Part shown: piece after piece, positions 1 through 64,000 of the stretch
Layout of the letters: each line of letters starts with the position of its first letter
Position numbering within the stretch: the first letter of the stretch is position 1
Translations under genes and position numbers: made by a program
Notes under the pieces: model-generated
Seen by the model: the letters and a program-made list of their open reading frames with translations, nothing else
Database searches by the model: none
Told to the model about the DNA's origin: nothing
Origin: Pseudomonadota bacterium
GTDB lineage: Bacteria; Pseudomonadota; Gammaproteobacteria; Pseudomonadales; Pseudohongiellaceae
Direction: 5' to 3'
NCBI GenBank assembly: GCA_027592275.1
Contig: JAQCKF010000002.1
Location: 124,001 to 188,000 of the forward strand
Length of the DNA: 64,000 bases

Positions 1-509
1 AGGCTAGCAATATGACCGACCAACTGTCTGGCCTGCGTTGTCTGGTCAATAGTGGCGCAGAAGCCGCAGTCGAATTAAAACGCGATGCGCTAGCTAGTTT
101 TTACAAGCAATGGAGTCATGAGCCGCTCGTGGTTGATCAATGGTTTGTGGTGCAGGCTGTCTGTCAGCTACCCGGTAGCTTGGCGCAAGTTAAGCAGTTG
201 CTTGAGCATGCGGACTTCGATATTCGCAACCCCAATAAAGTACGATCACTGATTGGTGCGTTCTGTGGCCAGAATCATGTTGGGTTTCATGATACCAGTG
301 GCGAGGGTTACGAGTTCTTAGCTGATCAGGTTCTGGTTCTCGATAAGCTGAATCCACAGATAGCTTCTCGACTCCTAACACCGTTGACACGCTGGAGGAA
401 GTTCAGTGCGAAGCGGCAGGGGTTGATGCAGGCACAACTTCGGCGGATCAAGGCGCAGGAGGAACTATCGAAGGACTTATTCGAAATCATAGAGAAGAGC
501 ACGATCTAA
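1..509 (+). CDS. pepN: Aminopeptidase N, C-terminal fragment (cut by window edge)
   Basis: This is the 3' end of a gene entering from the left; the frame is open from base 3 and ends at TAA 507-509, giving about 168 residues. The sequence matches the C-terminal alpha-helical domain of M1-family aminopeptidase N: the conserved region around NPNKVRSLIGAFCGQN is followed by a helix-rich tail with LNPQIASRLLTPL and RW. The zinc site (HEXXH) would lie far upstream, outside the window. PepN is a cytosolic zinc peptidase that removes N-terminal residues from peptides. The gene converges on acnB and the two share a bidirectional terminator. The internal ATG at base 12 is not a true start, because the homology continues to the window edge. 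Confidence 0.88.
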   Translation, partial: ASNMTDQLSGLRCLVNSGAEAAVELKRDALASFYKQWSHEPLVVDQWFVVQAVCQLPGSLAQVKQLLEHADFDIRNPNKVRSLIGAFCGQNHVGFHDTSGEGYEFLADQVLVLDKLNPQIASRLLTPLTRWRKFSAKRQGLMQAQLRRIKAQEELSKDLFEIIEKSTI

Positions 510-544
510 TTGGCGCCTATAGCGGCGACAGATGATGAGGCAAT

Positions 545-573
545 AAAAAAGGTGGCCTAGGCCACCTTTTTTA
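545..573. terminator. Bidirectional Rho-independent terminator between pepN and acnB
   Basis: An A-run, a perfect GGTGGC/GCCACC stem around CTAG and a T-run form a symmetric hairpin, with a U-tract on whichever strand is transcribed. It lies 36 bp after the pepN stop and 20 bp before the acnB stop, so it can serve both convergent genes. Confidence 0.9.
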
Positions 574-592
574 TTCAAGCGGGTTTTAGGTT

Positions 593-3190
593 TTACTTGG
601 CGACTTCCTGCACATTAGTCACGGGAATATTCTTCGCCCGATCTGCCGCTTCCATAAAGTCCGCAATCTCGTTGAAGTTCATATAACGATAGATGCTATC
701 AGCCATGGTATTGATGTTGCCCATATAGCTCATGTACTCATCCATAGTTGGAATTTTACCGAGAGCCGCGCAGACAGCTGCCAACTCAGATGATGAGAGA
801 TAAACATTCGCTCCCTGTCCGAGCCGGTTGGGGAAGTTTCGCGTAGAGGTCGATACCACCGTAGAGTTTGGTGCAACTCGTGCCTGGTTGCCCATGCATA
901 GCGAGCAGCCTGGCATCTCGGTCCGTGCACCCGATACACCGAAAATATTGTAGATGCCTTCTTCACTTAGCTGATGCTCGTCCATCTTCGTTGGAGGCGC
1001 GATCCAAAGCTTCGCGGGAAGGCCACCGTCGACCTGTTTTAAGACCTCGGCAGCCGCGCGGAAGTGACCGATGTTAGTCATGCAAGATCCGATGAAGACC
1101 TCGTCGATCTGCGTGCCTTGTACGTCAGAAAGAGTCCTCACGTCGTCTGGGTCATTAGGGCAGGCCAGCAGTGGCTCAGTAATTTCGTTAAGATCGATCT
1201 CGATAACCTTGTAATATTCCGCATCTGCATCAGCTTCTAGCAGTTCTGGATTCTCCAGCCATGCTTCCATTGCTTGTGCACGTCGCTCTAGAGTGCGCGC
1301 GTCCTGATACCCATTGTCGATCATCCAGCGCAGCAGCGTGATGTTGGACTTGAAGTATTCGATGATTGGTTCTTTATTCAGACGAACGCTGCAGCCGCCG
1401 GCTGAACGTTCTGCGGAGGCATCGGAAAGTTCAAATGCCTGCTCGATCTTGAGGTCGGGTAGACCTTCGATCTCGAGAATGCGTCCGGAAAAAATATTCT
1501 TCTTGCCTTTCTTCTCCAAAGTGAGATCGCCGCTTTGTAGCGCTGCATAAGGAATCGAGTTGACGAGATCGCGCAGAGTAATACCGGGCTGCATTTTTCC
1601 CTTAAAGCGAACTAAAACTGATTCAGGCATATCCAGGGGCATAACACCGGTCGCTGCTGCGAAGGCAACAAGACCAGAACCTGCTGGGAATGAGATGCCG
1701 ATAGGGAAGCGTGTATGAGAATCTCCTCCAGTGCCTACCGTATCTGGCAGCAACATGCGGTTTAGCCAAGAGTGGATAATGCCATCGCCAGCGCGCAGCG
1801 AGACTCCGCCGCGTGTCTGGATGAAATCTGGAAGTGTGTGCTGTGTGTCGATGTCGACTGGCTTTGGGTAGGCCGCTGTATGACAGAAGGACTGCATAAC
1901 AAGATCTGCAGAGAAGCCGAGGCATGCGAGGTCTTTCAATTCGTCGCGGGTCATGGGGCCAGTTGTATCTTGGCTGCCTACAGTGGTCATCTTCGGTTCG
2001 CAGTAACTGCCTGGCCGAACACCTGCGACGCCACAAGCCTTACCGACCATCTTCTGAGCGAGCGTGAAGCCCTTGTCAGATTCCGCTGCTGTAACTGGAA
2101 TTCGGAAAACGCTAGAAGGCTCCAGATTCAATTCTTCGCGCGCGCGCTGGGTCAGTCCGCGTCCGATAATCAATGGAATGCGACCGCCGGCTCGAACTTC
2201 GTCGAGTAAAACTTCTGTCTTCAATTCGAATTCTGAAATTAGCTCGCCGCTTTCATGATTCGTAATACGGCCTGTGTAGACGTCGATATCGATGATGTCA
2301 CCGGTATTCATATTGTCGACTACTGTCTCGATTGGCAGGGCGCCGGCATCTTCCATCGTGTTGTAGAAAATCGGAGCGATGTTGCCGCCTATGCAGATTC
2401 CTCCATCTCTCTTATTAGGGATGTAGGGCATGTCGTCGCCGATGTGCCAAAGCACCGAGTTCGTAGCTGATTTGCGTGATGAGCCAGTGCCCATAACATC
2501 GCCAACCAGTGCGACTGGGTGGCCAGTCAGTTCTAGCTCCTTGATCTGTTCTTCGGCATTGGTCACGCCTTCTCTTGGATTTTTATACATCGCCTGCGCG
2601 TGCAGAGGGATGTCTGGGCGGGACCAAGCATCCTGTGCGGGCGAAAGGTCATCCGTATTAGTTTCCCCAGGAATCTTATAAACCACAGCCGTAATTTTGT
2701 TCGGCAACTCAGGCTTGTTAGTAAACCACTGTGCATCCGCCCATGATTGTAGTACACGTTGCGCCTCAGAATTTCCGGCCTTGGCTTTCTCCGCCACGTC
2801 ATGGAATGCATCGAACATCAGCAGGGTGTGACATAGTTCATCTGCAGCAGCGGCTGCCAAAGTGTCTGCATCCAGCAACTCAACAAGCGTCGAGATATTG
2901 TAGCCGCCCAGCATTGTGCCAAGTAATTTGACGGCTAGTAGTTGATCGATAATCGGTGATTTGGCTTCGCCTTTCGCGAGCGCTGATAGAAAGCCAGCCT
3001 TAACATAGGCAGCTTCATCGACGCCAGCTGGTACGCGATTGGAGAGTAGGTCCATGAGGAATTCCTCTTCGCCGGCCGGTGGGGACTTCAATAACTCTAC
3101 AAGACCTGCAACTTGTTCGGCAGATAAGGGCTTCGGGACTATGCCCTGCTCGGCGCGTTCGGTAACGTGTTTTCTGTAAGCTTCTAACAA
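593..3190 (-). CDS. acnB: Aconitate hydratase B (AcnB)
   Basis: A full-length bifunctional aconitate hydratase 2 / 2-methylisocitrate dehydratase of 865 residues, the usual length of AcnB. It isomerises citrate to isocitrate in the TCA cycle in the cytosol. The N-terminal HEAT-like region is followed by the swivel domain and then the [4Fe-4S] domains. Cluster ligands are visible as GSCMTN (about residue 700) and CSLC (about 763-766). The start is a TTG at 3188-3190, supported by the family N-terminus (LEAYRKHV) and by AGAGGA eight bases upstream. It is transcribed alone towards pepN. The upstream region has a weak -10-like TACAAT on the minus strand near 3240-3245. Confidence 0.97.
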
Positions 3191-3610
3191 AATTTTATCC
3201 TCTTCGGTTCAGAGCTGTCAGTGAAATAAATCGATCGGCATTGTAGTGCGATCGAGGTGATTAAAAAGAATCACTTAACAGTGGTTTCATCTTGCAAATG
3301 AATTGGGCCGGTCTGCCTATTGTCTGAGTTTCCTTGTATTGAGAGTTGCTAATGAGTGTCGCAAATCATCTGGATTCAGAGCAGGGTAGGAGCCTAAAAT
3401 GTGCGCGTAGTCTACTGTAAAATAAGGCAAAAATCTAGTTGGTGCAGGCTTTGCTCAATAGCTTTGCGGTGTCTTTCGTCTATTTTGAATTCTCTTACCC
3501 AAGCGCAGTTTAGGCGCGAAGTAATGTCGCAGACAGTTTACAATGGGCCAAATATTGTTGAAGTCTCGCTGTGCACCTCAACTAACACAAACCTTAATCG
3601 CGTTAACTAC
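3191..3610. other. Intergenic region between acnB and the DUF1289 gene
   Basis: No convincing gene. On the minus strand a TACAAT (3240-3245) could be the acnB -10 box. A small inverted repeat GTGATT...AATCAC (3257-3274) sits just upstream of it and could be an operator. On the plus strand TGTAAAAT near 3416-3423 resembles an extended -10 for the DUF1289 gene. A frame open from 3401 into the DUF1289 gene has unremarkable composition and no family match before residue 71. Confidence 0.4.
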
Positions 3611-4078
3611 ATGGCCGCTATCAAAACTCCTTGTCTCGGCATTTGCTCTACTACTTCCGTAGGAGATGTAGTGTGCCGTGGCTGCAAACGTTATGCTTTC
3701 GAGGTGATCGATTGGAATGGCTACGACGATAAGGCGAAATCGGCAGTTTTGAGTAGGATTGAGAGGCTCAATACGCAGATTCTAGAGAATAAGCTGCGAA
3801 TATTCTCGGTGCCTAATCTTAAGGCAGGTTTGGATCGCTTTCACATTCCCTACGATGAATCGCTCCCGCCCTATTGTTGGCTGCACAATCTGCTGAAGAA
3901 GGCGCACGGCCGTATGGAGAGTCTAGAGGAATACGGCGTCTACGCGTTGGGTAATTACGCAAGCATGCCCTTACCTGCGTTGTGCGAGATCATAGAGAAT
4001 GAACTGCTGTTACTCAGTGAAGCCCATCACGCTCGCTATTTTGCGCCCGCGAAATTCGGTCACAAAAACCGCTCATAG
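3611..4078 (+). CDS. DUF1289 domain protein
   Basis: The N-terminus carries the DUF1289 signature: TPCLGIC, then VCRGC and a short helix with a W-x-x-Y/N pattern (residues about 6-45). The four cysteines look like a small metal-binding site, but the function is unknown. About 100 further residues form a less conserved C-terminal extension. I chose the ATG at 3611 because the family match begins five residues later; an upstream ATG at 3524 (about 184 residues) is possible, and neither has a clear Shine-Dalgarno. The gene converges on lpxH, with eight bases between the stops. Confidence 0.72.
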   Translation: MAAIKTPCLGICSTTSVGDVVCRGCKRYAFEVIDWNGYDDKAKSAVLSRIERLNTQILENKLRIFSVPNLKAGLDRFHIPYDESLPPYCWLHNLLKKAHGRMESLEEYGVYALGNYASMPLPALCEIIENELLLLSEAHHARYFAPAKFGHKNRS

Positions 4079-4086
4079 CACCGATG

Positions 4087-4815
4087 CTAGAGAGGAAACT
4101 TTTCAAGCCGCAGTCCCAGCGCATCTATCTCGGCAAACCAGCCATGGCTGTCCCAGTCTCCTAGTACCACCCTTCGCGCCTTTTCCTTGCCCAGCTCCAA
4201 CTCATGAACCTGCGGTCGGTGGGTGTGGCCGTGAATCATTAATCTTTGCTCAGTCTCACGCAGCCGCTGTGCAACTGAGGCGGCATTCACGTCCATAATT
4301 GAGTTCTTTTTGGTCGAGGTTGCCTGTTGGCTCTGCTGCCTAGCCTGATCGGCAAATGCCCGACGCTCAGTGAGGCTTTTGCTGAGGAAATCCTGTTGCC
4401 ATGCTTCCTGACGCACGGTATCGCGGAATTTTATGTACTCAACATCGTCCGAGCACAAATCATCTCCGTGTAGGACTAAGGCAGGGCCAATGGCTGTGTC
4501 GATAACGGTAGAATCATCTATTAGAGTGGCGCCACAGCTCGCAGCGTAGCTAGTTCCCAGCAAGAAATCACGGTTGCCATGCAGAATATAGATGTCCGAC
4601 CCAGCTTCATGAAAGCTATGCAGTGCATGCGCAACCGAGGTGCTAAGTTCAGTAGCATCGTCATCGCCTATCCAGACCTCGAATAAATCACCAAGGATAT
4701 AGAGCGCACCACAGGTGGCCGTGTTTCTAGCGAGAAACGCAAACAGCGCTGCGGTGATATCTGGTCTACCTTGTTCCAGATGCAGATCGGAGATGAGCAG
4801 GATTCTGCTAGACAA
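4087..4815 (-). CDS. lpxH: UDP-2,3-diacylglucosamine diphosphatase LpxH
   Basis: A 242-residue calcineurin-like metallophosphoesterase. It hydrolyses UDP-2,3-diacylglucosamine to lipid X and UMP, the fourth step of lipid A synthesis, at the inner face of the inner membrane. Metal-binding motifs appear in order: SDLHL (about 9-13), GDLFE (about 42), GNRDF (about 80), HGD (about 115) and HGHTHRP (about 196). The start is TTG at 4813-4815, two bases after the ppiB stop, so the two genes form a tight operon with probable translational coupling. Its presence shows a lipid A-bearing outer membrane. Confidence 0.95.
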   Translation of the reverse strand: MSSRILLISDLHLEQGRPDITAALFAFLARNTATCGALYILGDLFEVWIGDDDATELSTSVAHALHSFHEAGSDIYILHGNRDFLLGTSYAASCGATLIDDSTVIDTAIGPALVLHGDDLCSDDVEYIKFRDTVRQEAWQQDFLSKSLTERRAFADQARQQSQQATSTKKNSIMDVNAASVAQRLRETEQRLMIHGHTHRPQVHELELGKEKARRVVLGDWDSHGWFAEIDALGLRLEKFPL

Positions 4816-4817
4816 GG

Positions 4818-5318
4818 TTAGTCTTCTTCAGTGACTACGACTGATTCAATGATTATCTCGTTAACAGGGACATCTTGATGGCCATCCTGGGATGACGTCT
4901 CGCATTCCTTGAGCTTGTTGACCACGTCCATGCCGTCTGTCACTTTGCCGAAAACTGCATAACCCCAGCCTTGATCGTTCTTGCCAGTGTGATTCAAGAA
5001 GTGATTGTCGCCTACATTGATGAAGAACTGTGATGTGGCCGAGTGAGGAACTGCCGTTCTTGCCATCGCCAAGGTGCCGATTAGGTTCTTTAGGCCATTG
5101 TCGGCCTCGTTCTCGATGGGTGTTCCATTGTCTTTCTGCGTAAGACCGGACTCGAAACCACCGCCCTGAATCATGAAGTCATTGATAACACGATGAAAGA
5201 TGGTGCCATCGTAGAATCCGGATTTGGCATACTTTACGAAATTTTCGGCCGAAATTGGTGCCTTGTCGAAATCGAGTTCTACGGTAATTGCGCCGTAGTT
5301 GGTCTTTATTGTGATCAT
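4818..5318 (-). CDS. ppiB: Peptidyl-prolyl cis-trans isomerase B (cyclophilin)
   Basis: A 166-residue cyclophilin without signal peptide, so cytoplasmic PpiB rather than periplasmic PpiA. Active-site features are present: FHRVI, then FMIQGGG (about residues 41-54), MAR and SQFFIN (about 85-101). It catalyses proline isomerisation during folding. ATG start at 5316-5318. It is the first gene of the ppiB-lpxH pair and diverges from glnS, the order known from Pseudomonas and relatives. Confidence 0.96.
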   Translation of the reverse strand: MITIKTNYGAITVELDFDKAPISAENFVKYAKSGFYDGTIFHRVINDFMIQGGGFESGLTQKDNGTPIENEADNGLKNLIGTLAMARTAVPHSATSQFFINVGDNHFLNHTGKNDQGWGYAVFGKVTDGMDVVNKLKECETSSQDGHQDVPVNEIIIESVVVTEED

Positions 5319-5459
5319 GTTTACTACCTATTGAGTGAAGCTTAAGTCTTACTCCTAAGTCTCGCTCATAAATGCGCAAGATTGAGTAAGCCAGATACCG
5401 AAAATCAGGTGATTAAACGGGTTGTTTAAACCCAGTGTGCTACTTGCCGATGAAACTTT

Positions 5460-5489
5460 TTGTTATGGCAATGCAGAAGCCGCTATAAT
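5460..5489 (+). promoter_or_regulatory. Candidate sigma-70 promoter of glnS
   Basis: TTGTTA (5460-5465), an 18-base spacer and a perfect TATAAT (5484-5489), about 80 bases upstream of the glnS start. Confidence 0.6.
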
Positions 5490-5566
5490 AAGCGTTTTAC
5501 GCGCGCCACGACAGTCTCAGTTTCAGATTGAAGTGCAAAACCAGCAGAGATAGAAGAACCCTCGCG

Positions 5567-7309
5567 ATGACAGACTATAAAAACGCTAGCACCACTCTTG
5601 ATGGGGCTGTCGATAGTAGCACTTCGTCCAATTTCATCCGCAGCAAGATTGCACAGGATATCAAGGAGGAAAAACACGGCGGGCGCGTGCATACTCGATT
5701 CCCTCCAGAGCCGAATGGCTATTTGCATATCGGCCATGCGAAGTCTATTTGCCTCAACTTTGGAGTAGCGGCAGAAAATTCTGGCTTGTGTAATCTCCGC
5801 TTCGATGACACAAACCCGGAGAAGGAGAGCCAGGAGTATGTCGACGCCATCAAGGACAGTATTTCTTGGTTGGGCTTTCAGTGGAGCGGCGATGTCCGCT
5901 ACTCCTCAAATTATTTTGAACAATTGTACGCGTTCGCACTGCAACTCATTGAATCCGGGAAGGCATACGTCTGCGATCTCGATGCGACTGAAATGCGTGA
6001 CTATCGCGGCTCATTGACAGAACCGGGCCGGAACAGCCCGCACAGGGATCGGTCGATAGAAGAAAATAGAGATCTATTTGAGCGCATGCGAGCTGGTGAG
6101 TTTGCCGATGGAGCCTGCAGCCTACGCGCGAAAATCGATATGGCATCGCCAAACATCAATATGCGCGATCCTGTTTTGTATCGCATCAGGCACATAGAGC
6201 ATCACCAGACCGGCTCGCAGTGGTGCATCTACCCGACTTACGACTATACGCACTGTATATCAGACGCGATCGAAGGCATTACTCATTCGCTGTGTACGCT
6301 GGAGTTTGAGGGGCATCGTCCTCTGTATGACTGGATATTGAATACTCTAGATATTGCGTCCCTAGCTGGAGCTAGCGACCTTGCCGGCACGGAGTATGAC
6401 TATGTGCTGCCCCAGCAGACCGAATTCGCGAAACTGAAACTAAATTACACCATCGTGGGCAAGCGTACGCTCAAGGAGATGGTAGAGACGAATGTAGTTC
6501 AAGGTTGGGATGATCCGCGTATGCCGACTCTGGCTGGTCTGCGCAGGAGAGGCTTTACGGCCACCTCCATCCGAAACTTTTGCGAGAGCGTTGGAGTGGC
6601 GCGCAGCGAGAGCATCGTCGATCTTGAGATGTTGGAACACGCGATTCGAGATGACCTGGACAAGAATAGTCCGCGGGCGATGTGTGTGTTGAACCCAGTC
6701 ACCGTTGTGCTGATGAATTTGCCTGATGAGCATCTTGAGATACTTAGTATGGCGAATCATCCGAAGGATGAGGAAATGGGCTGTCGCAGCGTTCCTCTAA
6801 CGAAGCGGGTCGTGATAGATAGGTCTGATTTCGAAGAGGTGCCTCCACAGGGCTTCAAGCGCCTGATTGCAGGTGGCGAAGTACGCTTGCGCGGCGCCTA
6901 TGTGATCAAATGTATTGACGTAATCAAGGATGACGCTGGAAAAATCATCGAGCTGCATTGCAGCGTCGACCTGGATACACTCGGTAAGAAGCCCGAAGGG
7001 CGCAAAGTAAAAGGCGTAATCCACTGGGTATCTGAAGATAAGGGAATACCTTTGAGCGTGCGCTTGTATGACCGGCTGTTCAATGTTGAAAATCCGGAAA
7101 GCAAAGACATCGAAGACTTTCGTGAATGCCTGAACGCAGATTCATTGGTAGAGATGACTTCTTGCATCGCGGAGCCGTCTATAGTGGAAGAGGGTGCATC
7201 ATTGAACTATCAATTCGAGAGAGAAGGCTATTACTGTCTAGACGAGAAAGATTCATCGGAGAACAAGCTCGTTTTTAATCGAACCATAACCCTGCGCGAT
7301 TCATGGTAG
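5567..7309 (+). CDS. glnS: Glutaminyl-tRNA synthetase
   Basis: A class Ic aminoacyl-tRNA synthetase of 580 residues that charges tRNA-Gln in the cytosol. The Rossmann domain carries [15 protein letters not shown] (HIGH motif, about residues 46-60). The second ATP-binding signature reads VGKR instead of the usual [ML]SKR (about residue 300). The GWDDPRM segment and the anticodon-binding beta-barrels follow. The ATG at 5567 is preferred over the in-frame TTG at 5528 because it follows the promoter at normal distance and the extra residues are uncharacteristic. GlnRS indicates direct Gln-tRNA charging. cysS follows 33 bases downstream. Confidence 0.96.
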
Positions 7310-7342
7310 GCGAGAAGCCTCAAAAAAAGTAGAGAGTATCCC

Positions 7343-8731
7343 GTGTTAACTATTTATAACAGCCTTACGCAAACTAAAGAAGAATTTAAGCCAATCAATG
7401 AAGGTAAGATTGGTATCTATGTTTGTGGAATAACGACCTACGATTACCTCCACCTCGGTCATGCGCGCATGATGGTGGCATTTGATGTTGTCACGCGCTA
7501 TCTACGTGCAAGTGGTTTTGAAGTGAACTACGTACGAAATATTACAGACATCGATGATAAAATTCTAAATCGCGCTAGTGAGAATGGCGAATTGTTTTCA
7601 GATCTAACAGATCGATTCATCGATGCCATGCATGAAGATGAGGCGGCGTTAGCCGTGCTTCCGCCGAATGTTGAGCCGCGGGCGACAGGGCATATTACTG
7701 AAATCGTCGACATGATTAAGGTGCTCATAGAGAAAGACATGGCTTACAGGGCCGACAACGGCGATGTCTATTTTTCGGTTATGAACTTCCCCGACTATGG
7801 AAAGCTATCCAAAATGAAGATGGACGAACTCTTGGATGGAGCGCGTATAGAAGTAGGCGAGTTGAAAAAAGATCCCAGAGATTTCGTGTTATGGAAGTCG
7901 TCCGCAGATGATGGTGTTGGCTGGGATTCTCCTTGGGGCTATGGCAGGCCTGGCTGGCATATTGAATGTTCGGCAATGTCGAACTGCTGTCTTGGCGACA
8001 ATTTCGATATTCATGGCGGCGGATCAGATTTGCTTTTTCCTCATCATGAAAACGAAGTTGCGCAATCAGAAGCGGCGACCGGCAAGCGATTCGCAAATGT
8101 GTGGATGCACAACGGCCCGCTGCGCGTCGACAACGAGAAGATGTCAAAGTCGTTGAATAATTTCTTCACCGTAAGGGAAATATTGGCAGACTACGATGCC
8201 GAGGTGGTTCGTCATCTATTGATCGCGAGTCACTATCGTAGTCCGATCAATTACTCTGAGCAGAGTTTGCAGCAGTCCACCAGCGTATTGGAGCGTTTCT
8301 ATAACTGCCTGAAGGGCTTGGACATCGCTAGTGCGAAGTCGCTAACCAATAGTCGCTTTGAAAAGGCATTCTTCGCGGCAATGGACGATGACTTCAACAC
8401 GCCGGAAGCAATTAGTGTTCTTTTCGAGATGGTGAAGGAGATTAATAAGAATAAGGAGACTGACTCTGGGCTTGCGAATCAACTCGGTGCCTTGTTAGTA
8501 CGGCTCGCCAATCTGCTAGGTATTCTACAGAGCACTCCTGAGGCATTCCTGCGCAGCAATATTGCTGTTGAAGTGAATGAACAGGAGATAGATCAGCTGA
8601 TCGCGGCGCGAAAACAGGCTCGCGCAGACAAGGATTGGGCGCTAGCCGATGAAATACGTGACCAGTTAGCGGCGATGAAAGTCGTCGTGGAAGACGGCGC
8701 CGATGGCAGTGGCTGGAGGATTGAACGCTAG
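7343..8731 (+). CDS. cysS: Cysteinyl-tRNA synthetase
   Basis: 462 residues, the usual CysRS length. The zinc and substrate site begins with YVCGITTYD (about 26-34), the HIGH motif is HLGH (about 37-40), the second zinc cysteine lies in HIECSAMS (about 207-214) and the KMSKS motif is intact (about 265-269). It attaches cysteine to tRNA-Cys. GTG start at 7343 with a weak AGAG upstream. Probably co-transcribed with glnS. Confidence 0.97.
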   Translation: MLTIYNSLTQTKEEFKPINEGKIGIYVCGITTYDYLHLGHARMMVAFDVVTRYLRASGFEVNYVRNITDIDDKILNRASENGELFSDLTDRFIDAMHEDEAALAVLPPNVEPRATGHITEIVDMIKVLIEKDMAYRADNGDVYFSVMNFPDYGKLSKMKMDELLDGARIEVGELKKDPRDFVLWKSSADDGVGWDSPWGYGRPGWHIECSAMSNCCLGDNFDIHGGGSDLLFPHHENEVAQSEAATGKRFANVWMHNGPLRVDNEKMSKSLNNFFTVREILADYDAEVVRHLLIASHYRSPINYSEQSLQQSTSVLERFYNCLKGLDIASAKSLTNSRFEKAFFAAMDDDFNTPEAISVLFEMVKEINKNKETDSGLANQLGALLVRLANLLGILQSTPEAFLRSNIAVEVNEQEIDQLIAARKQARADKDWALADEIRDQLAAMKVVVEDGADGSGWRIER

Positions 8732-8802
8732 CTAAGCTGTTTTGCTTTGTTTGAAGTGCCCGAGGCATCGTGTCTTTAGCTGAAAACCAATGGAATCAAG
8801 CA

Positions 8803-8831
8803 TTGACTGGTTCCGGCGACGTGAGTATTAT
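8803..8831 (+). promoter_or_regulatory. Strong sigma-70 promoter of the tRNA-Pro/His unit
   Basis: TTGACT (8803-8808), exactly 17 bases, then TATTAT (8826-8831). It lies 50 bases before the tRNA-Pro gene and is the best promoter match I see in the window. Confidence 0.75.
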
Positions 8832-8835
8832 TCCG

Positions 8836-8866
8836 TCCTCTCGAAAACGAAGAGTTATCGAGAGGA
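8836..8866 (+). other. Hairpin in the 5' leader of the tRNA transcript
   Basis: A perfect 9-bp inverted repeat, TCCTCTCGA / TCGAGAGGA, with a 13-base loop, between the promoter and tRNA-Pro. It would form at the 5' end of the precursor and may guide leader removal; that role is inference. Confidence 0.5.
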
Positions 8867-8880
8867 TCAAGACCCATTAT

Positions 8881-8957
8881 CGGGGTATAGCGCAGTCTGG
8901 TAGCGCGCTTGCTTTGGGAGCAAGATGTCGGGAGTTCAAATCTCTCTACCCCGACCA
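8881..8957 (+). tRNA. tRNA-Pro (anticodon TGG)
   Basis: A 77-base cloverleaf with acceptor CGGGGTA paired to TACCCCG, anticodon loop CTTTGGGAG (anticodon TGG), T-arm GTTCAAATC and an encoded CCA end (8955-8957). It is the first gene of the unit behind the TTGACT/TATTAT promoter. Confidence 0.95.
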
Positions 8958-9036
8958 ATTTAATTGGTTCACTCAATGTGGATCAATAGTGCGGATTCAC
9001 GCGATTCCCTGAATTGCCGCAGTTTAGCGATCAATG

Positions 9037-9112
9037 GTGACTGTAGCTCAGTTGGTAGAGCCCTGGACTGTGACTCCGGTGGTCGCGGGTTCGAACCCCG
9101 TCAGTCACCCCA
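9037..9112 (+). tRNA. tRNA-His (anticodon GTG)
   Basis: A 76-base cloverleaf: acceptor GTGACTG perfectly paired with CAGTCAC, anticodon GTG in CTGTGAC, T-arm GTTCGAACC, CCA encoded (9110-9112). A G at 9036 opposite discriminator C73 supplies the characteristic G-1 of tRNA-His. Probably co-transcribed with tRNA-Pro, 79 bases upstream. Confidence 0.96.
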
Positions 9113-9555
9113 TTATTTGTCGCATCCTTCACTCCAAATTCCTTCATCGAACTAAATCTTGCCCTCACAAGGTCTGTTTCTAGTGTTACTTCGCAGACAA
9201 TTGATAGAATCGCACTATGCCAGAACATAAAGCTAAAACCATCAATGGCGCACCTACGCCACTAGCCGCCCTAAATGTAGGCTCACCCAGCCTAGTGGAA
9301 GACTCTAAGACTGGACCGCTCGCGCGTTTGTCTAAAATCTATCGCCGGTTAAACGATGTGATGTCAGGCATGTACACCGGAGTAGGCTGTGCCGGAACCC
9401 CGCACGAACATCATCGCTACGATGAACAAGTAAAGAGCAAGAACCGTAGCGATTGAAGCAATTCCACCCAGACGCGCACTACCCATAGCTAGCGAGCGGA
9501 ATTCGTGTAAAATACACGCCGATTCGCCAGAGCCTATTGCTCAGCAAATCATTCC
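9113..9555. other. Spacer between tRNA-His and tRNA-Arg, with a weak ORF
   Basis: No recognisable gene. An ATG-initiated frame at 9217-9456 (79 residues) has no family I know, no Shine-Dalgarno of note and no hydrophobic segment, so I do not call it. Before tRNA-Arg, TGTAAAAT (9506-9513) inside the near-palindrome GTGTAAAATACAC could be an extended -10 giving tRNA-Arg its own promoter. Confidence 0.35.
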
Positions 9556-9632
9556 GCGCCCGTAGCTCAACCGGATAGAGCACCGGCCTTCTAAGCCGGG
9601 GGTTACAGGTTCGATTCCTGTCGGGCGCACCA
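9556..9632 (+). tRNA. tRNA-Arg (anticodon TCT)
   Basis: A 77-base cloverleaf with acceptor GCGCCCG paired to CGGGCGC, anticodon TCT in CTTCTAA, T-arm GTTCGATTC and encoded CCA (9630-9632). It reads AGA/AGG codons. The 3' end runs straight into a terminator. Confidence 0.96.
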
Positions 9633-9669
9633 ATCAAAAAAGGCCCGCACCAGCGGGCCTTTTTTGATT
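9633..9669 (+). terminator. Rho-independent terminator after tRNA-Arg
   Basis: GGCCCGC (9642-9648), ACCA loop, GCGGGCC (9653-9659), then six T residues. The flanking ATCAAAAAA/TTTTTTGAT extends the symmetry, so it would also work in reverse. Confidence 0.92.
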
Positions 9670-9707
9670 GGTTTTACCTCCAGCAGACACAGAACCTGCA
9701 GTTCGAC

Positions 9708-9856
9708 AAGCGCGCCAGCGCGCAGCACGGCCAAAGGCCGCCCATAGGGTGAGAAATTTGGCTAAGCCAAATATCTGATGAAAGGAGCGCCAGCTCCGCA
9801 CACGGCCAAAGGCCGCCCATAGGGTGAGAAATTTGGCTAAGCCAAATATCTGATGA
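9708..9856. repeat. Two tandem ~75-bp palindrome-rich repeats downstream of tRNA-Arg
   Basis: Two adjacent units (about 9708-9781 and 9782-9856) share an apparently identical 56-base core (9726-9781 and 9801-9856). Each core contains two hairpins, CGGCC-AAA-GGCCG and ATTTGGCT-A-AGCCAAAT. Each core is preceded by a further small hairpin with a GCCA loop: GCGC/GCGC at 9710-9721 and GGAGC/GCTCC at 9784-9797. The stems differ in sequence but both pair, including one compensatory C-G to A-T change. It resembles REP/BIME-like extragenic elements; the family is not known to me. A minus-strand frame through it is a by-product of the repeat. Confidence 0.8.
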
Positions 9857-9992
9857 GTCCTGACCTCCAGCGTCCCCAACACCCGAACGAAGCTGCGCCC
9901 CCAGTAATCACCAGCCCCAACCTCTAGCAAAACCCAAAAAGAAGGAGTAGTTTCTCCTCTTCAAGTGACAAATGTGCAGCAGGGAAAATAAA

Positions 9993-10748
9993 ATGAAGAA
10001 GAAACAACCGAAACCACCCATTGCCATAGCCCGTGCAGCCCAAAACGACCCTCTGCCACGCCTACGTGTCATGTTCTTTATCTTAGCGTCCATACTGCTC
10101 CTAGTGTTGTCCCTAAGCCCAGTCTCTAAAGTGTTCGCCGCCGAAGACAACGAATTCGCCGGCGAGCGAATCGTGCACTTACTCCAAGAACCCAGACACA
10201 GAACAGTACACAACGAGGGCGATCTCTACTTACTAGATGTGCAGGTCAACCCAGGCGACACCTCTCTGCCTCATGTTCATGATCAGGCCATCATGCTGAC
10301 CTATATCAGTATGGCCGATGGTCCACGCGACGGTCAGATCGGTAATAATATCGACTACGCCAGCGAGGCAATAACGCACAAGGTGTCTAACGCGGGCCCC
10401 GGTCTATTTCGCATTATCGCCCTGGTCAATGGCAGCGCTGGAAATATCGACTTGCAGTCCGATAGGCCGACTGGCTTAAGCGGTGAGCCAGAACTCGAAA
10501 ATGCCTGGTTTAGATCCTATCGAGTTGAATTAGCTCCGGGTGAGGAAACCAAAATTCAACATCATCAGCTGCCTAGCGTGGTTGTTCAGGTTGTCGATGG
10601 CTTGCTACAGGTCACCAGAGATGACCAAGTGATAGATGAGCTAGACCATCCTGGTAACTGGTCCTGGCGCAAGGCTGGACAGTCTTATTCAGTTAAGAAT
10701 GTCGGAGGTATTTCCACAGCCGTCGTGATCAACGAGGGTAGATTCTAA
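9993..10748 (+). CDS. Exported or membrane-anchored cupin-like protein
   Basis: 251 residues of unknown specific function. A basic N-terminus (MKKKQPKPP) and a hydrophobic segment (about residues 25-47, ending SPVSKVFAAED) form a signal peptide or anchor, placing the rest in the periplasm. Two cupin-like repeats follow, one with PHVHDQ (about 82-87) and one with HHQLPSVVVQVVDG (about 189-202), which could hold one metal; no enzymatic signature is clear. The ATG at 9993 has AGGGA seven bases upstream and is preferred over the one at 9972. Stand-alone gene between the tRNA repeats and ycaQ. Confidence 0.7.
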   Translation: MKKKQPKPPIAIARAAQNDPLPRLRVMFFILASILLLVLSLSPVSKVFAAEDNEFAGERIVHLLQEPRHRTVHNEGDLYLLDVQVNPGDTSLPHVHDQAIMLTYISMADGPRDGQIGNNIDYASEAITHKVSNAGPGLFRIIALVNGSAGNIDLQSDRPTGLSGEPELENAWFRSYRVELAPGEETKIQHHQLPSVVVQVVDGLLQVTRDDQVIDELDHPGNWSWRKAGQSYSVKNVGGISTAVVINEGRF

Positions 10749-10828
10749 ACCCGTTTATTTATCGCAGTGATTGCTGTGCTTTCTTTTTCCCTCTGTCCTG
10801 ACTTTTAGTAGGCCTCAACCTCGGTTCG

Positions 10829-11983
10829 ATGATTGACTCTGTTTCTCCAAGTGATGCACGCCGACTAATTCTTGCTCGCCAGGGTTTGGCAAGCCGACGC
10901 ACGTTCGGCAGCGGCCTAGGCGCGACACAAAAAGCTATCGAGCATCTAGGCTATGTACAGATCGATACGCTCTCAGTCGTCGCTAGGGCGCATATTCACA
11001 CTCTGTGGAATCGGGTATCTGCCTTTAAGGCTGCGGATATAGATCTGCTGCAGGACCAAGGAGCCGTATTCGAGCACTGGGCTCATGCTTTAGCCATCTT
11101 ACCGATGAGGGATTACCGCTACTCGCTGCCGATGATGCAGCGCTTCGCCTCCGGCGATACCCATTGGTATTCGAAAGATGCTAAGCAGGTGACGAAGATT
11201 CTGAAGCGTATTCGTGAGGAAGGGCCCTTATCGGCGAAGGATTTCAAAGATAAGAAAACCAGTGATGCTATGTGGGCGCGCTCTCCCTCAAAGATAGCGT
11301 TGGAGCAACTCTTCATGGAGGGTGAGCTGATGGTTCCCCGGCGCCGCAATTTTCACAAAGTCTACAATCTGCGCGAGCGCGTGCTGCCTAGTGATATCGA
11401 TGTCAGCACGCCAACTGACGAAGAGTTGTGCGGTCATTTGATCGGGAGCTATCTGCGCGCGCAGGGCCTAGCTCAGATTGGAGAACTCACCTATCTTCGC
11501 AAAGGTCTGGGAAAACAGATGTCGCAAACTGTGGCTAATTTTGTTGAAGAGGGCATGTTGCAGGAGCTAGAAGTTAATGGACAGATTTATTACGCAACAC
11601 CAAAATCCCTAGACGTTATCGAGCAAGGCTTGCCCAGCCCTAAGTTACGCATCCTCTCGCCGTTCGACAATGCAGTCATTCAGCGCAAACGTCTCGCCTC
11701 GCTCTTCGAATTCGACTATCAGATCGAGTGTTATGTGCCTAAGGCGAAGCGCAAGTACGGATACTTCTGTTTGCCAATATTACGAGGCAATCGATTCGTT
11801 GCGCGTCTCGATGCGAAGGCAGATAGGAAGACAGGTGTGTTTCATGTAATGAATCTATATCTAGAGAGAAGCGTGAAGAACCGAGAGGCTTTTCTGGTTG
11901 ATTTAAGAGCAGAGCTTAAGCGTTTTGCCAAATTCGATGGCTGCACTTCGGTGGAGATGCATGCCATTACACAGTTGGAATAA
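10829..11983 (+). CDS. ycaQ: YcaQ/AlkZ-family DNA glycosylase (winged-helix)
   Basis: 384 residues matching the HTH_42 / AlkZ-like family, whose members unhook interstrand crosslinks or excise bulky alkylated bases. The N-terminal winged helices carry the catalytic Q-Phi-D motif as QID at residues 44-46, the E. coli YcaQ (AlkX) type rather than the Q-Phi-Q of antibiotic-linked AlkZ. HTLWNR follows, and LSPFDNAVIQRKR (about residue 272) is the conserved C-terminal segment. ATG at 10829. No toxin or antibiotic cluster is nearby, so a housekeeping repair role is likely. Confidence 0.85.
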   Translation: MIDSVSPSDARRLILARQGLASRRTFGSGLGATQKAIEHLGYVQIDTLSVVARAHIHTLWNRVSAFKAADIDLLQDQGAVFEHWAHALAILPMRDYRYSLPMMQRFASGDTHWYSKDAKQVTKILKRIREEGPLSAKDFKDKKTSDAMWARSPSKIALEQLFMEGELMVPRRRNFHKVYNLRERVLPSDIDVSTPTDEELCGHLIGSYLRAQGLAQIGELTYLRKGLGKQMSQTVANFVEEGMLQELEVNGQIYYATPKSLDVIEQGLPSPKLRILSPFDNAVIQRKRLASLFEFDYQIECYVPKAKRKYGYFCLPILRGNRFVARLDAKADRKTGVFHVMNLYLERSVKNREAFLVDLRAELKRFAKFDGCTSVEMHAITQLE

Positions 11984-12084
11984 ACCGGCGGCGCTACAAT
12001 AATACCTTGTTCAGTTTCGGCGTGAATAGTGTGTTATAAACCGGCCAGTTTGCTGTGGTCTGATTAGTCTCTAAAGAAGAAAGT

Positions 12085-12702
12085 ATGGAATCAGCAGTAA
12101 TGAATTTGCTTGCGACACCCTTCTACAGGTCGCAACTTGGAAGAGCTTTTTCTGAAGCCGAATTAGAGTTCATGCAAAGCAAGTTAGACGATTCTATTCG
12201 TGCGATCGCAAATCACTCTTCTAAGAATAAGAATGTATTGGCTAGTGAGGCGATGTCCTGTATTCGTGCTGTACTACAAGCCTGTTTAGATGACTATTTT
12301 ACGAAGATCTATAATTCGTCGAACGATGTGAGTCTGCAAATTACGCAGTCCTAGCTGACGTTGTCACGCCGCGGTCACAGCTACGCGCATCCCAATAGTG
12401 TGTTGAGCGGGGTTCTTTACATCAATCTAGCAGAGAACGACGGCATCAATTTCTATCGTAATGAAGACATGATCTGGTACGAGTTGCTACGCAGCGCCGA
12501 CACCTATTACAACGCCTACAAGTACTTCATCAAAACCGCTATTGGCGACATTCTGCTGTTTCCGTCTAATGTGCGTCATTCAGTGCAAGAAGTAGAGGAG
12601 GATATTAGTCGCGTCAGCCTGTCCTTCAACACCTTTTTCTCTGGGGAACTAGGAAGGGACGAGTTCTCTAATGCCTTGAAGATAAGCATCGATAACAGGT
12701 AA
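12085..12702 (+). pseudogene. 2OG-Fe(II) oxygenase (TIGR02466-like), interrupted by an amber codon
   Basis: One reading frame of about 205 codons split by TAG at 12352-12354. Before it the frame ends ITQS; after it LT and then HPNSVLSGVLYI. In the putative 2OG-Fe(II) oxygenase family (PF13759/TIGR02466) this place reads QSW-L-x, so TAG probably replaces TGG (Trp). The later part has the expected iron/2OG features: HPN, SNVRHSV and the Arg of ISRVSLSFN. Both halves share a frame and have no other damage. Either a recent nonsense mutation, amber suppression, or a base-call error. Substrate unknown. Confidence 0.75.
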
Positions 12703-12892
12703 ATGCCACAGGAAGTGGTTTTCTCTCAGATAGGCTAATGTGCAGAACTAGATATAAAACAACAATTTACTAAAGATACCTATAGCAGCACCGATAGATT
12801 AGACAAGAACGTGTTGAAATGGCTTAGGTTAGGATTGGATTCTTAGCGCTAGGCCTTTTTTTCGCCTCAAATTCGTGTCCAGCTCATAGGTT

Positions 12893-13909
12893 TTAGGCTG
12901 AGTTTTTTCGAGGAAGTTGTTCTAGCTTCTCTTTCGGGCAGGCAATCACATCGTCCTGACCAGTACTGCGCCACTCATTGAAGGGTATGAGCTCGTAGTC
13001 GCCGCTAAGCTTCGCTTTAGCTCCACGACGTCTTGCCTTGCTGCCGTCTGCCTTGCGGTTGTTGAACCGGAACAGCACGTAGTCTGTGGGCAGTGCAGCT
13101 GTGAGTTCATCCAAGGAGGCAAAGGAGAGTGAATTGCCGTAGGTGACCTCAATTACTGCCACCGGACGGGACTTTTCTAGCGTATTTCTTAATCCTTCTA
13201 CAACATTCTTCTCGAAACCCTCAACATCAATCTTTAACAAACAGATCTCTTGCAGTGCCTTTTGTTCGAGGTAGTCATCGCCGCGAACCAGCGCTAACTT
13301 GCCGAGATTTTTGTTTCCCTTGCTAACCGTGCCCGCGTCGAAAGAACCTATACCCTGATTACGCCCGGTTGGGGCATAGAAATCTAATTCTTCTTGCTGG
13401 TTGCTGAGGCCGACTTTGTGTAGCTGTATATTGCCGATTTTATTCAGTTCACTATGTCGTTCTAGTTTCTGGCTGACAACACAGTAGGGCTCGAATGAAT
13501 GTACCTGATCAGCGTGCAGGGACATGAACAACGAGTGCTGGCCTATATTTGCGCCTATGTCGAAGAAGGACTGCGCGGACCCACTCGCTGACTTCCTTAG
13601 CCTTAGCATCGTATCGCGCAGGAAGAATAATAGGGGTTTTTCGAATGCGCCCATATAGAAAAGGGTGAATTCGACGCTATTGTTGAGGTTGCCCTGATAC
13701 GTTAGGCCAAAAAAATCTGCGGCAAAAGGGGCATCCGGCACGTCGCCGTAGCTGCACAGCTTCTTGTAGATAGATTTCTTGTGGCGCAGATCGATCCATT
13801 TTTGATTCCAAACGAATCGAAAGATTCTGTGCAGTAGTTTCATTGCTTTGCCGTGGCGCTCGCGTACTTTTTCGAAGACTCTATTGTACAGCTTATCCGC
13901 TATACGCAA
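12893..13909 (-). CDS. FkbM-family SAM-dependent methyltransferase
   Basis: 338 residues with the FkbM (Methyltransf_21) domain: the SAM-binding loop FFDIGANIGQHS (about 115-126), the acidic VHSFEP strand end (about 137), and LLKIDVEGFE (about 222-231), the family hallmark. FkbM enzymes O-methylate sugars or lipid/polyketide hydroxyls; the substrate here cannot be told. The TTG start at 13907-13909 overlaps the upstream DUF1643 gene by 17 bases; an ATG at 13841-13843 (316 residues) is an alternative. Neither has a clear ribosome-binding site. No glycosyltransferases are nearby. Confidence 0.82.
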   Translation of the reverse strand: MRIADKLYNRVFEKVRERHGKAMKLLHRIFRFVWNQKWIDLRHKKSIYKKLCSYGDVPDAPFAADFFGLTYQGNLNNSVEFTLFYMGAFEKPLLFFLRDTMLRLRKSASGSAQSFFDIGANIGQHSLFMSLHADQVHSFEPYCVVSQKLERHSELNKIGNIQLHKVGLSNQQEELDFYAPTGRNQGIGSFDAGTVSKGNKNLGKLALVRGDDYLEQKALQEICLLKIDVEGFEKNVVEGLRNTLEKSRPVAVIEVTYGNSLSFASLDELTAALPTDYVLFRFNNRKADGSKARRRGAKAKLSGDYELIPFNEWRSTGQDDVIACPKEKLEQLPRKNSA

Positions 13910-14369
13910 ACGGCGTTTGTGTGGCCTTAATAGTCAGTGGATGCTTAGGTGCTCCAGAGGCATTAATGCCGAGGCAGAGCAGTTTCGGGTAGCGGTCTCG
14001 TATCGATTCCGATCTTCTCAGGAGCTCACCGTGATTTCCCCAACAGGCGATGCTCAGAGTCGCTTCGCTGATAGCCGTGGCAATCCAGCGATCATTGTTT
14101 CGGCCTATGGGCTTTGCAGAGCGCTTCATCTCTTCAGGCCTGGTCGCACGATAAGCGAACAGGTTGACGATCTCCATGCTACTGCAGCCCCATGCCTGCG
14201 CTAAGCCGACGCAGCGTCTAATAGTTGGGTCATCCTCTGCCTGATCCGCAGTAGAAGGATTCAAATCGATGAATACCGCCTTGCCAGATCCTTCACTCCA
14301 TGACCTGCCAAGGCTGTAACGGTAGCTTTTGCAGGCAGAGAAGTGGGCTTTTTGTGATGTGTATTGCAT
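13893..14369 (-). CDS. DUF1643 family protein
   Basis: 158 residues with the DUF1643 pattern: RYSLGR.W near residue 17-24, FIDLNPSTAD (about 33-42), D.T.RRC (about 47-53), WG...NLFAYRAT and a late CLG.N...P.HPL segment. The family is widespread and uncharacterised, often next to mobile or accessory genes. ATG at 14367-14369. Its stop overlaps the start of the FkbM gene, so the pair is likely co-transcribed. Confidence 0.82.
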   Translation of the reverse strand: MQYTSQKAHFSACKSYRYSLGRSWSEGSGKAVFIDLNPSTADQAEDDPTIRRCVGLAQAWGCSSMEIVNLFAYRATRPEEMKRSAKPIGRNNDRWIATAISEATLSIACWGNHGELLRRSESIRDRYPKLLCLGINASGAPKHPLTIKATQTPFAYSG

Positions 14370-14684
14370 TTCTACTCGTAAGTGGTGTTTGGGGTTTGGT
14401 AAATCCTCAAGTTTTGTGAATAATAACGAAGCTACTCGATAAAACCAGTCTTCGCCAAGTCTTAGTTGGCTCGCCTAGATATCGATTACCGAGTCGGAGG
14501 ATGCAAACCTCGCAGAATGTTTCCTCTGGCTATGTAGCTTTCCCCCTGCTTTTTTCACTTTCTTCACTCGCTAATCCCAGTTTTTCTTCTTTCTGTGAGC
14601 CGAGACTTATGGATATCGCCGCCGTATTTGCCTTAGCTAGACAGGTGTCGTATGTTCACAGCCCAGATTCAATAGAGATTTATA
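14370..14684. other. Divergent spacer before the MTIP gene
   Basis: No gene called. It must hold promoters for DUF1643 (minus) and MTIP (plus) but I see no convincing -35/-10 pair. A pyrimidine-rich stretch (about 14538-14565) precedes MTIP. A short frame starting at 14501 runs into the MTIP start and has no coding look. Confidence 0.3.
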
Positions 14685-15437
14685 ATGTTAGCGATAATTG
14701 GTGGAACCGGCCTATCGGAACTGCAGGGCTTTGAGCAGTTAGAAAAGCTCGCCATAAAGACGCCCTATGCACGTGCCAAAGTTCGGCTTGTGCGAATCGG
14801 TAGTGGCAATAAAGAGTTCATTTTCTTGCCGCGTCATGGCGCTGGCCACAAGATCCCACCTCATGAAATTAACTACCGCGCGAATATTGCGGCACTCTCG
14901 GATTTGGGTGTTACCGCGATTGTCGCAGTTAATGCGGTGGGTGCCATTCACGGCGATTTCCTGCCGGGGTCTGTTGCAGTGCCGGATCAGTTAATCGACT
15001 ACAGTTATTCCCGTGACGTTTCGTTCTTCGACGGTAAGTTAAAGGCCGTGCATCACATCGACTTCACCAATCCTTATAGCGAACCCATTCGCCAGCGCAT
15101 CTTAGAGGCTACGGAGGTGGTTAACTCTCACTCGAAAATGGGCTGCGAAGTCATGGCAAGTGGTACCTACGCTTGCACGCAAGGTCCGAGGTTGGAGACG
15201 GCTGCAGAGATTCGGCGTTTAGCTCGTGATGGATGCGACATGGTAGGCATGACTGGTATGCCGGAAGCCTCGCTAGCTCGTGAATTGGAAATCGAATATG
15301 CGAGTCTAGCGCTCTCAGTGAATTGGGCGGCAGGCATGTCGGATGCAGCCATTACTCTCGAAGACATACATGAGGTTTTAGAGGGGGGTATGGAATTTGT
15401 TTCTGCCGTGATTACCGAAATCGTTCAGCAAAGCTGA
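14685..15437 (+). CDS. S-methyl-5'-thioinosine phosphorylase (MTIP; MTAP family)
   Basis: 250 residues of the MTAP/PNP-2 family. The phosphate loop GGTGLSEL (about 6-13), PRHG (about 47-50) and H.IPPHEINYRANI (about 53-66) are intact. The substrate region reads MVGMTGMPEASLARE and the segment SVNWAAG is present, the pattern of Pseudomonas MTIP rather than MTA-specific enzymes. It cleaves methylthioinosine in polyamine-linked methionine salvage. ATG at 14685. It converges on csiV, in the same order as in Pseudomonas. Confidence 0.88.
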   Translation: MLAIIGGTGLSELQGFEQLEKLAIKTPYARAKVRLVRIGSGNKEFIFLPRHGAGHKIPPHEINYRANIAALSDLGVTAIVAVNAVGAIHGDFLPGSVAVPDQLIDYSYSRDVSFFDGKLKAVHHIDFTNPYSEPIRQRILEATEVVNSHSKMGCEVMASGTYACTQGPRLETAAEIRRLARDGCDMVGMTGMPEASLARELEIEYASLALSVNWAAGMSDAAITLEDIHEVLEGGMEFVSAVITEIVQQS

Positions 15438-15483
15438 TAGCCAAAAGTATAAAGCTGAACTAGTTCGCTTCTTCAAAATCGAA

Positions 15484-16458
15484 TTAGGGTAACACAAGAG
15501 GGGGGATCTCAATGGGCTCTACCAGTATAACGATGCCCATCGCCGGATGATCGATATAGTGGAATTCCGTGCTGCGCATTTCCCGACTCTGCTGCATATG
15601 AAAAACGCGATTGATTCCATACTGTAGACCCTGCTCATCTCTGGCTAGCGAATCTAAGTCGGTCTTCATCGCCTCCGGAATCGCTGGTAGTTGCCATGCG
15701 CTTTCAAGATCGGCCGACGCACTGTATTCGGTCAGCCACAGATTGCTGTCGATGACGAGTCGGTCTCTGTTCTCGTTAAATCGCAAAGTGATTGCTCCCT
15801 GCAGTTCGTGCTGATCGTTGTACCGTAATCCACCTTGAACATATAAGGGTATCGCATCTGCTGGGTCCGCAACTGATTCGCGCCATAGTCCGTGAAACAG
15901 GAGTCGATGTTCCGAAGAGCGTGCTAGCGCGCGATTAGTCTGTAGAAAATCGCTGCTATCGGGAGTCAGTTGCAAGTGGGGGTCTCTCAAGAAATCGAGG
16001 AATTTGAATTCACCTTCGGGACGAGCAGACGGCGGCCCGGTGGCTAGTATCTGCGCAAGGCGTCCGGCTCGCTCTATCTCCGCTAAAGCTTCTGGGTCAA
16101 ATTCGATGGGTGTTTCTTCTAAGACAGAAAGTGATTCCCGATCTGAGAATTCGGCAATCGCGTCATCGATCATTTGATCTGTAATTAGCAAGTCGCTAAG
16201 TTGGCCGAGTCTGCGTAATGGATTTGGGTAGTTTAGTTCGCCGGATTCAACTTGCCAAAGCTCTTCGTCTCTATCGGCAAATGATTCGTTGCTGAAGATA
16301 GATACTTCGATCTGAAACCAGCGCTGCGATGTCTGGCCTAGTGCCGGGGTAGAAAACGCAAGGAGTAGGGCGGTCATCACTGCGCAGGATAACGCCGACA
16401 TTGTCGCGAACGCAGGGTCAATCCAGAGAAGGAGATGCTTGTTTGGCAAGTGCTGCAT
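15484..16458 (-). CDS. CsiV-family periplasmic protein
   Basis: 324 residues with an N-terminal hydrophobic segment (about 22-40, ending PALGQ) that looks like a signal peptide, then the CsiV pattern: RWFQIEVSIF at the mature N-terminus and a C-terminal domain with HRLLFHGLWRE, GGLRYN and an HPAMGIVILVEPI end. In Vibrio cholerae CsiV binds peptidoglycan and supports PBP1A through LpoA. An internal ATG at 16401 would give a more typical signal peptide and could be the true start. It begins 12 bases after mfd ends and is probably co-transcribed with it. Confidence 0.82.
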   Translation of the reverse strand: MQHLPNKHLLLWIDPAFATMSALSCAVMTALLLAFSTPALGQTSQRWFQIEVSIFSNESFADRDEELWQVESGELNYPNPLRRLGQLSDLLITDQMIDDAIAEFSDRESLSVLEETPIEFDPEALAEIERAGRLAQILATGPPSARPEGEFKFLDFLRDPHLQLTPDSSDFLQTNRALARSSEHRLLFHGLWRESVADPADAIPLYVQGGLRYNDQHELQGAITLRFNENRDRLVIDSNLWLTEYSASADLESAWQLPAIPEAMKTDLDSLARDEQGLQYGINRVFHMQQSREMRSTEFHYIDHPAMGIVILVEPIEIPPLVLP

Positions 16459-16470
16459 TAAGAGCTTGGC

Positions 16471-19400
16471 TTAGGCCGCCTTGGTTTCCATAAGTTTGAA
16501 GTTATCCAGTAATTTGCTGATGAAGTCCAGTTTATCGGTGCCTTCATCGCAATTGTGGGTGAATTGCAGGCTGTTGGCGCCGCCCAGTTTATAGGTCTGC
16601 GGGTCGTTTTGAATCATCTCCACGAGAGACATGGGATCTATGGGTGTGTGTGCCTTGAACTCGATGCGGCCAGTTTTCACGTTTGCATCGATTTTTTTAA
16701 TGCCGTATTTTTCTGCATTCAATTTCAGTTGTGTGACGCGAAACAATAATTTCAGTGGTTCTGGCAAGAGGCCAAAGCGATCGATCATCTCCACCTGAAG
16801 CTCTCGCAGGTCATCTTCGTCTAGAGAGGCGGAAATTCGTTTGTACATGATCAGGCGCAGATGCACGTCAGGAAGATAAGCTTCGGGTATTAGTGCCGGT
16901 ATGCGCAGGTTAACTTCGATGGACTTGCTCAGATCCATATCCAGATCCGGGCGACGACCAGATCTGATCGCGGCGACTGCCTGTTCTAGCATCTCTGTAT
17001 AGAGCGAGAAACCAATTTTCTGCATGTGGCCACTCTGTTCATCGCCTAGCAGTTCTCCAGCGCCTCGAATTTCGAGGTCATGACTAGCAAGGGTAAAGCC
17101 AGCGCCAAGAGTTGACGCAGACTGAATAGCTTCGATGCGCTTGTTTGCATCTGCGCTGAGCTTGCCGTCATTTGGTAACAGTAGATAGGCATAGGCCTGA
17201 TGATGCGAGCGGCCAACCCTGCCGCGCAGTTGATGTAACTGCGCTAGACCGAACTTATCGGCCCGATGGATAAGAATGGTGTTTGCACTAGGGATATCGA
17301 TGCCGGTTTCGATGATGGTCGTGCATACCAAAATGTTATAGCGCTTGTGATAGAAGTCAGCCATGACTTTTTCTAGATCGCGCTCCGGCATCTGTCCGTG
17401 CGCGACACAGATGCGCGCCTGCGGGACGATATTGCGTAGGTGCTCGGCGGTGGCTTCTATGGATTTCACTTCGTTGTGTAGATAAAAGACCTGGCCACCT
17501 CGCAGCAACTCACGAGAAACAGCCTCAACGACTAAGCTATCTTGTTCCTGGCGAACGAATGTCTTTACCGATAATCGGCGTGCTGGTGGTGTGACGATGA
17601 GTGAGAGGTCGCGTATACCGGCGAGCGCCATGTTAAGTGTTCTTGGTATGGGTGTGGCGGTAAGGGTCAGGATGTCCACATTGGCGCGAATGGCTTTGAG
17701 CTTTTCTTTTTGACGCACACCAAAGCGATGCTCCTCGTCTATAATCAGCATACCAAGATTGCTGTAGTCGATATCGCCGTGTAGTAGTTTATGGGTGCCG
17801 ATTAGTACATCGACCTTGCCAGCAGCTACCTTCTTTAGGGTCTCGCTCTGTTCGCTCGCCGACTTGAAGCGAGAGATGACTTCAATAACGATAGGCCAGT
17901 CTGCAAACCTGTCTTTAAAGCTTTCATAGTGTTGTTGTGCAAGCAGAGTTGTGGGAACCAGCATGGCAACCTGCTTACTATTTTGCACGGCGACGAAGGT
18001 GGCTCTGATGGCTACTTCGGTCTTTCCGAAACCCACATCGCCGCATACCAGCCTATCCATAGATCGACCGTTTTTCATATCGTCTAATACTGCTTCAATC
18101 GCATTCTCTTGATCTGCAGTCTCCTCGAAAGGGAAACTTGAGGAGAATTTATCGTATTCATCACTGCTCCAGCTGTATTTGTAGCCTTTTTTTGCCTCGC
18201 GCTGTGCATAGATATCTAACAGCTCGACAGCAACATCGCGAATCTTCTCAGCTGCCTTGCGTCGCGTCTTCAACCACTGGTCGCTACCGAGATGGTTTAG
18301 CGGCGCGGTATCCTGTTCGGCACCGCCGTAGCGACTAATAAGGTGCAACGACAACACGGGCACATACAGTTTTGCTGCATTCGCGTATTCGAGAGTGAGG
18401 AATTCAGTATCTTGGCCATCGGTATTGATGGTCTGCAGGCCGAGATAGCGACCCACGCCGTGGTCTAGGTGCACAACTGCATCGCCAATGCTCAGTTCGG
18501 TTAGGCTCTTTACAATGAAATCGGTATCGCTCTGTTTTTTGTTGCGCCTACGTCGCTGTGCGATTCGATTGCCGAACAACTGCGCTTCTGTAATTAACAA
18601 CAGCTTCTTATCTTCGAGCCAGAGCCCCTGATCGAGTGGTGCGACGATAATGCCGCAGCAGGAAGTGGAGTCTACGAAATCCTGCAAGTGCTCGAATTGC
18701 TCTGGCTTGATTTGTATTTGTTTGAGTACCTCAAGCAGCGTTTCTCTTCTGCCGGCGGATTCTGCGCAGAATAAGATGCGCTGCTCGGGGTTTTGGTCTA
18801 TGAATTGTTCGACTGCAGCGAAGGGAGTCTTCAGTTTTGCGTCACTGCTCAGCTCCGGCAGGCGCAGGCTCTGCAGCGAGACGGCAGTGCTGCCAGATGC
18901 AAAGCTTATCTGCTTGAATTGTTTTAGATCCGCTAGCACGGTGTCAATTGTTAGGAAGATGTCCGTAGGCGGTAAGATCGGACGGTAGTGATCAATCTGC
19001 CTGTCCTCATAGCGCCGCTGGATATCCCGCCAGAAATTTTGTCCCGCGCCGGCGAGATCGCCAATCTTGCAGCAGGTGGTGTTAGCTGGCAGAAAATCGA
19101 ATAGCGAATCCAAGCGCTCGTAAAACAGGGCTAGGTAGTACTCGAGACCGGGCGAGCTAATGCCGTCGCTTACGTCTTGATAGAGTGGGCACTGACGCAG
19201 GTCGACATCGAACTTTTCGCGAAAATTACTGCGAAAAGCCGTAATGCCCCTAGCATCTAGCGGGTATTCGCGCCCGGGCAATAACCGTATCTGTTCGATT
19301 CTCTGGTCTGAGCGCTGTGTCTCGGGATTAAAGATGCGCAGGGTTTCTATCTCATCGTCTAGCAAATCGATGCGATAGGGGAAACGGCTGCCCATAGGAT

Positions 19401-19938
19401 AGATATCTAGTATCGAGCCTCGAACAGCGAATTCACCATGTTCGAAGACGGAGTCTACGGCTTGATAGCCAGCATCTACCAGCTGTGTCCGCATAGTTTG
19501 GATAGATAGCTGTTGCCCAACTACTAGATCGAGGCTATTGCCGCGAATGTATGTCTTCGGAGGCAGTTTGTGCATCAAGCTGCCAATCGATGTCACTAGA
19601 ATGCCCTGCTCAAGATCAGGCAGGTGATACAGAGCGCTGAGACGATCGGAAACGATATCCTGGTGCGGAGAGAAGTTGTCGTACGGTAATGTCTCCCAAT
19701 CAGGAAGACTGAATACCTGCAGAGGGTCCGTTCTATTCGGTAGTTTGTTGCAGAAATAGCGCAGTTCTCGTTTAAACTGCTCCACCGATTCGTTGTCTTG
19801 GCAGATCAACAGAAGGGGGCCTTCGCTATTCGCTGCCGCATTGGCTAGCGCGAGGCTGGTTGCTGAGCCGAAAGTTTGCTGCCAGTGACTGGCTAATAGC
19901 GACTCTTGCGGCAGCGGAGGGTTATAAATAGTGTTCAT
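16471..19938 (-). CDS. mfd: Transcription-repair coupling factor Mfd
   Basis: 1155 residues. Mfd displaces stalled RNA polymerase and recruits UvrA for strand-specific repair. Order: UvrB-like N-terminal modules, the RNA polymerase-interaction domain (GDAVVHLDHGVGRYLG, about 490-505), then the RecG-like helicase with Walker A GDVGFGKTE (about 635), DEEH (about 740), LTATPIPRTL and motif VI QLRGRVGRS, and the C-terminal TRCF domain. The ATG at 19938 is chosen because homology starts just after it; the frame is open back to 20034 but those 32 residues are uncharacteristic. Confidence 0.97.
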   Translation of the reverse strand: MNTIYNPPLPQESLLASHWQQTFGSATSLALANAAANSEGPLLLICQDNESVEQFKRELRYFCNKLPNRTDPLQVFSLPDWETLPYDNFSPHQDIVSDRLSALYHLPDLEQGILVTSIGSLMHKLPPKTYIRGNSLDLVVGQQLSIQTMRTQLVDAGYQAVDSVFEHGEFAVRGSILDIYPMGSRFPYRIDLLDDEIETLRIFNPETQRSDQRIEQIRLLPGREYPLDARGITAFRSNFREKFDVDLRQCPLYQDVSDGISSPGLEYYLALFYERLDSLFDFLPANTTCCKIGDLAGAGQNFWRDIQRRYEDRQIDHYRPILPPTDIFLTIDTVLADLKQFKQISFASGSTAVSLQSLRLPELSSDAKLKTPFAAVEQFIDQNPEQRILFCAESAGRRETLLEVLKQIQIKPEQFEHLQDFVDSTSCCGIIVAPLDQGLWLEDKKLLLITEAQLFGNRIAQRRRRNKKQSDTDFIVKSLTELSIGDAVVHLDHGVGRYLGLQTINTDGQDTEFLTLEYANAAKLYVPVLSLHLISRYGGAEQDTAPLNHLGSDQWLKTRRKAAEKIRDVAVELLDIYAQREAKKGYKYSWSSDEYDKFSSSFPFEETADQENAIEAVLDDMKNGRSMDRLVCGDVGFGKTEVAIRATFVAVQNSKQVAMLVPTTLLAQQHYESFKDRFADWPIVIEVISRFKSASEQSETLKKVAAGKVDVLIGTHKLLHGDIDYSNLGMLIIDEEHRFGVRQKEKLKAIRANVDILTLTATPIPRTLNMALAGIRDLSLIVTPPARRLSVKTFVRQEQDSLVVEAVSRELLRGGQVFYLHNEVKSIEATAEHLRNIVPQARICVAHGQMPERDLEKVMADFYHKRYNILVCTTIIETGIDIPSANTILIHRADKFGLAQLHQLRGRVGRSHHQAYAYLLLPNDGKLSADANKRIEAIQSASTLGAGFTLASHDLEIRGAGELLGDEQSGHMQKIGFSLYTEMLEQAVAAIRSGRRPDLDMDLSKSIEVNLRIPALIPEAYLPDVHLRLIMYKRISASLDEDDLRELQVEMIDRFGLLPEPLKLLFRVTQLKLNAEKYGIKKIDANVKTGRIEFKAHTPIDPMSLVEMIQNDPQTYKLGGANSLQFTHNCDEGTDKLDFISKLLDNFKLMETKAA

Positions 19939-20170
19939 TGATGCTGCAGTTCGGTTTCGCGGAATCGGAATTGTGTGCGTTCTCGAGTTGTAGATGCTGC
20001 CTAGAAAACAGCCAGTAATTGTATAGCAATTCAACTGACTAAGCAGGCTCGAATATATTCTGCTTTATAAGCTCTAGATAGTGTCACTTCGGTTGCACTG
20101 ACTATGCTTTCACAAGATAATAGCCGCGTTTCAAAATCCATCGATTTTACCGATAGAGAAAGGGGTATTT

Positions 20171-21637
20171 GTGGCCCGTCCAAATATTGATGATTACTTC
20201 GGCGACTGGAAACAGCGCGAAGCACTAGTGCAGGAAATGATTCCTGCTATCGGTAGGCTATTTAGTCAGCGAAATGTAGGTATGTATATCTACGGTAGGC
20301 CGCTGCACAACCGATCTGTGACTTTTATCATGAAGGCGCATCGCTTCGTTCGTCAGATAGAACGCAATGAAATGTCGGAATTTGAGTCTCACCCCGTACT
20401 GATGGCACTGGCTAGGCTGGATCTTTGGCACGTGCAAATTGATTTAGGCAAGCTGACAGTTCGCTTCATGGAGCACCAGAAAGAGGAAGGAGACGCTGCT
20501 CAGGGCGTCGACGAATTTGTTCAGGGCGAACTGGCATACTTAGATGGCGTGAACGAGAAGCCGATTAAGAAATGCCAGCATGTCGTGCTATATGGTTTTG
20601 GGCGAATAGGCAGATTGATGGCTCGTTTGCTGATAGAACAAACGAGCACGGCAGAGATTATGCAGCTTAAGGCAATAGTAGTAAGGCCTGGCGGCGAAGG
20701 CGATCTGCAAAAACGGGCGAGCCTGTTCATGAATGATTCTGTGCACGGTGCCTTTCAAGGAACGCTGCGCGTCGATGAGCAGAACAACAGTCTTATCGCC
20801 AACGGTAACGAGATTAAGGTTATCTACGCGAATGCCCCTGAAGACATCGACTACACCCAATACGGTATCGAAGACGCGATGATCATCGATAACACCGGCA
20901 TCTGGCGTGACGAGGCTGGTCTTTCGCGTCATCTTCAGGCCAAAGGCGCGGCGATGGTGCTGCTCACTGCCCCGGGCAAGGGCAATATGAAGAATATCGT
21001 CTATGGTATCAACGACGATCAAATCTCTGCTGACGATACGATCCTCACTGCCGCTTCGTGCACCACTAATGCGATCGCGCCGGTACTGAAAGTAGTCAAT
21101 GACAGATTTGGCATTGTGAAAGGTCACGTGGAGACAGTTCACGCTTATACAAATGACCAGAACCTGATCGACAATTACCACACGGGTAGTCGTCGTGGTC
21201 GCTCTGCCGCATTGAATATGGTGCTGACAGAGACTGGTGCGGCGAAGGCCGTAGTCAAGGCCATCCCTGAGCTTGAAGGAAAATTGACTGGCAATGCGAT
21301 TCGCGTGCCAATTCCTAATGTATCTATGGCGATTATGAATTTGACGCTGGAGAAGGGAACTACGCGTGAAGAGCTTAATGAGTTTCTGCGGGATATCGCT
21401 CTACACTCCAAGCTACAGAATCAGATCAGTTATACTGAGTCTCCAGATGCCGTATCTAGTGATTTCGTGGGTAGCAGAGAGGCGTGCATTGTGGATAGTA
21501 ATGCCACCATCGTTAACGACAACCATGTAGTACTCTATCTGTGGTATGACAATGAATTTGGCTACTGTTGTCAGGTGGGCAGAATGGTTTACAAAATGGC
21601 AGGCATCATTTATCAGCAATATCCTTTAGAGGAATAG
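20171..21637 (+). CDS. gap: Glyceraldehyde-3-phosphate dehydrogenase, N-terminally extended type
   Basis: 488 residues: a ~135-residue N-terminal extension (DWKQREALVQEMIPAIG...) then a GAPDH domain with the NAD loop YGFGRIGRL (about 141-149) and the catalytic ASCTTNAIAPV (Cys at about 298). This is the long form next to mfd in Pseudomonas and other marine gammaproteobacteria. The extension's role is unclear. GTG start at 20171 with AAAGGGG upstream. Divergent from mfd. Confidence 0.93.
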   Translation: MARPNIDDYFGDWKQREALVQEMIPAIGRLFSQRNVGMYIYGRPLHNRSVTFIMKAHRFVRQIERNEMSEFESHPVLMALARLDLWHVQIDLGKLTVRFMEHQKEEGDAAQGVDEFVQGELAYLDGVNEKPIKKCQHVVLYGFGRIGRLMARLLIEQTSTAEIMQLKAIVVRPGGEGDLQKRASLFMNDSVHGAFQGTLRVDEQNNSLIANGNEIKVIYANAPEDIDYTQYGIEDAMIIDNTGIWRDEAGLSRHLQAKGAAMVLLTAPGKGNMKNIVYGINDDQISADDTILTAASCTTNAIAPVLKVVNDRFGIVKGHVETVHAYTNDQNLIDNYHTGSRRGRSAALNMVLTETGAAKAVVKAIPELEGKLTGNAIRVPIPNVSMAIMNLTLEKGTTREELNEFLRDIALHSKLQNQISYTESPDAVSSDFVGSREACIVDSNATIVNDNHVVLYLWYDNEFGYCCQVGRMVYKMAGIIYQQYPLEE

Positions 21638-21751
21638 CGACAACTGCCATATTTACTGCAGTAGCGGGCTAGCGCTCGCTATTGCAGGGGCTTAGGCCTA
21701 TAATATGCCCGCTTGAAATGCAGCATCAGATTCGAAAACACACATTATTTT

Positions 21752-21782
21752 ACCGTTGTAATGTTGCAGACATGACAACGGT
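21752..21782 (+). terminator. Inverted repeat between gap and the nqr remnant (terminator or operator)
   Basis: Perfect ACCGTTGT/ACAACGGT stem (8 bp, 15-base loop) followed by TGTTATTTGTTT. It could end gap transcription or be an operator of the former nqr operon. A TATAAT at 21699-21704 lies just upstream without a good -35. Confidence 0.4.
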
Positions 21783-21833
21783 TGTTATTTGTTTACCGCT
21801 GCCAACACGCTAAACAGCGCCTAGATTGACTCA

Positions 21834-22358
21834 ATGATCAGAACAAAACGCGGACCGAATCTACCGATTTCCGGAGCACCCGAACAGGTGATTGGAAAGG
21901 CCCGGTCGACGCGCTCCGTTGCATTACTTGGCTGCGACTACGTAGGCTTGAAACCAACCATGCTTGTGGCCGAAGGCGATAAGGTTTTGCTCGGCCAAGC
22001 CTTGTTTCGCGACAAGAAGAACCCCTCTGTAACATTTACCTCCCCTGGCTGCGGTCGAGTCAGCGCCATCAATCGTGGTCCGCAGAGAAAACTTCTCTCG
22101 GTCGTGGTTGACTTGGAAGAAGATGTGAGCGGCGCCGAACAGGTTGAGTTAAATAGTTATTCGGATGCGCAGCTCAAAGAATTACCCGCAGAAACCATTG
22201 TCGAAGACCTCCTGGTGTCCGGTCTATGGACATGCCTGCGAACGCGCCCCTTCAGTAAGGTAGCTGATCCATCCGGACCGGCACAACGAGAAGGGCGTAA
22301 TCAAGTTCAATATCCGCATCGCCACACCGCCGCCGCGCACGAAGTTTCCTGCCGGTAA
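21834..22358 (+). pseudogene. nqrA: Truncated nqrA: N-terminal part only, joined to nqrF
   Basis: Residues 1 to ~142 match the N-terminus of NqrA, the quinone-associated subunit of Na+-translocating NADH:quinone reductase: a PNLPISGAPEQVI start, YVGLKPTMLVAEGD, DKKNP and [15 protein letters not shown]. Normal NqrA is about 445 residues. After about base 22265 the match stops; the frame runs on through out-of-frame nqrF sequence to a stop at 22358. The rest of nqrA, nqrB, nqrC, nqrD, nqrE and the start of nqrF are missing. It cannot encode a working subunit. Confidence 0.9.
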
Positions 22359-22851
22359 GATGTCGTCCTATGTGTTTAACCTTAAGCCGGGTGATAAGGT
22401 AAAGGTATTCGGCCCCTTCGGCGAATTTTTTGCTAAGGAAACTGATGCGGAGATGGTGTTTATTGGTGGTGGTGCCGGCATGGCTCCAATGCGCTCACAT
22501 ATCTTCGACCAGCTTCGTAGATTGCACAGTGATAGAAAGATAAGCTTCTGGTATGGCGCTCGAAGTTTGCGCGAGATGTTCTACGAAGAGGATTACAACA
22601 CTCTCGCAAGCGAGAGTGATAATTTCGATTGGCATATTGCGCTCTCTGACCCTCAGCCGGAAGACAACTGGTCGGGCATGACTGGATTTATACACAATGT
22701 GGTTCTGGAAAATTATCTTCAGAATCATCCGGCGCCAGAAGACTGTGAATACTATATGTGCGGACCGCCGATGATGAACGCGGCAGTCATCAAGATGCTG
22801 AAAGATTTGGGTGTAGAAGACGAAAATATAGCTCTCGACGAATTCTCCTAG
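22268..22851 (+). pseudogene. nqrF: Truncated nqrF: C-terminal FAD/NAD reductase part only
   Basis: From about 22285 the frame encodes NqrF from [15 protein letters not shown] onward: [23 protein letters not shown], the NAD-binding [27 protein letters not shown] and YYMCGPPMM, to the normal C-terminus. The N-terminal membrane anchor, the 2Fe-2S ferredoxin domain and the FAD-contacting RAYS motif, roughly the first 220-230 residues, are absent. It is in a different frame from the nqrA fragment. An ATG at 22360 could start a 163-residue product but would lack most of the flavin site. Confidence 0.9.
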
Positions 22852-22904
22852 CAGAAACGCTACTGCTTGCGTGACACTGCCAACTGCTTAACGGGTTATG
22901 CCGC

Positions 22905-23960
22905 ATGAAAGTATTGTTCAACCGCCATAGCTTCGCAGCGACCTTTCTGGCCCTCATTCTCGGAGCGGTTTTTTTCTTCACCGGTGGCGACGACATTCAG
23001 CAACTGAATGGTCTCACCATGGGTACGAGTTATCAGGTTCAGATCGTGGATATGCCCGAGGATATTGCGACCCAGGACCTTGCTGCTGATATTGGTGAGT
23101 TACTGAGCCATCTAGATACCGAAACCTTCTCTACGTACGCCAGCAATTCCGAGCTATCTCGATTCAACCAACATGGGGTTAATATTCCCTTTATTGCCTC
23201 CTCCGAAATGATTGAGGTGCTGCTGATGGCGCAGGAAATTTCTGCGCTTAGCGGTGGCGCCTTTGATGTTACCGTAGGTCCACTGGTCAATCTGTGGGGT
23301 TTCGGCCCCGATCTTGCCGTGTTCGAGACAGTCCCTACACAGTCGCAAATAGATGCAGCACGGACTCGGGTAGGTTTCCAGTTTCTACGGATTAGCCCTT
23401 CCAATCGGGAGATCCGGAAGACGCGGGATATGTATATCGACCTGAGCGCCATAGCGAAGGGCTATGCCGTGGATCAGCTAGGTGAATATCTTGACCAGAT
23501 CGGAGTGGACAACTATTTCCTGGAAATAGGTGGCGAATTAAAGATTAAGGGCTCCAAACCTGGCGGCGAAGGTTGGGTGCCAGCGATAGAAGCCCCTGTA
23601 GACACTGCATCTCAGGTCTATCAGATTTTCTATAGCCGTGGTGATAATATTGCCGTAGCGGGTTCTGGCGATTATAGAAACTATTTTGAGGAAGCAGGGC
23701 AGCGCTATTCCCATGAGATTGATCCTCGAAATGGCAGGCCTATTACTCATAGCCTGGCAGCGGCATATGTAATCGATGAGTCTACGGCGCGCGCAGATGC
23801 GTTGGCGACCACGTATATGATTTTGGGCCCAGATGCTGCCGAGGAGTTAGCGTCGAAACAAGGGCAGGCGGTCTATTTCATATATAAGAGTGATTCAGAT
23901 GGATTCGAAGATTATGTTAGTGCTGAGTTTGGTCGTTATCTTGGAAGCAATTTACAATAA
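22905..23960 (+). CDS. apbE: FAD:protein FMN transferase ApbE
   Basis: 351 residues, intact. The N-terminal hydrophobic segment (about 10-26) is a signal/anchor placing it at the periplasmic face. ApbE motifs follow: GTSYQVQ, LSGGAFDVTVGPLVNLWGFG (about 113-132), DLSAIAKGYAVD (about 179-190), EIGGELKIKG, HEIDPRNGRP (about 270-279) and the metal-site ARADALATTYM. It transfers FMN from FAD to Thr (or Ser) in NqrB, NqrC, RnfG, RnfD and related proteins. It sits in its usual place behind nqrF, though the local NQR targets are deleted. nqrM follows 12 bases downstream. Confidence 0.95.
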   Translation: MKVLFNRHSFAATFLALILGAVFFFTGGDDIQQLNGLTMGTSYQVQIVDMPEDIATQDLAADIGELLSHLDTETFSTYASNSELSRFNQHGVNIPFIASSEMIEVLLMAQEISALSGGAFDVTVGPLVNLWGFGPDLAVFETVPTQSQIDAARTRVGFQFLRISPSNREIRKTRDMYIDLSAIAKGYAVDQLGEYLDQIGVDNYFLEIGGELKIKGSKPGGEGWVPAIEAPVDTASQVYQIFYSRGDNIAVAGSGDYRNYFEEAGQRYSHEIDPRNGRPITHSLAAAYVIDESTARADALATTYMILGPDAAEELASKQGQAVYFIYKSDSDGFEDYVSAEFGRYLGSNLQ

Positions 23961-23972
23961 GATGAGATTGAT

Positions 23973-24203
23973 ATGACTATTTTTCTAATTACATTCTTGA
24001 TCATGGCTGTGGTGATTGTGATCATGTCGGTCGGCGTGTTGTTCGGTCGCAAGCCTGTGCAGGGTTCCTGTGGCGGGATGAACAATATCGTTGGGCTAAA
24101 AGAGTGTGAGATATGCGGAGGTGAACCAGAATTCTGTCAGAATGAATTCCCTGACCGCGCAGAAGAACAGGTAGAACCTAATAGATCTATGTTACGTACC
24201 TAG
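23973..24203 (+). CDS. nqrM: NqrM, Na+-NQR maturation protein (DUF539)
   Basis: 76 residues: one N-terminal membrane helix (about 3-22), then GRKPVQGSCGG and a CEICGGEPEFC cysteine cluster. This is the small NqrM protein, needed to assemble NQR, probably by supplying iron to the NqrD/NqrE site. It is intact with ATG at 23973, in its usual position after apbE, although nqrB-E are missing. Confidence 0.9.
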   Translation: MTIFLITFLIMAVVIVIMSVGVLFGRKPVQGSCGGMNNIVGLKECEICGGEPEFCQNEFPDRAEEQVEPNRSMLRT

Positions 24204-24378
24204 CTTAAGAAGCGAATCTACTTAGAGCTTTAAACTATCTGGAGGAATTTTCTCCGCCAACGACTAACTGAGGAGGAACACTCTTGAGTTCTACCTCTAC
24301 CTGTCAGCCATAACCACCAAAACGAGCCAGCACCACCTCTGCCTCCACAATCAACCGGATACCCCCACAAAGACCAAT

Positions 24379-25764
24379 ATGCAAAAAGAACACTTTGACA
24401 TCATAGTTATAGGAAGTGGCCCCGCGGGTGAGGCTGCTGCCATGAATGCGAAGAAGAAGGGCCGTACCGTTGCTATCGTATGTGACCTTGAATCTGTTGG
24501 CGGCAGTTGCACGCATTACGGAACGATACCCTCGAAAGCGCTACGCCATTCGGTTAAAGAAGTTATGCAGTTTAATGCGAATCCCATGTTTAGAGATTTG
24601 GGTGACGCTAGGAAATTAAGTTTCCAACAAGTATCGAAGCATGCCGATCGCGTTGTTTATGAGCAGGTACAGATGCGTACCGATTTCTACGACAGAAACC
24701 GCATTCCTATATATAAGGGCCGTGCTAGTTTCTTAGACAAGAATACAATCAAGCTTGTTGGTAAACGCAAGAAGTTATCGGCTAGTCATTTTGTGATCGC
24801 CACGGGCTCTAGCCCCTATCATCCGCCGGGCGTTGATTTTTCTCATCCTCGTATCTTTGATAGTGACACGATCCTAGGCATGGATGTCTCTCCGCGTAAG
24901 GTGACTATTATGGGGGCGGGTGTCATTGGTTGTGAATACGCTTCTATCTTTGGTGGGCTCGGGTGCAAGGTAGAATTAATTAACCCCGCTGCAAGCCTGC
25001 TAAGCTTCCTCGATACCGAGATATCAGATGCGTTAGGTTATCACCTGCGTAATCTCGGGGTGCGTAGTCGCCACAACGAGGAATTTGAGAAGATGGAGTA
25101 CTTCGATGACCACATCGTGACCTATCTCAAGTCAGGCAAGAAGATTCGCAGCGATATTGTTCTTTGGGCAAATGGTAGAAGCGGAAATACCAAGAACCTA
25201 GGACTAAATCTGATTGGGCTGAATACAAACAGCAGGCAACAGATATCAGTGAACAACAAGTATCAGACGTCAGTTAAAAATATCTACGCAGCGGGTGATG
25301 TGATTGGTTGGCCTTCGCTCGCCGGTGCTGCCTATGATCAAGGCAGGGCTGCGAGCAATGCGATTGTCGCGCCTGATGAGTGTTATCACGTTGAGCAGGT
25401 GGCAACCGGCATCTATACTATCCCTGAGATCAGCACGCTGGGTGCGACCGAGCAGGAGCTAACTGAGCAGAAAATACCTTACGAGGTAGGTAAGGCCTTC
25501 TTCAAAAACACCGCGCGGGCCCAGATTACAGGCGAGCAGGTGGGGATGTTGAAGCTGATCTTTCATTTCGAAACCTTGGAGCTCTTAGGTATTCATTGTT
25601 TCGGCGATCAGGCATCTGAGATCGTACATATCGGTCAGGCGATCATGCGCCAGAGTGCCCCTGCGAACTCAATGAATTATTTTCTCACTACGACGTTCAA
25701 CTACCCGACCATGGCGGAAGCCTATCGGACCGCCGCTCTTGATGGCTTAAACCGGGTTTTTTAG
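24379..25764 (+). CDS. sthA: Soluble pyridine nucleotide transhydrogenase
   Basis: 461 residues. A flavoprotein of the disulfide-reductase fold with FAD loop [10 protein letters not shown] (about 12-21), second Rossmann loop [13 protein letters not shown] (about 179-191) and FAD motif YAAGDVIG (about 310). The active-site region reads [18 protein letters not shown] with only one cysteine, which separates SthA from lipoamide and glutathione reductases. It moves hydride between NADPH and NAD+. ATG at 24379. In this order (apbE, nqrM, sthA) it matches Pseudomonas. Confidence 0.93.
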
Positions 25765-25865
25765 AGACCCCTAGGTCTTGCTATGACTAGAAAACAGCGT
25801 TACTTTATTTTGCAGTGAATAAACCAATGTGATGGGCTGAAGCCCGCATCAGTAGGAGAGCGAAG

Positions 25866-26336
25866 ATGATAAGAACTGCCAGAGATATTCTTAAAGACAA
25901 AGGCGGTCACATGGTAACTATCAATTCCGATTCGACCATCTACCAGGCGCTAACAATTATGACCCAGAACAAAGTGGGTTCTATTGTTGTGCTCGAAGAA
26001 GAAAAGATAATAGGTATCTGGACCGAGAGAGATTTGATGTTCCGTGCTATGGAAGAGGGGTTCAATCCAAAGACTGCGCGTCTAAAGGATAATATGAGCG
26101 TCAATATAATATCGGCCAATATCGAAGAGCAGGCGTACCAACTCGCCGACAAATTTCTTGGTCGCCGAGTTCGCCATCTATTGATAGAAGAAGGCGGGGA
26201 ATATATCGGCTTGCTTTCGGTGGGCGACGTGATGAAGGCCAACTTGCAACAGAAGAATGAAGAGTTCGAAAAGCTGAACCAGATGGTTAGCTTGGAGTAC
26301 TACGAGAACTGGAAAGAAATCCAATCGCAGCGTTAA
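25866..26336 (+). CDS. CBS-domain pair protein
   Basis: 156 residues made almost entirely of two CBS motifs: the first VTINSDSTIYQALTIM...GSIVVLEEEKIIGIWTERDL (about 17-56), the second with DNMSVNIISANIEEQAYQLA...GLLSVGDVM. Such pairs bind adenine nucleotides and usually act as energy sensors; there is no attached effector domain here. ATG at 25866, with GGAGAGCGAAG upstream. It is the last gene before the nuo operon. Specific role unknown. Confidence 0.85.
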   Translation: MIRTARDILKDKGGHMVTINSDSTIYQALTIMTQNKVGSIVVLEEEKIIGIWTERDLMFRAMEEGFNPKTARLKDNMSVNIISANIEEQAYQLADKFLGRRVRHLLIEEGGEYIGLLSVGDVMKANLQQKNEEFEKLNQMVSLEYYENWKEIQSQR

Positions 26337-26923
26337 TTCGATCTGCCAATCATTGGAATTGAAGTGGATCCCTACTTTCTTGCAGGCCGCTCTCTGCGTG
26401 CGTTGAGCTAGACAAAATGCTTGCTATCGCGAAGCTATCCGTGTAAGTTTTCTAGCGATAATTGATGTCAGACCTACCTAGAGATATAGAAAAAAGACAG
26501 GCTGCTATCAACGTTTAAAATTAACTATGCGAGCCCACAATCTCGGCCTGACCAACTTTATTTCGTTCTAGCTTTTAGAACATCGTCAGCCAGCGGGTTC
26601 CCAAAAGAGTGGTTGATCTCTATGGGTGGTGACATACAGTCCCTGGCAATCCCTGCCAAAGGTTGTGATTTAGTTATGAATCATGCCGCTGGGCCAGCTT
26701 CCCTCGAAATTCTGTACCCCTACTCTAAATCCCGATTAAATTTGGAAGTTCCCTCTTTGTTGCTTACGGCTGTGCGGACATATTCGCTGGCGGATGTTCG
26801 GTGTGTTGAATATCGAACTATAGGCTCACAAGGGGTGGTTATTGCGTAGAAGGTGTTAATGATTCGGCTGTCATTGAATAATCCCCGGTAACGGAGTTTG
26901 GTTCGATGTGAATCCGATAGACC
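26337..26923. other. Regulatory spacer upstream of the nuo operon
   Basis: 587 bases without a gene I can support. A 78-codon frame at 26613-26849 has no recognisable features. The stretch should hold the nuo promoter; weak candidates exist (for example TTCGGT-16-TATAGG, with the -10 near 26819) but nothing convincing. TATCGCGA near 26427 and TAGCGATA near 26453 form a loose inverted pair. Confidence 0.35.
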
Positions 26924-26962
26924 GTGGGCCTGAAGCTTGTCGGGATGTTTGGAGTTAAGTGC

Positions 26963-27412
26963 TTGGAATTACCTAACGAAATGCTAGACGGTTTAAGACC
27001 GTTTCTTTTTTACTTCGCCTTGGTGATGGCTGTCGTGGTCATTATGCTTGGGCTGTCCTATTTTCTTGGGCAGCGTATTACTGCCCACTCCAAAAACCTA
27101 CCTTTTGAGTCTGGCATCGTCTCCGTGGGCAGCGCTCAATTTCGAATCTCGGTTCATTTCTATCTGCCGGCCATACTATTTATCATCTTCGACCTAGAAG
27201 TTGTCTTTCTTTTTGCCTGGGCTGTCGCCGTTAGAGAGGCGGGTTGGCCAGGTTTCATCGAAATCTCAGTATTTATCTTCATTTTAATCGCGGCCTTGTT
27301 CTACCTATGGCGCATAGGCGCGCTTGATTGGCGCACGCTCACGCAGAAACGGGAATTGAAAACCCTTATCGGACCTGGAGGCGTGACCAACAAAAAGGAA
27401 TTCAAATTATGA
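26963..27412 (+). CDS. nuoA: NADH-quinone oxidoreductase subunit A
   Basis: Small membrane subunit of complex I with three helices. The loop [26 protein letters not shown] (given here in two parts by homology: PFESG and VGSAQFRIS) and [11 protein letters not shown] are family signatures. I favour TTG at 26963 (149 residues) because GGAG lies eight bases upstream and the N-terminal length then fits Pseudomonas NuoA; GTG 26924, ATG 26945 and ATG 26981 are alternatives. Its TGA overlaps the nuoB ATG. Confidence 0.93.
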
Positions 27413-28050
27413 GTTGGGAGCTGCAGAAAGCAGAAGATGCCTCGTCACCACAGCCAGGTGGCAGTGCCATGGACGAATTTATCCGGCGCAATGTGGTGAT
27501 GGCGAATCTGGAGGATATGGTGTCTTGGGGTCGAAAGAACTCCATCTGGCCCTTCAATTTCGGTCTTTCTTGCTGTTATGTGGAGATGGCCACTGCGTTT
27601 ACCAGTCGCCACGACCTAGCTAGATTCGGCGCAGAGGTGATTCGTGGCACGCCTAGACAGGCGGACATGATCGTTATTGCGGGCACTGTGTTCCGTAAGA
27701 TGGCGCCTGTTGTGAAGCTTCTCTATGAACAGTTGCTTGAGCCGAAATGGGTAATCTCCATGGGCTCCTGCGCTAATTCCGGCGGTATGTATGACATTTA
27801 CTCGGTAGTACAGGGCGTGGATAAGTTCCTGCCCGTGGATGTCTATGTTTCTGGTTGTCCACCACGCCCCGAGGCCTTGCTGCAGGGGTTGATATTGCTA
27901 CAGGAATCGATTGGTAGGCAGCGACGGCCACTGAGTTGGGTGATCAATGATCAGGGCATTATTCAGAAGGAAGCGAACCCTGTGCAGCGTATCGTGCGCT
28001 CGCCAGATCGAATCGCGGCGACCGAGCTTCGTTCGCCGGATGATGTTTAA
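27409..28050 (+). CDS. nuoB: NADH-quinone oxidoreductase subunit B
   Basis: 213 residues. It carries the N2 [4Fe-4S] cluster that passes electrons to quinone: ligands in [17 protein letters not shown] and [11 protein letters not shown] at 27409 overlaps the nuoA stop by four bases (ATGA), indicating translational coupling; the frame is open further upstream but homology begins at this ATG. It is followed by an unusual A/T-only tandem repeat before nuoCD. Confidence 0.97.
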
Positions 28051-28051
28051 T

Positions 28052-28096
28052 ATTAAATATATTAAATATATTAAATATATTAAATATATTAAATCA
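28052..28096. repeat. A/T-only 9-bp tandem repeat between nuoB and nuoCD
   Basis: Four perfect copies of ATTAAATAT and a fifth ending TCA, directly after the nuoB stop (28050) and 33 bases before the nuoCD start. The surrounding 60 bases are almost pure A/T, unlike the rest of the operon. Confidence 0.9.
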
Positions 28097-28129
28097 ATTA
28101 ATTAAGTCGAATAGTTAAAGTAAAAAATA

Positions 28130-29911
28130 GTGATATCGAGCACAGAAAATAACAGCCAATCTCCTGACCAGGTGTCAGCCGCTTTAGTACAGCTGCGGCA
28201 AATGCATGGCAATCTCATAGTGGCTGAACAGACTACTTGCGATGGCATGCCTACGGTGTGGATTGAGCGGCAAAGCATAGACATAGTGCTGCGTGCGCTC
28301 AGAGATGAGACGACCCCACGCTTCGAGATGCTGTTCGATCTAACTGCTATCGATGAGCGACTGCGTAGCAACCGAGCAGGTCAGCCAGATAGCGAGTTCA
28401 CAGTCGTCTATCACCTCATGTCCTTCTCTGGGAATTGCGACTTTCGCATCAAAGTCGCCCTTCAGGACAGCGATCTAAGTATTCCGAGTATTGTCCGGCT
28501 ATGGCCCAACGCAAATTGGTACGAGCGTGAGGCCTGGGACATGTTTGGTATTAAATTCGATGGCCATCCGAATCTCTGTCGCATTGTGCTGCCTCCAACC
28601 TGGAAGGGCCATGCGCTGCGTAAGGAGCATCCAGCTCGCGCAACTGAGATGGAGCCATTCACACTTGATGATGACCAATTGGACTACGAGCAAGAAGCGC
28701 TAAAATTTAAGCCAGAAGACTGGGGAATGAAAAGGGAGTCTGAGAATTCAGAGTTCATGTTTCTCAATTTGGGTCCTAATCATCCGAGTGTGCACGGCGC
28801 CTTTCGCATTGCCCTGCAGTTGGACGGTGAGATTTTAGTAGATGCCGTGCCAGATATTGGCTACCACCATCGTGGCGCCGAGAAGATGGGCGAGCGGCAA
28901 TCGTGGCATACCTATATTCCTTACACGGATCGTATCGACTACCTGGGTGGGGTCCTGAACAATCTGCCCTATGTCATGGCGGTTGAGAAGATGGCTGGCA
29001 TCGAGGTGCCGGAGCGGGTGAAGGTTATCCGCGTCATGCTCTGTGAAATGTTTCGAATCTGTAGTCACCTCCTGTTCTATGGCACTTTTGCACAGGACGT
29101 GGGGCAGCTCTCTCCGATTTTTTATATGTTTGTGGAGCGCGAACGTATCTTCAACATCATCGAGTCCATCTGCGGCGCACGTATGCATCCAGGTTGGTTT
29201 CGAATCGGCGGCGCAGCGCAAGACTTACCGAATGGCTGGGAGAAGCGCATTCAAGAGCTGCTGGACTTCATGCCAGCTCGATTAGATGAATACGACAGCA
29301 TGGTAATGAACAACGGCATCCTGAAGAGACGAACTCAGGGCGTCGGTGTATATGACACGAAAGAGGCGCTTAACTGGGGTGTGACCGGTGCGGGTTTAAG
29401 AGCCACGGGCCTGGAATGGGATTTCCGTAAACAGCGTCCTTATAGCGGGTATGAAAACTTCGACTTCGACGTGCCTATTGCCGTCAATGGCGACTCTTAT
29501 GATCGCTGTGCAATACGCGTTGAAGAGATGCGTCAGAGCCTGCGCATCATTAAGCAGTGCATGGACAATATGCCGTCGGGCCATTACAAGTCCGATCATC
29601 CGCTGACAACACCGCCGCGTAAAGAAAACACAATGCAGGATATCGAGACGCTGATAAACCACTTCTTAAGTGTTAGTTGGGGGCCGGTAATTCCTCCAAA
29701 TGAAGTGACAATGGCGGTCGAGGCGACGAAGGGTATTAACAGCTACTATTTAGTAAGTGACGGTAGCACCACTTCTTATAGGACGCGGATACGAACACCA
29801 TCGTTTGCTCACCTGCAGATGATTCCGGAGATATCGCGAGGCTTTATGGTCGCAGACCTCATCGCCATCATCGCGAGTATCGATTTCGTTATGGCGGATG
29901 TAGACAGATAG
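28130..29911 (+). CDS. nuoC: NADH-quinone oxidoreductase subunit C/D (fused)
   Basis: 593 residues, the NuoC-NuoD fusion found in Gammaproteobacteria (E. coli about 600). NuoC domain at about 1-190 ([38 protein letters not shown]), linker, then NuoD at about 205-593 ([35 protein letters not shown]-terminal MADVDR). It forms the peripheral-arm quinone pocket with NuoB. GTG start at 28130; ribosome-binding sequence is weak and A-rich. Confidence 0.96.
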
Positions 29912-29925
29912 AAGCAAAGAGACAA

Positions 29926-30438
29926 ATGAGTCAGCAAGTAATAGCAAGCACAGCAAATAAAGCTCGTAAGTTGTCTGCGGAGGAGATCGCGGAGATCGAA
30001 CACGAGATGACTTTGTATCCCGACAAGAGAGCGGTTGGTTTGGAAGCGCTGAAAATTGTGCAAAAACACCAGGGTTGGGTTTCCGACGAGAGTCTTCTTG
30101 GTATTTCAAAGTACTTGGATATTCCTGCCGCTGACTTGGAAGGAGTGGCGACATTCTTTAATTTGGTTTATCGCCAGCAAGTTGGCAAGAACGTTATTTT
30201 ATTCTGCGATAGCGTAAGTTGTTGGATCATGGGCTGCGAGGGCATCAAGGGTCATATCAAAGAGCAACTTGCTATCGACTACGGGGAGACGACTGAGGAT
30301 GGCGACTTTACGCTGATTCCAGTTCCCTGTTTAGGAGATTGCGACAGGGCGCCGGTTATGATGGTGGGCCCGGATCTCCATAGAAACCTGACACCGGAAA
30401 AGATTGATTCCATTATCAAAGACTACAAAAGCAAATAG
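29926..30438 (+). CDS. nuoE: NADH-quinone oxidoreductase subunit E
   Basis: 170 residues. Thioredoxin-like 2Fe-2S subunit (cluster N1a) of the NADH-dehydrogenase module: first Cys pair in CDSVSC, second in CLGDC, with ATFFNLV upstream as in the family. ATG at 29926, 14 bases after nuoCD. Confidence 0.96.
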   Translation: MSQQVIASTANKARKLSAEEIAEIEHEMTLYPDKRAVGLEALKIVQKHQGWVSDESLLGISKYLDIPAADLEGVATFFNLVYRQQVGKNVILFCDSVSCWIMGCEGIKGHIKEQLAIDYGETTEDGDFTLIPVPCLGDCDRAPVMMVGPDLHRNLTPEKIDSIIKDYKSK

Positions 30439-30456
30439 GATTAAACGGATACTTAA

Positions 30457-31737
30457 GTGGTAACAAATCCATTAACAAAGAATATTGATATGTCTCGCCC
30501 GCCGCTGGACATCGCCGCCTATGAGGCGAACGATGGCTATCAGAGCGTGCATGCCATCGCCAAGGGATTGAGCCCAGAAGATGTTCTGGAGTTGGTAAAA
30601 GGCTCCGGATTAAAAGGTCGAGGCGGCGCAGGATTTCCAACCGGTTTGAAGTGGAGCTTCGTGCCTAGAGGGGACAACTCTCCCAAGCAGAAATATTTGG
30701 TAGTCAATGCTGACGAGATGGAGCCGGGTACTTTTAAAGACAGGCTACTGATGGAGGGCGACCCGCACCTCATGCTCGAAGGCATGATTATCGCCGCCTA
30801 CACGATTCAGGCGAGCAAAGCCTATATCTTTTTGCGTGGTGAATACACGGTTTCCGAGCAGGCTCTGCGCAGGGCTATAAAAGAAGCGTACGAGAAAGGC
30901 TATCTGGGGAAGGACATTCTCGGCACGGGTTTCGATCTGGATATTATTATGCACACGAGTGCTGGCCGGTATATTTGCGGCGAAGAAACAGCCTTGTTGA
31001 ATGCCTTGGAAGGTAAACGAGCAAATCCGCGCGCCAAGCCGCCATTTCCACAGGTGAGCGGGCTTTGGGGAAAGCCAACTATTGTCAACAACGTAGAAAC
31101 CATATGCAATTTGCCGGGGATTTTAACCTACGGTGTCGACTGGTATCACGGCTTGACGAAGGGTAACGATCACGGCACCAAGCTATTCGGAGTTAGCGGC
31201 AAGGTGAAGACGCCGGGCTGCTGGGAATTACCGCTTGGCTTGCCCATAAGAGAATTGTTAGAAGGCTATGCCGGCGGCATGCAGGATGGTCTAGAGCTTA
31301 GAGGTTTTCTTCCTGGTGGCGGGTCAACCGACTTTATGTTGCCGGAGCACCTCGACGTAACACTTGATTACGACGAGATCGCGAAAGTAGGTAGCAGGCT
31401 AGCGACTGGCACAATGATTGTATTAGACGATAAGACTTGCCCCGTAGGGATGGTGGGAAATCTTATGAAGTTCTTTGCGCATGAGTCCTGTGGTTTCTGT
31501 ACGCCGTGTCGCGATGGCCTGCCTTGGGTCGATCAGATTTTCCGTGACTTCGAGAATGGTGAAGGCAGCGAAAAAGACTTACAGATACTGCATGACCACG
31601 TCACTTATCTGGGGCCGGGTAGAACATTTTGTGCATTAGCGCCTGGCGCCACTGCGCCATTAGGTAGCGGGCTGAAATATTTTAAAGAAGATTTCGAAAA
31701 ACATATCACGCAGAAGCGTTGTAGCTATAAACACTGA
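30457..31737 (+). CDS. nuoF: NADH-quinone oxidoreductase subunit F
   Basis: 426 residues. The NADH- and FMN-binding subunit: GRGGAGFPTGLKW (about 54-66), NADEMEPGTFKDR, GEETALLNALEG (about 175-186), and cluster N3 ligands in ESCGFCTPCRDG and FCALAPG. NADH is oxidised here. GTG at 30457, 18 bases after nuoE; GTG is the only plausible start near the conserved N-terminus. Confidence 0.97.
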   Translation: MVTNPLTKNIDMSRPPLDIAAYEANDGYQSVHAIAKGLSPEDVLELVKGSGLKGRGGAGFPTGLKWSFVPRGDNSPKQKYLVVNADEMEPGTFKDRLLMEGDPHLMLEGMIIAAYTIQASKAYIFLRGEYTVSEQALRRAIKEAYEKGYLGKDILGTGFDLDIIMHTSAGRYICGEETALLNALEGKRANPRAKPPFPQVSGLWGKPTIVNNVETICNLPGILTYGVDWYHGLTKGNDHGTKLFGVSGKVKTPGCWELPLGLPIRELLEGYAGGMQDGLELRGFLPGGGSTDFMLPEHLDVTLDYDEIAKVGSRLATGTMIVLDDKTCPVGMVGNLMKFFAHESCGFCTPCRDGLPWVDQIFRDFENGEGSEKDLQILHDHVTYLGPGRTFCALAPGATAPLGSGLKYFKEDFEKHITQKRCSYKH

Positions 31738-31774
31738 TAATTTCAGTGTTGTCTAGCTATGCTTGGAGTAACTG

Positions 31775-34507
31775 ATGGCGAAAATTGTTATTGATGGGGT
31801 GGAGCACGAGGTAAACCCCGATAACAATCTGTTGCAGGAGTGTCTGTCGCTGGGTCTAGACTTGCCTTACTTTTGCTGGCATCCAAGCATGGGTTCTGTC
31901 GGTGCCTGTCGTCAATGCGCGGTTATGCAATACCGCGATGCGGATGACAAGGAAGGCATGTTGGTTATGGCGTGCATGACCCCTGCTACCGACGGGGCGA
32001 TCATTTCTCTAGAGGCCGAAGGAGCCAAGTCCTTCAGGTCCGATGTCATCGAGAGTCTCATGATCAGTCACCCGCATGACTGCCCTGTCTGCGAAGAAGG
32101 AGGGGAGTGTCACCTTCAGGATATGACGCAGATGTCGGGTCACAACTACCGTCGCTACGACAAGAAGAAGAGAACACACCACAATCAATACCTTGGACCG
32201 TTCATCAATCACGAGATGAATCGCTGCATCACCTGCTATCGCTGTGTTCGCTATTACGGCGACTACGCCGGAGGCACCGATCTATCGGCACAGGCTTCTC
32301 ATCATCATGTCTATTTTGGTAGGCACGAAGAGGGTGTGCTGGAGAGTGAATTCAGCGGCAATCTGGTCGAGGTTTGCCCGACAGGTGTTTTCACAGACAA
32401 GGGGTTTAGTGAGAATTACAGCCGCAAGTGGGATCTACAGACGGCTCCCTCAGTGTGTGTCGGTTGCTCGGTGGGTTGTAACACCACGCCAGGTGAGCGC
32501 TACGGAAGCCTGCGTAGAATCGTCAATCGCTACAACAGCGAAGTCAATGGCTACTTTCTCTGCGACAGGGGCCGTTTTGGTTTCGATTTTGTAAACAACC
32601 CAGACCGCTTGTTAGAGCCAGTACAGCGCGTCGATAACACGGGCGAGTTGTTGGCAGATGATCAAATTAAGGCGCTCATTAAAGAATTCAAAGCAGATGG
32701 GACCATAGGCATCGGTTCTCCACGGGCTAGCAACGAATCGAATTTCGCGCTGCGCGCTATGGTAGGCGAAGAAAATTTCTACGCGGGTTATTCCGACGTC
32801 GAACATGATTCGATGCAGGTGATACTAGAGCTAGCGAGCGACGTGGCGTTCCATAGTCCTAGCGTGCGTGAGATCGAAGCAGCCGACGCAGTGCTGATTC
32901 TCGGAGAAGACGTAACGAATGTAGCGCCGCGCATAGCGCTAGCACTACGTCAGTCGGTGCGTAACAAGGCCAAGGATCTCGCAGAGGATAGCAGAATACC
33001 CCAGTGGCAGGACGCCGCAGTGCGCGAACTCGCTCAACATGAGCGTAGCCCGCTGAGCATCCTTAGTCCGGCAGTAAGTAGGCTTGACGACGTGGCCTCC
33101 GATAGAATTATCGAATCACTTTCTGTAGTGGTTTCGATGGGGCATCAAATTGCGAACAGAATATCAGCATCGGCTCCTAGCGCCGCTGCATCCACAGAGC
33201 ATAGCGAAGTAATAGAGAAGATCGCCATGCAGCTGAAGTCCGCGAAACGGCCTTTGATCATTGCAGGTAACAGCAATGGCAGCGACGTGATCAAGGCCGC
33301 CGCAAACATCGCTAGAGCTCTGCGTGATGGTAGTGATGGGCCTGCAATAGACCTTTGTCTGTTAGTGCCTGAAGTAAATAGCGTTGGTATGGGTTTAATG
33401 GCCAGCGCAGAAAATCCACTAGGCGCTGCATTGGAAAAATTACAAAGCGGCGAAGCGAAGCGCGTCATCGTGCTGGAGAACGACCTCTATCGCCGAGCAG
33501 CGAAGGCAGCGGTAGACGCTGCGCTTACTAAAGCTACAAAAGTATTGGTTCTAGATCAATTGCCTACGGCAACAACAGCTAATGCAGATGTGATTCTACC
33601 CGCCACGGCGTTCTCGGAACACGAAGCTACGTATATTAATTACGAGGGTAGGGCGCAGCTTAGTTTCCAAGTGCATCAGTGTCAGAAACAAGCGCAACCT
33701 TCTTGGCGCTGGATTTGCGATGCCGAGCATGTTGACGACTTGGTCGAACGTTGTTGTAACGAAGCCCCAGGTTTCGCTCGCCTGCGTGAAGTGTTGCCGG
33801 GAGAGAATCCATTTGTAGCAGGCATGAAGGTGCCACGGCAGTCTCATAGATACAGTGGCCGCACCGCGATGCTCGCAAACGTAAACGTGCACGAGCCAAA
33901 ACAGATGGAAGACAAAGACTCCATTATGTCTTTCTCGATGGAAGGCATACCCGCGCAGAAAGATGCGAGTGTCCTCGCGTCTTCATGGGCGCCAAAGTGG
34001 AATTCGAATCAATCTATCAGTAAGTTTCAGGACGAAGTGAACGGTGAGTTGAAGCAGGGGCACGTAGGCTGTCTGTTGATAGAGAGGAAAAATTCCAGCG
34101 GTAGTTACTTCGAAGCCGCCACAGAATTGAAAGAGCCGTCTGCCAAGCAGCTGCGCGTGGTTTTTTCCTATCAAATATTTGGCAGCGACGAATTAAGTGC
34201 GCGCTCCAAGCCTATTCAGGCGCGAATGACAGATGCTTACATTGGCCTGTCTCCCCAGGATGCTAGAAAGAGAGGTTTGAGTCACGGTGACGTGGCGACA
34301 ATCAGTCCTTTGGGCTCACCTGTAGTGGTCTGTATTCGTACCGGCATCAAGGTTGGCACTGCCATGCTGCATTGCGGTGATGGCAATATCAGCCCCGCCG
34401 ACTTTTCTGGCTTGATCGAGGTAGAGAAGAGTGCAACACAGACAACGAGTCGCGGTATTGGGAACCTGATTGTTAGCGATTTCCACGAAGAGGAAATTAA
34501 CTCATGA
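31775..34507 (+). CDS. nuoG: NADH-quinone oxidoreductase subunit G
   Basis: 910 residues, matching E. coli NuoG in length. Order: 2Fe-2S ferredoxin domain (C.....GACRQC), the [18 protein letters not shown] segment (N5), [11 protein letters not shown] and [10 protein letters not shown] (N4), then CVGCSVGCN with FLCDRGRFG (the extra N7 cluster kept in many bacteria), and a molybdopterin-oxidoreductase-like domain that binds no cofactor in complex I. ATG at 31775; its stop overlaps nuoH by four bases. Confidence 0.96.
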
Positions 34508-35463
34508 CATTCGAGGTGGGTTCCGGATTAAGCATAGGCGTAATACTGACGACGGTGATTATCGTCGCGGCTATGCTGATTTGGGTAGAGCGCCGCTTGT
34601 TAAGCTTCTGGCAGGAACGGCTAGGGCCAAATCGCGTAGGTCCTTTCGGCCTACTGCAGGTCGTCGCCGATATGATTAAGATTTTTACCAAGGAAGACTG
34701 GATTCCTCCTTTCGCGGATAAGTTTAGTTTCGTGCTGGCCCCCGCCATCATCATGACGGTGATCTTGATGAGCTTCAGTGTCGTCCCGTTTGCTCCTGGT
34801 GTTGGAGTTGTCGACTCTAATATAGGTGTTCTCTTCGTGTTGGCAATGGCATCTCTTGGGGCGTATAGCGTCATGTTGGCCGGTTTATCATCCGACAACA
34901 AATATGCTTTGTTAGGCGCATTGCGTGCAGCGGCGCAAATGATTAGCTACGAAGTCTTCATGGGCATCTCTATTCTTGGTGTTGTCGCTCTTTCCGGCAC
35001 ATTTAATCTGCGAGAGATCGTGCTGGCGCAAGAAGAGAACGGTTGGTATGTCATACCGCAGTTCATTGGTTTTGTGATCTTCCTGATCGCGGGCGTAGCA
35101 GAGAGTCACCGACTACCTTTCGACATTCCCGAGGCAGAGCAAGAAATCTGTGCGGGTTACCACACTGAATATTCAGGCATGAAGTTTGGCATGTTTTTCG
35201 TAGGGGAATACCTAGGCTTGGTATTGATAGCTTCATTGATCACAGTGCTGTTCTTCGGTGGATGGCTAGGGCCTGCGTTCTTGCCGCCTATAGTTTGGTT
35301 TTCACTAAAGGCATTTGCATTTATTGCCTTCTTTATTTTATTGCGCGCAGCTATTCCACGTCCGCGCTACGACCAACTGATGAGCTATGGCTGGTTATTT
35401 CTACTGCCAGTTTCACTGTTAAACCTGCTGATTACTGGCGTGATTATTTTGAGTACATCTTAA
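34504..35463 (+). CDS. nuoH: NADH-quinone oxidoreductase subunit H
   Basis: 319 residues with eight predicted membrane helices. NuoH joins the peripheral arm to the membrane arm and lines the quinone channel: [21 protein letters not shown] near the N-terminus (signature ERR and GPNRVG), [14 protein letters not shown] and [14 protein letters not shown] at 34504 in ATGA overlap with nuoG. Confidence 0.96.
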
Positions 35464-35487
35464 TGTTGCGAATATTTGGAGAAAGAC

Positions 35488-36027
35488 ATGCTCACCTTGA
35501 TTAAGGACACACTGACGAGTCAGGTGGTTACCCTATGGCGGGTGTTCTCACATCTGTGGGTAAAGGCTGACACCGTCGAGTATCCTGATGAGCAACCATA
35601 TATGTTTCCGCGCTGGCGCGGTCGTATCATCCTTAGTCGCGATCCAGACGGCGAAGAGCGTTGTGTAGCTTGCAATCTCTGCGCGGTAGCTTGTCCAGTG
35701 GACTGCATCGCTTTGCAGAAAACCGAGGATGAGGAAGGGCGCTGGTATCCTGAATTTTTCCGCATCAATTTTTCTAGATGCATTATGTGTGGTTTCTGCG
35801 AAGAAGCCTGCCCCACGAATGCTATTCAGCTAACGCCGGATTTCGAGATGGCGGAATACAAGCGGCAGGACATGGTGTGGGAGAAGGAAGACTTATTGAT
35901 CGACGGCACAGGGAAATACCACGATTACAATTTCTATCGTGTCGCAGGTAAGAAGATTGGTGGCAAAGACAAGGGCGAGGCACTTAATGAAGCCGTGCCA
36001 GTTAATGTGAGGAGTCTGTTGCCGTGA
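35488..36027 (+). CDS. nuoI: NADH-quinone oxidoreductase subunit I
   Basis: 179 residues. It holds clusters N6a and N6b: [12 protein letters not shown] (about 59-70) and [12 protein letters not shown] (about 99-110). ATG at 35488 is preferred, with GGAG seven bases upstream; a TTG at 35476 is in frame but inside that site. Its stop overlaps the nuoJ GTG. Confidence 0.96.
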
Positions 36028-36506
36028 TTTTGCTCTTCTACATAGCCGGTGCTGTAGCTGTTATTTCGACTGTGGCGGTCATCTTACAGACGAATATTGT
36101 GCACGCGCTTATCTATCTAATTCTCTCGCTGTTGGCCGTAGCCGTTTGTTTCTATGTGTTGGGTGCGCCGTTTGCCGCCGTTTTGGAAGCTATCGTCTAC
36201 GCCGGTGCGATCATGGTGTTGTTCCTGTTTGTGATTATGATGCTGAACATGGGGCAGCATAGTATCGATCAGGAGCGCAGCTGGATGGGGCCAAAAATAT
36301 GGATAGTGCCTTCAATACTGGCTTCGGTGTTACTCGCGCAACTACTTACAGTAATCACGCAATATGATCATGAACTCGCGTTAACGACAGTCGATGTTAT
36401 GGAAGTGAGTGCATTGCTGTTCGGCCCCTATGTGTTGGCGGTCGAATTAGCTTCACTATTGCTACTTGCAGGTCTGGTTGCCGCTTACCACTTAGCAAAA
36501 AAATGA
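36024..36506 (+). CDS. nuoJ: NADH-quinone oxidoreductase subunit J
   Basis: 160 residues, five membrane helices. Signature segments [17 protein letters not shown] and [20 protein letters not shown] (shortened here: [14 protein letters not shown]) match NuoJ, which takes part in coupling. GTG at 36024 overlaps nuoI. A 76-base spacer follows before nuoK, longer than usual for this operon and without evident signals. Confidence 0.95.
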
Positions 36507-36582
36507 ACTGAAAAAAGTGAAAGAGAACGAAATGTCAAAGCCACACACACAAGCAATTCAATCGAGCGAGCAGAGATAGACG

Positions 36583-36891
36583 ATGGAGTCGATCCCAATT
36601 GAACATGGACTAATACTGGCCGGCATATTATTTGTGCTCGGTTTAGTCGGTGTATTGACGCGACGCAACATTGTGTTCGTGCTCATGTCGCTTGAAATTA
36701 TGATCAACGCGAGTGGCCTGGCTTTCATTGTGGCGGCATCGCGTTGGGAGCATGCCGACGGTCAGATTATGTTTCTCATGATTCTTACCTTGGCTGCTGC
36801 GGAAGTGGCTGTGGGCCTAGGTCTTATTATTCAAATGTACCGGCGCTATCACACGGTCGATATCAATGTGTTAAGTCAGATGAAGGGATAG
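36583..36891 (+). CDS. nuoK: NADH-quinone oxidoreductase subunit K
   Basis: 102 residues, three helices, the normal NuoK length. [11 protein letters not shown] holds the conserved membrane Glu, and [13 protein letters not shown] the second one; both belong to the proton pathway. ATG at 36583. Confidence 0.96.
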
Positions 36892-36906
36892 GGGCAAGAA
36901 GCTAGC

Positions 36907-38760
36907 GTGCAAGATCTAATTTGGCTATTACCGACGTTTCCGTTACTGGGCTTTCTAAGTCTAGTGCTTACTAGTGGGAATCTGCCGAAGAAAGTCGTTG
37001 GCGCTATCGGTGCCGGGTCTATAGGTCTGTCATTCCTGACCGCAGCGATGATCGCCTATCAGTTTCTAGGCTCAGGTGAGACGCACCTTGTTATTGAGAT
37101 GTGGGCCTGGATGGCAGTAGGCAACTTCACTCCGGGTTTTAGTTTCTATCTAGACGGTCTCGCGGTTGTCATGATGCTGATCATCACTGGCGTAGGATTC
37201 CTGATTCACCTCTACTCCGCAGGTTTCATGCTGGACGATCCTAGCTACAGCCGCTTCTTCTCATACATGAATCTGTTTGTGGCTTCGATGCTGGTGTTGG
37301 TCCTAGCTGATAACTTGTTGCTCCTCTATCTAGGCTGGGAAGGGGTAGGCTTGTGTAGCTATCTACTTATAGGGTTCTGGTATGAGAAACCCGAGAACGG
37401 CTATGCGGCGAGAAAGGCATTCATCACGACTCGCGTCGGCGACACCTCGATGGCCATTGGCCTGTTTCTGTTGTTCGCTGAACTGGGCACGCTAAATATA
37501 CAAGAGATGTTGCACGCGGCCGAGACTGAATGGGCTGTTGGTTCTGGCCTAGCCGTTGCCGCTTCTTTATTACTACTAGGTGGCGCGGTGGGTAAGTCCG
37601 CGCAACTGCCACTACAGACTTGGCTGCCAGACGCGATGGCTGGTCCTACACCGATCAGCGCGTTGATTCATGCCGCGACAATGGTCACTGCCGGCGTTTA
37701 TTTGATTGCGCGCACTCATGTATTGTTTGAACTCGCACCCAACGTGCAGCTACTGGTTGCGTGGATCGGCTTGATTACCTTGTTGATGGCTGGCTTCACC
37801 GCCATGACACAGCACGATATCAAACGAATTCTCGCCTACTCAACGATCAGTCAGATTGGCTATATGTTTCTAGGTTTAGGTGTTGGTGCCTGGTCGGCCT
37901 CGGTTTTTCATCTGATGACCCACGCGTTCTTCAAGGCCTTGTTATTCCTAGCCGCGGGCACGGTAATTCACAGTCTGCATCACGAGCACAACATCTTTAA
38001 GATGGGTGGCAAGCGCAAGCAACTACCAATCGCCTTCGCCTCATTTATGATAGGCAGCCTCGCCTTGGCAGCTTTCCCATTCACTTCCGGCTACTTCAGT
38101 AAGGATGAGATTCTTATTGCTGCTTTGGAGATGGAAGGGCCTGGCATGGTTCTCTGGCTAGGCGGTGTACTAGGCGCCTTCCTTACTGGCATCTACAGTT
38201 TTAGGCTCGTGTTCGTCGTGTTCTTCGGTGAGAGCAAGGGGCATCATGAGGAGAAAGAGGTCGCAGGTTTTAGCATGGCGACCCCGCTAATAATTTTAAT
38301 GGTGCTCGCGTTGTTTGGCGGCTGGATACAGATTCCCGTAGACGCAGTATTTAGTCACGGTGAGGTTCATGTGCAAGAGCACCATATCAGTGGCCTGATG
38401 CACGCGATCATGATCTCCGTACCGCTATTAGGGATTGGAGTCAGCTATATATTCTTCATGTCGAAAACGTTCTCGGTAGATAAGCTCATGGCCAATCCGC
38501 TCGCGACGCGTCTGCATGGATTCTGGTTCAGCGGATGGGGGATGGATGCGCTCTACAATTTTCTCTTCGTGAGGCCATTCGTATTCCTAGCTCGGATCAA
38601 TAAGAACGATCTAATCGATGCCGTATACGCATTGCTGGTGGAAATCTCTCGGGTCGCCCACGTTATGATAGGGCGCACGCAAAACGGCCAGCTACGTTGG
38701 TATGCGCTGAGCATCGGCGGCGGTGTGGTGATCTTGATCACCCTGGGAGTAGTGCTATGA
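36907..38760 (+). CDS. nuoL: NADH-quinone oxidoreductase subunit L (antiporter-like)
   Basis: 617 residues. Antiporter-like proton-pumping subunit at the tip of the membrane arm. Landmarks: FYLDGLAVVM, LLLLYLGWEGVGLCSYLLIGFW (shortened), SAQLPLQTWLPDAMAGPTPISALIHAATMVTAG (shortened: TWLPDAMAGPTPISALIHA), KRILAYSTISQIGYM and GYFSKDEI; the lateral helix is at the C-terminus. GTG at 36907, 15 bases after nuoK. TGA overlaps nuoM. Confidence 0.96.
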   Translation: MQDLIWLLPTFPLLGFLSLVLTSGNLPKKVVGAIGAGSIGLSFLTAAMIAYQFLGSGETHLVIEMWAWMAVGNFTPGFSFYLDGLAVVMMLIITGVGFLIHLYSAGFMLDDPSYSRFFSYMNLFVASMLVLVLADNLLLLYLGWEGVGLCSYLLIGFWYEKPENGYAARKAFITTRVGDTSMAIGLFLLFAELGTLNIQEMLHAAETEWAVGSGLAVAASLLLLGGAVGKSAQLPLQTWLPDAMAGPTPISALIHAATMVTAGVYLIARTHVLFELAPNVQLLVAWIGLITLLMAGFTAMTQHDIKRILAYSTISQIGYMFLGLGVGAWSASVFHLMTHAFFKALLFLAAGTVIHSLHHEHNIFKMGGKRKQLPIAFASFMIGSLALAAFPFTSGYFSKDEILIAALEMEGPGMVLWLGGVLGAFLTGIYSFRLVFVVFFGESKGHHEEKEVAGFSMATPLIILMVLALFGGWIQIPVDAVFSHGEVHVQEHHISGLMHAIMISVPLLGIGVSYIFFMSKTFSVDKLMANPLATRLHGFWFSGWGMDALYNFLFVRPFVFLARINKNDLIDAVYALLVEISRVAHVMIGRTQNGQLRWYALSIGGGVVILITLGVVL

Positions 38761-40259
38761 TTTTAGTAGTGCTCATAAGCATATTGTTTCTAGGTGGTGT
38801 GCTCGCCTGGTTGTCTGAAGGATTGGATTCTAAGTTTCCGAGAATAGTTGCTTTGGCAGCTGTAGTGATCGACTTACTGGTCATGATGGCTCTAGTGGGT
38901 ACCGATACCGAGGGCGCTGGCTGGATCGTTGAGCTCAATGCTCAGTGGATCCCGCGCTTCGGTATTTCCTTTCATCTGGCAGCGGATGGGCTAAGCGTCC
39001 TGATGATGCTGCTAACAGCCTTTCTTGGAATTATAGCAGTTGGCTCGGCATGGGATGAGATCACCGAGAGAACTGGATTCTTCTATTTTAATCTGCTCTG
39101 GACTCTTGCCGGCGTTATCGGTGTCTTCACCGCGCTTGATCTCTTCCTGTTTTTCTTCTTCTGGGAAGTCATGTTGATTCCTATGTATTTCATAATCGCG
39201 ATCTGGGGGCATGAGAACAAGAACTACGCGGCGATGAAGTTCTTTATCTTTACTCAGGTCACTGGAATGCTGATGCTGATATCGATACTGGTATTAGCTT
39301 ATTTTCACTATGTACAATTTGGATGGTTCAGTTTCGATTACTTCGATCTGTTGAAGGTAAATACCAGAAGTGCGATAGAAATGTGGATCATGCTTGGCTT
39401 TTTCGTGGCCTTCAGTACTAAGTTGCCAAGCTTCCCTTTTCATTCTTGGCTGCCCGATGCTCATTCACAGGCACCGACTGCTGGTAGTGTTCTTCTGGCT
39501 GGGGTGCTACTGAAGACTGGTGCCTATGGGCTGATAAGATTCGCCGTGCCGCTCTTTCCAGAAGCGTCGATGCAGTTTGCCCCATTCGCAATGACCCTGG
39601 CGGTTATCAGTATTCTCTACTGTGCCAAGGTGGCCTTCGCACAAACAGATTTAAAACGGCTGATTGCTTACACCAGTGTGAGCCATATGGGTTTCGTTAT
39701 GCTCGGCATCTATGCGTGGAACGAACAAGCATTGCAGGGTGCAGTAATGACGATGTTGGCACACGGTCTAAGTGCTGCAGCATTGTTCATGTTAGCGGGC
39801 GGCTTGCAGCATCGAATTCATACGCGCGATATGGATCATATGGGGGGGTTCTGGGCGAAAGTGCCACGACTATCCTTCGTCGCCTTATTTTTCTCAATCG
39901 CTGCATTAGGTATGCCGGGTCTTGGAAACTTCGTCGGTGAGTTTCTCGTATTGTTAGGCGCGTTTCAGGCGAGCATTGGTCTTACGGTTGCTGCCGCATT
40001 TGGTCTCATATTTGCGTCGGTCTATTCGCTTTGGGTTATTCAAAAGGTTTTTCATGGCGCGTATCGAAACTCGGATTTCGATGATGCTCACCTGCACGAC
40101 CTGAGTCGTCGTGAGATGTTTTATTTCGCAGCTATGATGATTGGCCTAATTTGGATGGGCATGTACCCTCAAAGCTTTTTGGATATGTCGTCCGACTCTC
40201 TGACGAATTTACTTAACGAAACTGGGCAACTCCTCTTTGCACAGGGCAGCGAGCTATGA
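38757..40259 (+). CDS. nuoM: NADH-quinone oxidoreductase subunit M (antiporter-like)
   Basis: 500 residues, second antiporter-like subunit. Landmarks: FFFWEVMLIPMYFII (conserved Glu), KLPSFPFHSWLPDAHSQAPT, KRLIAYTSVSHMGF and GNFVGEF. ATG at 38757 overlaps the nuoL stop by four bases; the frame is open upstream inside nuoL but homology begins at this ATG. Confidence 0.96.
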   Translation: MILVVLISILFLGGVLAWLSEGLDSKFPRIVALAAVVIDLLVMMALVGTDTEGAGWIVELNAQWIPRFGISFHLAADGLSVLMMLLTAFLGIIAVGSAWDEITERTGFFYFNLLWTLAGVIGVFTALDLFLFFFFWEVMLIPMYFIIAIWGHENKNYAAMKFFIFTQVTGMLMLISILVLAYFHYVQFGWFSFDYFDLLKVNTRSAIEMWIMLGFFVAFSTKLPSFPFHSWLPDAHSQAPTAGSVLLAGVLLKTGAYGLIRFAVPLFPEASMQFAPFAMTLAVISILYCAKVAFAQTDLKRLIAYTSVSHMGFVMLGIYAWNEQALQGAVMTMLAHGLSAAALFMLAGGLQHRIHTRDMDHMGGFWAKVPRLSFVALFFSIAALGMPGLGNFVGEFLVLLGAFQASIGLTVAAAFGLIFASVYSLWVIQKVFHGAYRNSDFDDAHLHDLSRREMFYFAAMMIGLIWMGMYPQSFLDMSSDSLTNLLNETGQLLFAQGSEL

Positions 40260-41719
40260 TTACGTCGTTCAATGATTTACTGCCACTATTACCTTTGCTT
40301 ATCGTGACGGCGACGTCTGTAATAGCAATGCTGATGATCGGTATACGCCGCAGCTACATCGCCACGGGATTCATAACGATTACTGGTCTATTGGCGGCCA
40401 CACTGGTTGCCGTCGCAATGATGGACTGGACGAATCAGCAAGTTACACCGCTACTCATTATCGATCAGTACAGTCTGTTTTTTACCGTAGTAGTTTGCGC
40501 ATCTGCCATGGTTCTAGCTGTCTTGAGTTTTCCCTATTTCTTCGAGTTGGACGATCAAAGAGAAGAATACTTTCTGTTGCTAACAGTCGCGACCATCGGC
40601 GCCATCGTGATGGTGAGCAGCAATCATTTCGTGAGTACTGTGCTAGGTCTCGAAACACTCAGTATGTCTCTGTATGGGATGATCGCTTATCCTTTGCACA
40701 GTTCGAAGTCGGCGAAGTTTCCGTTAGAGGCGTCAGTTAAGTACCTGGTCCTCTCTGCGGCGGCATCGGGTTTTATTTTGTTCGGTATGGCGCTGATCTA
40801 TGCGCAGACAGGGACGCTTTCATTCGCGAGCGTTACCGAACTGCCCGCGGCAGGGCTGGGAGATGGTTATACGATTGTTGCGTTGCTGATGGTTGTTTCT
40901 GGCATGGCATTCAAACTCTCCTTGGCGCCTTTTCATATGTGGACGCCTGATGTCTATGAAGGAGCGCCGCTACCTGCTACTGCGTATCTAGCAACAATCG
41001 GTAAGGCGGCAATGTTCGTCGTACTGCTGCGCTTCATACAAATCAGTGATGCCTTGAGCTTCGATTCCATGGTGACTGTCCTTACTCTTATCGCCGCCGC
41101 ATCCATGCTAGCGGGCAATCTACTCGCACTATTGCAAGACAACTTGAAGAGAATTTTGGCGTACTCGTCTATCGCGCACATGGGTTACCTAATGCTAGCT
41201 CTGATCGCTGGTCACTATGTCACAGGCACAATCGCCGTCGAGGCAATTACGTTCTACTTGATCGCCTATGTGATCATGTCGTTGGGTGCATTCGGTGTGG
41301 CGTCTGTCATATCTTCGAGTGAGAAGGAATTCGATTCGATAAAGGAATACAGGGGGCTTTTTTGGCGCAATCCCTTATTGGCTACGACCTTCATCGCAAT
41401 GCTACTCTCTTTAGCCGGCATTCCCCTCACCGTCGGATTTATAGGTAAGTTCTATATTTTCCTAAGCGGAGTTGAATCGGGGCTATGGATATTGTTGGGT
41501 GTGTTGGTGTTAGGCAGTGGCATTGGCCTGTACTACTATCTTCGAATCATTTATCGCATGTTCATGCCGGAAAAACATTCGCAGCCTTATCGGGTTGGCG
41601 GTGTGGAGAGTGTGAGTTCTTACGCCGTGCTCGCCATTCTATTATTCTTGTTGCTGTTGTTCGGTGTCTATCCCGCACCAATCATGTCGATCGTTGCCAC
41701 GGCCTCTGCATTCATCTAG
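40256..41719 (+). CDS. nuoN: NADH-quinone oxidoreductase subunit N (antiporter-like)
   Basis: 487 residues, third antiporter-like subunit and last gene of the operon. Landmarks: LGLETLSMSLYGMIA, FKLSLAPFHMWTPDVYEGAP, LKRILAYSSIAHMGYL and IPLTVGFIGKFY. ATG at 40256 in ATGA overlap with nuoM. With this the operon holds all 13 subunits in standard order; I see no terminator directly behind it, so the next gene may be co-transcribed. Confidence 0.96.
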   Translation: MITSFNDLLPLLPLLIVTATSVIAMLMIGIRRSYIATGFITITGLLAATLVAVAMMDWTNQQVTPLLIIDQYSLFFTVVVCASAMVLAVLSFPYFFELDDQREEYFLLLTVATIGAIVMVSSNHFVSTVLGLETLSMSLYGMIAYPLHSSKSAKFPLEASVKYLVLSAAASGFILFGMALIYAQTGTLSFASVTELPAAGLGDGYTIVALLMVVSGMAFKLSLAPFHMWTPDVYEGAPLPATAYLATIGKAAMFVVLLRFIQISDALSFDSMVTVLTLIAAASMLAGNLLALLQDNLKRILAYSSIAHMGYLMLALIAGHYVTGTIAVEAITFYLIAYVIMSLGAFGVASVISSSEKEFDSIKEYRGLFWRNPLLATTFIAMLLSLAGIPLTVGFIGKFYIFLSGVESGLWILLGVLVLGSGIGLYYYLRIIYRMFMPEKHSQPYRVGGVESVSSYAVLAILLFLLLLFGVYPAPIMSIVATASAFI

Positions 41720-41787
41720 GTTTTATTTAGGCTCATCCTGAAAGTGAATCGCGTCTTATCCAGGTGCTGTTTGCGGCGGTGGATAGT

Positions 41788-42444
41788 ATGTCTCAATTTA
41801 AAAAAGAGTATTTCCCACAAGCTGCTGTTGTAGCTGGCTTCTTCTTTCTGTTAGGAGTTCTCAATCTCGTAACGGGTGATGGTGTGTTGGAGGCGCGGCA
41901 AGAATTTGATCGGCGTAACCTCTATCAATTTTTCGAAGCGGGTAGTTATGACAACGATCTAGTATTAGATAGCTATTTGCTTTCTCCAGTAACAGGGCAA
42001 GCGAAGCTCAGCAATGTGCATCTACTTAACTTGGATAGAGATAGACTTGCCTACATCGCGAGAAAGGACGGCAGGGCGGTGGCGGTCGCTGTACCGGCAA
42101 GTGCTGAAGATGGTTTCAATGGCAAGATTGACCTGTTAATCGCAGTCGACATGTTCGGTCGAATTAGCGCCGCTCGCGTAATCGAAGATATCGATTCCGA
42201 GCAACTCTTTGGAGTGGTGGATGTCATAGATTCCAAATGGATGAACGGGTTTGCGGGAAATAGTATTCGCGACATCTTGCGCCTGAGCTGGCAACCCATT
42301 ACCGCTGAGAACGAATACGATCAATTTGTAGGGGCATCGATTACGCCTAAATCAGTAGCTAACCAGATTTACGATGCGCTCGTGTTCTACCAATCGAATC
42401 GAATCGAACTCATGCGGGGCGGCCCAGAGGGCCGAGAAAGTTAA
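41788..42444 (+). CDS. Orphan RnfG/NqrC-like membrane-anchored FMN-binding protein
   Basis: 218 residues: N-terminal membrane helix (about 12-30), then a periplasmic FMN-bind domain that aligns with E. coli RnfG (YIARKDGRAVAVAV, DGFNGKIDLLIAVD, GFAG, YDQFVGASITPKSV). The RnfG flavinylation motif [ST]GATIT reads VGASIT, so the FMN-accepting Thr is Ser184, and the ETPGLG loop is replaced by DSEQLFG. No rnfABCDE genes are near. It lies 68 bases behind nuoN. ATG at 41788 is preferred over GTG/CTG upstream (an in-frame start at 41764). Whether it is flavinylated is open; a possible client of the orphan ApbE. Confidence 0.8.
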   Translation: MSQFKKEYFPQAAVVAGFFFLLGVLNLVTGDGVLEARQEFDRRNLYQFFEAGSYDNDLVLDSYLLSPVTGQAKLSNVHLLNLDRDRLAYIARKDGRAVAVAVPASAEDGFNGKIDLLIAVDMFGRISAARVIEDIDSEQLFGVVDVIDSKWMNGFAGNSIRDILRLSWQPITAENEYDQFVGASITPKSVANQIYDALVFYQSNRIELMRGGPEGRES

Positions 42445-42453
42445 GGGGACAAT

Positions 42454-43200
42454 ATGACATTCAACGACCACTTCTCGGGGCATGCGCAGGCTTATGCCGA
42501 CGCGCGACCTAGCTATCCCGATGAGCTGTTTGAATTTCTGAATTCTCAGTGTGAACAACATGATTTGGCCTGGGATTGCGCCACAGGGAATGGGCAAGCA
42601 GCTGTGTCCCTAGCTAAGACTTTTAAGCGCGTGATTGCCACCGACGGTAGTGCGCAGCAGGTAGAGCAGGCGCAGCCTGCTGAGAATATCGAGTATCGAC
42701 AGATGGCGGCGGAACAGCCACTGCTCGAACAAAACTCCTGCGACTTAATAACTGTAGCCCAAGCGTTACATTGGTTTGATACAGAGTCGTTCTTCGTTAA
42801 CGCCAAAGCCTGTCTCAAGCCAGGCGGTGTTTTGGCGGCGTGGTGCTATGCAGTGCATCAGGTCAATGATCCAATCGATGTTGTTGTGGAAAAACTGTAC
42901 GAGGAAATATTAGGCGACTATTGGCCGCCAGAGCGTCGGTTAGTTGAGAGACACTATCGTGATATTAGTTTTCCTTTCGACATATGTTTCGAGCAGAATT
43001 TTGTTATGACCCGTGAATGGAACCTGCAGCAGCTTTGCGGCTACTTCACATCATGGTCGGCACTGCAGCGCTATAGGAAAAAGAATGGCAGCGATCCATT
43101 AGAGCTAATTATGGAAGACCTTCGTAGTGCTTGGGGATTGGATCCCGAGAAAACCCAAACGGTGACTTGGCCGTTGACGGTGAAGCTAGCGAGATTGTAG
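42454..43200 (+). CDS. Class I SAM-dependent methyltransferase (Methyltransf_11 type)
   Basis: 248 residues. SAM-binding loop WDCATGNGQAAVSLA (about 39-53), ATDGSAQQ (acidic end of the second strand) and LITVAQALHWFD (about 96-107, the family AQA.HWFD motif). Similar to yeast trans-aconitate methyltransferase-like proteins; substrate unknown. AAGGGGACAAT before ATG 42454. It begins nine bases after the RnfG-like gene and is likely co-transcribed. Confidence 0.85.
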   Translation: MTFNDHFSGHAQAYADARPSYPDELFEFLNSQCEQHDLAWDCATGNGQAAVSLAKTFKRVIATDGSAQQVEQAQPAENIEYRQMAAEQPLLEQNSCDLITVAQALHWFDTESFFVNAKACLKPGGVLAAWCYAVHQVNDPIDVVVEKLYEEILGDYWPPERRLVERHYRDISFPFDICFEQNFVMTREWNLQQLCGYFTSWSALQRYRKKNGSDPLELIMEDLRSAWGLDPEKTQTVTWPLTVKLARL

Positions 43201-43281
43201 AGCGTTGCCCGGCTGCACCGCCTTGGTATTGGGGTCTAATCAGACTATCATTGTGCGCTCGACAGATAGCGAAGGACACTC

Positions 43282-44313
43282 ATGTCTACAAGCAAGGTTT
43301 CGGTTATTGGTGGTGGTAGCTTCGGCACGGTGATAGCAAATATTACTGCTGAGAACGGTTATGACGTCAGTTTTTGGATGCGTAACAAATCGCAGGCCCA
43401 GCAGCTCAATCGTACCCGTGAAAACGCGCAATACCTGCCTGATTACCGGCTTAACGATAGAATCGTCGCCACATCCGATATGGCGGCGGCGGTAAAAGAT
43501 AGCGGTTTAATCTTTGTGGCTGTCCCGAGCTCGTCCTTCCGTCAGGTAGTAAGAGACATGGTGCCGCATATTTCGGAGGACACCGTCCTTGTTAGCACCA
43601 CAAAGGGAATAGAATCGGGTAGCTTCAATATGATGACTCAGATATTGAATCAGGAAGCCCCAAAAGCCAAAGTAGGTGTATTGAGTGGTCCGAACCTAGC
43701 GGTGGAAATTGCGAAAAAATATCTCACCGGCACAGTGATTGCGAGCCCTGATGAGGAAGTGCGTAAATTGGTGAAGAGCGTGCTTAAGTCTAAGTATTTT
43801 CGAGTCTATGCGAACAACGACATGTTCGGTGTGGAACTGGGTGGCTCGCTTAAAAATATCTATGCGATTATCGCTGGTATAGCGGCTGCTCTTGGTATGG
43901 GCCATAACACCAATAGCATGTTAGTGACTCGGGCCTTAACGGAGATGGCCAGATTTGGAAAGGAGTTAGGCGCAGACCCGATGACGTTTTTGGGTTTGTC
44001 GGGCGTGGGTGATTTGGTTGTCACCTGTTCGACTCCTTTGAGCCGAAATTATAGGATCGGTCTTGCGTTAGGCAAGGGTACTCCGCTTGATGAAGCTGTC
44101 GCGGAGTTAGGTCAAGTGGCTGAGGGCGTGAATACTGTAAAGTTGGTACAAGGAAAAGCCGAGGAATTGGGAGTCTATATGCCATTGGCGAGCGGGCTTT
44201 ATAAGATAGTTTATGAAAATGATTCTCTTGAGAATATAATTTCGTCGTTGATGCTTAGTGAGCAAGCTCTAGATGTTGAATTCGCAGCGAATGAAGATAA
44301 AATTTTAGATTAG
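43282..44313 (+). CDS. gpsA: Glycerol-3-phosphate dehydrogenase [NAD(P)+]
   Basis: 343 residues. NAD-binding GGGSFGT (about 10-16), KGIE (about 112), LSGPNLAVEIAK (about 134-145), GGSLKNIYAIIAG with the catalytic Lys (about 190-202) and the late GLSGVGDLVVTC.S segment. It reduces dihydroxyacetone phosphate to sn-glycerol-3-phosphate for phospholipid synthesis. ATG at 43282. First gene of a conserved group with DUF4389 and sixA. Confidence 0.96.
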   Translation: MSTSKVSVIGGGSFGTVIANITAENGYDVSFWMRNKSQAQQLNRTRENAQYLPDYRLNDRIVATSDMAAAVKDSGLIFVAVPSSSFRQVVRDMVPHISEDTVLVSTTKGIESGSFNMMTQILNQEAPKAKVGVLSGPNLAVEIAKKYLTGTVIASPDEEVRKLVKSVLKSKYFRVYANNDMFGVELGGSLKNIYAIIAGIAAALGMGHNTNSMLVTRALTEMARFGKELGADPMTFLGLSGVGDLVVTCSTPLSRNYRIGLALGKGTPLDEAVAELGQVAEGVNTVKLVQGKAEELGVYMPLASGLYKIVYENDSLENIISSLMLSEQALDVEFAANEDKILD

Positions 44314-44444
44314 TGTCTGGCATTGCTTTGGTGAAAACCGTTATGAAGTGTGAATCGCACGGATGGAAACTAAGCGCTAGGTAAACGAGGCAACAAAAGG
44401 CATTGAGGCGATCGTGCCTTCAATAATACAAGTAGAGGAAAACC

Positions 44445-44978
44445 ATGTCAGACGAACTAAATGAGATTGTAGATAATATTACTAAGCCATCGGTCTGGAC
44501 TCGCATGCTGTTGATGACTATTTTTGCTGTGGCCTCCTATTTTGTTTTACTGCCTTTGATTCTTGTATTGAGTATCGCGCAAGCGCTATTCACGATCATC
44601 ACTGGTAAGGGCAACGCTAACATAAGGTACTTTTCCTCCGCGCTGGAGCTGTATACTTCGCAACTCTTCAAGTTTATGACCTATCTTTCCGAAGTAAAAC
44701 CCTTCCCATTTTCTGACCTGCCCCAGGTAGAAGACGACTCACTACAAGAGAAGTCGGCTCCCAAGAAAACGATCAAGAAAACGGATGTAGCTGCAAAGGA
44801 CGAAGTTAAGGTGTCCGCTGCAAGCGCGTTTGTAGCTAAGCCCGCCATTAAGAAAAAGGTTGCTACAAAGAAAGCTGCCGCAAAGAAGGTTGCCAAAAAG
44901 AAAGCGCCAAAGAAAGAGCCAAAAACCACCGAGAAGTCCGAGAAGGATGCAAGCAGTGACGGCGTCATCGACTCTTAA
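44445..44978 (+). CDS. DUF4389 membrane protein with a lysine/alanine-rich tail
   Basis: 177 residues in two parts. Residues 1-85 form the DUF4389 domain with a hydrophobic region (about 20-50) and the segment FTIITGKGNANI...YTSQLFKFMTYLS. Residues about 100-165 are a highly basic tail rich in KK, AAK and KAP, like histone H1-like or AlgP tails, ending in an acidic SDGVIDS. The tail may bind nucleic acid or envelope polymers; function unknown. AGAGGAAAACC before ATG 44445. Order gpsA-DUF4389-sixA is conserved in Pseudomonas. Confidence 0.85.
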   Translation: MSDELNEIVDNITKPSVWTRMLLMTIFAVASYFVLLPLILVLSIAQALFTIITGKGNANIRYFSSALELYTSQLFKFMTYLSEVKPFPFSDLPQVEDDSLQEKSAPKKTIKKTDVAAKDEVKVSAASAFVAKPAIKKKVATKKAAAKKVAKKKAPKKEPKTTEKSEKDASSDGVIDS

Positions 44979-45003
44979 GCTGTAGACCCCAGAAGAGGTT
45001 AAG

Positions 45004-45462
45004 ATGCTGGTTTATTTGTTGCGTCATGCGATAGCAGAAAACAGAGCCGCAACGGACTCTTTAAGAGACTTAACCGCCGAGGGCTTAGCTCAGGCACGCT
45101 CGATTACCGAGAAATTCAAGCAGCACTCCCCAGTTATGGACAGGGTGCTGTGCAGTCCCTACAATAGGGCGCAACAGACGGCGTCTGCAGTGATGACACT
45201 GTTTCCAGATATTGCTCTTACTCTTGATGATAGTATAAAGCCCGGTGGTGATGTCTACAGCGTGTTAGGCGCTATAGGCGGGCTCGATGTACAGCATCTG
45301 TTGATTGTTAGTCACAACCCATTCCTGTCTAACTTGCTGTCGGTGATCGTGGATGGCACTATGGGGTCGCATCGCTACATGGATAACGCGACGCTGCATT
45401 GCGTATCTATGGATGTTGTGGCTTCAGGATGCGGTGAAATTGCGTACACCTTAGAACCATAA
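45004..45462 (+). CDS. sixA: Phosphohistidine phosphatase SixA
   Basis: 152 residues, histidine-phosphatase fold. Catalytic RHA at about 7-9 (LLRHAIAE), SPYNRAQQTA (about 57-66) and the second histidine in VSHNPFL (about 105-111). SixA dephosphorylates phosphohistidine on HPt domains and phosphotransfer proteins. ATG at 45004 with AGAGG upstream. Confidence 0.93.
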   Translation: MLVYLLRHAIAENRAATDSLRDLTAEGLAQARSITEKFKQHSPVMDRVLCSPYNRAQQTASAVMTLFPDIALTLDDSIKPGGDVYSVLGAIGGLDVQHLLIVSHNPFLSNLLSVIVDGTMGSHRYMDNATLHCVSMDVVASGCGEIAYTLEP

Positions 45463-45479
45463 AATGCTATGAGATAACC

Positions 45480-46475
45480 ATGAACTTTGGAAATTACCAA
45501 TTTGTAAGCCGACTCCTACCCTTAGCAATTCTGTTGCTAGGTTTTCCTTTAGTGAGCGCTGCACAATCTGAAGTTGCTGGTGGTTTTAATGATCACAGTT
45601 TGCTTGCCGGGTTTGCTGATTCGGAAATTATCGAACGAGAATTGCGCAGTGATATCAACTATAGAATTGTCCTTGGCACATTAGAGAGAGTTCGCGGAGA
45701 AGTGATCCCTGAAGATTTCGAGAGACTCCGAGGAGATGTCACAAAGATTACCTACGAAGTATCGCAGGAGTTTACTGGCGAGGATGTCTACGCGTTTTAT
45801 CAGGAGCAGTTAACAGCTAAGAATTATGAAGTGTTGTATAGCTGCGGGGGTAGGGAATGCGGCAGCAGTAACTACTGGGCCAACGATATATTTGGAAACC
45901 GTATACTCTACGGGCCGGAACGCAATCAGCATTTCATTGCCTTTCGTGTAAATTCCGCTCTTGAGGATAGTCCATATTTTTCCTTGTACATCATTACCCG
46001 GGTCAATAGGAAGATTTATGCGCACATAGAAATAGTAGAGCCGACCGGAACCCAAGAGTCAGAACAAATAGCAGCGAAAATAGAGAGTGAAGAACCACAG
46101 GTTCCAGAACAATTAGACGGCGCGGCAGCTTCGAATTTACTGCAGCGGCTGCAAGAGCAGGGAAGTGTGATTCTTCCCCCTATTAGTTTTCAATCGAACG
46201 ATAGTCTAGCTGGGCCGGCCGATGTAGAGTCACTAGTTTCTGCATTAAACTCTGATCTGGCGCTTTCTATCTATGTCGTGGCGCACCTGAAGCAAGATGG
46301 GCAGTCACTTCAAGAATTAATGCAGCGCTCATTGGTAAGAGCGAATTCGCTTAGACAGGGGTTGATAGCAGCAGGCATTGACGCGCAGCGAATCGAAGCG
46401 ACTGGAGTGGGGCCGCTGGCACCAAATTGTGCCAGTGGAAATTGCGAAGAGCGCGTCGAGATAGTGCTGCGTTAG
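45480..46475 (+). CDS. DUF4892 protein with OmpA-like C-terminal domain
   Basis: 331 residues. Signal peptide (about 1-28, cleavage near VSAAQS), a DUF4892 region (about 40-185, with YSCGGRECGSSNYWAND) and a C-terminal OmpA/MotB-like domain (about 225-331) with VILPPISFQSNDSL, RANSLRQGLIAAGID and the EATGVGPLAP end. Likely a periplasmic or outer-membrane protein near peptidoglycan. It lies 17 bases behind sixA, the usual neighbour in Pseudomonas. Exact role unknown. Confidence 0.82.
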   Translation: MNFGNYQFVSRLLPLAILLLGFPLVSAAQSEVAGGFNDHSLLAGFADSEIIERELRSDINYRIVLGTLERVRGEVIPEDFERLRGDVTKITYEVSQEFTGEDVYAFYQEQLTAKNYEVLYSCGGRECGSSNYWANDIFGNRILYGPERNQHFIAFRVNSALEDSPYFSLYIITRVNRKIYAHIEIVEPTGTQESEQIAAKIESEEPQVPEQLDGAAASNLLQRLQEQGSVILPPISFQSNDSLAGPADVESLVSALNSDLALSIYVVAHLKQDGQSLQELMQRSLVRANSLRQGLIAAGIDAQRIEATGVGPLAPNCASGNCEERVEIVLR

Positions 46476-46500
46476 CTTATTTGTAATTGCAAAATAGGCT
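46474..46500. terminator. AT-rich inverted repeat between convergent DUF4892 and folE
   Basis: AGCTTATTT pairs with AAATAGGCT (one G-T pair) around a 9-base loop, overlapping the DUF4892 stop. It lies in the 27-base gap between two convergent genes and may be a weak bidirectional terminator. Confidence 0.35.
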
Positions 46501-46502
46501 GC

Positions 46503-47042
46503 TTATTTGACTAGAGAAAGAAACTCCGCACGTGTTGACTGACTGTTTCTGAATGCACCCAGCATGCAGGAGGTGGTCATTATGGAATTTTGTTTTTCGA
46601 CTCCACGCATCATCATGCACATATGCTGCGCCTCGATGATCACTGCTGCTCCGGCTGCATTGGTTTTCTCTACGATACAGTTAGCTATCTCGTTGGTAAG
46701 GTTTTCCTGAATCTGTAGGCGTCTAGCGAAAACATCGACAACCCTTGCTATCTTTGAGAGGCCAATAACCTTTCCTTTTGGAATGTATGCAACATGGCAC
46801 TTTCCAATAAATGGAAGCATGTGATGTTCGCACATCGAGTATAGCTCGATATTTTTTACTATAACCATCTCGTCGGTATCGGAAGGAAACAGAGCGTTGT
46901 TGATGACTTCGTCGATATTCATCGAGTATCCCTGAGTCAAAAACTCCATGGCCTTTGCCGCTCTTTTCGGCGTATCAACCAAGCCTGCGCGAGCTGGGTC
47001 CTCGCCAATTTGTTTAAGGATTTCTAGAAAAGCCTGTTCCAT
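46503..47042 (-). CDS. folE: GTP cyclohydrolase I
   Basis: 179 residues of the type I FolE family. Zinc ligands in MCEHHMLPF (about 70-78) and the Cys in HMCMMMRGV (about 140-148); LSKIARVV and [10 protein letters not shown] are also typical. It makes dihydroneopterin triphosphate for folate. ATG at 47040-47042. Divergent from prmB, separated by about 235 bases. Confidence 0.96.
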
Positions 47043-47277
47043 AGTCGTTCACCATTGTGTGGGTCTAAATGCCGCCGTAGCACGCTGTGTCTGCAAGTCG
47101 TGAAACGCTGGTCTTGATCTTGCGCTTCTTAATAGTGGTCTCAGCATGAGATTGGCGAGAGATTAGCATGTTATTTGCTTATTGATGACCCTCTACGTCA
47201 TTTATTGTTAGCTGGATTACACTGACACACCATCGTTTAGAAACATAGGCTACAATTACGTATTCGCTTGAGTAAGC

Positions 47278-48082
47278 ATGAGGAGCAAATTGAAAATCAA
47301 AGAAACCATTCAGCAAGTCGCTACTCGCTACTCGCTTGGACTCTGACGATCTTTGTTATGGCCACGGCACCGACAACCCGCTGGATGAGGCCTTCTATCT
47401 CATCTATGGTCTGTTAGGAATCGACTTTGCGGATGAGCAGGCAGCGCAGCGTGAACTTAACGTTGGGGAGGAGGCGATGCTCGAGGCTGCTGTAAAACGC
47501 AGAATCGACGAGAGCGTGCCAACTGCCTACTTGGTGGGGCGCGCCTGGTTCGCCGGGCATGAATTTTTCTGCGATGATCGGGCGCTTGTGCCGAGATCCC
47601 CATTAGCGGAATTGATTAATGGGGAATTCGACCCGCTGCTGCGCGAGCCAACAGGCAAGGTATTGGACATGTGTACAGGCGGGGGAAGCATCGCGCTGCA
47701 TGGTTTGGGAAGCAGAGTTAGAGCTATTCAGAGCGACCTGTTTGATGATGTAGATTCGCGCTACGATCTCATCATAGCGAATCCGCCCTATGTGTCTGTG
47801 CAAGAATATGAAGGGTTACCTGCTGAATTTATCAATGAGCCCTCGTTGGGGCTCATTAGCGCTGATAATGGTCTACAGATACCCCTTAAAATTTTACAGG
47901 ATTCGGTCGATTACCTGTCTGCAGATGGCCTTTTGGTGATGGAAGTCGGCTATAGTCAACCTCAATTGTCCGAGCGTCTTAGACAGCTTCCGCTGCTGTG
48001 GTTAGAGTTCGAGCAGGGAGGCGAAGGGGTGCTAGCCCTTACGGCTAGGCAATTACAGCAGTACAGAGAACAGTTTAATTAG
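47278..48082 (+). pseudogene. prmB: prmB (ribosomal protein L3 glutamine methyltransferase), doubly damaged
   Basis: PrmB methylates a glutamine of L3 (E. coli 310 residues). The original start is probably ATG 47278. A 7-bp tandem duplication, CGCTACT at 47319-47325 and 47326-47332, shifts the frame; removing one copy joins KETIQQVATR to LDSDDLCYGHGTDNP without gap against Pseudomonas PrmB. The downstream frame (TTG 47336, 248 residues) keeps LVPRSPL, LDMCTGGGSIAL and NPPYV, but about 29 residues are missing in frame between SIAL and HGL (near 47690-47705). These include the strand whose acidic residue holds the SAM ribose. Probably inactive. Confidence 0.8.
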
Positions 48083-48153
48083 TGTACAATCGCCTGTTTT
48101 TCGGCCCTGCTGCAAGTATCCGCCAGATTTAACTTCTTTATTCGAGTGTAGTG

Positions 48154-49242
48154 ATGTCAGGTAACAGTTTCGGTAAATTATTTATAGTAACCAGCTTTGG
48201 TGAAAGCCACGGGCCTGCGCTCGGCTGCGTGGTCGACGGCTGCCCTCCCGGTATGGAACTGACTGAAGCTGACATGCAGCGTGATCTAAATCGACGCAAG
48301 CCGGGTCAGAACCGTTTCACTACACAAAGGCGAGAAGACGATACAGTGAAGATCTTATCCGGAGTGTTCGAGGGTAAGACTACCGGCACGCCCATCGGCC
48401 TATTGATCGAGAATACAGACCAACGTTCAAAAGACTACAGCAAGATCAAAGACCAGTTTCGCCCTGCACACGCCGACTTCACCTACTGGGAGAAGTATGG
48501 AATCCGGGACTATCGGGGCGGTGGACGCGCATCTGCGCGGGAAACTGCAATGCGTGTAGCCGCAGGCGCTATCGCAAAGAAATATCTGCTCGAGACCTGT
48601 GGTACTCAGATCCGCGGCTATCTCAGTCAGCTGGGCCCGATTGCCATCGATTCAGTGGACTTTGAGGAAGTTCAGAACAACCCATTCTTTTGCCCGGATG
48701 CCTCCAAGGTGTTGGAGATGGAAGAATATATGGCTGCTCTAAGCAAGGAAGGTAACTCGATAGGCGCTAGAATCAATGTCTGCGCCACAAATGTGCCGGT
48801 AGGGCTAGGCGAGCCAATATTCGACCGCCTAGATGCCGATATCGCTAAGGCTCTGATGAGCATTAACGCTGTTAAGGGTGTCGAGATCGGGGCGGGTTTC
48901 GAATCCGTAACTCAAAAAGGCAGCGAGCATCGCGACGAGATTACGCCAGAAGGCTTCGAGGGCAATAATGCCGGAGGAGTTCTCGGTGGTATATCGAGCG
49001 GTCAGGATATCCTCGCGAGCATTGCACTGAAGCCTACATCTAGCATTCGTTTGCCCGGCAAGTCGATCAATATCAAAGGGGAGGCTGATGAGGTAATAAC
49101 TACAGGCCGTCACGATCCCTGCGTTGGCATTCGCGCCACGCCAATCGCCGAGGCGATGCTTGCCTTGGTGTTGATGGATCATTTGCTGCGTGACCGCGGC
49201 CAGATTGGTAAGGTTCGCACGACGGGTAATACGAAAATTTAG
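48154..49242 (+). CDS. aroC: Chorismate synthase
   Basis: 362 residues. FMN-dependent enzyme converting EPSP to chorismate, last shikimate step. Signatures: [18 protein letters not shown] (about 17-34), [27 protein letters not shown] (about 125-136) and SIRLPGKS. The ATG at 48154 is preferred to the GTG directly before it because family proteins start MSGN. It supplies chorismate to the trp genes downstream. Confidence 0.96.
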
Positions 49243-49360
49243 AGCAAGAACCCTCTCTGATCGACTTATTGATTCTACATTTAAATTCATTTAGATCATA
49301 TGATTGGATAAGTTAATTAATTTAAAATAGCGAAACTGTTAAGTCAGTACTGGTGAACAA

Positions 49361-50782
49361 ATGAGCAGTAAAACTCTATACGACAAGATCTGGGAAACTC
49401 ATCTAGTATCAGAAAAAGAAGATGGCACAGCTCTGATTTATATCGATCGTCATTTGATCCACGAAGTGACTTCGCCGCAGGCTTTCGAAGGCTTGCGCCT
49501 AGCCGGCCGTAAGCCATGGCGGGCCGATGCGAATTTCGCGACACCTGACCATAATATTCCTACTACAACCGACGAACGGAAGCTGGGCTTAGAGGGTATC
49601 AAGGACCCCGTTTCGAAGATTCAGGTTCGCACGCTAGACGATAACTGCGCTGAATTCCGAATATTTGAGCTTAAGATGACCGATGACCGGCAAGGCATCG
49701 TGCATGTTGTGGGGCCAGAACAAGGCGCTACGCTGCCCGGTATGGCCATTGTCTGCGGCGATTCACATACCTCTACTCACGGGGCTCTAGGCGCCTTAGC
49801 TCACGGTATCGGCACCTCTGAGGTGGAGCACGTTTTGGCCACGCAGTGCCTGATGCAGAAGAAGGCCAAGAACATGCTAGTTCGTGTAGATGGCCAGTTG
49901 AATACAGGATGCACAGCGAAAGACATCGTGCTGGCGATAATCGGTAAGATCGGCACGGCCGGTGGTACTGGATTTACCATCGAGTTCGGCGGAGAGGCGA
50001 TCCAGGCGCTGTCTGTAGAGGGTCGTATGACCGTCTGCAACATGGCTATCGAGGCCGGAGCGAGAGCCGGTCTGATCGCTGTCGACGAGAAAACTCTGGA
50101 TTACATCAAGGGCAGACCCTTCGCGCCAAGCGGCGAGTTATGGGAGCAGGCGACTCAGTCCTGGCGCGGCTTGGTGAGTGATGCCGACGCCGCATTCGAC
50201 GAGGTCGTCGTATTGAAGGCTGAAGAGATCGAGCCGCAGGTTACTTGGGGTACCTCCCCAGAGATGGTGGCTCCAATTACAGGTAACGTTCCCGATCCGG
50301 CGCTGGAGCTAGACCCGACTAAGCGTGGAAATATTCTGCAGGCCTTAGAATACATGGGCTTAAAGGGTGGAACTGCGATCAAGGACATCAGGTTGGACTG
50401 TATATTCATCGGTTCATGTACCAATTCACGAATCGAAGATCTGCGCGCAGCGGCAGAAGTAGTAAAAGGTAAAAAAGTCGCTAGCAGCATCGAGGTAGCT
50501 ATGGTCGTGCCCGGCTCTGGTTTGGTTAAAAGGCAAGCAGAAGCCGAGGGCTTGGATAAGATATTCATCGAGGCAGGGCTGGAGTGGCGTGAGCCAGGCT
50601 GTTCAATGTGCCTGGCGATGAATGCAGACCAGTTAGGCGAGGGGAAGCACTGCGCATCCACTTCTAATCGTAATTTCGAAGGGCGGCAAGGATTCGGCGG
50701 GCGTACACACCTCGTTAGCCCGGCAATGGCCGCAGCTGCTGCTATAGCAGGCCACTTCGTCGATGTTAGAGAGTTAGGATAA
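49361..50782 (+). CDS. leuC: 3-isopropylmalate dehydratase large subunit
   Basis: 473 residues of the aconitase superfamily. [4Fe-4S] ligands in FIGSCTNSR (about 345-353) and in PGCSMC (about 409-414); [10 protein letters not shown] (about 131-140) is also typical. With LeuD it isomerises 2-isopropylmalate to 3-isopropylmalate in leucine synthesis. ATG at 49361; leuD follows 32 bases later. Confidence 0.96.
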
Positions 50783-50814
50783 AACCCTCTAAAACAGAAA
50801 GTTAAGAGACAAAT

Positions 50815-51474
50815 ATGAACAAATTTATAGTAGAGAAAGGTTTGGTTCTGCCACTGGATCGCGCAAACGTGGATACCGATTTCATCATTCCAAAGCAGTT
50901 CCTGAAATCCATCAAGCGGACTGGCTTCGGTGTAAACCTATTCGATGAGCATCGCTACCTTGATAAGGGATTACCGGACACAGACAATAGCCACAGGCCA
51001 ATTAATCCGGACTTTGTGCTTAATCAGCCGCGATATAAGGGCGCAAAAGTTCTGCTCGCTAAGGATAACTTTGGCTGTGGTTCAAGTCGCGAACATGCCC
51101 CATGGGCGCTGGAAGACTACGGTTTTCGCGCGATCTTAGCGCCTAGCTACGCCGATATCTTTTTTAATAACTGCTTCAAGAATGGTTTACTTCCTATCGT
51201 CCTCGATAAGGCCATTATTTCAGGGCTTTTCACTGAGGTTGAGGCGAATGAGGGCTACGAGTTAGAGGTGGATCTAGAGCAACAAACAATCCTCAAGCCC
51301 GATGGCTCGAAAATTGAATTCTCTGTGGATGCGTTCCGTAAGAACTGTTTGCTGAACGGCCTGGACGATATCGGGCTTACCCTCGAAGAGTCAGAAACCA
51401 TACGCCGCTTCGAGGAAAATTGGCGCAACTCAGCCCCTTGGTATTTCACGACGACGAGTGCGACTACCATCTAG
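50815..51474 (+). CDS. leuD: 3-isopropylmalate dehydratase small subunit
   Basis: 219 residues. Small swivel-domain subunit with [11 protein letters not shown] (about 21-31), [15 protein letters not shown] (about 82-96) and [23 protein letters not shown] before ATG 50815. leuB would be expected next but asd follows. Confidence 0.96.
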
Positions 51475-51570
51475 GCTCCTGATTCAGGCAGGTAGCTAAA
51501 GCAGCGGCGGCAATTGTTAGCTGTACATGTAAGAAAATACCATTCATTTCAAGAATTTAGAGAGAAACGT

Positions 51571-52590
51571 ATGACTAAGTACAATGTAGCAGTGGTAGGA
51601 GCTACTGGCGCAGTGGGGGAAACTCTGCTGAGTATCCTAGAGGAGCGGAATTTTCCAGTAGACCAAATATTCGCCCTAGCCAGTGAGCGCTCGGCGGGTA
51701 ACACGGTGATGTTCAACGGTAAGCCACTCATGGTGACTAATTTGGCGGAGTTTGATTTCAGTCAGGCTCATATAGGCCTGTTCTCCGCCGGTGGCAGTGT
51801 TTCAGCTGAATATGCTCCTAAGGCAGGCGAGGCGGGATGTGTTGTGATCGATAACACCTCGCATTTTCGCTATGACGACGATATTCCCTTAGTAATCCCC
51901 GAAGTTAATCCTGGGGCAATAGCGCAATACACGAACCGCAACATCATCGCCAACCCCAATTGCTCGACGATCCAGATGCTAGTGGCGCTGAAGCCGATTC
52001 ATGATGCTGTTGGCATCAAGCGCATTTGTGTCTCTACCTATCAAGCTGTTTCCGGTTCAGGCAATAGCGCTATCAAAGAGCTAGCGAAGCAGACCGGTGA
52101 GCTTTTGAATGGTCGCGAGGCGCAGTGCAAGGTATATCCGCGGCAGATAGCGTTTAATGCGCTGCCACAGATCGATGTCTTCATGGAGAACGGCTATACC
52201 AAAGAAGAGATGAAGATGGTTTGGGAGACACAGAAGATTTTCGCAGATGACAGCATTCAGGTAAGTGCTACATGTGTCCGCGTGCCCGTGTTCTACGGGC
52301 ATTCCGAGGCAGTGCAGATAGAGACACATAAGCCTATTAGCGAGGCGGACGTGCGTGATCTACTAGCGAATGCTGCCGGTGTTACAGTGATAGATGAGCG
52401 AAAAGACGGCGGATACCCTACGGCCGTGCATGATTCTGCGGGCCAGGACGCAGTTTTTGTCGGCCGAATTCGGCAGGATATCTCAATTCCCAATGGTATC
52501 AACCTTTGGGTGGTTGCCGACAACGTGCGAAAGGGAGCAGCTCTCAACTCAGTTCAGATAGCCGAAGAGTTGATAAAAAGCTATTTATAA
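51571..52590 (+). CDS. asd: Aspartate-semialdehyde dehydrogenase
   Basis: 339 residues. NADP loop GATGAVGE (about 10-17), FSAGGSVS (about 70-77), catalytic Cys in NPNCSTIQ (about 130-137), SGSGNSAI and GHSEAVQIE with a catalytic His. It makes aspartate semialdehyde for lysine/DAP, methionine and threonine. ATG at 51571 with AGAGAGAAACGT; a further in-frame start at 51514 is not supported. Confidence 0.95.
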   Translation: MTKYNVAVVGATGAVGETLLSILEERNFPVDQIFALASERSAGNTVMFNGKPLMVTNLAEFDFSQAHIGLFSAGGSVSAEYAPKAGEAGCVVIDNTSHFRYDDDIPLVIPEVNPGAIAQYTNRNIIANPNCSTIQMLVALKPIHDAVGIKRICVSTYQAVSGSGNSAIKELAKQTGELLNGREAQCKVYPRQIAFNALPQIDVFMENGYTKEEMKMVWETQKIFADDSIQVSATCVRVPVFYGHSEAVQIETHKPISEADVRDLLANAAGVTVIDERKDGGYPTAVHDSAGQDAVFVGRIRQDISIPNGINLWVVADNVRKGAALNSVQIAEELIKSYL

Positions 52591-52746
52591 TGAATACTTG
52601 CAGGCTGTAGTGAAGCAACAATCTTAATAGGTTTGCAATATTGACAGTAGTGTTCACTAACTGATTATGCTGATTTAGAGAGTCATGAAGGGAGTTGGGC
52701 TTGCTTTTCCTTAGCACGCCAGCACTTGTTGAGAGAAAAAGGGACT

Positions 52747-55700
52747 ATGCTACGTAAAATCGTCGTCATCCTGACCATGCTGCTCTGCACTATGGCGACA
52801 CAGCTGTACGCCTTAGGGCTAGGCGCCGTTACCGTTGAGTCCGCGCTAAACCAGCCGCTGCGTATGCGCGTGGAATTGCTTCAGCTAGGCGATACACGGC
52901 TGCAAGATATTGGCGTTTCTATGGCTTCAAGCGCTGATTTTGAACGCTTCAACATCGACCGCGATGGCTTCCTTTCTAATATCCGTTTCAGCGTTGAGTC
53001 CACTGCTCAGGGCAACGTAGTAATTCTTACTTCCTCGCAAATCGTCCGCGAGCCTTTCTTAAGCTTTATCCTAGATACACGCTGGCCTAATGGTCGGTTG
53101 CTTAGCGAGCATACGATCCTCCTGGATCTTCCCGTGTTTGACGACCAGCAATCGACTTCTGAGATTCGGCAGCCAATAAGTCCCATACTGCAGCCTCCTG
53201 CAGGCGTTCAAGCAACAGACGCACAGCCATTTATAGAGTCATCGGCGGCGCCTAGTGTGACTGCGCCGAGCTCAACAAGTTCTGCTGGAAGCCTGCAGCC
53301 CGAAGACTTATCTGCGCAGCCGGTGGCCGAGGAAGTAGAGTCGACTCAAGCAGAGCCAGAAGAACCTGCAGCGCAGCCCGAAATAGCGGTCGTTCCTGCC
53401 GAGGCTGTTGAAGAAGAGGCGGTAGTAGTTGAAGAAGAGCCTGCAGTTGTTGAAGAAGAGGCGGTAGTAGTTGAAGAAGAGCCTGCAGTTGTTGAAGAAG
53501 AGCCTGCAGTAGTTGAAGAAGAGCTCGTCGAAGAAGTTGCAGAGGCTGAGCCAGAAGTTATCGAGGCAGCAGAAGAGCCTATAGAGCCTGAAATTGTCGA
53601 ACCAGAAACTATCCAGACAGACGGCAGCGACACGCTTTCCGACATTGCTCTACAAGTTAGACCAAACACCGTGGTGTCCATGCAGCAAACCATGTTGGCG
53701 TTGCAGGAGCTGAATCCTGAAGCTTTCGCCAATGGCAACATCAATAGACTGCGCAGTGGTCAAGTTTTACGTGTGCCGACTTTAGAAGAGATACAGTCGA
53801 TCGATCCTCGCGATGCGCTTGACGAAGTGGCGCGCCAAAATCAAGAATTCGCTGAAGTTGACGTTCAGCCTCTGGCGGCACCGTCGAATGCAACACCAGA
53901 TCAGGATGATCAGCCTCAGGGTCAGTTGAGCGTGGTGAGTTCCGATGAGGCGATTGATGCGAACAGTGGCGCCGCAGGATTAGCCGATGCCGAGAACGAA
54001 ACACTCGATCAGCGTATTGCTGAATTAGAAACGCAGCTAGCGCAGCGTTCCGAAGAAGCAGATCGCGCAAGGATAGAACGCGAAGAATTGGATTCCCGCA
54101 TGGCCGATATCGAGGCTCAGATCGCTGCGGCACAAGAGATTATTCGCCTGCAAGATATGCAGCTAGCGCAATTGCAAGAGTCGCTTACTGCCGCTGCTGC
54201 TGATGCGCAGCTAATAGCGGAGCAACAGGCAATACAGACTGCCGCCGCGGCAGAGGCCGCTTTGCCGGTAGACTCGCCGTCCAGTCCAGTTGATGACGTG
54301 ATGCGGATACTAACGGGCAACAGCATATTCATACTCTTCGGTATTGTTCTGGTCATCTTGCTGCTAGTCGTGCTGATGCTGCGCAGGAATCGCGCAGCGA
54401 AGACAGGCGCCCATGATATTGATGAGATCGCAGAGCAGGATTTCGATGCTGACGCCGCAGAAGCCAGCACCAAAGATTCTGAGAAAGACGAGGCTGCAAC
54501 AGAATTCCAGGACTACGATCCATCAGACTTAGATAGCGAACTCGATGACATCATAGGTGTGTCAGGCAAAGGCAAAGGCGAAGGTTCAGAGGAAGAGGGT
54601 GCGACTGAAGAAGCGCCACAACTAAACGTAATCTCGATAGTTGAGAAGCTAATAGGCGAGCAGCAATATCGCCGCGCATTGAGCATGCTAAATACCTCGC
54701 TTCAAGAGCAAGGTGACAACGAAGAGGTTAGAGCAAAGATTTCTGAAGTTGAACATTTGTTAGAAGCAGAAGAAATTGAGCAGCGCGAGATCGATGAAGC
54801 AACGAGGGCAAAAGATGCGGCAAACCGCGAGTCGGAAACCAAATCTTTCCTAGATGACTTAGGCATAGATCTGGACTCCTTCGATTATGACGACGAGGCT
54901 AATGAGCCTGAAGTCGAAAAGGCTAAAGATGAGCCGGCCAGTGTAGCAGTTACTGAAGAAGTCTCCGATGAATCTGATGATGTAGATATGATGTTCGACA
55001 TTGGCGGCGATGACGACGCTGGCGAAAGCAATGTAGAAGAGTTCGAAACAGAAGAAACAGAAACATTCGAATTTCATTTAGATGACGATTCGAACGCGGT
55101 AAAGAGCGAAGCTAAAGATTCAGAAGATCTCGATATTGATACCTTAGAGTTCGATGTGGACCCCGTCGAAGAAGTTACAGCCGACGAAGATGAAGAGATA
55201 GATTTGGAGACCTTTGCGTTCACTGTGGATGCAGCACCAAGTGTCACTAAAACAGTCGAGGAAAAGGAAGAGAACGCTGCGCCAGAAGCAGATCCAAACG
55301 CAATTGAATTCTCCTTCGATGCCCGGGAGATAGACAATAGCGCTGCAGCGCCGCAACCAGCTAGTAACGAAGAAGTTGAGACATTTGATTTCGACCTAGA
55401 CGATGACGATGCTGGTGATACTGTTCTTGAGAAGCCAGATACCGAAGTTACCCCTGCTACTGAAGACGATGTAGAAGAGTTCGATTTTGATCTAGATGAG
55501 TTCGAAATCGAGCAGGGGACAGAAGAAACTACCCTAAGCGATGCTGACGCAGATGACGATTTTCTAGGTTTGGATGCAGAAGAAGAACAAGTCGAAGTAG
55601 CCAAGGCAGTTATCGATGACGACGAAATCGAATTTGACATCGACATTGATGATGAGCCAGATGAGGCCATCGCTGCCACTGATGATGATTTCACGAGCGA

Positions 55701-55947
55701 CGACGATCTCGAGTTTTTATCCGATGACGATGTAGAAATTGAGTCTATCGATGATATAGAAGAAGTCGACATGCTATCCGCTGATGATGAAGCAGCGACT
55801 AAGTTAGAACTCGCCTATGCCTATCAGAAGATGGGAGATGTGGAGGGAGCTACAGAAATCTTGCAGGAAGTCATCAAGGAAGGCTCCGACGAGCAGGCAG
55901 AAGAAGCCCGTAAGTTGCTCGGAACACTCGATGGCAAGTCAGACTAG
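52747..55947 (+). CDS. fimV: FimV-type polar motility/peptidoglycan-binding protein
   Basis: 1066 residues. Signal peptide (about 1-24), the FimV N-terminal domain (LGLGAVTVESALNQPLRM), a repeat-rich acidic linker (about 220-280), a LysM-like segment (about 290-345: DTLSDIALQV...LRSGQVLRVPT), a coiled coil (about 420-490), one membrane helix (about 525-545) and a very acidic cytoplasmic part ending in the conserved FimV C-terminal TPR (LAYAYQKMGDVEGATEIL). In Pseudomonas FimV organises type IV pilus machinery and polar signalling. ATG 52747 has AGGGA five bases upstream. Order asd-fimV-truA is conserved. Confidence 0.93.
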   Translation: MLRKIVVILTMLLCTMATQLYALGLGAVTVESALNQPLRMRVELLQLGDTRLQDIGVSMASSADFERFNIDRDGFLSNIRFSVESTAQGNVVILTSSQIVREPFLSFILDTRWPNGRLLSEHTILLDLPVFDDQQSTSEIRQPISPILQPPAGVQATDAQPFIESSAAPSVTAPSSTSSAGSLQPEDLSAQPVAEEVESTQAEPEEPAAQPEIAVVPAEAVEEEAVVVEEEPAVVEEEAVVVEEEPAVVEEEPAVVEEELVEEVAEAEPEVIEAAEEPIEPEIVEPETIQTDGSDTLSDIALQVRPNTVVSMQQTMLALQELNPEAFANGNINRLRSGQVLRVPTLEEIQSIDPRDALDEVARQNQEFAEVDVQPLAAPSNATPDQDDQPQGQLSVVSSDEAIDANSGAAGLADAENETLDQRIAELETQLAQRSEEADRARIEREELDSRMADIEAQIAAAQEIIRLQDMQLAQLQESLTAAAADAQLIAEQQAIQTAAAAEAALPVDSPSSPVDDVMRILTGNSIFILFGIVLVILLLVVLMLRRNRAAKTGAHDIDEIAEQDFDADAAEASTKDSEKDEAATEFQDYDPSDLDSELDDIIGVSGKGKGEGSEEEGATEEAPQLNVISIVEKLIGEQQYRRALSMLNTSLQEQGDNEEVRAKISEVEHLLEAEEIEQREIDEATRAKDAANRESETKSFLDDLGIDLDSFDYDDEANEPEVEKAKDEPASVAVTEEVSDESDDVDMMFDIGGDDDAGESNVEEFETEETETFEFHLDDDSNAVKSEAKDSEDLDIDTLEFDVDPVEEVTADEDEEIDLETFAFTVDAAPSVTKTVEEKEENAAPEADPNAIEFSFDAREIDNSAAAPQPASNEEVETFDFDLDDDDAGDTVLEKPDTEVTPATEDDVEEFDFDLDEFEIEQGTEETTLSDADADDDFLGLDAEEEQVEVAKAVIDDDEIEFDIDIDDEPDEAIAATDDDFTSDDDLEFLSDDDVEIESIDDIEEVDMLSADDEAATKLELAYAYQKMGDVEGATEILQEVIKEGSDEQAEEARKLLGTLDGKSD
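53407..53529 (+). repeat. 21-bp tandem repeats in fimV
   Basis: Five full units and a partial sixth, each starting GTTGAAGAAGAG, encode heptads such as VEEEPAV. Units 1 and 3 are identical, as are 2 and 4, so a 42-bp block was duplicated. Units stay in frame. Confidence 0.9.
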
Positions 55948-55989
55948 TTGTCTTGTACTTGCTTGCGCAAACGAGCATCGACCTGATCC

Positions 55990-56817
55990 GTGCCAACTAC
56001 CGAACAAGCTACCCCGAAAAGTCAGCGCATAGCGCTGGGCATCGAATACGATGGCTCTACGTATTCCGGTTGGCAGAAACAAAAATTCCCGCAGCAAGAA
56101 ACCGTCCAGCAGTATATTGAAACCGCGCTAAGTAAAGTTGCCGACAGAGATGTAGTGGTGAGCTGTGCGGGTCGAACGGATGCCGGTGTTCATGCTACGT
56201 GCCAGGTAGTTCACTTTGATGCTGAAATTGATAGAGGCACGAAAGCTTGGACGCAGGGCGTAAACAGCATGCTGCCAAGATCTATTCGGGTAGTGTGGTC
56301 ACGGAAGCAGGAGGATGATTTTCATGCTCGTTTTAGCGCGTTGTCCAGGCGCTATATGTATCTTATGTACCGGCGTGATACGCAATCTGCAATGTTGCAT
56401 CGCAGAGCGAGCTATTTACGCCGTGAGTTGGATGAAGTATCGATGCATGCGGCAGCGCAACACTTTCTTGGCGAACAGGATTTTACCTCCTTTCGTGCTG
56501 CCGGTTGTCAGTCAAAGACGGCGATGCGCAATGTTATGCATGCGAATGTATATCGTCGAGGCGGCTTTCTCGTCTTCGATGTTAAGGCGAATGCATTCTT
56601 ACAGCATATGGTCCGCAATATGATGGGTTCGCTGCTGCAAGTAGGTTCAGGCGATAAAGACCCAGCTTGGATCGACGAGTTGCTGTCGCTACAGGATAGG
56701 TCGCAGGCAGCTCCCACTGCTCTGCCGGACGGCCTCTATCTAGTTGGAGTTGAGTATCCTCAGAGCTGCGCCTTGCCCAGCGAGCTTTCACAGCCAGACC
56801 TGTTGTTAGCAATCTGA
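55990..56817 (+). CDS. truA: tRNA pseudouridine(38-40) synthase TruA
   Basis: 275 residues. Catalytic Asp in CAGRTDAGVHA (about 59-69), with GIEYDGSTYSGWQ (about 17-29) and a C-terminal FLQHMVRNMMGSLLQVGSG segment (shortened: QHMVRNMMGSL). It converts U38-U40 in tRNA anticodon arms to pseudouridine. GTG at 55990; no ATG lies near the conserved start. Confidence 0.95.
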   Translation: MPTTEQATPKSQRIALGIEYDGSTYSGWQKQKFPQQETVQQYIETALSKVADRDVVVSCAGRTDAGVHATCQVVHFDAEIDRGTKAWTQGVNSMLPRSIRVVWSRKQEDDFHARFSALSRRYMYLMYRRDTQSAMLHRRASYLRRELDEVSMHAAAQHFLGEQDFTSFRAAGCQSKTAMRNVMHANVYRRGGFLVFDVKANAFLQHMVRNMMGSLLQVGSGDKDPAWIDELLSLQDRSQAAPTALPDGLYLVGVEYPQSCALPSELSQPDLLLAI

Positions 56818-56929
56818 AGAGCCAGCTAGGACGTAGAGTAAGTTTTTGGTATCCTATGTGCTCTCCTAGATAGTCGGGAATCTCTTGATTTGCTAGAATA
56901 CGCTTCTTTCACCAGCCTCTAGACTCACC

Positions 56930-57562
56930 TTGCAGAAAACTTGGACTAAAATTTGCGGTATAACGCGAGCGCAGGACGCCTTAGCAGCGGCCAACCTTGG
57001 GGCAGACGCTATCGGCCTGAATTTCTATCCCAAAAGTCCCCGAGCTATATCGGTGGCCGATGTGGCGAATTTGGTAGAGGGCCTGCCCCGGAGGGTGTCC
57101 GTAGTGGCATTGTTCGTCAATCCCACGCCGGAATTGGTAAGACATGTACTGGGGACAGGAGCGGTCGACTTACTGCAGTTTCACGGTAGTGAGTCCGCTG
57201 AATTTTGTGAACAGTTCGAAACGCCATATATGAAGGTTGTAGCAGTAAAGGTGGACAGCGACCTGAAATCTGAATTTGCCAAATACGAATCCGCTCAATA
57301 CATGCTACTGGATAGTTTTGACCCAATAATGCTTGGCGGTACTGGTAAGACATTCGATTGGGGCAGAGTGGTTGAGCTAACGCAGAAGCAGCGGTCGCGT
57401 CTAGTTCTTGCCGGTGGGCTTGGACCTGCAAATGTAAGAGAGGCAATCGAGATCGTTCAGCCCTTCGGCGTCGATGTAAGTAGTGGAGTCGAGGCGAGCA
57501 AAGGAATTAAAGATCTAAAAATGATGCAATTATTTATTCAAGGAGTAAGAGCAAGTGGCTAA
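56930..57562 (+). CDS. trpF: Phosphoribosylanthranilate isomerase
   Basis: 210 residues, (beta/alpha)8 barrel. Catalytic Cys in KICGITR (about 7-13), [17 protein letters not shown] (about 81-93), [14 protein letters not shown] (about 127-135) and LAGGL.P.NV.EA. It acts in tryptophan synthesis. TTG start at 56930, with no better alternative. It overlaps trpB by eight bases. Confidence 0.93.
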
Positions 57563-58793
57563 GCTTGAAGAGTCTGCTGCTGTGGTTGATCCAGCTGTAT
57601 TCGATGGGCCTGACGCGTCAGGACATTTTGGTCCCTATGGTGGTGTGTTCGTTGGGGAAACGTTGATCGCGGCCGTCGAAGAGTTGGCGCAAGTGTATGA
57701 GAAATTATCGGCGGAAGAAAATTTCTGGGCCGAGTATGACTCTGAGCTAAAACATTATGTGGGTAGACCTTCGCCTCTGTATTTTGCGGAGCGTCTAACT
57801 GATTCTGCTGGTGGCGCGAAGATTTATTTGAAACGTGAAGATTTAAATCACACCGGCGCGCATAAGATTAATAATACGATTGGCCAGGCACTCCTTGCTA
57901 AGCACATGGGCAAGACGCGAATCATTGCGGAGACAGGAGCAGGGCAGCACGGCGTGGCCAGTGCCACTGTTGCAGCTAAATTGGGCTTGGAATGTCATGT
58001 TTACATGGGTGCTGAAGACATTATCAGGCAGGCGCCGAATGTCTATCGCATGAAGCTGTTGGGTGCGAACGTTATTTCTGTAGAGTCGGGTTCGCGGACC
58101 TTGAAAGATGCTATGAACGAAGCCCTGCGCGACTGGGCCACCAATGTTGATAACACATATTATATAATCGGCACCGTTGCCGGCCCGCATCCCTATCCCA
58201 AACTAGTGCGCGATTTTCAATGTGTAATCGGGCGAGAGGCGCGCGAACAATCACTAGAGCAGATTGGCAGGCTGCCTGATGCCCTAGTAGCTTGTGTGGG
58301 AGGCGGTTCCAATGCCATCGGCTTGTTTCATCCATTTCTTAAAGATGAATCCGTCGCGATGTACGGTGTCGAAGCTGGCGGTTACGGCTTGGCTACCGGT
58401 AAACATGCGGCTCCTTTGAGTGCCGGATGTGCGCCGGGTGTATTGCATGGCAATCGAACCTATCTCATGTCGGATGAGGCCGGGCAGGTACTAGAAACAC
58501 ATTCGATCTCTGCCGGTTTGGATTATCCGGGTGTTGGCCCCGAACATTCTTGGCTAAAGGATATGAAAAGAGTTAACTATGTGGATGCAACCGATGAAGA
58601 AGCTATGAAGGCGTTTCATCAGCTCACACGACTCGAAGGTATTATTCCAGCTCTGGAATCCAGCCACGCAGTGGCCTATGCGATGAAGCTTGCGGCGACT
58701 CTGCCTCGGGATAAAAACATTGTTATCAATCTATCTGGACGCGGCGACAAGGATATTGAAACTGTTGCGAAGATCGAGGGAATCGAGCTTTAG
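57555..58793 (+). CDS. trpB: Tryptophan synthase beta subunit
   Basis: 412 residues, PLP enzyme joining indole and serine. HKINNT holds the PLP lysine (about 97-102), [10 protein letters not shown] (about 119-128), GGGSNAIG (about 244-251) and the LSGRGDKD end. GTG at 57555 inside the trpF 3' end indicates translational coupling. Confidence 0.97.
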
Positions 58794-58876
58794 AATTACT
58801 CTGGGGTCTGGTCGTCCCAGTGAAATACAAGGTCGCAATTAACACTATCTGTAGTTAACAAGTTTTCAGGAAAGGC

Positions 58877-59695
58877 ATGAGTAGAATAAATAAAATAGCC
58901 CTCGAGGCGGCAGCAGCAAATAGGAAATTGTTAATTCCCTATCTGGTTGCAGGCGATCCAAATTTGGAAACAACGAGCACGTTAATGCTCAAGCTGGTCG
59001 AGCAGGGCGCCGACATAATTGAGCTTGGTATACCGTTTAGCGATCCCTCGTCGGACGGACCGGTTATTCAGCGCGGCGTTGAACGCGCTCTAGCGAAAGG
59101 TACCACTCTGAAGCAGGTGTTAGAGTTGGTAGCGCAGTTTAGAGAGACTGATGCAGATACGGGCATCGTACTAATGGGTTATCTGAATCCGATCGAGGTC
59201 ATGGGCTATAAGATTTTTGCGCAGGCCGCCAGTGCCTCTGGCGTTGATGGTGTGTTGACCGTCGATCTGCCCCCTATGGAGGCAGATGAACTAAATTCAG
59301 AGATGCGCGCTAATCAGATAGACACGATATTCCTAGTGGCACCAACGACGCGAGAAGAGCGGGTGGCGAGTATTACTGAACACTGCAGCGGCTATCTCTA
59401 CTATGTGTCATTGAAAGGCGTCACTGGTGCTGCATTGATTGACTTCGATTCGGTAACGGCGAACATCAATAAGCTGCGTAAAATGACCGCGTTACCGATC
59501 GTTATAGGTTTTGGCATTAAAGATGCGCAGAGTGCCGCCGCAATGGGTAAATTGGCAGATGGTGTAATTATAGGAAGCGCTCTTGTTGAAAAAATTGCTC
59601 TACTGGCCGATCAAGTAGAACATGATGAGCGGCAGCTGAGTGACACCATTAAAGTGATCACTGAAGCTAGAGAAGCCTTAGACAAACTAGTGTAA
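58877..59695 (+). CDS. trpA: Tryptophan synthase alpha subunit
   Basis: 272 residues. PYLVAGDPN (about 20-28), ELGIPFSDPSSDGPVIQ (about 51-67, catalytic Glu and Asp), MGYLNP and the YYVSLKGVTGA loop (about 177-187). It cleaves indole-3-glycerol phosphate to indole for TrpB. ATG at 58877 after AGGAAAGGC. Confidence 0.96.
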   Translation: MSRINKIALEAAAANRKLLIPYLVAGDPNLETTSTLMLKLVEQGADIIELGIPFSDPSSDGPVIQRGVERALAKGTTLKQVLELVAQFRETDADTGIVLMGYLNPIEVMGYKIFAQAASASGVDGVLTVDLPPMEADELNSEMRANQIDTIFLVAPTTREERVASITEHCSGYLYYVSLKGVTGAALIDFDSVTANINKLRKMTALPIVIGFGIKDAQSAAAMGKLADGVIIGSALVEKIALLADQVEHDERQLSDTIKVITEAREALDKLV

Positions 59696-59728
59696 TATCT
59701 TTACTTAACTGCCTAGACGGATTGAAGA

Positions 59729-60598
59729 ATGAGCTGGATAGATAAAATTTTACCCTCGATAGCAATCGCTCCTAAGGTCGCGAAAAAGTCGGGTGTGCCA
59801 GAGGGTACCTGGAAGCAATGTCCACGCTGCGATGCAATGCTCTATAAAAAATCGCTCAGCGAAAACTTCGATGTCTGTCCCAAGTGTGAGCACCATTTGC
59901 GCATCACCGCTAGGCGTCGTATCGAGCTGTTTCTGGATGCCGGCGATCAGATCGAGATGAATGCTGATATGGAGCCAGTTGATCTGCTGAAATTCAAAGA
60001 TCGCAAGAAGTACAAAGATAGGATTAGCGCGGCACAGAAGAGCACTGGCGAGAAAGATGCTCTTATCGTAGTCAAAGGTAAGGTCAATGATATCCCCGTT
60101 ATAGCTGCTGCCTTCGAGTTCAGTTTTATCGGCGGCTCGATGGGTGCGGTGGTCGGTGAAAAGTTCACACAGGCGGTGAACACTTGCCTAGAAGAGAAGT
60201 TGCCACTCGTGTGTTTCTCCACCAGTGGTGGTGCGCGCATGCAGGAAGCGCTTATCTCGCTCATGCAGATGCCGAAGACATCAGCCGCTTTAGAAAAATT
60301 GAAAAGAAATTCCCTGCCTTATATCTCGGTTCTTGTTGATCCGGTCTATGGCGGTGTATCGGCAAGCCTAGCTATGCTCGGTGATGTGAATATTGCCGAA
60401 CCAAACGCACTGGTTGGCTTTACCGGTCCCGATGTTATCAGGCAGACGGTGCGAGTAAAGTTACCCGAAGGATTTCAGCGCAGCGAATTCTTACTGGAGA
60501 ATGGAGCTATCGATATGATCGTTCACCGCAAGGATCTGCGTGGCAAGATCGCGTCGATACTAGAAAAATTCCTTTATTTCAGACGCTCCGCCTCTTAA
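59729..60598 (+). CDS. accD: Acetyl-CoA carboxylase carboxyltransferase subunit beta
   Basis: 289 residues. N-terminal zinc ribbon C-x2-C...C-x2-C in [10 protein letters not shown] and CPKCEHH (about 30-52), then the crotonase-like carboxyltransferase domain with [14 protein letters not shown] and [11 protein letters not shown] (about 167-177). With AccA it forms malonyl-CoA. ATG at 59729. Confidence 0.96.
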
Positions 60599-60610
60599 TC
60601 CTATCGAGAC

Positions 60611-60703
60611 GTTGCACATCGCATGTGCAACCATTGCCCGCTAAAAGCAATGCGAGTGCGCCGAAAGCAAGTGAAATGACACTTTCGCGCCAGCTTTTGG
60701 CGC
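60611..60703 (+). other. Run of four small hairpins between accD and folC
   Basis: GTTGCACAT/ATGTGCAAC (60611-60631, loop 3), CATTGC/GCAATG (60632-60652), AAGTG/CACTT (60669-60684) and GCGCCA/TGGCGC (60687-60703) follow one another in the 162-base accD-folC gap. The first is strong but has no U-tract. Role unknown. Confidence 0.6.
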
Positions 60704-60760
60704 ATGACATACGTACAAGGTCAGGGATGACTTTTCAGTATTGACTAAAGAGCTAAAGCA

Positions 60761-62068
60761 ATGCCCGCCAAAGGTAGTTCTCTCGAGAGCTGGTTGCAGT
60801 ATATTTCTAGCGTGCATCCACGCGAGATCGAGCTCGGCCTTGGCCGCACTCAAAGAGTTGCCGCTAATCTAGCCTTAGGCAAGCCCGCACCGCTAGTCGT
60901 CACTGTTGCTGGCACCAATGGCAAGGGCTCCTGCGTGGCGACGATGGAGGCAATCCTGCAGCAGGCCGGATTCAAGACTGGTTGCTACACCTCGCCGCAT
61001 ATTCTTGTCTTCAACGAACGTATTCGCATTGATGCTAGCAACGTCTGCGATGATCCGCTGATTGCAGCATTCGAGGCGATCGACGAGGCGAGAAACAACG
61101 AAACCCTAAGTTATTTCGAATTCGCCACATTGGCGGGTCTTTACCTTATGCGTGAAAATAAAGTCGACGTAGCCTTGTTAGAGGTCGGTCTGGGTGGACG
61201 TCTCGACGCGGTAAACATCGTCGACGCTGATGTAGCAGTGATCAGCAGCATAGGTATCGATCACACGGATTGGTTGGGTAAAGACATCGAATCTATAGCC
61301 GCCGAGAAGGCTGGCATTATGAGGCCTAATCGTCCTACCGTGTTTGGTGGCAAACACCCGCCTAACGCGATTATTCACAGAGCAAAGGAGCTTGATTCAC
61401 CTCTGCTAGTAAGTGGTCATGATTTTCATGCCGACCAGAACGCTACAAATGCCAGCTGGCGATGGAGGGGGCATGATAGAGAGGCGGTGCCCGTAAATTG
61501 GCCTGACCTACCCATTCCGAGTCTCATGCTGGGCAATGTGGCAGCTAGCATACAGGCGTTGAAGCTATTGCCCTTAAGTCTTGGAGTTGAGCCCGTCGCC
61601 GCAGCGTTGAGCGGGCTTGGACTAGCCGGTCGCTTCGAGAAGCGCCGGGATTTGAGCAGTGGCCGCGCAGTAATCCTCGATGTGGCGCACAACCCCGATG
61701 CCATGCAGCAACTCGCCATTAGTTTGCGCAGCTACAAGTCCCAGAATCAGGGGGTTGGCCGTATCGCTGCGGTGCTCGCGGTGATGTCAGATAAAGATGT
61801 GATCGGAATGATCACAGCCTTAGAATACTGCGTTGACATCTGGTATATTGCGCAGGTCGATCACACGCGCAGTATGGCCGCAGATGAAGTGGCACAAGCC
61901 ATGAAAAGCGTGGGAATAGCGTCCGATAAGGGCCGTATTTGCCAATTCGACTGGGTCGAAGCAGCTTACAGAGCCGCCTGCGACCAAACAGAAACGGAGG
62001 ACACTGTCCTCGTGACCGGCTCATTCTTTACCGTCGCAGCAGTTCATGGGCTCACTGAGCCGGCTTGA
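60761..62068 (+). CDS. folC: Bifunctional dihydrofolate/folylpolyglutamate synthase
   Basis: 435 residues, Mur-ligase family. ATP loop VAGTNGKGSCVA (about 49-60), YTSPH (about 77-81), LEVGLGGRLDA (about 137-147), GIDHTDWLG and ILDVAHNPDA. It adds glutate residues to folates, making dihydrofolate from dihydropteroate. ATG at 60761; the N-terminus (SLESWLQYISSVHP) fits the family. Confidence 0.95.
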   Translation: MPAKGSSLESWLQYISSVHPREIELGLGRTQRVAANLALGKPAPLVVTVAGTNGKGSCVATMEAILQQAGFKTGCYTSPHILVFNERIRIDASNVCDDPLIAAFEAIDEARNNETLSYFEFATLAGLYLMRENKVDVALLEVGLGGRLDAVNIVDADVAVISSIGIDHTDWLGKDIESIAAEKAGIMRPNRPTVFGGKHPPNAIIHRAKELDSPLLVSGHDFHADQNATNASWRWRGHDREAVPVNWPDLPIPSLMLGNVAASIQALKLLPLSLGVEPVAAALSGLGLAGRFEKRRDLSSGRAVILDVAHNPDAMQQLAISLRSYKSQNQGVGRIAAVLAVMSDKDVIGMITALEYCVDIWYIAQVDHTRSMAADEVAQAMKSVGIASDKGRICQFDWVEAAYRAACDQTETEDTVLVTGSFFTVAAVHGLTEPA

Positions 62069-62121
62069 ATAGCTAGTTTTAGTAGGAAACAAGCGATCTT
62101 ATTACTATTGAGGTACACGGC

Positions 62122-62736
62122 TTGAACCAGGGCGCCAAACAACGAATCGTCGGTACTGTCGTGCTACTCGCTCTAGCCTTAATATTTCTGCCCATTATTT
62201 TTGATGGCGAAGGAAGCTATCAAGCTCCCGTTAGTAGTCGTATCCCAGAAACTCCCATTATTTCTATCCTTCCCGAACCTACTCAATCGCGTCCGGTTAT
62301 CGTTGGCTATGTCGAGACAATTGAGCCGGAAGTTGCGGCGACGGTATCTCTCATAGAAGAAGTCACCGAGCTTGTCGAGGAACCTAGCGTTGCCATCGCT
62401 ACTCAAGAGCCGGTTAGCGATGTTGAAATCACCGAATCCGCCCCCATTTTTAGTCGCGAAATACTGCAGCTTAGCGATGCGGGCCTGCCACAGGGTTGGG
62501 TCGTTCGCCTCGGATCTTTTTCAGATAGCGAGAACGCCAGGAATCTAGTGACTAGGTTGCAGGACGCTGGCTACAAAGCCTATAGCCGCGTAATGCGAAG
62601 CTCTCAGGAGACTCTTACTGGAGTATTTGTTGGCCCTTGGTTGGACCGGGGGCAGGTAAACGAATATCAACAGAAGCTGCAAGAGGAATTTAGTTTGGCA
62701 GGTCTGGTAGTTCGTTACGAACTCGAGAGTCTATAA
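62122..62736 (+). CDS. SPOR-domain membrane protein (DedD-like)
   Basis: 204 residues: basic N-terminus, one membrane helix (about 11-28, LLALALIFLPIIFDG), a Pro/Glu-rich periplasmic linker, and a C-terminal SPOR domain (about 128-200: WVVRLGSFSDSENARNLV, VGPW). SPOR domains bind denuded septal glycan; the position between folC and cvpA is that of DedD. TTG start at 62122. Confidence 0.87.
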   Translation: MNQGAKQRIVGTVVLLALALIFLPIIFDGEGSYQAPVSSRIPETPIISILPEPTQSRPVIVGYVETIEPEVAATVSLIEEVTELVEEPSVAIATQEPVSDVEITESAPIFSREILQLSDAGLPQGWVVRLGSFSDSENARNLVTRLQDAGYKAYSRVMRSSQETLTGVFVGPWLDRGQVNEYQQKLQEEFSLAGLVVRYELESL

Positions 62737-62754
62737 CGGGTTGCTGGTTGGTAA

Positions 62755-63246
62755 ATGGCATTCAATCAAGTCGATATAGTCATTCTGATAATCACCGTGC
62801 TCTCCTCGGCATTTGGTTTGTGGCGAGGACTGATAAAGGAAGTACTTTCATTGTTGACCTGGATCGCAGCTTTGCTGGTGTCCAGAGTATACAGTGAGCC
62901 TCTCGCTGGTTTAATGACGGGCATGATAGAGAACGACGGTATTCGTTACGTGAGTGCGTTTGCGATACTTTTTGTCATTGTGATGATGTTCGGGACGTTT
63001 CTGAATTTCCTTATGGCGAAATTGCTTAACGTTACCGGATTGAAGTTGGCCGATCGTTTACTAGGTGCCGGCTTTGGTGTGGCTAGAGGTGTGATAATCG
63101 TGTTGGTGATTATGTTTATTACTAGCATGTTCGTTTCGGAAACCGAGTTGTGGCAGCAATCGCAGTTGGTCCCTTACGGGATGGACTTAATTGAGAAGTC
63201 GCAAGTTTTTATCGGGGATATGAATAGCGCCAGTCCGACGCCTTAA
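62755..63246 (+). CDS. cvpA: CvpA family membrane protein
   Basis: 163 residues with four predicted helices. The N-terminal DIVILIITVLSSAFGLWRG (shortened: FGLWRGLIKE) and central ADRLLGAGFGVARG are CvpA signatures. CvpA is known for colicin V export and envelope homeostasis. ATG at 62755, 18 bases after the SPOR gene and 24 bases before purF. Confidence 0.93.
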   Translation: MAFNQVDIVILIITVLSSAFGLWRGLIKEVLSLLTWIAALLVSRVYSEPLAGLMTGMIENDGIRYVSAFAILFVIVMMFGTFLNFLMAKLLNVTGLKLADRLLGAGFGVARGVIIVLVIMFITSMFVSETELWQQSQLVPYGMDLIEKSQVFIGDMNSASPTP

Positions 63247-63270
63247 ATACTGTTAACCGCGGAGCGCACT

Positions 63271-64000
63271 ATGTGTGGATTGGTAGGTGTTGTTGTTAGT
63301 AAAGATGCAGGTGTCTGTATATATGACACATTAACCGTGCTGCAACACCGAGGTCAGGATGCGGCGGGCATCATGACTAGCGATAACGGCAAGCTAAATC
63401 TCCGCAAAGATAACGGCCTTGTAAAGGACGTGTTTCGCACCCGACATATGCGCAGGCTGACTGGTAATATGGGTGTTGGTCATGTGCGCTATCCTACAGC
63501 CGGCGGATCCAGCCCGGCACTCGCACAACCGTTCTATGTGAATTCACCCTACGGCCTCTGCCTCGCTCACAACGGCAATCTAACAAACAGCAAAGAACTC
63601 AGCCGCGATCTTTTCAAGGAAGACCTTCGTCACATCAATACCGATTCCGATTCGGAAGTATTGCTGAATGTATTCGCTCACGAATTACAGCGCCGCAATA
63701 AGATGAAGCCGCTGCCCGAAGATGTATTCGCTGCGGTTGCCGGTGTCCATAATCGCTGTCGCGGGGGCTTTGTTGCCATCGTCATGCTGTCTGGCTATGG
63801 CATCGTCGGTTTTAGAGACAGAAATGGCATACGTCCGCTAGTATTCGGTAGTAGAGAATCAGAACAGGGTAAAAAGGAATACATGATAGCCTCTGAAAGC
63901 GTGGCGCTCGATTCGCAGGGGTTTACACTAGAGCGCGATGTTGCCCCCGGTGAGGCGGTCTACATAGACACAAATGGTGAGTTACATACTCAGCTGTGCA
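63271..64000 (+). CDS. purF: Amidophosphoribosyltransferase, N-terminal part (cut by window edge)
   Basis: Open from ATG 63271 to the window end, 243 codons. It starts MCGLVGVV, with Cys2 as the nucleophile of the class II glutaminase, and contains QHRGQDAAG (about 26-34), GVGHVRYPTAGG (about 69-80), AHNGNLTN and DSEVLLN. It makes phosphoribosylamine, the first step of purine synthesis. The phosphoribosyltransferase domain lies beyond the window. GGAG at 63261-63264 upstream. Confidence 0.96.
   Translation, partial: MCGLVGVVVSKDAGVCIYDTLTVLQHRGQDAAGIMTSDNGKLNLRKDNGLVKDVFRTRHMRRLTGNMGVGHVRYPTAGGSSPALAQPFYVNSPYGLCLAHNGNLTNSKELSRDLFKEDLRHINTDSDSEVLLNVFAHELQRRNKMKPLPEDVFAAVAGVHNRCRGGFVAIVMLSGYGIVGFRDRNGIRPLVFGSRESEQGKKEYMIASESVALDSQGFTLERDVAPGEAVYIDTNGELHTQLC

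Follow-up and report, generated by a model that had tools for sequence, protein, structure and literature searches.

According to the available text of PMC4014512, several proteobacteria have lost the Na+-NQR, Escherichia coli most conspicuously, and the words deletion, pseudogene and apbE are absent from the main text of that paper. The losses were inferred there from absence across large groups, in line with the accessible literature, in which the loss of Na+-NQR is deduced from presence or absence over such groups. As in those lineage-level losses, the whole nqr operon appears to be lost from the locus described here, but this locus presents itself as a fresh scar with both ends preserved and is accompanied by scars of different age within a single genus. 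In V. cholerae, the genes are arranged as nqrABCDEF-apbE-nqrM, the order also found in the intact relatives of our bacterium; ApbE flavinylates RNF and NQR, and NqrM matures NQR (available text of PMC12174285). In comparison with an operon of the V. cholerae type, 304 codons of nqrA, the complete nqrBCDE and approximately 221 codons of nqrF are missing from our locus, as counted against the intact operon of genome G017. No nqr deletion scars of such a kind were reported in the literature searched, which includes few subscription journals. Five Pseudomonas loci (L080, L085, L089, L090 and L102) are arranged as gapdh-apbE-sthA and resemble our locus in that apbE and sthA are kept and no intact nqr lies between gapdh and apbE. 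They differ from it in belonging to another genus, in which they represent a parallel loss, and in having no nqr remnant detectable by tblastn at E <= 1e-6.

The window, that is, the whole stretch of 64,000 nucleotides analysed here, comprises bases 124001-188000 of contig 19 of genome G000 (3.2 Mb, 43 contigs, 95% complete). All genes mentioned for it are located on the forward strand, beginning with the glyceraldehyde-3-phosphate dehydrogenase gene upstream of nqr (gapdh, PRK08289 type, 20171..21637; NF006139, E 1.5e-225). The nqrA remnant (21834..22285) consists of codons 1-150 plus two bases, as delimited by profile matches and the end of the blastn alignment, and lies in an open reading frame of 174 aa (21834-22358) with its stop codon at 22356-22358. 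Residues 1-146 of this stub match positions 1-142 of 447 in the NqrA model (E 6.1e-53), and its Pfam domains are NQRA_N and the start of NQRA_2nd. The nqrF remnant (22286..22851), identified by TIGR01941 and Pfam in a scan covering 22279-22848, contains the end of the FAD-binding domain (FAD_binding_6, 57-97/99) and the NAD-binding domain (NAD_binding_1), and the frame of 22288-22851 matches positions 216-403 of 405 in the TIGR01941 nqrF model (E 8.1e-107). Downstream follow apbE for the flavin transferase, which is kept (22905..23960; PF02424, E 3.8e-77), nqrM for the NQR maturation factor with an open frame (23973..24203; PF04400, E 8.5e-11), sthA for the Si-specific NAD(P)+ transhydrogenase (24379..25764; NF003585, 679.6 bits, cut-off 465) and a gene for a CBS-pair protein (25866..26336; PF00571 in two stretches, E 2.4e-17).

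In genomes G017 and G013 of the same genus, nqrABCDEF is found at the same place, with colinear flanks of 81-86% DNA identity. Against both of them, the left blastn alignment ends at window position 22285 and the right one starts at 22286, which sets the junction at 22285..22286: GGCACA at 22280-22285 is still nqrA-like, and ACGAGAAGG is nqrF-like from 22286 onward. An earlier reading of the DNA made from its letters only, here called the sequence-only reading, had proposed an nqr operon collapsed to an nqrA-nqrF scar, and the family matches together with the clean gap relative to G017 and G013 confirm this. It had put the retained part of nqrA at about 142 codons, which the alignment extends to 150.7, next to the last approximately 188 codons of nqrF. 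That the two pieces sit in different frames was borne out by the open reading frames, and alignment to both relatives confirmed that the rest of nqrA, nqrB-E and the first half of nqrF are gone. Not one of the six nqrABCDEF genes is present at the locus in full length, and what is left is nqrA 1-150 and nqrF ~222-409. The missing DNA measures 4,932 bp relative to G017 and 4,943 bp relative to G013, within the 4.5-5 kb that had been estimated. Relatives had also been named as the place in which to look for an intact operon; besides G017 and G013, the sister genome G087 (FastTree support 96) carries it on two contigs, whose ends in nqrB are its sole interruption. The window very probably contains a recent 4.93-kb deletion within a formerly intact nqrABCDEF operon.

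On the sequence evidence, the event is one of several nqr losses in the genus. The G080 deletion removed approximately 5.98 kb relative to the closely related G091, to which both flanks are 96-97% identical; it starts ahead of nqrA and leaves about six codons at the end of nqrF. G020 retains about 260 nqrA codons with an internal TGA that run into apbE, nqrA 1-79 is joined to nqrF 370-408 in G003, and in G077 nqrF is represented by 21 bp of its end. The alignment of G092 to G077 continues through the site, so these two probably have one deletion event in common, and five distinguishable deletions are seen in six genomes including the window. A native operon, whether complete or interrupted by contig ends, was detected in 24 of the 84 genus genomes, although incomplete genomes may hide more; if only the 48 genomes of 90% completeness or more and 5% contamination or less are considered, the number is 17 (counted by hand from rounded figures). 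On a midpoint-rooted FastTree phylogeny of 74 genomes, built from five neighbouring proteins with gappy rows, the distribution of intact operons against the rest takes at least 10 changes, and losses-only counting under the same root gives 11 nqr-less clades. Across the order, NqrF was matched at E <= 1e-60 in 341 of 390 sampled genomes and 126 of 142 genera (the window remnant counted), and gapdh is followed by nqrA as the next searched gene in 41 of 80 named loci, which makes it most likely that nqr presence is ancestral in the order. The window event is ordinary in kind; what is unusual is to find it in the company of many sister losses that differ in age.

At the join in the window, 0-1 base is common to both ends. 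The sequence-only reading had taken ATCCATCC at the join as a hint of short-repeat recombination, but this word (22267-22274) lies entirely within the nqrA side, stops short of the join and is, like its reverse complement, absent from the nqrF region of G013, the relative tested; being present on one side only, it was rejected as a recombination repeat. In G013, a different word, TCCGGAC, is found close to each breakpoint, in nqrA as well as in nqrF, and the window has it on the nqrA side (22272..22278, forward strand). A 7-mer was common to 24-bp segments placed at random points of G013 nqrA and nqrF in 1.8% of draws, and the vicinity of TCCGGAC to both breakpoints is only suggestive as a trace of short-repeat deletion. 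At the G020 scar, TTTA is common to both sides of G091; with G080 as the source of the right flank, the common word becomes ACTGTTTA. About 1 base is in common at the G080 scar. Illegitimate recombination with little or no homology would explain the cut in the window and fits G020 and G080 as well.

The remnants are without sign of decay, in agreement with the recent event assumed in the sequence-only reading. The dN/dS against intact copies was 0.080-0.180 for the nqrA remnant (7 of 8 comparisons, one undefined) and 0.027-0.067 for the nqrF remnant (8 of 9 comparisons, one undefined). Among intact copies, the values were 0.064-0.212 for the nqrA part and 0.012-0.090 for the nqrF part. The relaxed constraint expected of an old scar was therefore not seen in the remnants, whose values fall inside the range of intact copies and make a recent event probable, the pairwise measure being an insensitive one because the comparisons mostly predate the deletion. 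The frames of nqrM and the CBS gene in the window are open, too. Such a lack of decay may mean that the deletion is recent, that the assembly is wrong or that the allele is segregating, and of these three we favour the recent deletion.

A segregating deletion allele, present alongside intact operons in the population, with the assembly having caught one of the two forms and a similar allele occurring in the species of G013, is the strongest of the alternatives, though we consider it unlikely. It would account for the undecayed window and for a contig break in G013. There, contig C17 breaks off within nqrA at the final base of TCCGGAC, at a distance of 7 bp from where the left breakpoint of the window would fall, and it shares 756 identical bases with the start of the intact contig C15 (L015 7833-8588, L016 1-756). 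The matching word in G013 nqrF ends 2 bases into the part kept on the right of the window. A contig branch is expected at precisely that base of TCCGGAC if a deletion allele segregated in the G013 sample, and the contig ends expected by chance in a 15-bp stretch amount to 0.00024 for G013 and 0.041 summed over the 24 intact genomes, an estimate made post hoc. However, a contig of the deletion allele was not found in G013, C15 is unbroken through the right side, and contig ends are not enriched inside nqr (11-12 counted by hand against 13.5 expected), so that no sign of polymorphism comes from their number. Frame-changing indels, some of them compensating, are spread all over the G013 assembly (62 in ~63 kb aligned, 34 + 28 in two contigs), and breaks in it may have other causes; the nqrE and nqrF frameshifts of G013 were rejected as pseudogenes on account of these indels. 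The contig break perhaps reflects a segregating deletion.

Considerably less probable is an assembly error, by which the assembler would have skipped 4.93 kb of an operon that is intact in the organism. Undecayed remnants, nqrM and CBS gene would look alike in a misassembly, the join is read from the assembled contig, and the G013 contig also ends at this spot. Against this, there is no long repeat at the join, just the 7-bp word, and the remaining parts of nqrA and nqrF as well as nqrB and nqrE were not found elsewhere in the assembly. Moreover, a lone error is unlikely because leftovers of this operon that end at different positions are seen in five related genomes, nqrM having decayed in G077 and G092. 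Residual activity of the remnants, whether of the nqrF tail as a stand-alone NADH reductase or of the nqrA stub as a separate protein, is scarcely credible despite open frames and low dN/dS in both, since recency explains low dN/dS too, pieces in related scars are shorter or interrupted, and the nqrF piece begins only at position 57 of the FAD-binding model with everything earlier gone, presumably including the membrane helix and the 2Fe-2S domain. The scar most likely reflects a genuine, recent deletion by which Na+-NQR was lost.

The sequence-only reading had further suggested a look at the rest of the genome. Queries with NqrA, NqrB, NqrE and NqrF gave no second copy of these genes in the 95%-complete G000, and NqrC was covered through PF04205. 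The NqrA query matched the stub only, and the NqrF query found the remnant and one 32% match over residues 44-130, nothing else. The sole NqrB match (34-37%), a strong one on contig 16, was rejected as a second nqr gene because it is RnfD, and NqrE gave matches of 28-33% to rnfA and rnfE of that contig and to nothing else. The PF03116 profile likewise detected no second nqr gene in G000, a weaker match on contig 15 scoring 21.7 bits, below the cut-off, and PF04205 had two matches, one to an rnfG-like gene and one to a 189-aa protein. RnfA, B, C, D and E are encoded on contig 16 (L187), with A and E under the model cut-offs and D above its subfamily cut-off. This rnfABCDE operon is without rnfG, and the rnfG-like gene for an FMN-binding protein is placed apart from it, after nuoN in the window (41764..42444; PF04205; NF002519, E 9.8e-26, 90.7 bits, under the cut-off of 178); the impression that rnfG is missing was dropped owing to this candidate. 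A full complex I operon (nuoA, B, CD, E-N; 26924..41719) is present in the window, its nuoA recognized by Pfam only, without an NCBIfam match. A NuoB match was obtained for 73 of the 84 genus genomes, 7 of the 11 misses being less than 90% complete, and that of G017 is diverged (63%).

We hypothesize that the cell makes no Na+-NQR and that NADH enters complex I instead. The nqr remnants would be without function, and the overlap between complex I and NQR would allow the cell to do without the latter. The usual persistence of apbE would be due to further clients of its product, RNF for example, and nqrM and the CBS gene would decay later than the structural genes. In 48 of 51 nqr-less loci, apbE was found alongside gapdh, and the contig ends soon in two of the remaining three. 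Genome G072 (96% complete) has a 19.4-kb locus (L132) with gapdh and without nqr, and no apbE match anywhere in the genome. Given that apbE is also kept where the NqrB query, which is not a strict RnfD search, found no RnfD-like gene (e.g., G055 and G085), RNF may not be the only client of ApbE. Among the nqr-less loci, nqrM occurs only in G000, G003, G077, G080 and G092, and it is broken in G077. Because this one genus includes genomes with an intact operon, a fresh cut, scars in partial decay and clean losses, an order of gene loss becomes visible, in which the structural genes go first, nqrM and the CBS gene follow, and apbE and complex I are mostly kept. Which change of life removes the sodium pump and which accessory genes serve this pump alone can now be tested; the literature accessible to us holds nothing specific on habitat or salinity as a cause of nqr loss.

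The CBS-pair gene is a candidate for such a partner of NQR. It is full-length in 22 of the 24 intact genomes, and its ortholog was not found in G024 and G007, whose contigs end before its place. Within the 60 genomes in which no native operon was detected, it is full-length in the window only and reduced to a pseudogene or fragment in G080 (frameshift and stop), G003, G077, G092 and G093. The other 54, some of which are incomplete, yielded no ortholog. In six independent pairs that differ in nqr, five changed the same way as nqr, none the opposite way and one showed no difference (p 0.0625), so that the co-loss test alone is short of significance; it left out 20 of the 74 tree rows for want of a clear CBS state, and G008 is outside the tree. 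If the assignment is true, the CBS-pair protein could plausibly act as a nucleotide sensor that regulates the pump, its gene staying alongside nqr and disappearing later. The counts outside the genus speak against a general link between CBS and nqr. Twenty-two of the 41 named gapdh-nqrA loci extend at least 700 bp beyond sthA, and a CBS match was found in L024 alone, apparently from this genus. None of 30 order-level nqrF loci had a match, these loci being 2.9-4.2 kb long in all and reaching about 1.5 kb past nqrF, short of the 3 kb at which the gene lies in the window. In the literature accessible to us, CBS domain, Na+-NQR and nqrF were not found together in one paper. The wider reading of the genus, with repeated Na+-NQR loss, partly by recurring cuts at one nqrA/nqrF site that still segregate in populations, and with an order of decay that exposes an undescribed CBS-pair partner, is accordingly put forward only tentatively, and we hold it to be possible but rather doubtful as a whole.

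Second, diverged nqr operons are found away from the native locus in three genomes of the genus (L173 in G061, L174 in G096 and L175 in G058), with NqrA 43-47% identical. A CBS-pair gene lies directly 3' of nqrF in each of them and has 27% identity to the CBS gene of the window type. Near each of these operons there is a large outer-membrane-like ORF, and in L173 a glutamate-dehydrogenase-like ORF adjoins the CBS gene, both named by eye.
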